A stretch of DNA of 38,103 bases from Cellulomonas algicola (GTDB taxonomy: Bacteria > Actinomycetota > Actinomycetes > Actinomycetales > Cellulomonadaceae), in assembly GCF_003851725.1 (NCBI RefSeq), contig NZ_BHYL01000225.1, positions 1 to 38,103 of the forward strand, written 5' to 3'. Below are positions 1-38,103 of this stretch, in pieces. The translations under genes were made by a program, and so were the position numbers. Below the pieces are notes generated by a model, which saw nothing but the letters and a program-made list of their open reading frames with translations, did no database searches and was not told the origin of the DNA. The stretch's first letter is position 1, and the number at the start of each line of letters is the position of its first letter.

Positions 1-114
1 GCCGGGGATGCTGCGGCCGGGGCCGAGCCGGCGGGTGGCGCGGCGGCGGCTGGTCGCCGGGCGCGCGAGCGGGCGCGGCGACGCGAGCGCCCGGGGTGCG
101 GTGAGGACCGACAT
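1..114 (-). CDS. Partial ABC transporter permease, N-terminus only (sulfonate type, inferred)
   Basis: A reading frame opens with an ATG whose A is also the last base of the stop codon of the neighbouring binding-protein gene (TGATG, 112-116). This overlap is the usual sign of translational coupling. Only the first 38 codons lie in the window, beginning MSVLTAPRALASPRPLAR and rich in Arg, Pro and Ala, so no membrane segment can be seen. In taurine/sulfonate systems the inner-membrane permease (SsuC/TauC type) often follows the binding protein, and such permeases can have a basic, disordered cytoplasmic start. The identity therefore rests on position alone. An ATPase subunit is the main alternative. 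Confidence 0.55.
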   Translation of the reverse strand, partial: MSVLTAPRALASPRPLARPATSRRRATRRLGPGRSIPG

Positions 115-1244
115 CAGCTGCTCGCCCCCGCCCGGTACTCCTCGACGGCCTCCGCGACGACCGGCGCGAACCGCTGGTCCCACAGGTCGGGCGCGTCGAT
201 CGGGTCGTTGCCGGTGGCCTCGGCGAGCAGGTCGATCGTCTCCTGGTGGCGCTCGATCGCCTCGGTCCAGTCGGCGGGGATGTCGGGCGTGCCGGCGTGC
301 TCGACGAGGTAGCGGCCGTCCTCCTCGGACAGGCCCTGGTCCTCGACGTAGTACCCCTGCACCCACTCGTCGGGGTGGTCCTCGACCCACAGCTTGGCCT
401 GCGCCCACAGCCGGACGTACGCGCGCAGCGCCGCGGCCTTCGCGGGGTCGTCGAGCGTCGACGTCGGGACGTAGAGCACGCCCGGGTCGTCGCGCAGGCC
501 GTGCGTGACGGTGTGCGCGCCGTCCTTGCCGTACTGGTCGACGTACCGCGCGATCTGCACGCCGCCGATGGGCGCGATGTCGACCTCGCCCGCGGCGAGC
601 GCCGTCGGGTAGACGTCGCCCGTGCTGGGCAGCTCGACGAGCTCGACGTCGTCGAGGTCGAGGCCCGCCTTCTGCAGTGCGCGCAGCACGATGACGCCCT
701 GCGCCTGGCCCGGGCTGTACGCGATGCGGTGGCCCGCGAAGTCCTCGAGCGAGTCCACGCCCTCGACGCCGGGTGCGACGCCGAACTCGTAGATCGGGAA
801 GTCCTCCCAGTCCTGGCGGTACGACGCGGCGATGATCCGCACGTCGAGGCCCGTCCAGGTCGCGTGGATCGGCGGGATGTCCGCGACCGAACCGACGTCG
901 AGCGACCCGGCGCGGAACGCCTCGGTCGTCGCGGGGCCTCCGGACACGTTCGCCCACTCGATCTCGAAGCCGAGGTCCGCGTCGAGGTCTCCGCCGGCGA
1001 TCTCGACCGCCTTCTGCGTGACGGGGTCGCCGATGACCAGCGATGTGCCGGCGGGGATCTCGGTCGGCAGGTCGCCGGACGCGGCGGTCGGGTCGTCGCC
1101 GGTCGTCTGGGCGCTCGCGCCGGAGCACGCGGCGAGCGCACCGGCCAGCGCGGTGGCGAGCACCGCGGCGGCGAGCCGGGGCCGGGCGGCGGCGAGGGCC
1201 GCCGTGCGGGGTGCCGGACGGGTCCGGCGGGTACGGGTGGACAT
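114..1244 (-). CDS. ABC transporter substrate-binding lipoprotein, sulfonate/taurine (SsuA/NMT1-like) type
   Basis: A 376-residue lipoprotein that would capture an aliphatic sulfonate or similar sulfur source outside the membrane and hand it to a permease. The N-terminus has a long basic region and a lipobox ending LAAC (Cys about 40). The mature part has SsuA/THI5-like features: an early strand SLVIGDPVTQKAVEIAGG, then SGGPATTEAFRAGSLDVGSV, and a later segment resembling the family's gaGyRIAysPGqaqgv loop (GHRIAYSPGQAQGVIVLRAL). I chose ATG 1244 because GAGAGG lies 8 bases upstream; an in-frame start at 1277 has no such site. It is preceded by a Cys-rich leader peptide and attenuator-like hairpins, and is coupled to the next gene by TGATG. 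The exact ligand cannot be read from the sequence; the Cys leader supports a sulfur compound. Confidence 0.85.
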   Translation of the reverse strand: MSTRTRRTRPAPRTAALAAARPRLAAAVLATALAGALAACSGASAQTTGDDPTAASGDLPTEIPAGTSLVIGDPVTQKAVEIAGGDLDADLGFEIEWANVSGGPATTEAFRAGSLDVGSVADIPPIHATWTGLDVRIIAASYRQDWEDFPIYEFGVAPGVEGVDSLEDFAGHRIAYSPGQAQGVIVLRALQKAGLDLDDVELVELPSTGDVYPTALAAGEVDIAPIGGVQIARYVDQYGKDGAHTVTHGLRDDPGVLYVPTSTLDDPAKAAALRAYVRLWAQAKLWVEDHPDEWVQGYYVEDQGLSEEDGRYLVEHAGTPDIPADWTEAIERHQETIDLLAEATGNDPIDAPDLWDQRFAPVVAEAVEEYRAGASS

Positions 1245-1332
1245 GCGTGTGCCTCTCGACGGCAGGACGGATCGCACCGCGGCCCCCTGCGGGCGTGCGG
1301 CGGTCGGTGCTGGTGGTGCGCGGGGGAGAGGG

Positions 1333-1429
1333 GCCCTCGGGCTGAGGGCGACGACGGTCCTGAGGAGCCGTCGTGCGCGGCGTGGGGGCGCCGCGGACCG
1401 GTCAGCGGTCGACGACGGCGTGGTCGTCG
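1333..1429 (-). promoter_or_regulatory. Attenuator-like hairpins after the cysteine leader peptide
   Basis: Read on the minus strand, three hairpins follow the leader stop codon. Hairpin A (1410-1429) has a perfect 7-bp stem CGACGAC/GTCGTCG with a 6-base loop. Hairpin B (1351-1374) has ACGACGG/CCGTCGT continued by TCC/GGA. Hairpin C (1333-1349) has GCCCTC/GAGGGC. The 3' half of A (1412-1419) can instead pair over 8 bases with the 5' half of B (1367-1374), so A and B are mutually exclusive with an A-B helix. This is the layout of a translation-coupled attenuator. There is no U-tract after B or C, so whether the stop is Rho-dependent or at translation initiation is open. Confidence 0.55.
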
Positions 1430-1430
1430 G

Positions 1431-1520
1431 TCACCGACAGGCGGGACACGCCCGACACGAGCGGGCCACGGGCAGCGGGGCTGCGGCGGCGAGTGCTCGA
1501 CGGGACGACATGGGGAACAC
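1431..1520 (-). CDS. Cysteine-rich leader peptide upstream of sulfonate transporter
   Basis: A 29-codon frame ending SCRACPACR-stop: three TGT Cys codons lie in the last eight positions. The GTG at 1520 has a GGAGGT Shine-Dalgarno (1530-1535) with 9-base spacing; an ATG at 1511 in the same frame would be 18 bases away and is less likely. Short Cys-rich leaders before sulfur-assimilation and sulfonate-uptake genes are known in actinobacteria, and in mycobacteria such ORFs act as cysteine-responsive attenuators. The gene lies 186 bases upstream of the sulfonate-type binding protein, and hairpin A begins right after its stop codon. Proposed role: the ribosome stalls at Cys codons when cysteine is low and so changes the downstream RNA fold. 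Confidence 0.65.
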   Translation of the reverse strand: MFPMSSRRALAAAAPLPVARSCRACPACR

Positions 1521-1557
1521 CGTGTCAGCACCTCCGAGGGGTGAGAAGCCCCCTCCC

Positions 1558-1584
1558 AAATCCTGAGATGTTGAGTCGGGATTT
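1558..1584. promoter_or_regulatory. Inverted repeat in AT-rich promoter region of the leader/sulfonate operon
   Basis: AAATCC (1558-1563) and GGATTT (1579-1584) form a perfect 6-bp inverted repeat with a 15-base spacer. This is one of the few AT-rich stretches of the window and lies 38-64 bases upstream of the leader start codon, where a promoter is expected. It may be an operator for a sulfur or CysR/CymR-like regulator. No clear -35/-10 pair could be assigned. Confidence 0.35.
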
Positions 1585-1622
1585 CTCATGAGCACCGCCA
1601 CCGCTGTGAGGGCAGGGCCGCG

Positions 1623-2909
1623 TCAGCGCACCTCGAGGACCGTCCACCAGTCGTTGCCGTCCCGCCCAGTGAAGCCCGTGACCTCCTGCTGGCCGGCCGT
1701 GAGCTGCGGGTCCGAGCGCCGGTGCGAGTGCAGCGCCACACCCGTCGCGACGTGCACGAGCCGGACGCGCGACCCCGCACGCCAGCGCCCGCCGCCGTCC
1801 ACCTCGACACGCCAGTCGTCGCCCCCGTCGCCCACGCCGTCCCGGCCGAACGCCGTGACCTCCTGCTGACCCGTGAGCGGCGACGGGAAGCCCCGGTGGC
1901 TGTGCAGGTTCCGGCCGGTCTCGACGTGCCGCAGCCGCAGCACGTCGCCGTGCCGCAGCGCGTGCCCGTCGCCGACCGCGGCCGCGTTGCCGTGCGGAGC
2001 CGCGAGCCGCCACAGGTCGTTGTCGTCGGACCCGTCGAACGCCGTGACCTGCTGCTGCCCCGACGTGCCCGCGTGCGTCCACGCGAGCCCGTGCGAGTGC
2101 AGCGAACGGCCCGTCCAGACGTGCGACAGCTTGACGACGTCCCCGGTGCTCACCTGTCGGTCGCGGGACGGTGCCGTGCGCGTGAGCACGCGCGGCGGCT
2201 TCGGCGTGTAGTCCTGCACGAAGAACCCGCGCCAGCGGCGGCCGTTCGACGCCGACCAGTCCTTCTGCCCGGGCTCCGACGTGAAGACGACCTCGCGGCC
2301 CGGCGAGTTCGGGTCGTACACCTGGAGCGCGACGCGGCCCGTCGCGCGGTCCACGTCGTACCCGTACGCGACGACCTGGTGGTTGTCGCCGACCTTCGCG
2401 AGCGACCGCGCCACGACGAGGCCCAGGACGACCGGCCGGCCCGCGTCGACGGACGCGACGACCCGCGGGACCTCCTCCTCCTTCGTCCAGCGGCTCACGC
2501 CCTTGAACACCCACGTCTCGTCGTCCGAGTGCAGCGTCCACGTGAGGAACTTCGTCGCCGAGCCTGTGAGGAACGACTGGAGCTGGCGGTCGTGGACGTA
2601 CTTCGCGAGCCAGTTCTCGTCCGGCGGGACCCGGTCGGGCGCGTACAGGTCCGCGGACCAGCGGGGGACGGGACGGCCCGAGACGAAGTAGTCCAGCGCC
2701 GCGTAGGACATGCCGCCGCACCGACCCGCCGTGGTGATCGTCGTGCCGTTGGGCAGCGTGATGAGCTCGTCGACGAACGCGTTCGGGAACGCGAACCCGT
2801 GCACCGCCGGGTTGAAGTCGACACGGTGCTGCGCACGCGTGTCGTCGTCGGTGGGGACGGGCGGGGGCAGCGGTGACGGCGACGGGACCGGGGGGTGCGG
2901 GTCGGGCAT
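1623..2909 (-). CDS. Papain-like cysteine protease domain with C-terminal MIR beta-trefoil
   Basis: A 428-residue protein with two visible parts. Residues about 30-235 carry what looks like a papain-fold catalytic triad: Cys64 in GRCGGMSY, His177 in GDNHQVVAYGYD and Asp199/Asn201 in VYDPNSPG. Residues 252-428 are three MIR-type repeats, each with the pattern V-x-L-x-H-V-x-T-G-x-x-LHSH followed by GQQ(Q/E)VT(A/G)F and a D-N/D-W ending; three such units make one beta-trefoil. MIR repeats are best known from eukaryotic O-mannosyltransferases, SDF2 and IP3 receptors. ATG 2909 has AAGGA 8 bases upstream. The N-terminus is Pro-rich and shows no signal peptide, so the location is unclear. Function unknown; peptidase or amidase activity and glycan binding are inferences. 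It stands alone between two ABC operons. Confidence 0.7.
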   Translation of the reverse strand: MPDPHPPVPSPSPLPPPVPTDDDTRAQHRVDFNPAVHGFAFPNAFVDELITLPNGTTITTAGRCGGMSYAALDYFVSGRPVPRWSADLYAPDRVPPDENWLAKYVHDRQLQSFLTGSATKFLTWTLHSDDETWVFKGVSRWTKEEEVPRVVASVDAGRPVVLGLVVARSLAKVGDNHQVVAYGYDVDRATGRVALQVYDPNSPGREVVFTSEPGQKDWSASNGRRWRGFFVQDYTPKPPRVLTRTAPSRDRQVSTGDVVKLSHVWTGRSLHSHGLAWTHAGTSGQQQVTAFDGSDDNDLWRLAAPHGNAAAVGDGHALRHGDVLRLRHVETGRNLHSHRGFPSPLTGQQEVTAFGRDGVGDGGDDWRVEVDGGGRWRAGSRVRLVHVATGVALHSHRRSDPQLTAGQQEVTGFTGRDGNDWWTVLEVR

Positions 2910-3079
2910 CGTCGGGTCCTTCGTCGGCCGCTCGGGCCCTGTCGTCGCGCGGTGTGGCGGGCGGGTCCCGGCGGACCTGCCAGCACCCACCCTGGCACCG
3001 TGCAGGAGCGCGCGCCGCCGCAGCTGATACGGCGGACGGGGCAGCCCCCGCGCGCCGTCGCCGGTCACCCCCGAGGACG

Positions 3080-3120
3080 CCCGACGGGGCGGCCCGCTGC
3101 GTGCGGACCGCCCCGTCGGG
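3080..3120 (-). terminator. Terminator after sugar ABC operon 1
   Basis: A perfect 13-bp stem (3080-3092 with 3108-3120; CCCGACGGGGCGG and its complement) with a 15-base loop lies 42 bases after the stop codon of the binding-protein gene. It has no clear U-tract, as is common in high-GC actinobacteria. Confidence 0.75.
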
Positions 3121-3161
3121 ACCGTGCGTGCCGGCGGTCGGGCCGGCGTCGAGCCTGACGA

Positions 3162-4490
3162 CTACTGGCCGATGGCCAGCTTCACCTCGTCGGTGAACTG
3201 CTTCGCGGCCTGCTCGGGCGTGAGGCGCCCGAAGAGGACCTCCTCGTTGATGCGCTTGGTGATGCCGGCGACCTCGCCCGCACCCACCGGCGGCACGACG
3301 GGACCGTCGACGATGTCGCCCTCGAGGCTCGCGAGGAACTCGGCGGCCTGCTTGTCGGTGTCGTTGAACTTGTCCTGCACCGCGGCGCGGACGTCGGTGT
3401 TGGCGGGCAGGCCGCGGTCGGACAGCAGGATCTCGCCGGCGGCCGGGTCGTTCAGCAGGAAGTCGACGAGGAGCTTGGCCTCCTCCGGGTGCTGCGACTT
3501 CGCGGAGACGGAGTAGAACATGGCCGGCTTGAAGTACATGCCGGTGCGCTCCTCCTCCGACTCGCCGGGGACGCGCAGCAGCTGGAGCGGGCGGCCCGAC
3601 GCGGTCGTGATGGCGGTGAGCTGGTTGGTCCAGAACCACGCCATGGCGCCCTTGTTGGTGCCGACGAGGGACTGCTCGGGGCCGCCCGCGTCGGTCTCGA
3701 CCGTGAGGGCCGCGTCGGGCGTGCCGCCGCCGGCCTGCAGGTCGAGCGAGTACTGCCACCAGTCGGCCAGCGTCGACTCCTTGTAGCCGACCTCGCCGTC
3801 CTCGTTGTAGAGGGACTCGCCGCGCTGCCGCGCGAAGATCGAGAACCCGGGCTCGTTGAACCCGTAGTCCTGCGCGCCGTAGATCGCCTTGCCCGTCTTC
3901 GCCGAGATCTCGTTGGCGATGTCGACGTAGTCCTCCCACGTCCACGTGGTGTCGTCGGGCATCTCGACGCCCGCCGCGGCGAACGCCTCGGGGTCCGCGA
4001 CGATCGCGTACGCGTTGACGCCCGTCGCGACGCCGTAGAGCGCGTCGTCGATCGTGCCGGACTGCAGCACGTTCGGGTCGATCTTCGAGGTGTCGAGGTC
4101 GAGCTCGTTGAGGTCGGCCAGCACGCCCTGCGACGCGTAGTCCGCCAGGTAGCGCTCCTCCTGCGTGATGACGTCGGGGGCGTCACCGCCGGCGACGCCG
4201 GTGCTCAGCTTGTCGAAGTACGAGTTCCAGTCCGTGTAGTCCGGCACCACCGTGATGTGCGGGTACTTCTCGGTGAACTTGTCGAGCACCTGCTGGGTGA
4301 GCTCGTGGCGGGTGTCGGAGCCCCACCACGAGAAGCGGATCTCGACGGGCTCGGGCGGCCCGGACGAGGTGGCCTCGGCGGCGGGCTCGTCGGACCCGGC
4401 GCAGGCGGTCAGGGCGAGGGCCCCGACGGCGAGCAGTGCAGCGGACCGCAGGACGGCGGTCCGGCCGCGGAGGGCGGGACGGTGGCGCAT
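3162..4490 (-). CDS. Sugar ABC transporter substrate-binding lipoprotein (CUT1, SBP family 1)
   Basis: A 442-residue extracellular lipoprotein that binds an oligosaccharide or sugar for import. The signal peptide ends in a lipobox LTAC (Cys30), followed by a Ser/Ala/Glu linker and the family-1 opening VEIRFSWWGSDTRHELTQQV, then KFTEKYPHITV. The later segments TWTWEDYVDIANEIS and FKPAMFYSVSAKSQHPEEAK are typical for this family. ATG 4490 is chosen because AAGGAGAACC lies directly upstream. It is the last gene of the operon after two permeases, a reversed order compared with transporter 2 in this window. No ATPase gene accompanies it, so a shared MsmK/MsmX-like ATPase is expected. Regulation should come from the LacI-type operators at 6468-6528. 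The ligand is unknown; a plant cell-wall oligosaccharide fits the neighbourhood. Confidence 0.92.
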   Translation of the reverse strand: MRHRPALRGRTAVLRSAALLAVGALALTACAGSDEPAAEATSSGPPEPVEIRFSWWGSDTRHELTQQVLDKFTEKYPHITVVPDYTDWNSYFDKLSTGVAGGDAPDVITQEERYLADYASQGVLADLNELDLDTSKIDPNVLQSGTIDDALYGVATGVNAYAIVADPEAFAAAGVEMPDDTTWTWEDYVDIANEISAKTGKAIYGAQDYGFNEPGFSIFARQRGESLYNEDGEVGYKESTLADWWQYSLDLQAGGGTPDAALTVETDAGGPEQSLVGTNKGAMAWFWTNQLTAITTASGRPLQLLRVPGESEEERTGMYFKPAMFYSVSAKSQHPEEAKLLVDFLLNDPAAGEILLSDRGLPANTDVRAAVQDKFNDTDKQAAEFLASLEGDIVDGPVVPPVGAGEVAGITKRINEEVLFGRLTPEQAAKQFTDEVKLAIGQ

Positions 4491-4553
4491 GGTTCTCCTT
4501 CGTGACGAGGACGTCGGTGTGCTGGTCACTGCGGCCGGGCGCGAGCCCGGGTG

Positions 4554-5492
4554 CTACTTGATGCCTGTCGTCGCGATGCCCTTGACCAGGTACTTCTGGC
4601 CGAAGAGGAACGCGAGGAAGACGGGCAGGAGGGAGACGATCGACATCGCGAACATCGGCCCCCACGAGCTCTGGCCCGTGGCGTCGATGAACGTGCGCAG
4701 GGCGACCGGAGCCGTGTACATGTCCGGTCTCGTGAGGAAGATGAGCTGGCTGAAGAAGTCGTTCCACGTCCAGATGAACGTGAAGATCGCGGTCGTCGCG
4801 AGGGCCGGCATCGACAGCGGCAGCATGATCTGCAGGTAGATGCGGCCGTGCCCGGCGCCGTCGAGGCGCGCGGCCTCGTCCAGCTCCTTCGGGATGCCGC
4901 GGAAGAACTGGACCATGAGGAAGATGAAGAACGCGTCCGTGGCCAGCAGCTTCGGCACGATCAGCGGCAGGAACGTGTTGATCCACTCGAGCCGGGAGAA
5001 CAGCACGTACTGCGGGACGATGATCACGTGGATCGGCAGCATGATCGACATGAGCATGATCGCGAACCACAGCTGGCGGCCCTTGAACTGCAGCCGTGCG
5101 AACGCGTAGGCCGCCATCGAGCAGCTCACGAGGTTCCCGAGGAGCGAGCCGAGGACGATGAGCGCCGAGTTCAGCAGGTAGCGGCTGAACGGGTACTGCA
5201 GCGCGTTCCACCCCGCCGTGTAGTTGGTGGTGTCGATCTCCGACGGGATGAGCGACACGTCCCGGAAGATCAGCTCGCTCGGCTTGAACGAGCTCACCAG
5301 CAGCCAGATCAGCGGGTACAGCATGATCAGCGCGAGCGCGATCAGGCCCACGTGCTTGAGGAACGCGCGCCAACGGGACGGCCAGGGGGAGCGGGTGCGC
5401 AGGACAGGCGTCTTGCCGCCGTCGTGGCGGGCGTCGGCGCGCGAGGCGTGGACGCCGGCAGCGGGGTCGGGGCGCATCTGGAGGTCAGTCAT
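4554..5492 (-). CDS. Sugar ABC transporter permease (MalG/CUT1 type)
   Basis: A 312-residue inner-membrane permease. About six membrane segments are visible, starting with FLKHVGLIALALIMLYPLIW, and the cytoplasmic EAA loop that docks the ATPase reads ELDEAARLDGAGHGRIYLQI followed by MLPLSMPAL. The C-terminus GQKYLVKGIATTGIK is typical of MalG-type subunits. ATG 5492 overlaps the end of the upstream permease by 8 bases (ATGACTGA), which suggests translational coupling; a GTG one codon earlier is possible. It pairs with the permease at 5485-6432 and the binding protein at 3162-4490. Confidence 0.92.
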   Translation of the reverse strand: MTDLQMRPDPAAGVHASRADARHDGGKTPVLRTRSPWPSRWRAFLKHVGLIALALIMLYPLIWLLVSSFKPSELIFRDVSLIPSEIDTTNYTAGWNALQYPFSRYLLNSALIVLGSLLGNLVSCSMAAYAFARLQFKGRQLWFAIMLMSIMLPIHVIIVPQYVLFSRLEWINTFLPLIVPKLLATDAFFIFLMVQFFRGIPKELDEAARLDGAGHGRIYLQIMLPLSMPALATTAIFTFIWTWNDFFSQLIFLTRPDMYTAPVALRTFIDATGQSSWGPMFAMSIVSLLPVFLAFLFGQKYLVKGIATTGIK

Positions 5493-6432
5493 CACCGTAG
5501 AAGACCCAATACTTGGAGGCGAGGAAGTTGAGTGCCGTCATGGCGGCGACGATGAGCACCAGCAGCCACGCCATCGCGGAGGCGTAGCCCATCTGCAGGG
5601 CCGTGAAGCCCTTCTGGTAGAGGTAGAGCGTGTAGAACATCGTCGAGTCGGCCGGTCCGCCGGTGCCGCCGGAGACGACGAACGCCTGCGTGAAGCTCTG
5701 GAACGCGCCGATGACCTGGAGCACGAGGTTGAAGAAGATGATCGGCGTGAGCAGCGGGATGGTGATGCTGCGGAACTGCCGCACCTTGCCGGCGCCGTCG
5801 ATCGACGCGGCCTCGTAGTACATCTCCGGGATCTGCCGCAGGCCCGCGAGGAAGATGATCATCGGGGCGCCGAACGTCCAGACGTGCAGGGCGACGAGCG
5901 TCCACAGCGCGGTGTCGGGGTCGGAGACCCACCCCTTGCCCTGGACGCCGAACAGCGCGAGGAACGCGTTGACGAGGCCCTCCGCGCCGAACACCTGCCG
6001 CCAGAGGATCGCGACGGCGACCGAGCCGCCGAGCAGCGACGGCAGGTAGAACACGGAGCGGTAGAACGACAGGCCGCGCAGCCCGCGGTCGAGCAGCATC
6101 GCGAGCCCGAGGGCGACGATCAGCTGCAGCGGGACCGCCGTCAGCACGTACGTGAACGTGACCTTGAGGGAGTTGAGGAGCCGGGGGTCCTCGAACATCC
6201 GCGTGTAGTTCTCCAGCCCGATCCACGTCGGCGGCTTGAGCAGCCGGTACTCCGTGAAGGACAGGTAGAGCGACATCACCATCGGCCCGATGGTGATGAG
6301 GAACAACCCGAGGAACCACGGCGCCAGGAAGATCGCGGCGACCTTGCCGTCGCCCCGTCCCGTGACGCCACGGGCGGCGCCCGCGGCTCCTCGCTTCCCG
6401 GTCGTTCGCCGGAACTCACTTACTACCGACAT
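5485..6432 (-). CDS. Sugar ABC transporter permease (MalF/CUT1 type)
   Basis: A 315-residue permease and the first gene of ABC operon 1. It has the MalF-type entry FLAPWFLGLFLITIGPMVMS followed by SLYLSFTEYRLLKPP, several further membrane segments, and the EAA motif EMYYEAASIDGAGKVRQFRS followed by ITIPLLTP. I chose ATG 6432, which has GAGGTGG upstream; the longer frame to 6696 runs through the divergent promoters and is not plausible. The gene is divergent from the LacI-DUF6807 fusion with 187 bases between, and its promoter region holds two near-identical palindromic operators, so repression by that neighbour is the natural model. Confidence 0.92.
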   Translation of the reverse strand: MSVVSEFRRTTGKRGAAGAARGVTGRGDGKVAAIFLAPWFLGLFLITIGPMVMSLYLSFTEYRLLKPPTWIGLENYTRMFEDPRLLNSLKVTFTYVLTAVPLQLIVALGLAMLLDRGLRGLSFYRSVFYLPSLLGGSVAVAILWRQVFGAEGLVNAFLALFGVQGKGWVSDPDTALWTLVALHVWTFGAPMIIFLAGLRQIPEMYYEAASIDGAGKVRQFRSITIPLLTPIIFFNLVLQVIGAFQSFTQAFVVSGGTGGPADSTMFYTLYLYQKGFTALQMGYASAMAWLLVLIVAAMTALNFLASKYWVFYGDD

Positions 6433-6467
6433 GCGTCGACCACCTCGTTGTGCATCGGCGTTGCAGC

Positions 6468-6482
6468 GGGAAACCGGTTCCC
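6468..6482. promoter_or_regulatory. LacI-type operator O1
   Basis: GGGAAACCGGTTCCC, with a perfect AACCGGTT core (6472-6479). The core centre lies 46 bases from that of O2. On the minus strand it starts about 8 bases after the -10 box of ABC operon 1, so a bound repressor would block the transcription start. Confidence 0.75.
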
Positions 6483-6490
6483 GATTGGGT

Positions 6491-6519
6491 ACCGTAGCAC
6501 CGGACGAACGCCTTGGGAA
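6491..6519 (-). promoter_or_regulatory. Promoter of ABC operon 1
   Basis: Minus strand: -35 TTCCCA (6514-6519), 17-base spacer, -10 TACGGT (6491-6496). The -35 hexamer lies inside operator O2, and operator O1 falls just past the expected start site. Confidence 0.5.
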
Positions 6520-6541
6520 CCGGTTTCCTGTGGTGTATGTT
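6513..6541 (+). promoter_or_regulatory. Promoter of the LacI-DUF6807 gene
   Basis: Plus strand: -35 TTGGGA (6513-6518), 17-base spacer, -10 TATGTT (6536-6541). The -35 box overlaps operator O2, so the regulator probably controls its own gene. Confidence 0.5.
6515..6528. promoter_or_regulatory. LacI-type operator O2, shared by both divergent promoters
   Basis: GGGAACCGGTTTCC, the inverse of O1 (rc GGAAACCGGTTCCC). It covers the -35 boxes of both divergent promoters. Confidence 0.75.
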
Positions 6542-6619
6542 CGGCCACGAACCGTACCCGGGGGGTCGAGCAACGCGTGCCCCGCGGGTCGGACGGGAAC
6601 GACCCGGTGGAGGACTGCA

Positions 6620-8587
6620 GTGACGCAGAACGGGTGGGCGCGATCCGCGCCGACCATCGCGGAGGTCGCGCGCATCGCGGGGGTCTCGCGCGCCACGGTC
6701 TCGCGCGTGATGAACGGCCGGACGACCGTCGACGCCGAGCTGGCGTCCCGTGTGCGCGAGGTCGCCGACCAGCTCCACTACCGGCCGAGCAACGTCGCGC
6801 GCAGCCTGTCGCTGGGCCGTACCGAGACCGTCGCCGTCGTCGTGCCCGACCTCGCCAACCCGATGTTCCAGCAGGTGCTCCGCGGGGTCGCCTCCGCGGC
6901 GTCCGAGAGCGGCTACCGCGTGCTGGTGGCCGACACCGCCGAGGACAGCGTCGACGAGGAGAAGGTCGCGCTCGACGCACGGCTGCGCTGCGACGCCGTC
7001 GTCCTCGTCTCCCCGCGCATGCCCGAGCCGACGCTGCGCGCGCTGCTCCCGGAGATCGCGCCCGTCGTCGTCGTCAACCGCGCGCCCGACGGCACCACCC
7101 CGACGCTCGGCATCGACTACGCCGACGGCATCGAGCAGATCGTCGACCACCTCGCACGGCTCGGGCACCGGCACCTGCTCTACCTGGCCGGCCCGACCAG
7201 CAGCGCGTCGCACTCCGCCCGGCTCGAGGCGCTGCGCGTCGCCGCCGCCCGCCGCGAGGACCTGCGCCTGTCCGAGATGCCCGCCGGCTCGTCCGTCGAC
7301 TCCGGGTACGCCGCCGCGCAGGACGTGCTCGCGTCGCGCGCCACCGCCGTCGTCGCCTACAACGACCTCGTCGCGTTCGGCCTGCTCGCGCGGCTCAACG
7401 AGCTCGGCGTCGCCGTCCCCGGAGACATCTCGATCACGGGCTTCGACGACATCGAGCTCGCGCGGTACGCGACCCCGTCGCTCACGACCGCGACCGTCCC
7501 CCAGGTCGAGCTCGGCCGCCTCGCGTGGGAGCACCTGCGCCGGTCCGCCGCGGGCGACGACGTCGACCCCACCCCGCCGCTGATCCGCCCGCTGCTCGCC
7601 GTGCGCGCCAGCACCGGCCCCGTGCCGCCCGCGGTCCGGCTGCGCCGCCGCACCCAGCCCGTCACCGACCGTCCGGGAGAGCCGCACGTGCAGTCCGCCC
7701 CGCGCTGGAGCACCGACGGACGTGCGCACGTGCTGTCCGCCACCGTCCGCACCGGCGCCCGCCCCGGCGCCGCGACGCCGCTCGCGCGCTACGAGCCCGG
7801 TGACACGATCCCGCCCGTGCACTCGCCGCGGCCGTTCCTGCACCCCGTGCACACCGCCGCCGGGACCGCCCTCACGCAGACCAGCCCCGTCGACCACCGG
7901 CACCACTACGGCGTCTCCGTCGCGGTGCCCGTCGTCAACGGCACGTCCTACTGGGGCGGCCGCACCTTCCTGCGCGACGAGGGCCCGACCCTCCTGCCGA
8001 ACCACGGCCGCCAGGTGTCGACCGGCGTCCGGCTCGACGACGACGGCTCCACGCTGGTCGACGACGTGCTGTGGCGCGACGAGCGCGACCGCCCGCTGCT
8101 GCGCGAGGACCGCCGGCTCAGCGCCCGCGCTCTGCCCGACGAGCGCGGCTGGGCGCTGCGCTGGACCACCGAGCTGCGCGCCGAGCACGGCGACCTGCGG
8201 ATCGAGAGCCCCGCGACCAACGGCCGCCCCGGCGCCGGGTACGGCGGGCTGTTCTGGCGGCTGCCGTCCGCCGACCTCACGACCGTCCTCGGGGAAGGGC
8301 TCGTCGGTGAGGAGGCCGTGCACGGCAGCCGGTCGCCGTGGCTCGCGTTCGTCCAGCGGCGCGAGGCGCGCACCACCACGCTGCTGCTGGTCCAGGGCGC
8401 CGACGAGGCGCGACCGTGGTTCGTGCGCGTCGCCGAGTACGTCGGCGCCGGGCCTGCGCTCGCGTGGGACGCACCCGTCGCGGTGCCCGCGGGCGACGTG
8501 CTGCGCGCCGGGCTCGCCGCCGTCGTCGTCGACCGCGCCCTCACCCAGGACGAGGCCGCCGCGCTCGCCGCCGAGGTGTGGGCGTGA
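6620..8587 (+). CDS. LacI-family regulator fused to a DUF6807 (PmoA-like) domain
   Basis: A 655-residue fusion. Residues 11-33 form the LacI helix-turn-helix (PTIAEVARIAGVSRATVSRV), followed by the hinge and a sugar-binding, periplasmic-binding-protein-like domain to about 335. After a short linker, residues about 357-655 match DUF6807, with DHRHHYGVSVAVP, NGTSYWGG and GAGYGGLFWR. These motifs recur in the stand-alone DUF6807 protein at 33034-34143. No stop or frameshift separates the parts. GTG 6620 has GGAGG 6 bases upstream. An internal in-frame GTG at 7688 with GGGAG before it could also give the C-terminal domain alone. The gene is divergent from ABC operon 1, with matched operators between, and overlaps the next oxidoreductase by GTGA. 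A typical LacI protein is about 340 residues, so the extra domain is a true addition. The DUF6807 activity is not established. Confidence 0.85.
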   Translation: MTQNGWARSAPTIAEVARIAGVSRATVSRVMNGRTTVDAELASRVREVADQLHYRPSNVARSLSLGRTETVAVVVPDLANPMFQQVLRGVASAASESGYRVLVADTAEDSVDEEKVALDARLRCDAVVLVSPRMPEPTLRALLPEIAPVVVVNRAPDGTTPTLGIDYADGIEQIVDHLARLGHRHLLYLAGPTSSASHSARLEALRVAAARREDLRLSEMPAGSSVDSGYAAAQDVLASRATAVVAYNDLVAFGLLARLNELGVAVPGDISITGFDDIELARYATPSLTTATVPQVELGRLAWEHLRRSAAGDDVDPTPPLIRPLLAVRASTGPVPPAVRLRRRTQPVTDRPGEPHVQSAPRWSTDGRAHVLSATVRTGARPGAATPLARYEPGDTIPPVHSPRPFLHPVHTAAGTALTQTSPVDHRHHYGVSVAVPVVNGTSYWGGRTFLRDEGPTLLPNHGRQVSTGVRLDDDGSTLVDDVLWRDERDRPLLREDRRLSARALPDERGWALRWTTELRAEHGDLRIESPATNGRPGAGYGGLFWRLPSADLTTVLGEGLVGEEAVHGSRSPWLAFVQRREARTTTLLLVQGADEARPWFVRVAEYVGAGPALAWDAPVAVPAGDVLRAGLAAVVVDRALTQDEAAALAAEVWA

Positions 8588-9735
8588 GCGCGCCCGCCGC
8601 GCTCGACCTCGCGCGCGTGGCCGTCGTCGGGGTGCACGGGCACGGCGCGTCGCACGTCCGGCGCGTCGCCGCGCTCGCCACCGACCGGCGGGCCGTGCTG
8701 TCCGGAGTCGTCGACCCGCGACCCGTCGACGGCGTCGCCGACGTGCCGCCCGGCACCCCGTGGTTCCCGTCGCTCGACGCGCTGCTCGAGGTCCAGCGGC
8801 CCGACGTCGTCGTGCTGTCCACGCCCATCCCCACGCACCTGCCGCTCGCGTCCGCCGCGCTGCGCGCCGGGTGCGACGTGCTGCTCGAGAAGCCGACGAC
8901 CGCGTCGCTCGCCGAGCACGCGGCCCTGCTGGACGTCGTCGCCGAGACCGGCCGCCGCTGCCAGGTCGGGTTCCAGACGTTCGGGTCGGGCGCCGTCGAC
9001 GAGGTCGTGCGGATCGTCGCGTCCGGCGAGCTCGGCGACGTCGTGTCCGTCGGGGCCGTCGGCACCTGGGTCCGCACCGTCGCCTACTACCAGCGCGCCG
9101 CGTGGGCCGGACGTCGCACGCTCGACGGCGTCGAGGTCGTCGACGGGGTCGTCACCAACCCGCTCGCGCACGCGGTCGCGACCGCACTGCTCGTCGCCGG
9201 GGCGCGGACCGTCGAGGACGTCGCCGACGTCGAGGTCGACCTGTTCCACGCGCACGACATCGAGGCCGACGACACGTCCGCGGTCGTCGTCACGACCCGG
9301 TCGGGCCTGCGCGTGGCCGCCGGGCTCTCGCTCTGCGCGGCCGAGCGCACCCCCTCCCGCGTCGTCGTCACGGGGTCGCAGGGGTCGCTGACCCTCTACT
9401 ACGAGCAGGACGCGATCGAGGTCCGCTCGCCGCGTGGCACGCGCCGCATCACCACCGGGCGTGTCGACCTCCTCACGCAGCTGCTCGACGCCCGCCGGTC
9501 CGACGACGTGCCGCTCCGCTGCTCCGTCGCCGACACCGGCGCGTTCATGCGCGTCCTCGAGGCCGTGCGGAGCGCGCCCGACCCGACGGCGATCGCCGCC
9601 GACCACGTCACGTGGCGGGGCAGCGGGCTCGACGCCTGGCCGGTCGTCACCGACGTCGCCGACTGGTGTGAGCGCGTCGCCGCCGAGGGCCGGACGTTCA
9701 CCGCCCTCGGCGCCCCCTGGACCCGGGACGTCTGA
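8584..9735 (+). CDS. Gfo/Idh/MocA-family oxidoreductase
   Basis: A 383-residue NAD(P)-dependent sugar oxidoreductase-like protein. It has an N-terminal Rossmann strand RVAVVGVHGHGASH and the signature LLEKPTTAS (Glu-Lys-Pro at 102-104), in which the Lys is the usual catalytic residue. The C-terminal half is the alpha/beta substrate domain. The start GTG overlaps the stop of the LacI-DUF6807 gene (GTGA at 8584-8587), so the two are surely co-translated. Families of this fold oxidise or reduce sugars, inositols or 3-keto-glycosides. The substrate is unknown. The same pairing with DUF6807 occurs again at 31568-34143. Confidence 0.88.
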   Translation: MSAPAALDLARVAVVGVHGHGASHVRRVAALATDRRAVLSGVVDPRPVDGVADVPPGTPWFPSLDALLEVQRPDVVVLSTPIPTHLPLASAALRAGCDVLLEKPTTASLAEHAALLDVVAETGRRCQVGFQTFGSGAVDEVVRIVASGELGDVVSVGAVGTWVRTVAYYQRAAWAGRRTLDGVEVVDGVVTNPLAHAVATALLVAGARTVEDVADVEVDLFHAHDIEADDTSAVVVTTRSGLRVAAGLSLCAAERTPSRVVVTGSQGSLTLYYEQDAIEVRSPRGTRRITTGRVDLLTQLLDARRSDDVPLRCSVADTGAFMRVLEAVRSAPDPTAIAADHVTWRGSGLDAWPVVTDVADWCERVAAEGRTFTALGAPWTRDV

Positions 9736-9813
9736 CCACCCGGACCTTCGTGGCGAGCTCGTGGGTCCACCTCACGATCTCGGACGAGAGCGCACGACCC
9801 CGGCGAGGAGGGT

Positions 9814-9913
9814 GGCGGCTGGGCGCGGAGGGTGCGGACTGCCGCGATGAGCGGCGGCTCGGCGCGGAGGGTGCGGCGTGGCGCGGTGAGCGGCGGCTCG
9901 GCACGGCGGGTGA
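9814..9913. repeat. 39-bp tandem repeat, about 2.6 copies
   Basis: Units begin at 9814, 9853 and 9892, each opening GGCGGCT(G/C)GGC; the first two are full length with a few differences and the third is partial. They lie between the oxidoreductase and the lipoprotein gene. The period is 13 codons, so the region stays open in several frames, but neither strand encodes a convincing protein here. Confidence 0.7.
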
Positions 9914-9964
9914 GTGCTCGGCTCGGCAGGTGACGGGGTGGGCGCGGTGCGCGAGGATCGCCGC

Positions 9965-10915
9965 GTGAGGCGGTGGGCCGATGGTGCGGCCGTCGCGGTG
10001 CTCGTCGTCGCGGCGGTGGTCGCGGGCTGCACGGGCGACGGCGGACGCGACCGGTCCGGCGGCGACGGGACGCCCGGGGTGTCCGGCTCGACCGGCGCCG
10101 CCGCTCGGGGGACGGCCGCGGCGCTGCCCGACGACGTGGCCGCGGCGCTCGCGGTCGAGATCCGGCAGTCGCGCGCCGACTGGGGCCGGCGGGTGGTGCA
10201 GGTCCGCGTCGCGAACACCGGCACCGTCGACCTGACCGTCGAGCGGGCGACGCTGCGCTCGCCGACCGTCGAGGGGGACGCGTCGAGCGCCAAGGGACGC
10301 GAGGTCCGGGCAGGCGTCGACCGCGACCTGTCGGTCCAGCTCGGCGACCCGGTCTGCCCGGACACGGCCGACGGTACCGGCCCGGCCGAGGTCGCGCTCG
10401 AGGTGGTGGACGCGGAGGGTCGCGCGGGGACGGTCGTCGTGACGCCGGAGGACCCGCAGGGGCACCTCGCGCGGATCCGCGGGGAGGACTGCGCGACGCT
10501 CGCCGTGGCGGCTGGGGCACGGTTGTGGCTCGACGACGACCTGCCCCGGCACCCGGTCGACGGGCGCGTGGTCGGGAGCCTGACGCTGCACGTCGAGCCG
10601 GTCGCGGGCGGCCCGCGCGTCGAGGTGTGGCAGGTGGACCGGACGAACCTGGTGATCCCGGCGGACCTGACGAACGACTGGCGGGTCGCGGTGGACACCG
10701 CGGCGCTCGACGGCGGGACGGCGGTCGTGCTGCCGGTCGTGCCGAGCCGGTGCGACCCGCACGCGGTCGCCGAGGACAAGCGCGGCACGTTCTTCGGTGT
10801 GCACGCGCGGGTCGACGGGGTCGAGCAGCCGGTGTTCTACGTGCCGTCGTCGGACGCGTTGCGCGGGTCGGTGTACGACCTCGTGGGTGCGTCGTGCGGG
10901 TGGTCGACGGGCTGA
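9965..10915 (+). CDS. Putative lipoprotein of unknown function
   Basis: A 316-residue exported protein. A short basic start (VRRW), a hydrophobic stretch AVAVLVVAAVVAGC and a lipobox ending VAGC (Cys22) indicate lipid anchoring. A low-complexity Gly/Ser/Asp linker follows, then a beta-rich body with four Cys residues that could form disulfides (VCPDT, EDCATL, PSRCDP, ASCGW). GTG 9965 is preferred because GAGG lies 8 bases upstream; a GTG at 9914 would put 17 extra residues before the signal. No known family is recognised. The 39-bp repeat array lies just upstream. Its orientation matches the next genes, but a 466-base gap separates them, so it is probably its own unit. Confidence 0.75.
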   Translation: MRRWADGAAVAVLVVAAVVAGCTGDGGRDRSGGDGTPGVSGSTGAAARGTAAALPDDVAAALAVEIRQSRADWGRRVVQVRVANTGTVDLTVERATLRSPTVEGDASSAKGREVRAGVDRDLSVQLGDPVCPDTADGTGPAEVALEVVDAEGRAGTVVVTPEDPQGHLARIRGEDCATLAVAAGARLWLDDDLPRHPVDGRVVGSLTLHVEPVAGGPRVEVWQVDRTNLVIPADLTNDWRVAVDTAALDGGTAVVLPVVPSRCDPHAVAEDKRGTFFGVHARVDGVEQPVFYVPSSDALRGSVYDLVGASCGWSTG

Positions 10916-10967
10916 CGCCGGGGGTCACGCTCCCGGGTGACCGGCCGTGCGGGCGGGCGTCGTCGCC

Positions 10968-11009
10968 TTGACGGCCATTCGGGTGAACGACAGGATGACT
11001 CGGGTCATC
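10968..11009 (+). promoter_or_regulatory. Candidate promoter with operator GATGAC-N4-GTCATC
   Basis: -35 TTGACG (10968-10973), 17-base spacer, -10 CAGGAT (10991-10996). A 16-bp inverted repeat (10994-11009; GATGAC, four bases, GTCATC) overlaps the -10 box, a typical repressor position. The -10 is weak, so the assignment is moderate. Confidence 0.45.
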
Positions 11010-11305
11010 GCGCTTACCTGCTTGTCAGTAACCAACGATGGTGCTGATCAGGCTCGTCGGCAGGTGACGTGGCAGCACCGCGGCCGACCGTCGCCGGGCA
11101 CCGACGCCCGGCCGACGAGCGGCGCGCACCCGCGGCGACCCGATGTCGGCGCGGGGAACGACGCCCGCCCGGTGACCGTCGCCGGAGCGGGGTGCAGGAC
11201 CCGCACGCCCTCCCCCTGCGGAGCGCCTCACGAGTGGGACGACCGTCCCTCTCGACGCGCCCGGCCACGCCACGACGCTCGAGCGGCATCGCGACGACGG
11301 TCGGG

Positions 11306-11317
11306 TGACACGTGTCA
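11306..11317. promoter_or_regulatory. Perfect palindrome TGACACGTGTCA upstream of GH64 gene
   Basis: A 12-bp perfect palindrome centred 70 bases before the GH64 start codon. It shares TGAC-N4-GTCA with the site at 10994-11009, followed in both cases by TC, which suggests one regulator binds both. The family is not identified. Confidence 0.5.
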
Positions 11318-11381
11318 TCGTTCCCGCGCCGCACCGGCGCGGGCGGACACCTCCCGACCACCTCCCCCGGAAGGTCATCAG

Positions 11382-13001
11382 ATGCAGATCGGCAGACTGA
11401 GAGCGCTCGTCGGCGTCCTCGCCGCGGCGACCCTCGCGGTCCCCCTCACGCTCACCGGCACCACGGCCGCCCAGGCCGTCGGCCCGTCGGTGCTGCCCGT
11501 CACCGTCACCAACAGCACGGGACGCGGCGACGCGGTCCACCTGTACGTGCTCGGCACCAACCTCGCGACGGGCCGGCTCGGGTACGTCAACGCGAGCGGC
11601 GCCTTCACGCCGTGGCCCGCCGGGTCCAACCCGCCGTCGCCGGCCCCCGACGTCTCCATCGCGGGTCCCGCCAACGGGAGCACGCGGACCATCAACGTGC
11701 CCCGCGGGTTCTCCGGTCGCATCTACTTCTCGATGGGCGCCAAGCTGCCGTTCTTCCTCACGCCCGACGGGCTCGTCCAGCCCGCGCCGTGGGCGGGCGG
11801 CGACGCGAGCCGCGACGTGCTGTTCGACTGGAGCGAGCTCACCTACAACGACGCCGGCCTGTGGCTGAACAGCTCGCAGGTCGACATGTTCGCGATCCCG
11901 CACGCCGTGACGGTCACGGGCGCGAGCGGCGCGACGAAGCGGACGGGCGACGTCGTCGCGAACGGCCGCGACCAGGTCATCAACGCGCTCAAGGCGCAGC
12001 CGGGCTGGTCGGGTTCGGTCGTGACGAGGTCCGACGGCACGGTGCTGCGTGTCCTCGCGCCGGGCAAGGCGGCCGGGACCGGCCTGCTGAGCGCCACGTA
12101 CCTCGACCCGTACATCACGTCCGCGTGGAACGCGTACACGTCGAAGACGCTGACCGTCGTCCCGTTCGGCGACCAGCCGAACCTCAAGTACTTCGGGCGG
12201 ACCAGCGGGAACGTCATGCGGTTCACGAACGCCTCGGGCGCACAGGTCGCGTCGTTCACCAAGCCCAGCAGCGCCGACGTCTGGGGCTGCGACGGCAACC
12301 TGCACGCGCCGAACGACCAGGTCGTCGGGCCGATCGCCCGCACGCTGTGTGCGGCGCTCAACCGCGGGACGCTCGGCACGATCGACACGCAGCCGAGCAC
12401 CAACGCGGCCGACTTCTACAAGAGCAACCCCACCAACCAGTACGCCAAGGCGATCCACGCCGCGATGGCCGACGGCAAGGCGTACGCGTTCGCGTTCGAC
12501 GACGTCGGCGCATTCGAGTCGCTCGTGCACGACGGGGACCCGCGCTCGGCCGGCCTGGTCCTCAGCCCGTTCACCGGAGGCGGCACGGGCGGCGGCGGTG
12601 GCGGTGGCGGCGGGACGACCGCCGGTGCGTTCGTCAACGCCAACGGCATGTGCCTGGACAACGACAACCGGAGCACGACCAACGGCAACAAGATCCAGAT
12701 CTGGGGCTGCAACGGCACGGTCGCTCAGCAGTGGTCGTTCGTCGAGGCGGGCAGCACGCTGCGCGTGCAGGGCAAGTGCCTCGACATCGCGGGCGGCGCC
12801 ACGGGCAACGGCACCAAGGTCCAGCTCTGGGACTGCAACAGCACGGGTGCTCAGGTGTGGATCCCGCAGTCGAACGGGTCGTACCGCAACCCGCAGTCCG
12901 GCCGGTGCCTCGACATCCCCAGCGGGTCGACGACCGCCGGCACGCAGGTGCAGATCTGGGACTGCAACGGCAGCGGCGCGCAGCGGTGGACGCTGCGCTG
13001 A
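11382..13001 (+). CDS. Secreted GH64 beta-1,3-glucanase with C-terminal ricin-type (CBM13) domain
   Basis: A 539-residue secreted enzyme that would hydrolyse beta-1,3-glucan (GH64 members release laminaripentaose). The signal peptide ends near TTAAQA (about residue 32). Residues about 38-395 match GH64: VTVTNSTGRGDAVHLYVLG, GRLGYVNASGAFTPWPAG, and the catalytic region FDWSELTYND / NSSQVDMF, where Glu152 and Asp168 correspond to the family's catalytic pair. A poly-Gly linker leads to a beta-trefoil ricin-type domain with three Q-x-W units (AQQWSF, AQVWIP, AQRWTL), expected to bind polysaccharide. ATG 11382 has GGAAGG upstream. The gene is followed by a strong terminator. It is upstream of the pectin enzyme gene but has its own promoter and terminator, so it is a separate unit, perhaps aimed at fungal or algal glucan. 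Confidence 0.92.
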   Translation: MQIGRLRALVGVLAAATLAVPLTLTGTTAAQAVGPSVLPVTVTNSTGRGDAVHLYVLGTNLATGRLGYVNASGAFTPWPAGSNPPSPAPDVSIAGPANGSTRTINVPRGFSGRIYFSMGAKLPFFLTPDGLVQPAPWAGGDASRDVLFDWSELTYNDAGLWLNSSQVDMFAIPHAVTVTGASGATKRTGDVVANGRDQVINALKAQPGWSGSVVTRSDGTVLRVLAPGKAAGTGLLSATYLDPYITSAWNAYTSKTLTVVPFGDQPNLKYFGRTSGNVMRFTNASGAQVASFTKPSSADVWGCDGNLHAPNDQVVGPIARTLCAALNRGTLGTIDTQPSTNAADFYKSNPTNQYAKAIHAAMADGKAYAFAFDDVGAFESLVHDGDPRSAGLVLSPFTGGGTGGGGGGGGGTTAGAFVNANGMCLDNDNRSTTNGNKIQIWGCNGTVAQQWSFVEAGSTLRVQGKCLDIAGGATGNGTKVQLWDCNSTGAQVWIPQSNGSYRNPQSGRCLDIPSGSTTAGTQVQIWDCNGSGAQRWTLR

Positions 13002-13085
13002 CGGTGCACGCGCGCGGCGACGGGGAGGGCGTCGCGCTGAGCGCACCACGTCGACGGTGACCGGTCTCGACCGGCACCCACGACA

Positions 13086-13124
13086 CCAGGAGGCCGTCCC
13101 GCGTCGTGCGGGGCGGCCTCCTGG
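13086..13124 (+). terminator. Terminator after GH64 gene
   Basis: A 17-bp stem (13086-13102 with 13108-13124; one G-T pair) with loop GTCGT. It starts with CCAGGAGGCCG and ends with CGGCCTCCTGG. No U-tract follows. Confidence 0.8.
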
Positions 13125-13154
13125 GCGTCCGGCGCGTGGTGGGACGTCCACAGG

Positions 13155-13246
13155 GTGAGCGCTTTCCCCTTCTTTCCGCGTCCCCCTTGCGGCACCCCGT
13201 GACGGCTGGGTAGGAATGACCTGGTCGCGCGATTGAACCGATTCAG
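13155..13246 (+). promoter_or_regulatory. Promoter and LacI-type operators of the pectin enzyme gene
   Basis: Candidate promoter: -35 TTGCGG (13187-13192), 18-base spacer, -10 TAGGAA (13211-13216). TTGAACCGATTCAG (13233-13246) follows just past the expected start site and fits the LacI operator form TTGAAnCGnTTCAA. A second element GTGAGCGCTTTC (13155-13166) lies upstream of -35 and resembles the GAAnGCGCnTTC sites at 24257 and 31515. Confidence 0.55.
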
Positions 13247-13301
13247 ACCCTCGCGCAGCCCGTCCGACCCGGCTCTCAACGACGAGACACGAAGGTGACG
13301 C

Positions 13302-16300
13302 ATGCGCCCCACCCGTCCCCGGACACCCCTGCCCGAGCCCGCACCCGAACCCACGCCCGGCGCTGCGCCCGCCTCGTCCGCCCACGACCTGCGGCGTGCC
13401 CACGCCCGCCGTCGCGCGGCTGCCGCCGTCGGGTTCACCACCGCCCTCGCGACCGGCACGCTCGCAGCCGTCGCGCTGCCCGCGCACGCGGCCGATCCCG
13501 CCACCTGGAAGTTCGACCTCGGCACCGCGACCAGTCCGGTCGCCGACGGCTACCGCCAGGTCACGGAGGCGACCCGCTACGACGCGTCGACAGGCTTCGG
13601 CATCGTCCCCGCCGACGGCGTCACTCCCATCTCCCGTGACCGTGGCACGACCGACGCCGCCGACCGCGACTTCGTCCTCGCGACGGCCTGGTCGTTCGTC
13701 GTCGACGTGCCGAACGGCACCTACGACGTGACGGTCCGCTCGGGCGACCTGCTCGCCACGTCGAGCACGACCACGACCAACCTGACGCTCGAGGGCGCGA
13801 CGGCCGGGACGCTCAAGACCAAGCAGGTCGCGGCCGAGGGCACGTGGCGCACGACGGTCGCCGACGGCCAGCTCACGCTCGGCGTGACCGGTGCGGGCGC
13901 GGGCGGCTACGTCAACGCGGTCGTGGTCACCGCCGTCGCCGTCGAGCCCGGGCCGGACCCCGACCCCGAGCCCGAGCCGGACCCGACGATCGCCGCGCCC
14001 ACCGCGCTGCGGCTCGCGCACGTCGCCCCGGGATCGGCCACGCTGCGCTGGAACGAGGTCGCGGGCGCGACCGGCTACGTGCTGACGCGCGCCGACGCGC
14101 TCGCCGGCCCGTACACCGAGGTCGCGCGGACGACCCGCGACGTGTTCGCGACGGACGCGTCCGTCGACACGACCACGACGCACTGGTACCGGGTGCAGAC
14201 GCTGACCGCGACGGGCGCGTCGGTCCCGTCCGCGGCCGCCGTGAGCAGCCTCGCGGGCGACGGCGTCCCCGACCCGACGCTCCCCGCCGACGGGGTGCTC
14301 GCGTTCGACCTCGGCAGCGGGGCGCTCGTCCCGGGCAGCACGCGCCTCGACGCCACGAGCGCGTACGGCCCGACGGCCCGCGCCGGGTTCGTCGACCCGT
14401 CGCAGGTCACCGCGACCGACCGCGGCACGGCCGACGCGCTGCGCTCCGACTTCGTCACGGTCGGCGACACCGAGCTCGTCGTGGACCTGCCGGCCGGCGA
14501 CTACACGGTCGACCTGGTCGCGGGCGACACCACGGAGGCGTCGGAGATCGCGATCACCGCCGAGCAGATGGCGAAGGTCGCGACGACCGCGAAGCCCGCC
14601 GGGCAGTTCCTCGAGATGTCGTTCGACATCGCGGTCGTCGACGGGCAGCTCAACCTCGACTTCGCGGGGACCGCCCCGAAGCTCAACGCGCTCACCATCC
14701 GGCAGCAGTCGCCGCGCACCGCGGGTCCGAAGCCGACGGTGTGGGTGACCGGCGACTCGACGGTGCAGTCGTACACGGCGGACTACGCGCCACAGGCCGG
14801 CTGGGGCCAGATGATCGACCGCTACCTGTCGGACGGCGTGGTCGTCGACAACCGCGCGATCGGCGGCCGCTCGTCGAAGAACTTCATCAGCCAGGGCCGG
14901 CTCGACGAGGTGCTGCGGCTGATCAAGCCGGGCGACTACCTGTTCGTGCAGTTCGGCCACAACGACAACTCGTACGGCGTCGACGACCGGTACGCGGCGC
15001 CCGCCGACTACCGCGAGTACCTGCGCACCTACGTCGACGGTGCGCGGCAGCGCGGCGCGACGCCCGTGCTCGTGACGCCGGTGTCGCGGCGCTCGTTCGA
15101 CGCGACGACGGGCCGGTTCAACGTCTCATTCCCCGAGTACGTCGCTGCCGCCACGGCGCTGGCCGCCGAGACGGGCACGCCCCTCGTCGACCTGTCCGCG
15201 TCCAGCCGCGCCTACCTCGACGAGATCGGGCCGGAGGCCGCCAAGGCGGTGTTCCTGCACGTCCCCGCGGGCGTGTACCCGGGGCGGCCCGCGGGCACGG
15301 TCGACGACACGCACTTCCAGGAGTACGGCGCGATCCAGATGGCGCGGCTCGTCGCGACGGACGTCGCCGCGCTCGACGTGCCGCTGGCCGGTGAGGTCGA
15401 GGGCTTCGAGCCGCCGGCCGCCGTGCCGGACGCGCCCGCGGGCGTCGTCGCGGGCAACGTCTCCAACGCGGGCGTGCAGCTCACGTGGACGCCCGTCGAG
15501 GGTGCGGACGTCTACCGCGTCTACCGCAAGGACGCGGCGGCCGGTGACGACGCGTACGCGCTGGTCGCGACGTCGACGCTCGCGCAGGCGGCCGTCGGCG
15601 GGCTCGTCGAGGGTGCGTCGTACGACCTGCGCGTCACGGCGGTGAACGGTCGCGGCGAGTCCGCGCCGAGCGCCACGGTCCGCGTCACGACGAAGGCCGC
15701 GCTGTACAAGTTCGACGTGCAGCTCGCCGGCTCGCCCGTCATGCCGGGCTACGTCGAGGTCAACCAGAACAGCCGCTACACGCCCGAGACCGGGTGGGGC
15801 TGGCTCGACCCGACGGGCATGGGTGGTCGCGACCGCGGCACGAACTTCCCGACGCCGCCGAACGACCTCCAGCGGGACTTCCTGCTGCCCGGGCCGCAGC
15901 ACGTGCTCGCGGTCGACGTCCCCGACGGCTCGTACGCGGTCAAGACCTACAACGGCGACTGGATCGGCACGTCGCGCTCGAACGTGCAGATCGAGGGCAA
16001 GGACTGGGGCGCGTCGAACGCGGGCGCCGGGGCCGTCTCCGAGAAGGTCAGCCAGCCTGTGCTCGTCACCGACGGTCAGCTCTCGATCGTCATGACGGGC
16101 TCGTCGTCGCGGCTCAACGGCGTCGAGATCACGCCGCTGCTGCTCGCCCCGCAGGACCTCGTGCTCGACGGGGTGTCGATCGACGGCGCGGCTGTCTCGG
16201 TCGCGCTGTCGTGGACGGGCACCGACGACTCCGCCGGCTACCGGGTGTACCGGCAGGCGTCCGGGGCCGCGGCTCCGGTCGCGATCGGCGAGACGATCGA

Positions 16301-19130
16301 CCCCGCGTTCGTCGACACGGCCGCCGACGTCGGCCTCGCGTACCGGTACCACGTGGTCGCGCTCGACCCGTCGGGGGCCGAGTCCGTGCCGACCGACGTG
16401 CTCGACGTGACGACCGTCGACCCGTCCGTGCCCGTCGCGGGCGTGCCGTTCCCGGTGACGCTCGGCGCGGTCAACAAGAACGACGTGACCGTGCGCTGGT
16501 CGCCCGTCGACGGCGCGCTGTTCTACCAGGTGTACCGGTCGGAGTCGGTGAGCGGGCCGTACGAGCTCGTCGGGCGGGCGTCGACCGCGTCGTACACCGA
16601 CACGACGGTCCTGACGACGATCGCGTACTCGTACCGCGTCGCCTCGGTGAACGCGGGCGGCGTGTCTGCGCAGTCGCTCCCCGTGACGTCGCCCGCCGTC
16701 ACGACGCTGTCGCGGCAGTCGGAGCGGCTCGACCGGTCGCCCGTCGCGGTCGCCGTCGACGGCGGCGTCTACGTCGGCTGGCGCATGCTCGGCACGGACC
16801 CGGAGTCGATCGGGTTCCACGTGTACCGCGACGGCCGGCGGATCACCGGCGCACCGATCGGCGGCTCGACCAACACGCTCGACGCGGGCGGCACCGCGGC
16901 GTCGACCTACCGCGTGAGCAGCGTCGTCGACGGCATCGAGCGCTGGGCCACCCCCGAGTTCCGGCCCTGGTCCGAGCAGCACCTCGACGTTCCGCTCGAC
17001 AAGCCCGCCGACGCGTACGCCAAGGACGGCCAGCCGTACACGTACAACGCCAACGACGCGTCCGTGGGCGACCTCGACGGCGACGGACAGTACGAGATCG
17101 TCGTCAAGTGGGACCCGTCCAACTCGAAGGACAACTCCCAGGCCGGCTACACGGGCAACGTCTACCTCGACGCGTACGAGCTCGACGGCACCCGCCTCTG
17201 GCGGGTCGACCTGGGCCGCAACATCCGCGCCGGTGCGCACTACACGCAGTTCCAGGTGTTCGACCTGGACGGCGACGGGCGCGCCGAGGTCACGGCGAAG
17301 ACGGCCGACGGAACCGTCGACGGGGTGGGCGGCGTCATCGGCGACGCCCGCGCCGACTACCGCAACTCCAGCGGCTACGTCCTCACCGGACCGGAGTTCC
17401 TCACGGTCTTCGACGGGCGCTCGGGTGCCGCGGTCGACACCGTCGACTACACGCCGCCGCGCGGCGACGTCTCCGCGTGGGGCGACGCCTACGGCAACCG
17501 CGTCGACCGGTTCCTCGCCGGCGTCGCGTACCTCGACGGCGAGCACCCGTCGCTCGTCGTCAGCCGCGGCTACTACACGCGCACCGTCATCGCGACGTAC
17601 GACTTCGACGGCGCGCAGCTGGTGCAGCGGTGGGTGTTCGACTCCGACGTCGAGGGCGACCGGTACAAGGGCCAGGGCAACCACAACCTGTCCGTGGCCG
17701 ACGTCGACGGGGACCAGAAGGACGAGATCGTCTTCGGCTCCATGACGGTCGACGACGACGGCGACCCGCTGTACGTCACCGGTCTCGGGCACGGCGACGC
17801 GCTGCACGTGTCCGACCTCGACCCGTCGCGCGACGGGCTGGAGGTGTTCGCGGTGCACGAGGAGGCGCCGTCGTCGAAGGGCATCGGCGCGACGTTCCGC
17901 GACGCCCGCACGGGTGAGGTGCTGTGGTCGATGCCGGCGGCGAAGGACACGGGCCGGGGCGCCTCGGCGGACATCGATCCGTCGCACGACGGCGCGGAGT
18001 CGTGGGCCGTCGTCGACACCGGCGAGTGGAACTCGCGCGCCGGCCAGCTCCGGGCCGCGGACGGGACGCTGATCGGGACGTCGATCCCGGCGGCGAACTT
18101 CCTCACCTGGTGGGACGGCGACCTCCTGCGGGAGATCACCGACCACGACTGGGACGCCACGACGACCACGGGCGTGCCGACGATCGCGAAGTGGTCGCCG
18201 TCCGCCGGGGCCGCCACGGAGATCTACCGCGCGACGGGGACGCTGTCGAACAACGGCACCAAGGGCACCCCCGCCCTGCAGGCCGACCTGTTCGGCGACT
18301 GGCGCGAGGAGCTCGTCACCCGGCTCGCGGACTCGTCCGCGCTGCGCATCGCGACGACCGTCGACGTCACCCAGCACCGGCTGCGCACCCTGCAGTCCGA
18401 CCCGGTGTACCGGCTCGGCGTCGCCTGGCAGAACACCGGCTACAACCAGCCGCCGCACACGTCGTACTTCCTCGGCGCGGGGATGACGACGCCGCCGGCA
18501 CCGCGGCTCGCGCTCACGGGCGCGGACCCGGGGCCGGGGGAGCGGGTCCCCGGACCGGCCACCGGCGCGCCCGCTCGCGGGGCGCTGTCGTCGGACAACT
18601 GGGACGGCGACGGGACGTACACCGTGGCGCTCAACGTCTGGTGGGGGCAGAACGCCCACACCGTGACGCTCCTCGAGAACGGGGTCGAGATCGCCCGACG
18701 CGACCTCGTCGACGCCACGCCGTCCGCGCAGTCCGCCGCCTTCCAGGTGGCCGGCCGGGGCAACGGCACGTACGTCTACACCGCGGTGCTCACCAACCAG
18801 CACGGGTCGACGACGACCGCCCCGCTGACCGTCGTCGTGAGCAAGGCGAACCCGGCGACCCCGGTGCTGAGCCACGACAACTGGGACGGCGACGGGACGT
18901 ACACCGTCACGACCAACCTGTGGTGGGGCACCAACGCGACCGAGTACCGGCTCTACGAGGACGGCGTCCTCGTCGACGCGCAGGCGCTCGTCGCGAACGG
19001 CGTCAACGCCCAGAAGGCCACGACGACCGTCACCGGCCGGGCCGTCGGGACGCACGTCTACCGCGCGGAGCTGTCCAACGCCGCCGGCACGACCAGCAGC
19101 ACGGACCTGAAGGTGGTGGTCCGCCGCTGA
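13302..19130 (+). CDS. Secreted rhamnogalacturonan acetylesterase (CE12) - rhamnogalacturonan lyase (PL11) fusion
   Basis: A 1942-residue multidomain secreted enzyme for rhamnogalacturonan I, the branched pectin backbone. In order: a long basic signal region ending ALPAHAA (about 63); an FDLG-type beta-sandwich module (68-210); a PEP-rich linker; an FN3-like domain (230-320); a second FDLG module (330-470); an SGNH/CE12 esterase (480-690) with GDS (Ser486), GGRS, GHND (about 552-555) and DDTH (Asp668, His671); an FN3 domain; a third FDLG module (from 801); two FN3 domains; a PL11 lyase (1139-1740) with its QSERLDRSPVAV start and repeated DLDGDGQYE / DLDGDGRAE calcium-type loops; and two Ig-like repeats that each begin DNWDGDGTY (1763 and 1857), as in chitinases. 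The esterase would remove acetyl groups that hinder the lyase. ATG 13302 has GAAGG 8 bases upstream. LacI-type operators lie at its promoter and a strong terminator follows. Confidence 0.93.
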   Translation: MRPTRPRTPLPEPAPEPTPGAAPASSAHDLRRAHARRRAAAAVGFTTALATGTLAAVALPAHAADPATWKFDLGTATSPVADGYRQVTEATRYDASTGFGIVPADGVTPISRDRGTTDAADRDFVLATAWSFVVDVPNGTYDVTVRSGDLLATSSTTTTNLTLEGATAGTLKTKQVAAEGTWRTTVADGQLTLGVTGAGAGGYVNAVVVTAVAVEPGPDPDPEPEPDPTIAAPTALRLAHVAPGSATLRWNEVAGATGYVLTRADALAGPYTEVARTTRDVFATDASVDTTTTHWYRVQTLTATGASVPSAAAVSSLAGDGVPDPTLPADGVLAFDLGSGALVPGSTRLDATSAYGPTARAGFVDPSQVTATDRGTADALRSDFVTVGDTELVVDLPAGDYTVDLVAGDTTEASEIAITAEQMAKVATTAKPAGQFLEMSFDIAVVDGQLNLDFAGTAPKLNALTIRQQSPRTAGPKPTVWVTGDSTVQSYTADYAPQAGWGQMIDRYLSDGVVVDNRAIGGRSSKNFISQGRLDEVLRLIKPGDYLFVQFGHNDNSYGVDDRYAAPADYREYLRTYVDGARQRGATPVLVTPVSRRSFDATTGRFNVSFPEYVAAATALAAETGTPLVDLSASSRAYLDEIGPEAAKAVFLHVPAGVYPGRPAGTVDDTHFQEYGAIQMARLVATDVAALDVPLAGEVEGFEPPAAVPDAPAGVVAGNVSNAGVQLTWTPVEGADVYRVYRKDAAAGDDAYALVATSTLAQAAVGGLVEGASYDLRVTAVNGRGESAPSATVRVTTKAALYKFDVQLAGSPVMPGYVEVNQNSRYTPETGWGWLDPTGMGGRDRGTNFPTPPNDLQRDFLLPGPQHVLAVDVPDGSYAVKTYNGDWIGTSRSNVQIEGKDWGASNAGAGAVSEKVSQPVLVTDGQLSIVMTGSSSRLNGVEITPLLLAPQDLVLDGVSIDGAAVSVALSWTGTDDSAGYRVYRQASGAAAPVAIGETIDPAFVDTAADVGLAYRYHVVALDPSGAESVPTDVLDVTTVDPSVPVAGVPFPVTLGAVNKNDVTVRWSPVDGALFYQVYRSESVSGPYELVGRASTASYTDTTVLTTIAYSYRVASVNAGGVSAQSLPVTSPAVTTLSRQSERLDRSPVAVAVDGGVYVGWRMLGTDPESIGFHVYRDGRRITGAPIGGSTNTLDAGGTAASTYRVSSVVDGIERWATPEFRPWSEQHLDVPLDKPADAYAKDGQPYTYNANDASVGDLDGDGQYEIVVKWDPSNSKDNSQAGYTGNVYLDAYELDGTRLWRVDLGRNIRAGAHYTQFQVFDLDGDGRAEVTAKTADGTVDGVGGVIGDARADYRNSSGYVLTGPEFLTVFDGRSGAAVDTVDYTPPRGDVSAWGDAYGNRVDRFLAGVAYLDGEHPSLVVSRGYYTRTVIATYDFDGAQLVQRWVFDSDVEGDRYKGQGNHNLSVADVDGDQKDEIVFGSMTVDDDGDPLYVTGLGHGDALHVSDLDPSRDGLEVFAVHEEAPSSKGIGATFRDARTGEVLWSMPAAKDTGRGASADIDPSHDGAESWAVVDTGEWNSRAGQLRAADGTLIGTSIPAANFLTWWDGDLLREITDHDWDATTTTGVPTIAKWSPSAGAATEIYRATGTLSNNGTKGTPALQADLFGDWREELVTRLADSSALRIATTVDVTQHRLRTLQSDPVYRLGVAWQNTGYNQPPHTSYFLGAGMTTPPAPRLALTGADPGPGERVPGPATGAPARGALSSDNWDGDGTYTVALNVWWGQNAHTVTLLENGVEIARRDLVDATPSAQSAAFQVAGRGNGTYVYTAVLTNQHGSTTTAPLTVVVSKANPATPVLSHDNWDGDGTYTVTTNLWWGTNATEYRLYEDGVLVDAQALVANGVNAQKATTTVTGRAVGTHVYRAELSNAAGTTSSTDLKVVVRR

Positions 19131-19140
19131 CGCGCTGGCG

Positions 19141-19174
19141 CGGGCGGGCCGGCTTGCTGACACCGGCCCGCCCG
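19141..19174 (+). terminator. Terminator after the pectin enzyme gene
   Basis: A perfect 12-bp stem (19141-19152 with 19163-19174; CGGGCGGGCCGG and its complement) with a 10-base loop, starting 10 bases after the stop codon. Confidence 0.8.
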
Positions 19175-19254
19175 TGCTCTCACCGCTCGACGCCCCGCCC
19201 CGATCCGTCCGGGTGGGGCGTCGGCGCGTCCGAGGTGCCCCGTACGGTGTCCGC

Positions 19255-19530
19255 ATGACGACGACCGAGCAGCTGCAGTTCGACACGACGATCGGCGTGG
19301 AGGTCAAGGGCGAGACCTGGAGCTGCGTCGAGATCCCTGGCTCGGCGGAGTTCTTCGGCACCGGCAAGACGGTCCGCGTCGACGCGACCGTCGACGACGT
19401 CGTGCTGGAGAACGTCGGCGCGATGGTCACGGGGACCGGCGGGCACATGGTGTCGCTGAGCGCGAAGGTGCGCAAGCGTCTCGGCAAGGACGTCGGCGAC
19501 CCCGTCCGCGTCACGATCACGAAGCGCTGA
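19255..19530 (+). CDS. DUF1905 domain protein
   Basis: A 91-residue protein of the DUF1905 type, a small beta-barrel of unknown role. It shows the family's pattern: an early acidic strand (VEVKGETWSCVEIPGSAEFF), a middle V-D-A-T-V-D strand and a closing segment LSAKVRKRLGKDVGDPVRVT. ATG 19255 is used because the sequence before it has no Shine-Dalgarno, while TACGGT lies 6 bases upstream in the place of a -10 box, so the mRNA may be leaderless. It faces the oxidoreductase gene convergently, with a long hairpin between them. Confidence 0.75.
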   Translation: MTTTEQLQFDTTIGVEVKGETWSCVEIPGSAEFFGTGKTVRVDATVDDVVLENVGAMVTGTGGHMVSLSAKVRKRLGKDVGDPVRVTITKR

Positions 19531-19602
19531 CGCGCACGGACGCCGACGACGGCGCCCGCGTCCACCGCGCCCCGCCCGGCTCCTTGCCGGCCTGACGACG
19601 CG

Positions 19603-19650
19603 ACAACGGCTCGAGAGCGCGACACGGATGTCGCAGTCTCGAGCCGTTGT
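19603..19650. terminator. Bidirectional hairpin with conserved apex, copy 1
   Basis: A 48-base inverted repeat: a perfect 14-bp outer stem (ACAACGGCTCGAGA, 19603-19616, with 19637-19650) and an inner hairpin GCGACA-CGGA-TGTCGC. It lies between convergent genes and should stop both. The apex is identical to that of the hairpin at 29683-29730, while the outer stems differ in a compensated way. Confidence 0.8.
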
Positions 19651-19719
19651 CTCCGCTCAGAGCGGGCGATGTGGCCGGGCGCCGACGTCGCCGATCGCGA
19701 CGGCCGGCCGACCGGCGGG

Positions 19720-20643
19720 TCAGACGCGGACGACGACCTTGCCGCGGACGTGGCCGGACGCGCTCGCCTCGTGCGCCGCAGCGGCGTCGGCCAGGTCGAA
19801 CACCTGCGCGACCTCGACCCGCACCTTGCCCTCGTCGATCAGCGCGCCCAGCGCCGCGAGGTCCGCGGAGTCCGGGCGGACCCAGACGTAGTGGCCGCCG
19901 AGCTCGTCGCGGGCCTTGGCGTCGACGATCGAGGCGATCGTGCCGCCGTCCCGCAGCAGCGCCGGGGCGGTCTCGACCGCGTCCGGGCTGCCGTAGTCGA
20001 GGACCACGTCGACACCGTCGGGTGCGATCGCGCGGACCCGCTCGACGAGCCCGTCGCCGTAGGTCACCGGCTCGGCGCCGAGGCCACGCAGGAACTCGTG
20101 GTTCGACTCCGACGCCGTCCCGACGACCGTCGCGCCGAGCGCCTTCGCGATCTGCACCGCGAACCCGCCGACGCCGCCCGCGGCGGCGTGCACGAGCACC
20201 GTCTGGCCGGCCGTCACGCCGCTGCGCCTGATCGACTGGTACGCCGTGAGCCCGGCCAGCGGGACCGCGGCGGCCTCCTCGAACGAGAGGCTCGACGGCT
20301 TGGGCGCGAGGGTCCGGACCGGCGCGGACACGTACTCGGCGAACGTCCCGCCGTGCACCCAGTCCTTGCGGACGTAGCCGAACACCTCGTCGCCGACCTG
20401 GTACTCGGTGGTGTCGAGGCCGACGCGCTCGACGACGCCCGCCACGTCCCAGCCCGGGACGACGGGGAAGTGCACGTCCATGATCTGGTCGAGGTAGCCC
20501 TCGCGGACCTTCCAGTCCACCGGGTTCACCGATGCGGCCCGCACACGGACCAGGACCGTGTCGGCGCCGACCTTGGGGGTCGGCTGGTCGGTGAGCTCGA
20601 GGACGTCGCTGCCGCCGTAGCGGGAGTAGGTGATCGCACGCAT
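19720..20643 (-). CDS. NADP-dependent quinone oxidoreductase-like (zinc-free MDR) protein
   Basis: A 307-residue cytoplasmic medium-chain dehydrogenase/reductase of the quinone-reductase branch. It opens MRAITYSRYGGSDVLEL, has the GroES-like N-terminal domain with SVNPVDWKVREGY, and the nucleotide-binding fold with AAAGGVGGFAVQIAKALGA. The Cys/His zinc ligands of alcohol dehydrogenases are absent, which supports NADPH-dependent reduction of quinones or enals. ATG 20643 is chosen from homology of the opening; upstream codons up to 20751 do not look coding. The substrate is unknown and there is no operon partner. Confidence 0.85.
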   Translation of the reverse strand: MRAITYSRYGGSDVLELTDQPTPKVGADTVLVRVRAASVNPVDWKVREGYLDQIMDVHFPVVPGWDVAGVVERVGLDTTEYQVGDEVFGYVRKDWVHGGTFAEYVSAPVRTLAPKPSSLSFEEAAAVPLAGLTAYQSIRRSGVTAGQTVLVHAAAGGVGGFAVQIAKALGATVVGTASESNHEFLRGLGAEPVTYGDGLVERVRAIAPDGVDVVLDYGSPDAVETAPALLRDGGTIASIVDAKARDELGGHYVWVRPDSADLAALGALIDEGKVRVEVAQVFDLADAAAAHEASASGHVRGKVVVRV

Positions 20644-20825
20644 ACGAGTCCCAGCACCACCCCCGTCGCACCTATTCCACACACCCCGGTCGGCATCGCC
20701 GACGTCACACTCCGACCCACCGCACCCGGCCGACCGGTGCGACGCCCTCAAGGCGCGGCCGGAGGACGCCGATCTCCCCGGTGGTCGCCCCGGGCGCGAC
20801 GCACGGCGGTGGGAGTGAGGACGAC

Positions 20826-21359
20826 GTGACCGGCTACAGCTGGATCTCCGTGGACATGCGGGCTCTCGCGCGCCCGTCGGAGGAGACGCACCGACGCTTC
20901 CTCAACAAGCTCAACTTCGAGCCGGGGTGGAGGGAGGACATGCCGACGCTGGCGTGGACGCTGTCCGAGCCGGGGCGTCCTGACTGGGTGTCGACGATCG
21001 AGCTGGCACGCCTGGTGTCCGATCGGACGCGCGCGGTCCTCGAACCGCTGCTCGGCCCGGAGGACCGGGTGCAGTGGCTCCCCGCGACGCTCACCACGTC
21101 CGAGGGTGAGGCGCTGCCGTACTGGGTCATGCACTTCCCCGAGCCGTTCGACCCCTACGACGAGCGCAGGACCGTCCGCGGACCGAGCGGGCTCCCCCTT
21201 CCGGGCGGTGCTGTCGTGTCGCGTGCCCGGACGGCGGGTCACGACGTGGTAGCGCCGCCGCTCGAGGTGAGCTCTCTCTTCGTGAGCGACCGGGTGCTCA
21301 TGGCGATGCTCGACGCGCGCCTCACGGGCTGGGACTGCAGGATCGCGACCGTCGCCTAA
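20826..21359 (+). CDS. Hypothetical protein, possibly an immunity protein (Imm11/DUF1629-like end)
   Basis: A 177-residue protein that I do not recognise with certainty. The C-terminal half contains DVVAPPLEVSSLFVSDRVLM followed by AMLDARLTG, which resembles the ending of DUF1629/Imm11-type immunity proteins (lfvSd.v..al..a.itG). GTG 20826 is chosen for GAGG 5 bases upstream. No toxin gene is adjacent, so if it is an immunity protein it is an orphan. Its stop overlaps the 3' end of the convergent MFS gene by 4 bases. Confidence 0.5.
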   Translation: MTGYSWISVDMRALARPSEETHRRFLNKLNFEPGWREDMPTLAWTLSEPGRPDWVSTIELARLVSDRTRAVLEPLLGPEDRVQWLPATLTTSEGEALPYWVMHFPEPFDPYDERRTVRGPSGLPLPGGAVVSRARTAGHDVVAPPLEVSSLFVSDRVLMAMLDARLTGWDCRIATVA

Positions 21360-22666
21360 GACGGTTCCGGGGCGTCGCGGGGGACGATCGCGAACGGCCA
21401 CGGGTGGCGGCGGAGGGCCGGGCGGAGGTGGCCGACCTGCGCGAGCGCCGTGGCGACGAAGGCGGTCGCGACGAGGGCGAGCGCGCCCGTGACGACGAGG
21501 CCCGCGCGCACGCCGAGCCACTCGGTGAGCCAGCCCTGCAGCAGCCCCCCGAGCGCGTGCCCGCCGAGCAGCAGCGGCGAGTAGAGCGCGAGGACGCGCC
21601 CGCGGACGGGCTGGTCGGCGGTGAGCTGGACGAGGGTGTTGGCCGCCATGAGGAACAGCAGCGTCGCGCCGCCGACGACGGCGAGCATCACGAGGAAGAC
21701 GGCGTGCGTCGGGGACAGGGCCGCGAGCGCCTCGGTGACGGCGAACAGCCCGGACGCGACGACGACGTTGCGGGTCCGCAGCCGCAGGAACCGCCCGCCG
21801 AGCACGACGCCGACGAACGCCCCCGCGGCGCTGACGGCGTTGTAGAGCCCGAACCCGGCGGCGCCGGTGTGCCACACGTCCTGCGCGAACGCGGTGAGGA
21901 CGACGGGTCCGTTCATCCCGAGCGCGCCCATCAGCCCGGCGAGCGCGATGACCCAGGCCAGTCGCGGCCGGTCGAGCACGTACCGGATGCCCTCGCGCAC
22001 CTGGCCGCGGGCGCGGGGGACGCGTGGCGCGGGGTGCAGCTCGCGGGTGCGCATCGACGCGACGATCGCCACGACGCACAGCGCGACGACCCCGTTCACG
22101 GTGAACGCCCAGCCCTCGCCCCAGTGCGCGATGACGAACCCGGCGGCGGCCGGCCCGAGCAGCCCGCCGGCCTGCCCGATCGCGTTCATGGTGCTGACGG
22201 CCTTCTGCAGCCCCTGGTCGCCGACGATCTCGCTGACGAGCACCTGGCGCGACGGCTGGTCGACGGACGCGACGACCCCGAGCAGCACCGCGACGACGTA
22301 GAGGTGCCAGACGGCGACGACACCCGTGAGCGTGAGGACGGCGAGCACCGCGGCGAGCACGGCGTTGGCGACCTGCGCGACCTCGACGAGGCGACGCTTG
22401 TCGTACCGGTCGGCGAGCAGCCCGCCGAACGGACCGACGACGAGCATCGGCAGGAACTGGAGCGCGACGAGCACGCCGACGGCCGCGGACGACCCGGTGA
22501 GCTCGAGGACCAGCCAGTCGGTCGACATGCGGACCATCCACATGCCGGTGCCGCCCAGCAGCTGGGCGCCGAGCAGGAGGCGGAAGTTGACGAGGGACAG
22601 GACGCTGCGGCCCGACGAGCGCTCGCGGTCGTTCGTCGGCCCGCCGGGACGGTCGGCGGAACCCGT
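21356..22666 (-). CDS. MFS transporter (EntS-like exporter); start codon abnormal
   Basis: An integral membrane exporter of the major facilitator superfamily. The first half shows the EntS-type pattern NFRLLLGAQLLGG, STDWLVLELTGSSAAVGVL and the loop motif GGLLADRYDKRR; about 12 membrane segments can be counted over roughly 430 residues. Coding similarity begins upstream of the first available ATG (22543, inside membrane segment 1), yet no ATG, GTG or TTG lies in frame between the end of the lactate dehydrogenase gene and that point. A strong Shine-Dalgarno GAGGAAGGA (22675-22683) is placed 8 bases before an ACG at 22666, used here provisionally. A sequencing error or a recent start-codon loss is the alternative. 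The substrate is unknown. Confidence 0.75.
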   Translation of the reverse strand, partial: TGSADRPGGPTNDRERSSGRSVLSLVNFRLLLGAQLLGGTGMWMVRMSTDWLVLELTGSSAAVGVLVALQFLPMLVVGPFGGLLADRYDKRRLVEVAQVANAVLAAVLAVLTLTGVVAVWHLYVVAVLLGVVASVDQPSRQVLVSEIVGDQGLQKAVSTMNAIGQAGGLLGPAAAGFVIAHWGEGWAFTVNGVVALCVVAIVASMRTRELHPAPRVPRARGQVREGIRYVLDRPRLAWVIALAGLMGALGMNGPVVLTAFAQDVWHTGAAGFGLYNAVSAAGAFVGVVLGGRFLRLRTRNVVVASGLFAVTEALAALSPTHAVFLVMLAVVGGATLLFLMAANTLVQLTADQPVRGRVLALYSPLLLGGHALGGLLQGWLTEWLGVRAGLVVTGALALVATAFVATALAQVGHLRPALRRHPWPFAIVPRDAPEPS

Positions 22667-22710
22667 GGGGACGGTCCTTCCTCGGTCGATCGGACGTCGG
22701 TGCTCGCGTG

Positions 22711-23922
22711 TCAGGGCAGGCGCACGTGCTGCGGCCCGAGCTCGCCGACGGACGCGACGCCGAGCAGCGCCATGGTGCGGCGCACCTCGCGGGACAGGAT
22801 CTCGGCCGCCCGGTCGACCCCGCGCTCGCCGCCGGCCATGAGGCCGTACAGGTAGGCGCGGCCGACGAGCGCGGCGCGCGCGCCGAGGGCGAGGGACGCG
22901 ACGACGTCGGCGCCGGACATGACGCCGGTGTCGACCCAGACCTCGGTGCGGTCGCCGACGGCCTCGGCGACGTCGGGCAGCAGGCGCAGCGGGACGGGTG
23001 CGCGGTCGAGCTGGCGGCCGCCGTGGTTGGACAGGACGATCGCGTCGGCCCCGGCGTCGGTGACCCGGCGCGCGTCGTCGACGGTCTGGATGCCCTTGAT
23101 GATGAGCGGCCCGTCCCACGAGGCGCGGAGCCACTCGAGGTCGGCGATCGTCATGGTGGGGTCGAAGAGCTTGTCGAGGAGCTCGGCGACGGTGCCGTCC
23201 CACGTGGACAGGGACGCGAACGTCAAGGGCTCCGTCGTGAGCAGGTTGACCCACCAAGCAGGGTGGGTCGCGGCGTCGAGGACCGTCTTGACGGTGAGCG
23301 CGGGCGGGATCGAGAAGCCGTTGCGGGCGTCGCGCAGGCGCGCGCCGGCGACCGGCACGTCGACGGTGAGCATGAGGGCCTCGAACCCGGCGGCCTTGGC
23401 GCGGGCCATGAGGTCCTCGCCGGCGGAGCGGTCCTTCCAGACGTAGAGCTGGAACCACTTGCGCGCGTCGGGTGCGGCGGCGGCGACGTCCTCGATCGAC
23501 GTCGTGCCCATCGTGGACAGCGCGTAGGGGATGTCGCGGCGCTCGGCGACGCGGACCACGGCGCGCTCGCCCTCGTGGTGCATCATCCGCGTGAAGCCGG
23601 TGGGGGCGAACGCGAACGGCTGCGCGGAGGGCTTGCCGAGGAAGTCGGTGGTCGTGTCGACGCCCGACACGTCGTGCAGGATCGACGGCTGGAACTCGAG
23701 GTTGCGGAACAGCGACCGCGCGCGGCGCAGGCTGATCTCGGCCTCGGCGGCGCCGTCCGTGTAGTCGAACACCGACCGCGGCGTGCGCCGGCGCGCGACC
23801 GAGCGGAGGTCGGCGATGGTGAGGGCGTCGGCCAGGCGCCGGTCGGTCGCGTTGAGCGTGATCGGCTTGGGCCGCAGCAGCGGCTTGAGCTCGGACCACG
23901 ACGGGATCTGGCGTTCGGTCAC
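22711..23922 (-). CDS. lldD: FMN-dependent L-lactate dehydrogenase (alpha-hydroxy-acid oxidase family)
   Basis: A 403-residue FMN enzyme that oxidises L-lactate or another 2-hydroxy acid to the keto acid and passes electrons to quinone. Recognisable parts: RRRTPRSVFDYTDGAAEAEI near the start, FAPTGFTRMMHHEGE, the Lys of LIIKGI, the catalytic SNHGGRQLDRAP (His300) and the phosphate-binding DTGVMSGADVVASLALGA. GTG 23922 has AGGAG 8 bases upstream. The MFS gene follows within 45 bases and may be co-transcribed. The 5' region contains 16-bp tandem repeats and a divergent promoter zone with palindromes. Another hydroxy-acid oxidase of the family remains possible. Confidence 0.85.
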   Translation of the reverse strand: MTERQIPSWSELKPLLRPKPITLNATDRRLADALTIADLRSVARRRTPRSVFDYTDGAAEAEISLRRARSLFRNLEFQPSILHDVSGVDTTTDFLGKPSAQPFAFAPTGFTRMMHHEGERAVVRVAERRDIPYALSTMGTTSIEDVAAAAPDARKWFQLYVWKDRSAGEDLMARAKAAGFEALMLTVDVPVAGARLRDARNGFSIPPALTVKTVLDAATHPAWWVNLLTTEPLTFASLSTWDGTVAELLDKLFDPTMTIADLEWLRASWDGPLIIKGIQTVDDARRVTDAGADAIVLSNHGGRQLDRAPVPLRLLPDVAEAVGDRTEVWVDTGVMSGADVVASLALGARAALVGRAYLYGLMAGGERGVDRAAEILSREVRRTMALLGVASVGELGPQHVRLP

Positions 23923-23946
23923 CGGGGGACTCCTGGGCGCGTCGTC

Positions 23947-24010
23947 GGGCTGCACGGAGGTGGGGCTGCACGGAGGTGGGGCTGCACGGAGGTTCGGGCT
24001 GACGGAGGTG
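23947..24010. repeat. 16-bp tandem repeat upstream of the lactate dehydrogenase gene
   Basis: GGGCTGCACGGAGGTG repeated at 23947, 23963 and 23979, with a diverged fourth copy to about 24010. The array starts 25 bases upstream of the GTG start, so it lies in the leader or promoter. Confidence 0.75.
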
Positions 24011-24060
24011 CGGGTGCGGTGCTCCCGAGGCTACGGCGCCTCGGTCGCGCTGTCTCCGGA

Positions 24061-24084
24061 TCGCCGGTAAGCGCTCACCGGCGA
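24061..24084. promoter_or_regulatory. 24-bp palindrome in divergent region
   Basis: Arms TCGCCGGT (24061-24068) and ACCGGCGA (24077-24084) are perfect complements, and the 8 bases between hold AGCGCT, so 22 of 24 positions are symmetric. It lies between the lactate dehydrogenase gene and sugar transporter 2. Confidence 0.55.
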
Positions 24085-24089
24085 CCCTT

Positions 24090-24101
24090 TGAAACGATAC
24101 A
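24090..24101. promoter_or_regulatory. LacI-type operator, upstream copy
   Basis: TGAAACGATACA; its reverse complement TGTATCGTTTCA differs at one base from the second copy at 24202-24213. Confidence 0.6.
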
Positions 24102-24124
24102 CGCCACGTCCCGCCCGGTCACCA

Positions 24125-24144
24125 GGCGAGTTGCGCAACTCGCC
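24125..24144. promoter_or_regulatory. Perfect 20-bp palindrome
   Basis: GGCGAGTTGCGCAACTCGCC is fully symmetric. It lies between the two LacI-type sites and is probably a dimer binding site of a different regulator. Confidence 0.6.
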
Positions 24145-24201
24145 CGACGCTCCCGTAGCGTGGTGGACAGCCACCCGGTGTGGCGTGCGGCACAACGGCT
24201 T

Positions 24202-24213
24202 TGTAACGTTTCA
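24202..24213. promoter_or_regulatory. LacI-type operator, promoter-proximal copy
   Basis: TGTAACGTTTCA, close to the consensus TGAAACGTTTCA, ends 10 bases before the -35 box of ABC operon 2. Confidence 0.65.
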
Positions 24214-24223
24214 CGGCGAACCG

Positions 24224-24253
24224 TTGACACGGCTGCGAGGGCTCACCTACCGT
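24224..24253 (+). promoter_or_regulatory. Promoter of sugar ABC operon 2
   Basis: -35 TTGACA (24224-24229, consensus), 18-base spacer, -10 TACCGT (24248-24253). The expected start site falls in the operator-like element at 24257-24268. Confidence 0.75.
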
Positions 24254-24256
24254 CCG

Positions 24257-24268
24257 GAATGCGCTTTC
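24257..24268. promoter_or_regulatory. Operator-like GAATGCGCTTTC at the transcription start
   Basis: Near-palindrome of the form GAAnGCGCnTTC, directly after the -10 box. A similar element, GAACGCGCTTTC, lies at the promoter of the second oxidoreductase module (31515-31526). Confidence 0.55.
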
Positions 24269-24296
24269 ACTGACCGAGCAAGGAGGCTCACCGACG

Positions 24297-25610
24297 ATGA
24301 AGCGATCCCTCTGGAAGATCACCGCCGTCGCGGCGGTCGCCGCACTTTCCCTCACCGCCTGCGCCTCCGGCTCGGGTGACGACGACGCCCCCAGCACCGA
24401 CCCGACCGCCCCCGTCACGATCAACTTCACGTGGTGGGGCAACGACGACCGGGCCGCGCGCTACCAGGAGGCGCTCGACCTGTTCAAGGAGCAGTACCCG
24501 TACATCACGGTGCAGACCAGCTTCGCCGCGTTCCCCGACTACTGGACGCAGCGCTCCACCGAGGCCGCGGGCCGCAAGCTGCCCGACGTCATGCAGTTCG
24601 ACCTGTCCTACCTGCGCGAGTTCAACCAGAACGGCCAGCTCCTCGACCTCGCGAAGTACGTCGACGACGGCTCGATCGACCTGTCCGGATACGACGAGAC
24701 CCTCACGGAGTCCGGCGTGCTCGACGGCAAGACGATCGGCATCCCCACGTCCACGAACACGTTCGCGATGTTCCAGAACCCCGCCGTCATCAGCGCGACC
24801 GGTGCGGAGTTCCCGGACGACGCGGACTACACGTGGGAGGACTACAACGACTTCATCGCGCAGGCCTCGTCGGCCGGCGTGAAGACCGCGGACGGCTACC
24901 AGCTCTACGGCGCCGTCGACTACACGGGCACGTTCTGGTTCTTCATCCAGTGGCTGCTGCAGAAGGGCGTCACGCCGTTCGAGGACGACGGCACGTTCGG
25001 CTTCGACGAGGACGACGTCGTCGAGTTCCTCGACCTGACGGCCGACCTGCGCGCCGACAAGGCCGTCTACCCGATCGACCGCGGCACGTCGCTGCTCCCC
25101 AAGGGCGGCTTCACGGTCAACGAGTCCGCGACCGAGATGAGCTGGGACAACTTCCTCGCCGCCTACGTCGCCGACTCCGGCACGCAGGACATCGCGCTCG
25201 CGCAGATCCCGTCGGTCGAGCCCGGTGAGAAGCACCTCTTCTTCAAGCCGTCGATGCTGCTGTCGGCCGGCGCGAACACCGAGCACCCCGAGGCCGCGGC
25301 CACGCTCATCAACTTCCTCCTCACCGACCCCGAGGTCGGCCGGATCTTCGGCACCTCGAAGGGTGTCCCCGCCGACGAGGAGCAGCGCGCCGCGGTCGAG
25401 ACCGAGGAAGGCAGCGTCGACGCCCGCGTCATCGCCTACGAGGAGGCGGTGACCGAGCAGGTCACCGAGTCGACCCCGATCCCGGTCAAGGGCTTCGGCA
25501 CCATCGAGGCCAAGTGGAAGACCCTCGGCGAGGAGCTCGCCTACGGCACCATCACGCCGGAGGACTTCGCGTCGCAGTGGTTCAGCGAGGCGGAGATCGC
25601 GACCTCCTGA
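24297..25610 (+). CDS. Sugar ABC transporter substrate-binding lipoprotein (CUT1, SBP family 1)
   Basis: A 437-residue extracellular lipoprotein and first gene of ABC operon 2. Lipobox LTAC (Cys22), then a short acidic linker and the family opening VTINFTWWGNDDRAARYQEA followed by LFKEQYPYITV. Later features include DADYTWEDYNDFIAQAS and FFKPSMLLSAGANTEHPEAA. It is a distant paralogue of the binding protein at 3162-4490, with matching FKPxMxxSxxxxxxHPEEA blocks. ATG 24297 has AGGAGG 11 bases upstream. A hairpin at 25618 separates it from the permease genes, which would give more binding protein than permease. The ligand is unknown; the neighbours suggest a pectin- or arabinan-derived oligosaccharide. 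Confidence 0.93.
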   Translation: MKRSLWKITAVAAVAALSLTACASGSGDDDAPSTDPTAPVTINFTWWGNDDRAARYQEALDLFKEQYPYITVQTSFAAFPDYWTQRSTEAAGRKLPDVMQFDLSYLREFNQNGQLLDLAKYVDDGSIDLSGYDETLTESGVLDGKTIGIPTSTNTFAMFQNPAVISATGAEFPDDADYTWEDYNDFIAQASSAGVKTADGYQLYGAVDYTGTFWFFIQWLLQKGVTPFEDDGTFGFDEDDVVEFLDLTADLRADKAVYPIDRGTSLLPKGGFTVNESATEMSWDNFLAAYVADSGTQDIALAQIPSVEPGEKHLFFKPSMLLSAGANTEHPEAAATLINFLLTDPEVGRIFGTSKGVPADEEQRAAVETEEGSVDARVIAYEEAVTEQVTESTPIPVKGFGTIEAKWKTLGEELAYGTITPEDFASQWFSEAEIATS

Positions 25611-25617
25611 GCCGACC

Positions 25618-25654
25618 GGCACCCCGCCCGCACCATCCTCGCGGGCGGGGTGCC
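25618..25654 (+). terminator. Intra-operon hairpin between binding protein and permeases
   Basis: A perfect 14-bp stem GGCACCCCGCCCGC (25618-25631) with 25641-25654 and a 9-base loop, 8 bases after the stop codon. In this position it acts as a partial terminator or as a 3' mRNA stabiliser. Confidence 0.75.
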
Positions 25655-25713
25655 CACCGGCGGCCCGCACGAGGCCGCCAGCGGAACCCGCTCACCGACG
25701 AACGGAACGACCC

Positions 25714-26670
25714 GTGACCCTCACCGCCGAGGTGACCACGCCTCCCGCCACCCCCGCGCCGCCGCCGGGGACCGCGCGCAAGCGCCGCCAGGCCGCCGAG
25801 ACCCGTGCCGGGTACGCGTTCCTCGCGCCGTGGCTGCTGGGCTTCTTCCTCCTGACCGCCGGACCGATGCTCGCGTCGCTCTACCTGGCGTTCACGAACT
25901 ACAACCTCTTCGCGCCGCCCGAGTTCACGGGCCTCGAGAACTTCCGGCTCCTCTTCAAGGACCCGAGCTACCTCAAGGCGTGGCAGGTCACCGGGACGTA
26001 CGTGCTCTTCGGGACGCCGATCAAGCTCATCGCCGCGCTCGCCGTCGCGATGCTGCTGAACAACCGGCGCCGCGGCAAGGGCTTCTACCGGTCGTCGTTC
26101 TACATGCCGTCCCTCGTCGGGGCGTCCGTGTCGATCGCCATCGTCTGGAAGGCGATGTTCATCGACAACGGCATCGTCGACCAGATCGGCCAGTTCTTCG
26201 GCGCCCCCGCCGGCGGCTGGGTCGGCGACCCGAACCGCACGATGCCGATGCTGATCCTGCTGACCGTCTGGCAGTTCGGCGCGCCGATGGTCATCTTCCT
26301 CGCGGGCCTCAAGCAGATCCCGAACGAGCTCTACGAGGCCGCGTCGGTCGACGGCGCCGGGCCGGTGCGCAAGTTCCGCAACATCACGCTGCCGATGCTG
26401 TCGCCGGTCATCTTCTTCAACCTGCTGCTCGAGACGATCCACGCGTTCCAGATCTTCGCGTCGGCGTTCATCATCTCGAACGGCACCGGCGGCCCGGCGC
26501 GGTCGACGCTCTTCTACACGCTCTACCTCTACCAGCGCGGTTTCCAGGACTTCCGGATGGGCTACGCCGCGGCGATGGCCTGGGTCCTCGTCGTCGTCAT
26601 CGGCCTCATCACCGTGCTCTTCTTCCGCAGCTCGAAGTTCTGGGTGCACTACTCCGGGGAGGGCAAGTGA
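25714..26670 (+). CDS. Sugar ABC transporter permease (MalF/CUT1 type)
   Basis: A 318-residue inner-membrane permease. After a Pro/Ala-rich cytoplasmic tail it has AGYAFLAPWLLGFFLLTAG and SLYLAFTNYNLFAPPEFTG, then further membrane segments and the EAA motif ELYEAASVDGAGPVRKFRN followed by ITLPMLSP. It aligns along its length with the permease at 5485-6432 (shared FGAPMVIFLAGLKQIP block), so the two transporters are paralogous. The GTG start at 25714 is supported by the position after the hairpin and by the extent of homology. It overlaps the next permease by GTGA. Confidence 0.92.
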   Translation: MTLTAEVTTPPATPAPPPGTARKRRQAAETRAGYAFLAPWLLGFFLLTAGPMLASLYLAFTNYNLFAPPEFTGLENFRLLFKDPSYLKAWQVTGTYVLFGTPIKLIAALAVAMLLNNRRRGKGFYRSSFYMPSLVGASVSIAIVWKAMFIDNGIVDQIGQFFGAPAGGWVGDPNRTMPMLILLTVWQFGAPMVIFLAGLKQIPNELYEAASVDGAGPVRKFRNITLPMLSPVIFFNLLLETIHAFQIFASAFIISNGTGGPARSTLFYTLYLYQRGFQDFRMGYAAAMAWVLVVVIGLITVLFFRSSKFWVHYSGEGK

Positions 26671-27578
26671 CCACGATCGCCGCGACCCCCAGCGGTCCCG
26701 TCTCCACCGAGCACAGCGACCAGCTGCGCCGTCAGCACCGCACGCGCGAGCGCGTCAAGGGCCTCGGCTTCCACGCCCTCGTCCTCGCGATCGTCGCCGT
26801 GATCCTGTACCCGGCCGTGTGGATGCTGTCCTCGTCGTTCAAGCCGAGCAGCGACATCGTCGGCAACGTCAGCCTCATCCCCGACGCCGCGACGTTCGCC
26901 AACTTCGCGAAGGCGCTCGACGGCATCGGCGGCGTGTCGTTCTGGACGTTCTTCACCAACTCGCTGATCCTCGCGGTCGGCTCCGTCGTCGGGATCACGC
27001 TGTCCTGCTCGGTGTCCGCCTACGCGTTCGCGCGGATCGACTTCCCGGGGCGGAACACCTTCTTCGCGCTCATGATCGGCACGCTCCTGCTGCCGTTCCA
27101 CGTCGTCATCATCCCGCAGTACATCGTGTTCTCCCGGCTCAACCTGGTCGACACGTTCGTCCCGCTGCTGATCGGCAAGTTCCTCGCGGCCGAGGCGTTC
27201 TTCGTGTTCCTCATGGTGCAGTTCATGCGGAACCTGCCGCGCGAGCTCGACGAGGCCGCACGCATCGACGGCGCCGGCCACGTGCGGATCTTCACGTCGA
27301 TCATGCTGCCGCTCATGAAGCCCGCGCTCGTGACGAGCTCGATCTTCGCGTTCATCTGGTCGTGGAACGACTTCTTCGGGCCGCTGCTCTACCTCAAGGA
27401 CCCCGACCTGGCGACCATGCCGCTCGCCCTGCGGCTCTACGTCGACCAGACCACGACGTCCGACTACGGCGCCCAGATGGCCATGGCCGTGCTCGCGCTC
27501 GTGCCCGTGCTGCTGTTCTTCCTCGTGTTCCAGCGCTACCTGGTCGAGGGCGTCGCGACGCAGGGTCTCAAGGGCTGA
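26667..27578 (+). CDS. Sugar ABC transporter permease (MalG/CUT1 type)
   Basis: A 303-residue permease paired with the preceding gene; its GTG overlaps that gene's stop (26667-26670). Membrane segments start with GFHALVLAIVAVILYPAVW, the SSSFKPSSDI motif follows, and the EAA loop reads ELDEAARIDGAGHVRIFTSI followed by MLPLMKPAL. The ending RYLVEGVATQGLKG is typical. It closely resembles the permease at 4554-5492. No ATPase gene follows, so a shared MsmK/MsmX-like subunit is expected. Confidence 0.92.
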   Translation: MTTIAATPSGPVSTEHSDQLRRQHRTRERVKGLGFHALVLAIVAVILYPAVWMLSSSFKPSSDIVGNVSLIPDAATFANFAKALDGIGGVSFWTFFTNSLILAVGSVVGITLSCSVSAYAFARIDFPGRNTFFALMIGTLLLPFHVVIIPQYIVFSRLNLVDTFVPLLIGKFLAAEAFFVFLMVQFMRNLPRELDEAARIDGAGHVRIFTSIMLPLMKPALVTSSIFAFIWSWNDFFGPLLYLKDPDLATMPLALRLYVDQTTTSDYGAQMAMAVLALVPVLLFFLVFQRYLVEGVATQGLKG

Positions 27579-27593
27579 TGACGCGTGCGCAGC

Positions 27594-27623
27594 GGGGCGG
27601 TCCGGCTTCGGCGGGGCCGCCCC
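27594..27623 (+). terminator. Hairpin after ABC operon 2
   Basis: GGGGCGG (27594-27600) pairs with CCGCCCC (27617-27623), extended by one C-G pair outward. It lies 15 bases after the operon's last stop codon and before the start chosen for the next gene. Confidence 0.5.
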
Positions 27624-27643
27624 GACGTGCGAGCCTGGTGGCC

Positions 27644-28339
27644 ATGACCGACGCCAGCACCGGCCGACCCGACGACGCGCACGCCGACGGCCCGTCCGAC
27701 GACGACGTGCGGCCGCTCGCCGGTGACACGTCGCCGGCCGACGACGACGGCACGCGCCCCGACGACCGGGCGCTGCTCGGCGGCGGACGCGTGGGCCTGT
27801 TCGGCGAGTCCCTCACCGTCGGCCTCGCCGTCTCCGTGCTGTCGCTGCCGGTCATCACCGCGCTGCCCGCGCTCGCCGCGGGGATCGCGCACGTCCGCCG
27901 ACACGTCGACGGGCGCCCCGACACCCTGCGCGACCTGTGGGACGACTTCCGGCTCGCGTGCCGCGGCGTCTGGCTCGTGTCCGTCGGGTCCGTCCTGCTG
28001 CTGCTCGTGCTCGCGTTCAACGTGAGCCTCGCCGGCACCGGCGTGCTCCCGGGCGGCACCGGCGTGCGCGTGATCTCGGTCCTCGTCGCCGTGCTGCTGC
28101 TCGTCGCGCTGCTGCGCGCGGCCGCCGGGTGGACGCCAGGGGCCGTCTGGCGCCTGGTCCTCCGCGACGCCGGGCGACGGACGGGCGACGACCTCACCGG
28201 CACGTTCCTGCTGGTCCTCGCGCTCGGGCTGTGCGGCGTCATCGTGTGGATGCTGCCGCCGCTCGTCGTCATCGTCCCGGGCCTCCTGGCGCTGGCCACC
28301 GTCGCCGTCGAGCATCGCGCCGTCGTCCGCCGCGGCTGA
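27644..28339 (+). CDS. YesL/DUF624-like membrane protein
   Basis: A 231-residue membrane protein. After an acidic, disordered N-terminus it has about four membrane segments, with the family-like block SLPVITALPALAAGIAHVRR followed by a G-x-PDTLRDLWDDFR loop, similar to YesL/DUF624 proteins that are often encoded beside sugar ABC transporters and, in Bacillus subtilis, in the rhamnogalacturonan locus. ATG 27644 is preferred over an ATG at 27578 because a terminator-like hairpin lies between; the earlier ATG overlaps the permease stop (TGATG), so coupling cannot be excluded. The function of the family is not known. The link to rhamnogalacturonan use is suggestive only. Confidence 0.6.
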   Translation: MTDASTGRPDDAHADGPSDDDVRPLAGDTSPADDDGTRPDDRALLGGGRVGLFGESLTVGLAVSVLSLPVITALPALAAGIAHVRRHVDGRPDTLRDLWDDFRLACRGVWLVSVGSVLLLLVLAFNVSLAGTGVLPGGTGVRVISVLVAVLLLVALLRAAAGWTPGAVWRLVLRDAGRRTGDDLTGTFLLVLALGLCGVIVWMLPPLVVIVPGLLALATVAVEHRAVVRRG

Positions 28340-28357
28340 CGTCGCGGAGCCGTCCCT

Positions 28358-28388
28358 CGCCGAGAGAGTGGATGTCGCCGCCTCGGCG
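28358..28388. terminator. Hairpin between convergent genes, degenerate copy 3 of the apex family
   Basis: CGCCGAG (28358-28364) pairs with CTCGGCG (28382-28388). The loop contains GGATGTCGC, as in the conserved apex of the hairpins at 19603 and 29683, but the matching left arm GCGACA is lost. Confidence 0.5.
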
Positions 28389-28462
28389 CCCTGAGCGACG
28401 CGTGGCCCGGGCAGCCGCATCCATGCCACGCCACCACCTGCCACGGCGCGCGCGCCGCGCGC

Positions 28463-29533
28463 TCAGGGGCAGTCGCGCAGGATGCCGTCGATGACGCGGG
28501 CGCGGTCCGTGCCGCGGCCGATCGCCTCAGCACGGGCATCGAGCCGGCGCCTGAGGTCGGGCGTGAGCGACGTGCACCTCCCCGCGAGGCAGCGGCGCAG
28601 GGCCTGGAGCGACCAGTACTCGTTGAACGGCTTGCGGTCGGACAGCGCCTGCTCGGCCACGCGCGCCACCGCGGCCGTGTCGGGACGGGCGTAGAGGGCG
28701 CAGGCGGCGACCAACCGCAGCCCGAGGTCGGGCGAGCCGAGCAGCGGAGTCACGTCGACCGTCGAGGTGCTCGCGACGCGGACGATCTCGCGCGCGAGGT
28801 CCTCCATCGCGCGCGTGCGCTCCGGGCCCCGGGGCACCGTCCAGCGCACGGTCTTGTAGCGCTCCGCCAGGTCGTGGAGCTCGTCCGGGAGCCCTGGTCG
28901 CGCGGCCCGCCCGGTGCTCGTGCCCGCGGGTGGCGCGTCGTCCGACGGGAGGCCGAGCGGGACGTCGAACGCGACGTCGCCCGGCGGGTGGCCCGGACCG
29001 GGGCCGACCGGCGACGGGCGGCCCCCCGTCGAGCCGACGCCGCGCTGCTCGAGCGCGTCGAGCCGGCCTCGGACCTCCTCGAGCCCGTCGCGCGCCGCCG
29101 CGAGCCCTTCCATGACCTCGGTGCTGTTGTACGTGGCGTCGTCCGCCTGGTGCTTCGCCTGCTCGGCGGTGCCCTTGGTCTGGCGGACCGCGCGTCGCAG
29201 GTCGGAGACGACCTCGTTGTCGCCGATCCGGAGGCGCGGGAACCGCCCGTCGACCGCGGTCATCGTGAGGAACACGGCGACGAGCAGCAGCGCGGCCGCC
29301 CCGACGCCGTTGTCCGTCCGGAAGACGGCGACCGCGCCGACGACGCCCGCGACCGCGGCGAGCCCGCCGGCGCCCCACCGCGCGACGACGGGGATGTCGC
29401 CCGGCAGGTCCTCCTCGTCGGTCGCGGGAGCCGGCGGCTCGTCGTCCTCGCGGGCTGCTCGCTCGGGGAGCGCCGGCGAAGCCGCCGTGCCGGTCTCGCG
29501 CGGGTCCGAAGGTCGGCGGACGGCTCCGGGCAT
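28463..29533 (-). CDS. Membrane-anchored coiled-coil protein with a conflict-system-like helical domain
   Basis: A 356-residue protein. Two membrane segments (GAGGLAAVAGVVGAVAVF and VGAAALLLVAVFLTMTAV) follow an acidic N-terminus. Next comes a coiled coil (about 110-165; RRAVRQTKGTAEQAKHQADD then LEEVRGRLDALEQ), a Gly/Pro-rich linker, and a C-terminal helical domain with ELHDLAERYKTVRWTVPRG followed by PERTRAMEDLAREI, then HEAT-like helices. The pattern Y-x-x-(I/V)R-x-x-x-P-x-G-x-x-RT-x-x-M is, as I recall, one attached to TIR, caspase-like or NACHT proteins in bacterial conflict systems. ATG 29533 has GGAGG 9 bases upstream. No effector domain is seen in this protein or its neighbours. Role unknown. 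Confidence 0.65.
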   Translation of the reverse strand: MPGAVRRPSDPRETGTAASPALPERAAREDDEPPAPATDEEDLPGDIPVVARWGAGGLAAVAGVVGAVAVFRTDNGVGAAALLLVAVFLTMTAVDGRFPRLRIGDNEVVSDLRRAVRQTKGTAEQAKHQADDATYNSTEVMEGLAAARDGLEEVRGRLDALEQRGVGSTGGRPSPVGPGPGHPPGDVAFDVPLGLPSDDAPPAGTSTGRAARPGLPDELHDLAERYKTVRWTVPRGPERTRAMEDLAREIVRVASTSTVDVTPLLGSPDLGLRLVAACALYARPDTAAVARVAEQALSDRKPFNEYWSLQALRRCLAGRCTSLTPDLRRRLDARAEAIGRGTDRARVIDGILRDCP

Positions 29534-29682
29534 CTGGCGCACCTCCCGCACCTCGCTGGTCCACCTGCTCGACGAGCCTTCGCACCGATGCTCCCGCTCA
29601 CTCCCGCGACGCGCACGCTGCGGCGAACCCGGCCGTCGCGGTCGAGGCCGAGAGGGTGGGCAGGGAGTGTCGCGGGGGAGCG

Positions 29683-29730
29683 ACAAGGCCCCGGGACGGC
29701 GACACGGATGTCGCGGTCTCGGGGCCTTGT
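29683..29730. terminator. Hairpin with conserved apex, copy 2 (after GH51 gene)
   Basis: A 48-base inverted repeat: 14-bp outer stem (ACAAGGCCCCGGGA, 29683-29696, with 29717-29730; one G-T pair) and inner hairpin GCGACA-CGGA-TGTCGC. It ends 46 bases past the stop codon of the minus-strand arabinofuranosidase. On the plus strand the stem is followed by GTCTTTCTC, a weak T-rich tail. Confidence 0.8.
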
Positions 29731-29775
29731 GTCTTTCTCGGCGTGCGGGGTCGGCCGGGTCGCCGCCCGGCCTCG

Positions 29776-31299
29776 TCAGACGCGGGTCAGCGTGACGGGG
29801 AGCGCCAGCCAGGACTCGGGGGCGAGGGTCAGGACCGTGCGGCCGGGCTCGGCGGACGTGACCGGGGCGTCGACCTCGGACACGTGCTCGGCGATGACCT
29901 GGGCGGCGTGGTCGGGGCCCTCGACGGCGGCTTCGTGGTCGGCGGTGACCTGCACGCCGCGGTCGAGCGTGAGCGTGACGCCGGGGTGCGACAGCTCGAC
30001 CTCGACGGGCTCGGCGGACCGGTTGACCAGGAACACGGCGCCCTCGGTGCCGTCGAGCGTCGCGGCCGCCGTGACGACGGGGACGTCGCCGTGCTGGGCG
30101 GTCGTGACGGTCGGGGCGGTGACGCGCAGGTCGAGCGCGGTGCCGCGGGCCAGGCGCGCGGTCGTCGCGAAGGGCGCGAACGTCGGCTGGCGCCACGCGG
30201 GGCCGTCGGGCTCGGTCATGATCGGCGCGATGACGTTGACGAGCTGCGCGAGGCACGCGACGGGCACGCGGTCGGCGTGGTTGAGGAGCGTGACGAGCAG
30301 GTCGCCGACGACGACGGCGTCGAGCGCGGAGTAGACGTCCTCGATGATGCGCGGCGCGTCCCGCTGCAGCGGGAGGTTCTTCTCGCCGACGAAGCGCGAC
30401 TGCAGGTACCAGACGTTCCACTCGTCGAACGAGATGGTGATCTGCTTGTCGGAGCGGCGGCGGGCGCCGACGGCGTCGGCGGACGCGACGACGCGGCGGA
30501 TGAACCGGTCCATCGCGGTGCCGGAGCCGAGGAACGACGCGCGGTCGCCGTCGAGCTCCTCGTAGTACGCGTGCATCGAGATGTGGTCGACGACGTCCCA
30601 CGTGTGCTCGAGGACGGTCCGCTCCCACTCCCCGAACGTGTCCATCTGCATCGACGACGAGCCGCACGCGACGAGCTCGATGGTGGGGTCGACGAGCTTC
30701 ATGGCCTTGCCGGCCTCGGCGGCGAGCTTGCCGTACTCGTCGGCGGTCTTGTGGCCGATCTGCCACGGGCCGTCCATCTCGTTGCCGAGGCACCACAGGC
30801 GCACGCCGTAGGGCTTCTCCCGGCCGTTCGCGATGCGCAGGTCGGCCCAGCGTGAGCCGGCCTCGCCGTTGCAGTACTCGACGAGCGCAGCGGCGGCGGC
30901 GACCCCGCGGGTGCCGAGGTTGACGGCCATCATCGGCTCGATGCCCTCGCGCTCGGCCCACTGGAGGAACTCGTCGGTGCCGATGGTGTTGGGCTCGATC
31001 GTGCGCCAGGCGAGGTCGATGAAGGGCTTGCGCTCCTCGACCGGGCCGACGCCGTCCTCCCAGTTGTAGTTGGAGACGAAGTTGCCACCGGGGTAGCGGG
31101 CCATGGTGACGCCGAGCTCGTGCGTGAGGTCGGCGACGTCGCGGCGGAAGCCGTGCTCGTCGGCGGTCGCGTGACCGGGCTCGTAGATGCCGGTGTACAC
31201 GGCGCGGCCGAGGTGCTCGACGAACGAGCCGAAGACGCGGCGGTCGATCGGCCCGACGCGGAAGTCGGGGTGGAGCAGGACGGTGGCGCGCTGGGACAT
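29776..31299 (-). CDS. GH51 alpha-L-arabinofuranosidase
   Basis: A 507-residue intracellular enzyme (no signal peptide) that removes alpha-L-arabinofuranosyl groups from arabinan or arabinoxylan oligosaccharides. GH51 motifs: FGSFVEHLGRAVYTGIYEPG near the start, ARYPGGNFVSNYNWEDG, the acid/base Glu174 in CLGNEMDG, and the nucleophile Glu293 in FDEWNVWY. The length is normal for the family. ATG 31299 has AGGAGA upstream. It is transcribed divergently from the oxidoreductase/DUF6807 module, and a LacI-type operator (31345-31356) lies at its likely start site. It fits uptake of arabinan side chains of rhamnogalacturonan I by a nearby CUT1 transporter. Confidence 0.94.
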   Translation of the reverse strand: MSQRATVLLHPDFRVGPIDRRVFGSFVEHLGRAVYTGIYEPGHATADEHGFRRDVADLTHELGVTMARYPGGNFVSNYNWEDGVGPVEERKPFIDLAWRTIEPNTIGTDEFLQWAEREGIEPMMAVNLGTRGVAAAAALVEYCNGEAGSRWADLRIANGREKPYGVRLWCLGNEMDGPWQIGHKTADEYGKLAAEAGKAMKLVDPTIELVACGSSSMQMDTFGEWERTVLEHTWDVVDHISMHAYYEELDGDRASFLGSGTAMDRFIRRVVASADAVGARRRSDKQITISFDEWNVWYLQSRFVGEKNLPLQRDAPRIIEDVYSALDAVVVGDLLVTLLNHADRVPVACLAQLVNVIAPIMTEPDGPAWRQPTFAPFATTARLARGTALDLRVTAPTVTTAQHGDVPVVTAAATLDGTEGAVFLVNRSAEPVEVELSHPGVTLTLDRGVQVTADHEAAVEGPDHAAQVIAEHVSEVDAPVTSAEPGRTVLTLAPESWLALPVTLTRV

Positions 31300-31344
31300 C
31301 GGGCTCTCCTGGGATGGCGCCCGACGGCGGCGTCGGGCGGTTCG

Positions 31345-31368
31345 TGCAACGTTGTAGAACTGAGCCTA
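31345..31368 (-). promoter_or_regulatory. Promoter -10 and LacI-type operator of GH51 gene
   Basis: On the minus strand, -10 TAGGCT (31363-31368) is followed at +1 by TGCAACGTTGTA (31345-31356 on plus), whose CAACGTTG core is a perfect palindrome of LacI form. The -35 is not clear. Confidence 0.55.
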
Positions 31369-31409
31369 ACCCGCGCCTGGCGCAGGGTGGAAGTCCCGCC
31401 GCCGACCGG

Positions 31410-31463
31410 CACGGATCGATTCGACGATCCTCGCCGACGATCAGCACAGATCGATTCGACGAT
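31410..31463. repeat. 19-bp direct repeat pair in the divergent regulatory region
   Basis: CAC(G/A)GATCGATTCGACGAT occurs at 31410-31428 and 31445-31463, with one mismatch and a 35-base period. It lies between the two divergent promoters, so it is probably a binding site for a shared regulator. Confidence 0.65.
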
Positions 31464-31498
31464 GGTCCCAGACCCTGGCGCCCGCCCGCGCGCCGACC

Positions 31499-31526
31499 TA
31501 GGCTAGGACTCACGGAACGCGCTTTC
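31499..31526 (+). promoter_or_regulatory. Promoter -10 and GAACGCGCTTTC operator of the second oxidoreductase module
   Basis: -10 candidate TAGGCT (31499-31504), then GAACGCGCTTTC (31515-31526) at the expected start site. The same element type stands at the promoter of ABC operon 2 (24257-24268). Confidence 0.5.
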
Positions 31527-31534
31527 CCGACACC

Positions 31535-31550
31535 GGTGCGACGTCGCACC
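31535..31550. promoter_or_regulatory. Perfect 16-bp palindrome in 5' leader
   Basis: GGTGCGACGTCGCACC lies 17 bases before the GTG start, close to its Shine-Dalgarno. It could be a dimer binding site or, as RNA, a short stem near the ribosome site. Confidence 0.45.
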
Positions 31551-31567
31551 GAGAGCAGAGGATCTTC

Positions 31568-33037
31568 GTGGTCGACCAGAACCCCACCGCCCCCCGTCCC
31601 GCCTCCAGCGCCAGCACCGTCGCGTCGCAGGGCGTCGTCCCGGACTTCGCGCCCGCACCGCCCGGAGAGCAGCGCCGGTTCGCGGTGGCCGGTACGGGTC
31701 ACCGGGCGGGCATGTACGTCGCAGCGATCACCGGCGAGCACGCCGACGTCGCGACCCTCGTCGCGTGGCTCGACCCGAACCCCGGCCGCATCGACTACTA
31801 CGACGCCGAGGTCGGTCGCGCGACCGGCCACGACGGGCCCGCGGGCCTGCCGCGGTACACGCCCGAGGGCCTCGAGAAGATGATCGAGGAGCAGCGCGTC
31901 GACACCGTCGTCGTCACGGCCCCGGACCACACGCACGCCGACCTCGTCGCGCGCGCGCTCGCCGCCGGCGCCGACGTCGTCGTCGAGAAGCCCCTGACCA
32001 CCGACCGCGCGGGCTGCCGCCGCATCACCGGCGCCGTCGCCGACACCGGGCGGGACGTCGTCATGACGTTCAACTACCGCTACGCCCCGCGGAACTCCTC
32101 CTTGCGGCAGGTGATCCAGTCCGGCCAGATCGGCGAGGTCACGAGCGTGCACTTCGAGTGGGCGCTCGACACCGTGCACGGCGCCGACTACTTCCGCCGC
32201 TGGCACCGTGACAAGAAGAACTCGGGCGGCCTGCTGGTGCACAAGTCGAGCCACCACTTCGACCTCGTCAACTGGTGGCTCGACGACGTCCCGTCGCGCG
32301 TCTACGCGTCCGGCGGCCTCAAGTTCTACGGGGACCGCAACGCCGCCGCCCGCGGCCTCGCCCCGCGCCCGACGCGCGGCACCGGCACGTCCGGCGACCC
32401 GTTCGCGCTCGACCTCAACGACGACCCGCGGCTCAAGGCGCTCTACCTGGACGCCGAGCACCACGACGGCTACCTGCGCGACCAGGACGTCTTCGGCCCT
32501 GGCATCACGATCGAGGACAACATGGCCCTCGTCGTCGACTACCGCTCGGGCGCGACGCTCACGTACTCGCTCAACGCGCACAGCCCCTGGGAGGGGTACC
32601 GGGTCACCGTCAACGGGACCGAGGGGCGTGCGGAGCTCGAGGTCGTCGAGCGCGGGGCGGTGCTCGTCGGCGACGACGGCAAGGTCGTGCTCGACCCGTC
32701 CGCCACGCCCGAGGGGATCGCCGCCGGCGGGCTGCGGCCCGAGGGCGAGCGGCTGCTCGTGCAGCGGCACTGGGAGGCGCCCGTCGCGTACGACATCCCC
32801 GCGGGCATCGGCGGGCACGGCGGCGGCGACGCGATCCTGCTCAAGGACGTCTTCCGGCGGCACCTGCGCGTCTCGCAGGACGCGCTCGGCCGGCCCGCCG
32901 GGTACCTCGACGGGCTGCGCGCGGTCGCCGTCGGCATCGCCGCCAACCAGTCGCTCGTCACCGGGCTGCCCGTGCGCGTCGACGACCTGGACCTGGGCGT
33001 CGACCTGGCACGCGCGCCGCGCGAGGCCATCGCGTGA
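31568..33037 (+). CDS. Gfo/Idh/MocA-family oxidoreductase
   Basis: A 489-residue NAD(P)-dependent oxidoreductase-like enzyme, longer than usual because of a 35-residue Ala/Pro-rich start and insertions in the second half. Rossmann motif FAVAGTGHRAG (38-48) and VVEKPLTTDRAG with Glu-Lys-Pro at 140-142. The substrate domain has HRDKKNSGGLLVHKSSHHFD; such SGG-x-LxxxxxHxxD segments carry catalytic His/Asp in this superfamily. GTG 31568 has GAGG 6 bases upstream. The GTG of the DUF6807 gene overlaps its stop. The long form acting on large glycosides is plausible but not shown. It is only distantly similar to the oxidoreductase at 8584-9735, so the two modules are not recent duplicates. Confidence 0.9.
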   Translation: MVDQNPTAPRPASSASTVASQGVVPDFAPAPPGEQRRFAVAGTGHRAGMYVAAITGEHADVATLVAWLDPNPGRIDYYDAEVGRATGHDGPAGLPRYTPEGLEKMIEEQRVDTVVVTAPDHTHADLVARALAAGADVVVEKPLTTDRAGCRRITGAVADTGRDVVMTFNYRYAPRNSSLRQVIQSGQIGEVTSVHFEWALDTVHGADYFRRWHRDKKNSGGLLVHKSSHHFDLVNWWLDDVPSRVYASGGLKFYGDRNAAARGLAPRPTRGTGTSGDPFALDLNDDPRLKALYLDAEHHDGYLRDQDVFGPGITIEDNMALVVDYRSGATLTYSLNAHSPWEGYRVTVNGTEGRAELEVVERGAVLVGDDGKVVLDPSATPEGIAAGGLRPEGERLLVQRHWEAPVAYDIPAGIGGHGGGDAILLKDVFRRHLRVSQDALGRPAGYLDGLRAVAVGIAANQSLVTGLPVRVDDLDLGVDLARAPREAIA

Positions 33038-34143
33038 CCGGGCCGGCGAGCAGCCCAGGAGCGTCCGGTGCGAGCGGGGCGATGCGCAGCACGCGGCTGC
33101 CGCGTCTCGACGAGCGCCCCTCGGTCGGCGCGCGGCACGACGTCGGCCGCGCCGTCGACGTCACCGCGGCGGGCACCACGCTCGCGCGCTACGTCTACGT
33201 CCCCGACGACGCGCAGCTCGAGAGCCCGCGCCCGTACGTGCACCCGCTCCGCACGCGCGGCGGCGACCTGGTGTCCGCGTTCCGCCCGTGGGACCACGTC
33301 TGGCACAAGGGCGTCTCCTGGTCGCTGCCCGTCGTGGGCGAGCACAACTTCTGGGGCGGCCCGACGTACGTGCACGGGCAGGGCTACGTGCAGCTCGACA
33401 ACGACGGGTCGATGGACCACCAGGACCTGCGCGTCCTCGCCGTGGGCGCCGACCGCGTCGACCTCGCGCACACCCTCGCGTGGCACACGCAGGCCGGTGA
33501 GCACGTCGTCGACGAGGCCCGCGCGCTCGGGTTCGTCGTGCCCGCCGACCGGCCCGACGCGTGGGTCCTCACGTTCGCCACGACGATGACGAACGTGTCC
33601 GCGCACGACCTCACGATCGGCTCACCGACCACCCGGGGGCGCGAGAACGCCGGGTACGGCGGGCTGTTCTGGCGCGGTCCGCGGTCGTTCACGGACGGCG
33701 TCCTCGTGGCGCCCGACGGGACCGGCGGTGAGGAGCTGCGCGGCACGCGCCAGCCGTGGCTCGGGCTCGTCGGGCGGCACGACGACGTGGGCCGCGCGTC
33801 GACCGTCGTCATGGTCGACGGCACCGGCGAGGCCGACGGCGCGGGACCGCAGTGGTTCGCGCGCGTCGAGCAGTTCGGCTGCCTCAACCCGGCGCCGTTC
33901 TTCTCGACCGAGGTGCCCTTCGGGCCCGGCGGCACCGTGACGTTCCGGTACGCGGTCGTCGTCGCCGACGGTGCGTCGGACATCGAGCGGGCGGGCGCGC
34001 TCGCCGCGCTGGGCACGTCGGTCCTCGACGGTCCGGACGCCGGGCCGGCGGGACGCGCGGCGACGACGAGCGGCCTCCCGGTCGCCACGGCGGGCGGTCC
34101 GACGAGCGGCCTCCCGGCCGCCACGGCGGTCGGGTCGTCGTGA
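33034..34143 (+). CDS. DUF6807 (PmoA-like) protein
   Basis: A 369-residue protein of the DUF6807 family, named PmoA-like in databases although a role in methane oxidation is not supported here. Motifs: HPLRTRGGDLVSAFRP, DHVWHKGVSWSLPVVG with EHNFWGG, and ENAGYGGLFWRGP. They match those in the C-terminal half of the LacI fusion at 6620-8587. The invariant Asp-His...His and Trp-Gly-Gly suggest an active site. The GTG start overlaps the oxidoreductase stop (33034-33037); an ATG at 33082 is less well placed. The C-terminus has a low-complexity Gly/Pro/Ala tail encoded by a 36-bp repeat. The activity is unknown; a partner in oxidoreductase-driven glycoside conversion is an inference from repeated pairing. 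Confidence 0.85.
   Translation: MTGPASSPGASGASGAMRSTRLPRLDERPSVGARHDVGRAVDVTAAGTTLARYVYVPDDAQLESPRPYVHPLRTRGGDLVSAFRPWDHVWHKGVSWSLPVVGEHNFWGGPTYVHGQGYVQLDNDGSMDHQDLRVLAVGADRVDLAHTLAWHTQAGEHVVDEARALGFVVPADRPDAWVLTFATTMTNVSAHDLTIGSPTTRGRENAGYGGLFWRGPRSFTDGVLVAPDGTGGEELRGTRQPWLGLVGRHDDVGRASTVVMVDGTGEADGAGPQWFARVEQFGCLNPAPFFSTEVPFGPGGTVTFRYAVVVADGASDIERAGALAALGTSVLDGPDAGPAGRAATTSGLPVATAGGPTSGLPAATAVGSS
34065..34129 (+). repeat. 36-bp tandem repeat in the 3' end of the DUF6807 gene
   Basis: Copies begin at 34065 and 34101 (GACGAGCGGCCTCCCGG in both) and encode TSGLPVATAGGP and TSGLPAATAVGS. The repeat extends the C-terminal tail in frame. Confidence 0.7.
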
Positions 34144-34868
34144 GCCTCCTGCCCGGCGGCGTCTCCGTCAGCCACCTGCGCGTCTACGACTGGCCCGCCC
34201 CCGACGGCGTCGGGCGCGCGGGGTCCGGGTCGCCGCACCTGCACACCGCGTCCGCGGAGGCGTACGTCGTCCTCGGCGGCTCGGGCGCGGTGCACACGCT
34301 CGGGCCGGACGGGTTCGTCGAGCACCGCCTCGCCGCGGGCGACGTCGTGCGCTTCGACCCGGGCGTCGTGCACCGCGCGGTCAACGACGGCGACCTCGAG
34401 GTGCTCGTCGTCATGGGCAACGCGGGGCTGCCGGAGGCCGGGGACGCCGTCCTCACGTTCCCGCCGGACGTGCTCGCCGACCAGGCCGCCTACCGGGCCG
34501 CCGCGCTGCTGCCGGGTCCGGGGGCGTCCGACGACGAGCTCGCCGCGGCCGCCCGCCGTCGCCGGGACCTGGCCCTCGAGGGGTACGCCGTGCTGCTCGA
34601 CGACGTCCGCCGCCTCGGGCCGGCGCAGGCGTTGCGACCGCTCCACGAGGCCGCCGCGCGCCTGGTCCGCCCGTACGTCCCGCACTGGCAGGACCGCTGG
34701 ACGCGGACGGTGCTGCACGAGACCGACGGCACCGCCCGCGCGCTCGAGGGGCTGGTCCGTGGGGCTGCCGGGCACCTCGCGTCGGCGCGCGTGCGCGAGG
34801 CCCGTCCCGACCCGGCGCCCCGCCGGTACGGCATGTGCGGCCGCCTGCAGACGTGGCCGCTCGGCTAG
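34140..34868 (+). CDS. Cupin-domain protein
   Basis: A 242-residue protein. The N-terminal half is a cupin barrel with the metal-ligand set His33, His35 and Glu40 in SPHLHTASAEAYVVLGG and His78 in GVVHRAVN. The C-terminal half is helical and Arg/Leu-rich, with no family I recognise. GTG 34140 overlaps the DUF6807 stop (GTGA), so it belongs to the same operon. Cupins of this type can be sugar isomerases, epimerases, dioxygenases or binding proteins. The stand-alone order oxidoreductase - DUF6807 - cupin suggests it handles a product of the pathway, but this is inference. Confidence 0.82.
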   Translation: MSLLPGGVSVSHLRVYDWPAPDGVGRAGSGSPHLHTASAEAYVVLGGSGAVHTLGPDGFVEHRLAAGDVVRFDPGVVHRAVNDGDLEVLVVMGNAGLPEAGDAVLTFPPDVLADQAAYRAAALLPGPGASDDELAAAARRRRDLALEGYAVLLDDVRRLGPAQALRPLHEAAARLVRPYVPHWQDRWTRTVLHETDGTARALEGLVRGAAGHLASARVREARPDPAPRRYGMCGRLQTWPLG

Positions 34869-34875
34869 CCGGGTC

Positions 34876-34904
34876 TTGCCGCGCGGAGGCCGCGCTCCTA
34901 CCGT
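34876..34904 (+). promoter_or_regulatory. Promoter of a leaderless GNAT mRNA
   Basis: -35 TTGCCG (34876-34881), 17-base spacer, -10 TACCGT (34899-34904). The GTG start codon at 34912 is 7 bases after the -10 box, where transcription would begin. No separate Shine-Dalgarno exists. Confidence 0.6.
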
Positions 34905-34911
34905 CGCGAGG

Positions 34912-35526
34912 GTGAGCGCCGCAGCGATCGACGTCGACGGGCACCGGGTCGTGCCGCTCGAGCCCGGCACGTGGGACCTGTTCGCCGACCTCGCGGAGAA
35001 GCACAACGGCGTGTGGGGCGGGTGCTGGTGCACCTACTTCCACCTGTACCCCGACCCGACGGAGGAACGCCGCGCGGTCGGGCACCGCGAGTTCAAGCGG
35101 CAGCTCGTCCTGGCCGGTCGCGCGCACGCGGCGCTCGTGCTCGACGGTGACGCGGCGGTCGCGTGGGCGCAGTACGGGCCCGTCGACGAGGTCGCGAACA
35201 TCCACCACCGCAAGCAGTGGGAGCGGGAGGCCGTGCGCCGACCGGACTTCCGGATCACGTGCCTGTTCGTGGACCGCGACCACCGGCGCAGCGGCATGGC
35301 GTCGGTCGCGGTGCGCGGGGCGCTCGCGCTGATCGCCGACGCGGGGGGCGGGCTCGTCGAGTCGTACCCGCACGACCTGCCGCCCGGGAAGAAGACGTCA
35401 GCGTCGTTCCTCTACAACGCGACGCGCACGATGTACGAGCAGCTCGGTTTCACCTACGACCGGCCCAAGGGTCAGGGCAACTGCGTGATGACGACCTACG
35501 TCGAGCCGGCCGTACCCGTCGGTTGA
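34912..35526 (+). CDS. GNAT-family N-acetyltransferase-like protein
   Basis: A 204-residue protein with a GCN5-type fold. The acetyl-CoA region reads RITCLFVDRDHRRSGMASVA (the R-x-x-G-M/I-A pattern of the P-loop), and the end has the family's YEQLGF block (TRTMYEQLGFTYDRPKG). An N-terminal segment VWGGCWCTYFHLYP contains two Cys, as in several small GNAT proteins that carry a Trp/Cys-rich front. The target is unknown. GTG 34912 appears to be the first base of the mRNA, so it would be translated as a leaderless message. Its last 31 bases overlap the 3' end of the convergent membrane-protein gene. Confidence 0.8.
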   Translation: MSAAAIDVDGHRVVPLEPGTWDLFADLAEKHNGVWGGCWCTYFHLYPDPTEERRAVGHREFKRQLVLAGRAHAALVLDGDAAVAWAQYGPVDEVANIHHRKQWEREAVRRPDFRITCLFVDRDHRRSGMASVAVRGALALIADAGGGLVESYPHDLPPGKKTSASFLYNATRTMYEQLGFTYDRPKGQGNCVMTTYVEPAVPVG

Positions 35527-36125
35527 GCGGGACGGGCCGGGGCACTGCCGCCGATCCGCACGAGCGCCGCGCCGGCGACGGTGGACCCCAGGGCGCCCAT
35601 GACCATGTCGCCGATGGTGTCGCCGTACGCGACGTAGATCGTCGGGTCGAGGTACGTGTGGCCGAGGTACTCGCCGATCTCCCACGCGACGCTCAGGGTG
35701 GTCCCGAGAGCCGCGGTGACCAGCACGGACGCCGCGCCGCGACCCTCCGCACGTGCTGTCCGCGGGTCCACGACGGCGCCCGTGCGCACCGCGAGCAGCA
35801 GGTGCGCCACGGCCGCGACCAGCCCGGTGACGACGAGGTGCATCACGACGTCGAGCCACGCCACCGCCTCGTACAGCCCGAGCACGCCGGCCCACGCCGA
35901 CGCGAGCAGCCCCACGCCGTACGCCGCGTCGAGCCACGGCGGCACCCCGCCGAGCGGGGGGAGCGCCACCCCGCCGACGACCAGCACGAGCAGCGCCGCG
36001 TCGACCGGGCCGAGCGTCACGAGCGCGACCACGACGCTCACGAGCGCGAGCACCCGGACGGTGCCGCCGGGGCCCCGCAGCAGGTCGCGCACCGGCGGCC
36101 GGGCCGTGTGGTCGTCGCGCGTCAC
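35496..36125 (-). CDS. Integral membrane protein, DUF2238 (YjdF)-like
   Basis: A 209-residue protein with about five to six membrane segments (LALVSVVVALVTLG, ALLVLVVGGVALPPLGG, GVGLLASAWAGVLGL and others). The second half shows VAWEIGEYLG, then YGDTIGDMVMGALGSTVAG, matching the DUF2238/YjdF pattern WE(I)-E and DT-x-x-D-x-x-x-x-x-x-G. GTG 36125 has GGAGG 4 bases upstream. Function unknown. It overlaps the GNAT gene tail-to-tail by 31 bases, so both must lack an intergenic terminator on that side. Confidence 0.7.
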   Translation of the reverse strand: MTRDDHTARPPVRDLLRGPGGTVRVLALVSVVVALVTLGPVDAALLVLVVGGVALPPLGGVPPWLDAAYGVGLLASAWAGVLGLYEAVAWLDVVMHLVVTGLVAAVAHLLLAVRTGAVVDPRTARAEGRGAASVLVTAALGTTLSVAWEIGEYLGHTYLDPTIYVAYGDTIGDMVMGALGSTVAGAALVRIGGSAPARPAQPTGTAGST

Positions 36126-36326
36126 GTCGCCTCCGCCCCGGGCCGCGGCCCGTCCGATGTCGGGGTGACGCTACGGCGCCGGGCGGGTCACCGCGCGGTG
36201 GGGCGCTGGTCCTCGGCGCGACGGTCGCGCCGCGCTGACGTCGCCGGGGACGGGTCGAGGCGGGTGGTGCCGTCGCCGTCGGGGTCCGGGCGGAGGGGGA
36301 GGTCGCCGTCCGCCCGGTGCGGCGCG

Positions 36327-38103
36327 TCAGGAGCGGCGGCGGGCGCGGAGGATCGCGTCGTGCAGGACGACGGGCCGGCCCTCGGGGTCGACGGCGTCGC
36401 GCGGCCGGGCCTCGGCGGTGACGACCTCCCACTGCGCGGGGTCGAGCAGGGCCGCGACCTCGTCGGCGTCGGCGAACAGCTCCGGGACGTGCGGTCGCCG
36501 CATCGTGGTGCCGAGGTCCGCCGCGTGGTGCCCGACGACGAGCAGCGTGCCGCCCGGCCGCACGAGCGACGCCATCCGCGCGACCGCCGCGGGCCGCTGC
36601 GCGGGCGGCAGGTGGAGGTAGTGCGACGTGACGAGGTCGTACGGTGCGTCGTCCCAGCCGTCGTCGGACGTGATGTCGGCCTGCCGCCACGTGACGCGGT
36701 CGGTGACGCCGTGCTCGGCCGCGGTCGCCTCGCCGCGCGCGAGCCCGCCGGCGGCCCAGTCCGTCGCGGTGACGTGCCACCCGCGCTGCGCGAGCCAGAC
36801 GGCGTCACCGCCCTCGCCCGCGGCGATGTCCAGCGCGCGGCCCGGGGGCAGGTCGCCGACCTCGTCGACGAGCGTGCCGTTGGGGCGGCCGGACCACTGC
36901 CGGGCGCCGGCGTAGCGCTCCTCCCAGAACTCCGGCGCGAACATCCCGGCGAGCTCGTCGGGCAGCTCGATGCCGTGCGTCGGGTCGACGTGCCGCCCGC
37001 CGTCGCCGCCGTGACCGTGCGCGGGCCCGTGCCGGTGCTCACGGCCGTGTCCGCCTGCGTGTCCGTCGCCGCTCGCACCGGCATCACCGTGCGGGGGACC
37101 GTCACCGTGCACATCGCTGGACGCGTCGTCCGTCACGGCCGTCCCGTCGACGCCGGCCTCCTCCCCGTGACGCTCGCGGTCGCCGGTGGCAGCGCGAGCG
37201 ACGGCCGCCTCCGCGTCCTGCATCACCAGCCACGCGTTGACCTGCGCGCCCGCGGTCGCGCCGGCCGCCGCGGAGACGACGACGGTCGCGCGCAGGTCTG
37301 TCACGTTGCCCGCGACCCACACGCCGGGCAGCGTCGTCGCGCCGAAGGGGTCGGCGGGGACGGCGCGGCCGATCTCGTGCCCGTCGACGAGGAGCGGGAC
37401 GGGGTGCAGTCCGAGGGGTGCGAGGTGCTCGGCGCGGGCGACCGTGCGCGTGCCGACGACGACGGCCCCCGCGGGCAGGGTCGCGCCGGACGCGAGCCGG
37501 ACGGTGAGGTCGCCGGACGGGCCGTCGACGGCGGTCGCACGGTCGTCGACGAGCCGCACGCCGGTCGCCGCGAGCCGCGCGACGTCCTCGGGTGCGAGCG
37601 CGGGCGCGGTGTGCCGGACGAGCGTCACGTCGGCCGTCCACTGCCGCCAGAGCAGCGCGGCGTGCGCGGCCATGGGGTTGGTCCCGACGATCACGACGGC
37701 CCGGTCGCGCACCTCCCAGCCGTGGCAGTAGGGGCAGTGCAGGACGTCGGTGCCCCAGCGCTCGGCGACACCGGCGACGTCGGGGAGCTCGTCGCGGAGC
37801 CCGGTGGCGGACAGCACGGCGCGCGCGACGACGGAGCGGCCGTCGGCGAGCTCGACCGTGAACGTGCCGTCCTCCTGGTGCACGGCCCGCACCTCGCCGG
37901 GCTCGACGTGCACGCGGTACCGCGCGACCTCCGCGCGGCCTGCGGCCAGCAGCTCGAGCGGCGGGGTCCCGTCGCGCGTGAGCATCCCGTGCGCGTGCGC
38001 CGCCGGTGCGTTGCGCGGCTCGCCCGCGTCGACCACCAGTACCGACCGGCGTGCGCGCCCGAGCATGAGCGCGCCGCTCAGCCCTGCGACGCCGCCGCCC
38101 ACG
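36327..38103 (-). CDS. Fusion of thioredoxin-reductase-like oxidoreductase and SAM methyltransferase, truncated at the right edge
   Basis: A gene whose 5' end lies outside the window; 591 residues are visible. The first part is an NAD(P)/FAD-dependent oxidoreductase of the thioredoxin-reductase type: GGGVAGLSGALMLGR (FAD site), CPYCHGWE (redox Cys pair) and a closing VWVAGNVTDL. The middle (about residues 300-380) is a His/Gly-rich linker with many HG and GH pairs. The last part is a class I methyltransferase: LPPGRALDIAAGEGGDAVWL (SAM site), TATDWAAGGL and YDLVTSHYLHLPPA, similar to TehB-like enzymes. Fusions of these two kinds are known in actinobacterial genomes. The acceptor is unknown; the His-rich segment suggests metal or metalloid handling. 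Only a few codons upstream of the visible FAD motif are expected to be missing. Confidence 0.88.
   Translation of the reverse strand, partial: VGGGVAGLSGALMLGRARRSVLVVDAGEPRNAPAAHAHGMLTRDGTPPLELLAAGRAEVARYRVHVEPGEVRAVHQEDGTFTVELADGRSVVARAVLSATGLRDELPDVAGVAERWGTDVLHCPYCHGWEVRDRAVVIVGTNPMAAHAALLWRQWTADVTLVRHTAPALAPEDVARLAATGVRLVDDRATAVDGPSGDLTVRLASGATLPAGAVVVGTRTVARAEHLAPLGLHPVPLLVDGHEIGRAVPADPFGATTLPGVWVAGNVTDLRATVVVSAAAGATAGAQVNAWLVMQDAEAAVARAATGDRERHGEEAGVDGTAVTDDASSDVHGDGPPHGDAGASGDGHAGGHGREHRHGPAHGHGGDGGRHVDPTHGIELPDELAGMFAPEFWEERYAGARQWSGRPNGTLVDEVGDLPPGRALDIAAGEGGDAVWLAQRGWHVTATDWAAGGLARGEATAAEHGVTDRVTWRQADITSDDGWDDAPYDLVTSHYLHLPPAQRPAAVARMASLVRPGGTLLVVGHHAADLGTTMRRPHVPELFADADEVAALLDPAQWEVVTAEARPRDAVDPEGRPVVLHDAILRARRRS

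Follow-up and report, generated by a model that had tools for sequence, protein, structure and literature searches.

A LacI-type regulator fused in frame to a DUF6807 domain in Cellulomonas algicola: a candidate bifunctional repressor-enzyme

Results

Organization of the locus

The window analysed here is a stretch of 38,103 nucleotides of Cellulomonas algicola (contig NZ_BHYL01000225.1). A gene on its plus strand (6620..8587) encodes, in a single frame, a LacI-type regulator and a DUF6807 domain. The frame opens with a GTG preceded by GGAGG, ends with TGA and translates into 655 residues without an internal stop, in line with the original prediction. The order of the domains is: a LacI-type helix-turn-helix (residues 12–57, 6653..6790; PF00356, 52.7 bits against a Pfam cut-off of 27), the LacI sugar-binding domain Peripla_BP_3 (residues 175–332, 7142..7615; PF13377, profile positions 1–167, i.e. 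all 167), a linker (about residues 333–354, 7616..7681; pLDDT below 50 at 344–349) and a complete DUF6807 domain (residues 386–650, 7775..8569; PF14100, 209.8 bits against a cut-off of 27, profile positions 9–269 of 270), the predicted fold of which starts near residue 355. These boundaries are clear and suited to simple truncations. The third-position GC content is 0.95–1.0 in every 60-codon block, linker included, and the fusion frame is therefore coding throughout. With its N-terminal helix-turn-helix and periplasmic-binding-protein-like effector domain, the protein is a transcription factor of the LacI/GalR type.

The fusion gene is followed by a gene for a Gfo/Idh/MocA oxidoreductase of 383 residues (8584..9735, plus strand), whose GTG start at 8584 overlaps the fusion stop as GTGA; the proposed coupling of the two genes is supported. 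Divergent from the fusion lie, on the minus strand, ABC permease A (5485..6432; BPD_transp_1 by Pfam, ATG start assigned by reading), permease B (4554..5495; BPD_transp_1 by Pfam) and an ABC solute-binding protein (3162..4430; Pfam and PDB match, start possibly further upstream) with YesO as best PDB match (5z6b, E 2.7e-67). The window also holds a second, unfused DUF6807 unit on the plus strand, in which a Gfo/Idh/MocA gene (31568..33037) precedes a DUF6807 gene of another subfamily (33037..34143). A BT2158-type 3-keto-glycoside route was tested for Gfo/Idh and gave weak matches, far below the cut-off.

Operator-like sites

The divergent promoter region measures about 190 bp, if permease A starts at the minus-strand ATG at 6432, and contains two operator-like motifs, GGAAACCGGTTCCC (6469..6482) and GGGAACCGGTTTCC (6515..6528), spaced by 46 bp and not assigned to a strand. 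Both are pseudo-palindromic with a central CG and form a twin GGRAACCGGTTYCC. The exact 14-bp site occurs twice in the 4.5-Mb draft assembly, both times in this promoter region. Across relatives, the operator core was counted at 75 sites in 25,550 upstream bases (regions made distinct) versus 61 in 902,737 other bases, which may overlap between loci. The core is present upstream of 46 of 73 fusions, and the exact core is missing within 350 nt upstream in the other 27; paired cores are spaced 45–46 bp (n=13) or 34–35 bp (n=15). Judged from these motifs, the LacI half probably binds the twin AACCGGTT operator in the divergent promoter. Operators had been proposed to flank the divergent transporter; operator-like sites do lie at its promoter, but both are inside the divergent promoter region and do not flank the transporter.

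Distribution and conservation of the fusion

The search for other LacI-DUF6807 fusions, suggested with the original prediction, recovered them in close and in distant relatives, together with three split members. The fusion is present in 32 of 40 regions hand-picked across genera out of the matches listed, and in 49 of 80 named loci (the best 80 of at least 423 relatives); these sets and the window yield 73 distinct fused proteins. Of 396 genomes examined in the order, at least 42 contained near-full-length matches, and these belong to six family groups as counted by hand. A single stop occurs in 6 of at least 44 such matches, the window's own being the terminal stop. The fused proteins fall into one well-supported clade in the tree of the DUF half and likewise in that of the LacI half. 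The one-piece form accounts for 73 of the 82 rows of this clade, over several families, and in the split loci (L041, L052 and L106) a Gfo gene is still nearby. With 73 distinct fused proteins and one clade in each tree, the fusion is not a local accident. In other actinobacteria DUF6807 is fused to Gfo/Idh and not to LacI. The LacI found next to a separate DUF6807 gene in Nocardiopsis and Thermobifida was considered as the source of the fused LacI and is not supported as such; the sister group is another set of LacI proteins.

For six pairs of relatives, dN/dS was 0.055–0.235 in the LacI half, 0.116–0.34 in the DUF half and 0.237–0.886 in the linker (bounded by the STGP motif and by the point 40 residues ahead of DHxHHxG; two Microbacterium pairs, in which the LacI/linker boundary was not cut correctly, are left out). 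By these sequence comparisons, the LacI half and the DUF half alike are under purifying selection. The linker varies in sequence and length, and its reading frame is kept.

Predicted fold and conserved residues of the DUF6807 half

The model of the DUF6807 half is of high confidence (pLDDT 96.3) and gave VIA Z-scores of 16.6 to GalM (4bze, rmsd 3.5, 227 aligned) and 17.1 to PL26 (5xqg); the 50 rows listed ranged from 14.3 to 17.1, and rows with unrelated names were also among the matches. Foldseek returned two matches at E ≤0.001, which were weak, with TM-scores near 0.4. A galactose-mutarotase-like fold is thus predicted, the best structural matches being of that class. This fold is common to mutarotases, lyases and accessory domains. 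No solved structure related by sequence was found at E up to 1, and hhalign of the DUF6807 profile against 22 aldose epimerases (probability 0.1) gave no signal of kinship, which is no proof of its absence. A reported activity for a DUF6807 protein was not found in the literature searched. The PmoA of methane monooxygenase is a membrane-embedded helical subunit. PF14100 is called methane oxygenase or PmoA in two papers; this reading was rejected because the predicted fold consists nearly entirely of strands, helices of at least four residues occurring only at 216–219 and 295–306.

Among the 47 fused loci with a Gfo partner, 38 keep all 17 conserved residues examined, 9 differ at residue 408, 427 or 462, and all 47 keep His426, His428 and His568. 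In the 26 of 73 fused rows without a Gfo partner within 2.5 kb, one of these histidines is changed in 11, which fall into two clades. For fusions of the latter kind a binding role of the DUF6807 half fits the substitutions. In the full-length model (pLDDT 88.5, pTM 0.55) the domains are confident and their mutual arrangement is not; the model therefore neither shows nor excludes a regulatory contact between them.

Pathway context

The scan of neighbouring genes covered a selection of loci, comprising 14 fusions with a Gfo gene (85 proteins), 15 fusions lacking one (94) and 15 unfused loci (85); the target genes, short genes and some further genes were not included. Recurring neighbours are pectate lyase, pectinesterase and galactarate/altronate dehydratase; since nine pairs of loci share an identical fusion protein, counts per locus are not independent. 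GH43 genes are also present. A purely xylan-related reading of the latter was dropped, because of the recurring pectate lyase, pectinesterase and dehydratase and because the GH43 structure closest to them is that of an arabinofuranosidase. A PF01370 gene of Nocardiopsis-type clusters was considered as a candidate uronate dehydrogenase; its best matches are generic and under the cut-offs. The galactarate/altronate dehydratase domain was found in 92 of 95 DUF6807-positive genomes versus 28 of 105 negative ones, among the matches listed, counting all DUF6807 genes whether fused or not, ignoring kinship and assuming that both searches drew the same 200 genomes. The dehydratase of this type in the source genome is on a contig other than that of the window. 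Overall, the neighbours (YesO-like importer, galactarate/altronate dehydratase) point to pectin/uronate catabolism.

Discussion

We lean towards the reading that one polypeptide combines a LacI-family repressor with a galactose-mutarotase-like DUF6807 domain that still acts on the sugar of the pathway under its control, i.e. a bifunctional repressor-enzyme. The LacI half, as a dimer, would occupy both sites and shut off the importer operon as well as its own fusion-Gfo operon, and binding of an imported pectin- or uronate-type sugar in the LacI pocket would release the repressor. Provided that these operators also govern the fusion gene, the repressor and the enzyme would rise together on induction. 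The co-made DUF6807 half might interconvert or open the sugar, in the manner of a mutarotase, a lactonase or the like, and so supply the Gfo/Idh dehydrogenase; a galactarate/altronate-type dehydratase from another part of the genome could then continue. A more speculative extension, which we regard as unlikely, is that the DUF6807 half edits the signal: by converting the imported pectin sugar (e.g. between anomers or between lactone and acid) it would make or remove the form sensed by the LacI half and hand its product on to Gfo/Idh, whose translation is coupled to that of the fusion. Such a protein would, to our knowledge, be the first signal-editing LacI-type repressor.

The DUF6807 half could instead be a non-catalytic second sensor or oligomerization module that binds a sugar of the pathway and influences the LacI half, in a MocR-like manner. 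The persistence of 26 of 73 fusions without a Gfo/Idh partner and the histidine changes in 11 of these are in keeping with such a role, and a regulatory contact is compatible with the full-length model. The retention of all three histidines in each Gfo-partnered row, even though 9 of the 47 differ elsewhere, speaks against it, as does the complete sugar-pocket domain already present in the LacI half; we hold the sensor role to be possible but tentative. A fusion in which repressor and enzyme merely share transcript and chain, with no regulatory consequence, is doubtful: split versions with Gfo nearby exist and other lineages join DUF6807 to Gfo/Idh instead, but a neutral fusion need not persist, and the one-piece form does so in most of its clade.

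It had also been proposed that one gene yields two products, with DUF6807 made on its own from an in-frame GTG at 7688..7690 on the plus strand in addition to the full fusion. The GTG and the GGGAG before it are present, and in 8 of 33 fused genes the linker contains a start codon with a Shine-Dalgarno-like word; the role of the GTG at 7688 as a start has no conservation support, since the position is not conserved in relatives, and as a conserved feature it was rejected. Start codons with such a word are about as frequent per codon in the linker (0.00515) as in the LacI part (0.00501). Across the 73 distinct fusions, with three split loci, the linker stays in frame despite its drift in length and sequence, which an independent start would make unnecessary. 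With both halves under purifying selection, a linker that drifts in frame and no conserved internal start, we consider two products very improbable. An assembly or sequencing artefact might be suspected in a draft of 535 contigs, and the linker frame changes in two relatives possibly are such errors; for the fusion itself this explanation is refuted by relatives that carry it in many independent assemblies, including single-contig genomes (e.g. L032 from G102). The original prediction had named absence from close relatives as evidence against the fusion, and close relatives have it.

The trigger enzymes NadR, BirA and PutA regulate transcription and act in a pathway with one chain, their catalysis being established; the fusion resembles them as a one-chain regulator with a putative pathway enzyme, with unrelated domains. 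In MocR/GabR, effector sensing falls to the enzyme-fold domain, whereas the fusion has a separate LacI sensor domain. As far as the available descriptions of MocR/GabR go (a GntR winged helix-turn-helix with an aminotransferase-fold domain), the fusion likewise links a DNA-binding regulator to an enzyme-fold domain, but differs in both the helix-turn-helix family and the enzyme fold. Membership of the MocR/PdxR/GabR group was not found: the Pfam matches of the fusion are LacI, periplasmic-binding, DUF6807 and weak generic helix-turn-helix models, with no GntR or aminotransferase. Stand-alone DUF6807 proteins beside Gfo/Idh/MocA and Gfo/Idh-DUF6807 fusions share with the LacI fusion the domain, the Gfo/Idh subfamily, often the kind of ABC importer and largely the conserved residues; unlike them, the LacI fusion has a DNA-binding part. 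GalM and other galactose-mutarotase-like proteins resemble the DUF6807 half in predicted fold, but sequence kinship to GalM was not detected.

LacI-family repressors of hexuronate catabolism include UxaR, UxuR, KdgR and ExuR (PMC4052901). As described in the available part of that source, they share with the fusion a helix-turn-helix with a periplasmic-binding-like sensor, and the control of a local importer and catabolic genes, to which in the fusion the operator-like sites point; they differ in that the fusion carries DUF6807 as a third, C-terminal domain. The terms 'fused', 'fusion' and 'additional domain' are absent from that part of the text. A search of the literature by title or abstract opening gave, among the papers listed, no description of a LacI-DUF6807 fusion. 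The fusion is of a regulator-enzyme kind already known, and as far as that search reached the combination of LacI with DUF6807 is new.

DUF6807 occurs as part of a repressor, as part of a dehydrogenase or by itself next to them; these arrangements link a family of no known function to the catabolism of sugars, probably pectin-uronate, and suggest a concrete assay. As the one-piece form is kept across many genera, the protein that governs the uptake of pectin-type sugars in these soil bacteria probably also handles those sugars. If the repressor and enzyme halves influence each other, the chain would be a compact natural feedback device; if signal editing were true, one molecule would both read and reset the inducer of its pathway.

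Architecture and genomic context of the fusion gene

The LacI-DUF6807 fusion gene (6620–8587) encodes 655 residues, and both parts lie in one frame without a stop, as originally predicted; third-position GC is coding-like throughout (0.95–1.0). From the N-terminus, Pfam places a LacI helix-turn-helix and the whole LacI sugar-binding domain; about 20 residues of linker then lead into DUF6807 (PF14100), which is likewise complete. The start codon of the following Gfo/Idh/MocA oxidoreductase gene overlaps the stop codon of the fusion (GTGA), which makes translational coupling of the two genes probable. Divergent from the fusion are two binding-protein-dependent permeases and a solute-binding protein, the closest solved relative of which is YesO. 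The closest named genome among the matches listed was Cellulomonas biazotea (92% identity over the domain).

The window also encodes a second, unfused DUF6807 of another subfamily (33037–34143), directly behind a Gfo/Idh gene (31568–33037) and with an ABC importer upstream (24297–27578); it thus holds two similar units. On the minus strand (36327–38102), one frame combines a pyridine-nucleotide reductase (1–277) with a SAM methyltransferase (423–517).

Distribution and origin of the fusion

A search for other LacI-DUF6807 fusions found many, in close and distant genera: 82 fused lines (window and loci), equal to 73 distinct proteins, with carriers that by name include Cellulomonas, Demequina, Promicromonospora, Isoptericola, Kribbella, Brachybacterium, Agromyces and Microbacterium. 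The same fusion was present in 32 of 40 regions chosen from relatives' DUF6807 matches; six others had Gfo/DUF6807 arrangements, and in two (loci L041 and L052, linker on the minus strand) the frames of the LacI and DUF6807 parts differ, which is either a real split or a sequencing error. Among the best 80 named loci, 49 were fused. In one locus (L106) a stop codon separates the two parts. A second DUF6807 gene was seen near the split gene of L052 (8326–9270) and near the fusion of locus L053 (4815–6215), the latter being the same protein as that of L088 (6515–7915) by a duplicate check of the fusion.

A model spanning the LacI end, linker and DUF6807 gave near-full matches (from position 1–3 to at least 414) in at least 42 of 396 genomes of the window's order (hand count from the match table), in family groups f1, f9, f11, f13, f14 and f19. 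In a phylum-wide draw of 396 genomes, 16 genomes matched at E 1e-60 or better; the fusion is frequent near home and scarce elsewhere in this sample, since only two of these were full-length. No published LacI-DUF6807 fusion was present among the literature matches listed; domain databases may carry the architecture automatically. In the accessible text, DUF6807 serves as a numbering example (PMC10971088), and PF14100 appears in an operon from a metagenome that also encodes an enolase-type protein and two new beta-galactosidases (PMC5342196) and under the name 'PmoA' (PMC10291797); the accessible parts of PMC10066097 and PMC3377646 held no mention of either.

Two trees of the quick type were built from rows sampled from DUF6807 loci only. 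In the DUF6807 tree (145 rows), all 73 fused rows fell within one 82-row clade (SH-aLRT 99); its remaining nine rows comprise the three splits together with second copies and unfused genes. In the LacI tree (123 rows), 74 fused and three split rows formed one clade (support 99); its sister was a group of seven LacIs (support 93), six of which come from loci where Gfo and DUF6807 are either fused or encoded by adjoining genes, and this tree contains long branches, one in the sister group. A single fusion event with rare splits afterwards is the simplest account. Outside the LacI-DUF6807 clade, Gfo/Idh/MocA and DUF6807 are fused in a single frame in eight rows (L126, 4888–6780, 631 aa; L132, L137, L146, L147, L046, L061 and L065), and in L123 the Gfo part is spread over two frames.

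In the six pairs in which the halves could be cut apart, dN/dS was 0.055–0.235 for the LacI half, 0.116–0.34 for the DUF6807 half and 0.237–0.886 for the linker; the linker drifts yet keeps its frame, as a one-piece product requires. The original prediction had also proposed an internal GTG start at 7688, giving two proteins from one gene. The linker and the LacI part had the same frequency of in-frame starts preceded by a Shine-Dalgarno-like word, so this start is no conserved device and the proposal was not borne out.

Putative operators

Upstream of the 73 fusions, AACCGGTT occurred 75 times in 25,550 bases, and elsewhere in the same loci 61 times in 902,737 bases; the exact core was absent within 350 nt upstream in 27 of the 73. 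Two or more sites were found in 29 upstream regions, spaced by 45–46 bp in 13 (all assigned to the genus of the window through kinship or the name of the record), by 34–35 bp in 15 others and by 87 bp in one. Between the two common spacings the difference is about one helical turn, which would hold both sites on one DNA face. In the window's draft assembly, the exact 14-bp site occurs only at 6469–6482 and 6515–6528; allowing two mismatches yielded 37 sites versus 7 for the reversed control. These putative operators provide strong indirect evidence that the LacI half would act as a dedicated local regulator. One contig of this assembly (C34) has sites within two mismatches at 12808, 27625, 31551 and 47056 and a galactarate/altronate dehydratase at 28611–29339, which perhaps constitute a related regulon.

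Neighbouring genes and likely substrate

Within the DNA stretch of each locus, a related permease was near the fusion in 65 of the 82 lines and a Gfo partner in 52. A gene of the galactarate/altronate-dehydratase type (GD_AH) was near in 23 lines (directly downstream in 7) and GH43 in 17 (directly upstream in 15); this GH43 has a beta-xylosidase-type C-terminal domain, and its closest solved relative is an arabinofuranosidase. Pfam scans of chosen neighbour proteins in three locus sets gave 8 further Gfo/Idh, 3 GD_AH and 2 pectate lyases for fusions with Gfo (85 proteins); 7 GH43, 5 pectate lyases, 5 pectinesterases, 3 GH28 and 2 GD_AH for fusions without Gfo (94 proteins); and 8 PF01370 epimerase-family, 6 enolase-superfamily, 4 GH43, 4 DHDPS-family and 3 pectate lyase genes for unfused loci (85 proteins). 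The enolase-superfamily genes tested were closest to talarate/galactarate dehydratase, with a score under the cut-off. The gene set resembles the oxidative hexuronate route in the accessible text of PMC6353982. Among the matches listed, and ignoring kinship, GD_AH was present in 92 of 95 DUF6807-positive genomes (fused or unfused) versus 28 of 105 negative ones. The window also encodes a rhamnogalacturonan lyase and an arabinofuranosidase. Given the pectin/uronate-type neighbours, these pectin enzymes and the co-occurrence of GD_AH, the likeliest substrate would be a uronate or oligosaccharide derived from pectin. Positions 13302–19127 of the window form one very long frame, in which a family 11 rhamnogalacturonan lyase domain (RGL11_C) is combined with GDSL esterase and fn3 domains.

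Fold and conserved residues of the DUF6807 half

The predicted model of residues 349–655 had a mean pLDDT of 96.3. Galactose-mutarotase-like folds were among its top VIA matches, including 5xqg (PL26 lyase; Z 17.1, rmsd 3.0, 232 aligned) and 4bze (GalM; Z 16.6, rmsd 3.5, 227 aligned), with names unrelated to the fold also among the high rows; Foldseek gave a weaker signal, with two matches at an E of 0.001 or less and TM-scores of about 0.4. No solved structure related by sequence was found, and profile comparison with aldose epimerases detected no link. The fold occurs in mutarotases, polysaccharide lyases and glycosidase domains, and thus indicates carbohydrate and not the particular reaction.

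All 17 conserved positions examined were kept in 38 of 47 fused rows with a Gfo partner; the other nine (Microbacterium, Agromyces) deviate at 408, 427 or 462. Of the 26 rows without a Gfo partner within 2.5 kb, 15 kept all 17 and 11 had His426, His428 or His568 altered; these 11 form two clades, and hence reflect at least two events, not eleven. One LacI-DUF6807 subclade without a Gfo partner (L047, L048, L054, L068, L069 and L070) has GD_AH directly downstream and changes at conserved DUF6807 histidines.

The full-length model (pTM 0.55) predicts the arrangement of the halves without confidence. Overall, the LacI-DUF6807 fusion is genuine, dates far back within Actinomycetota and has been maintained by selection, and its best reading is a bifunctional protein, a repressor joined to a putative enzyme.
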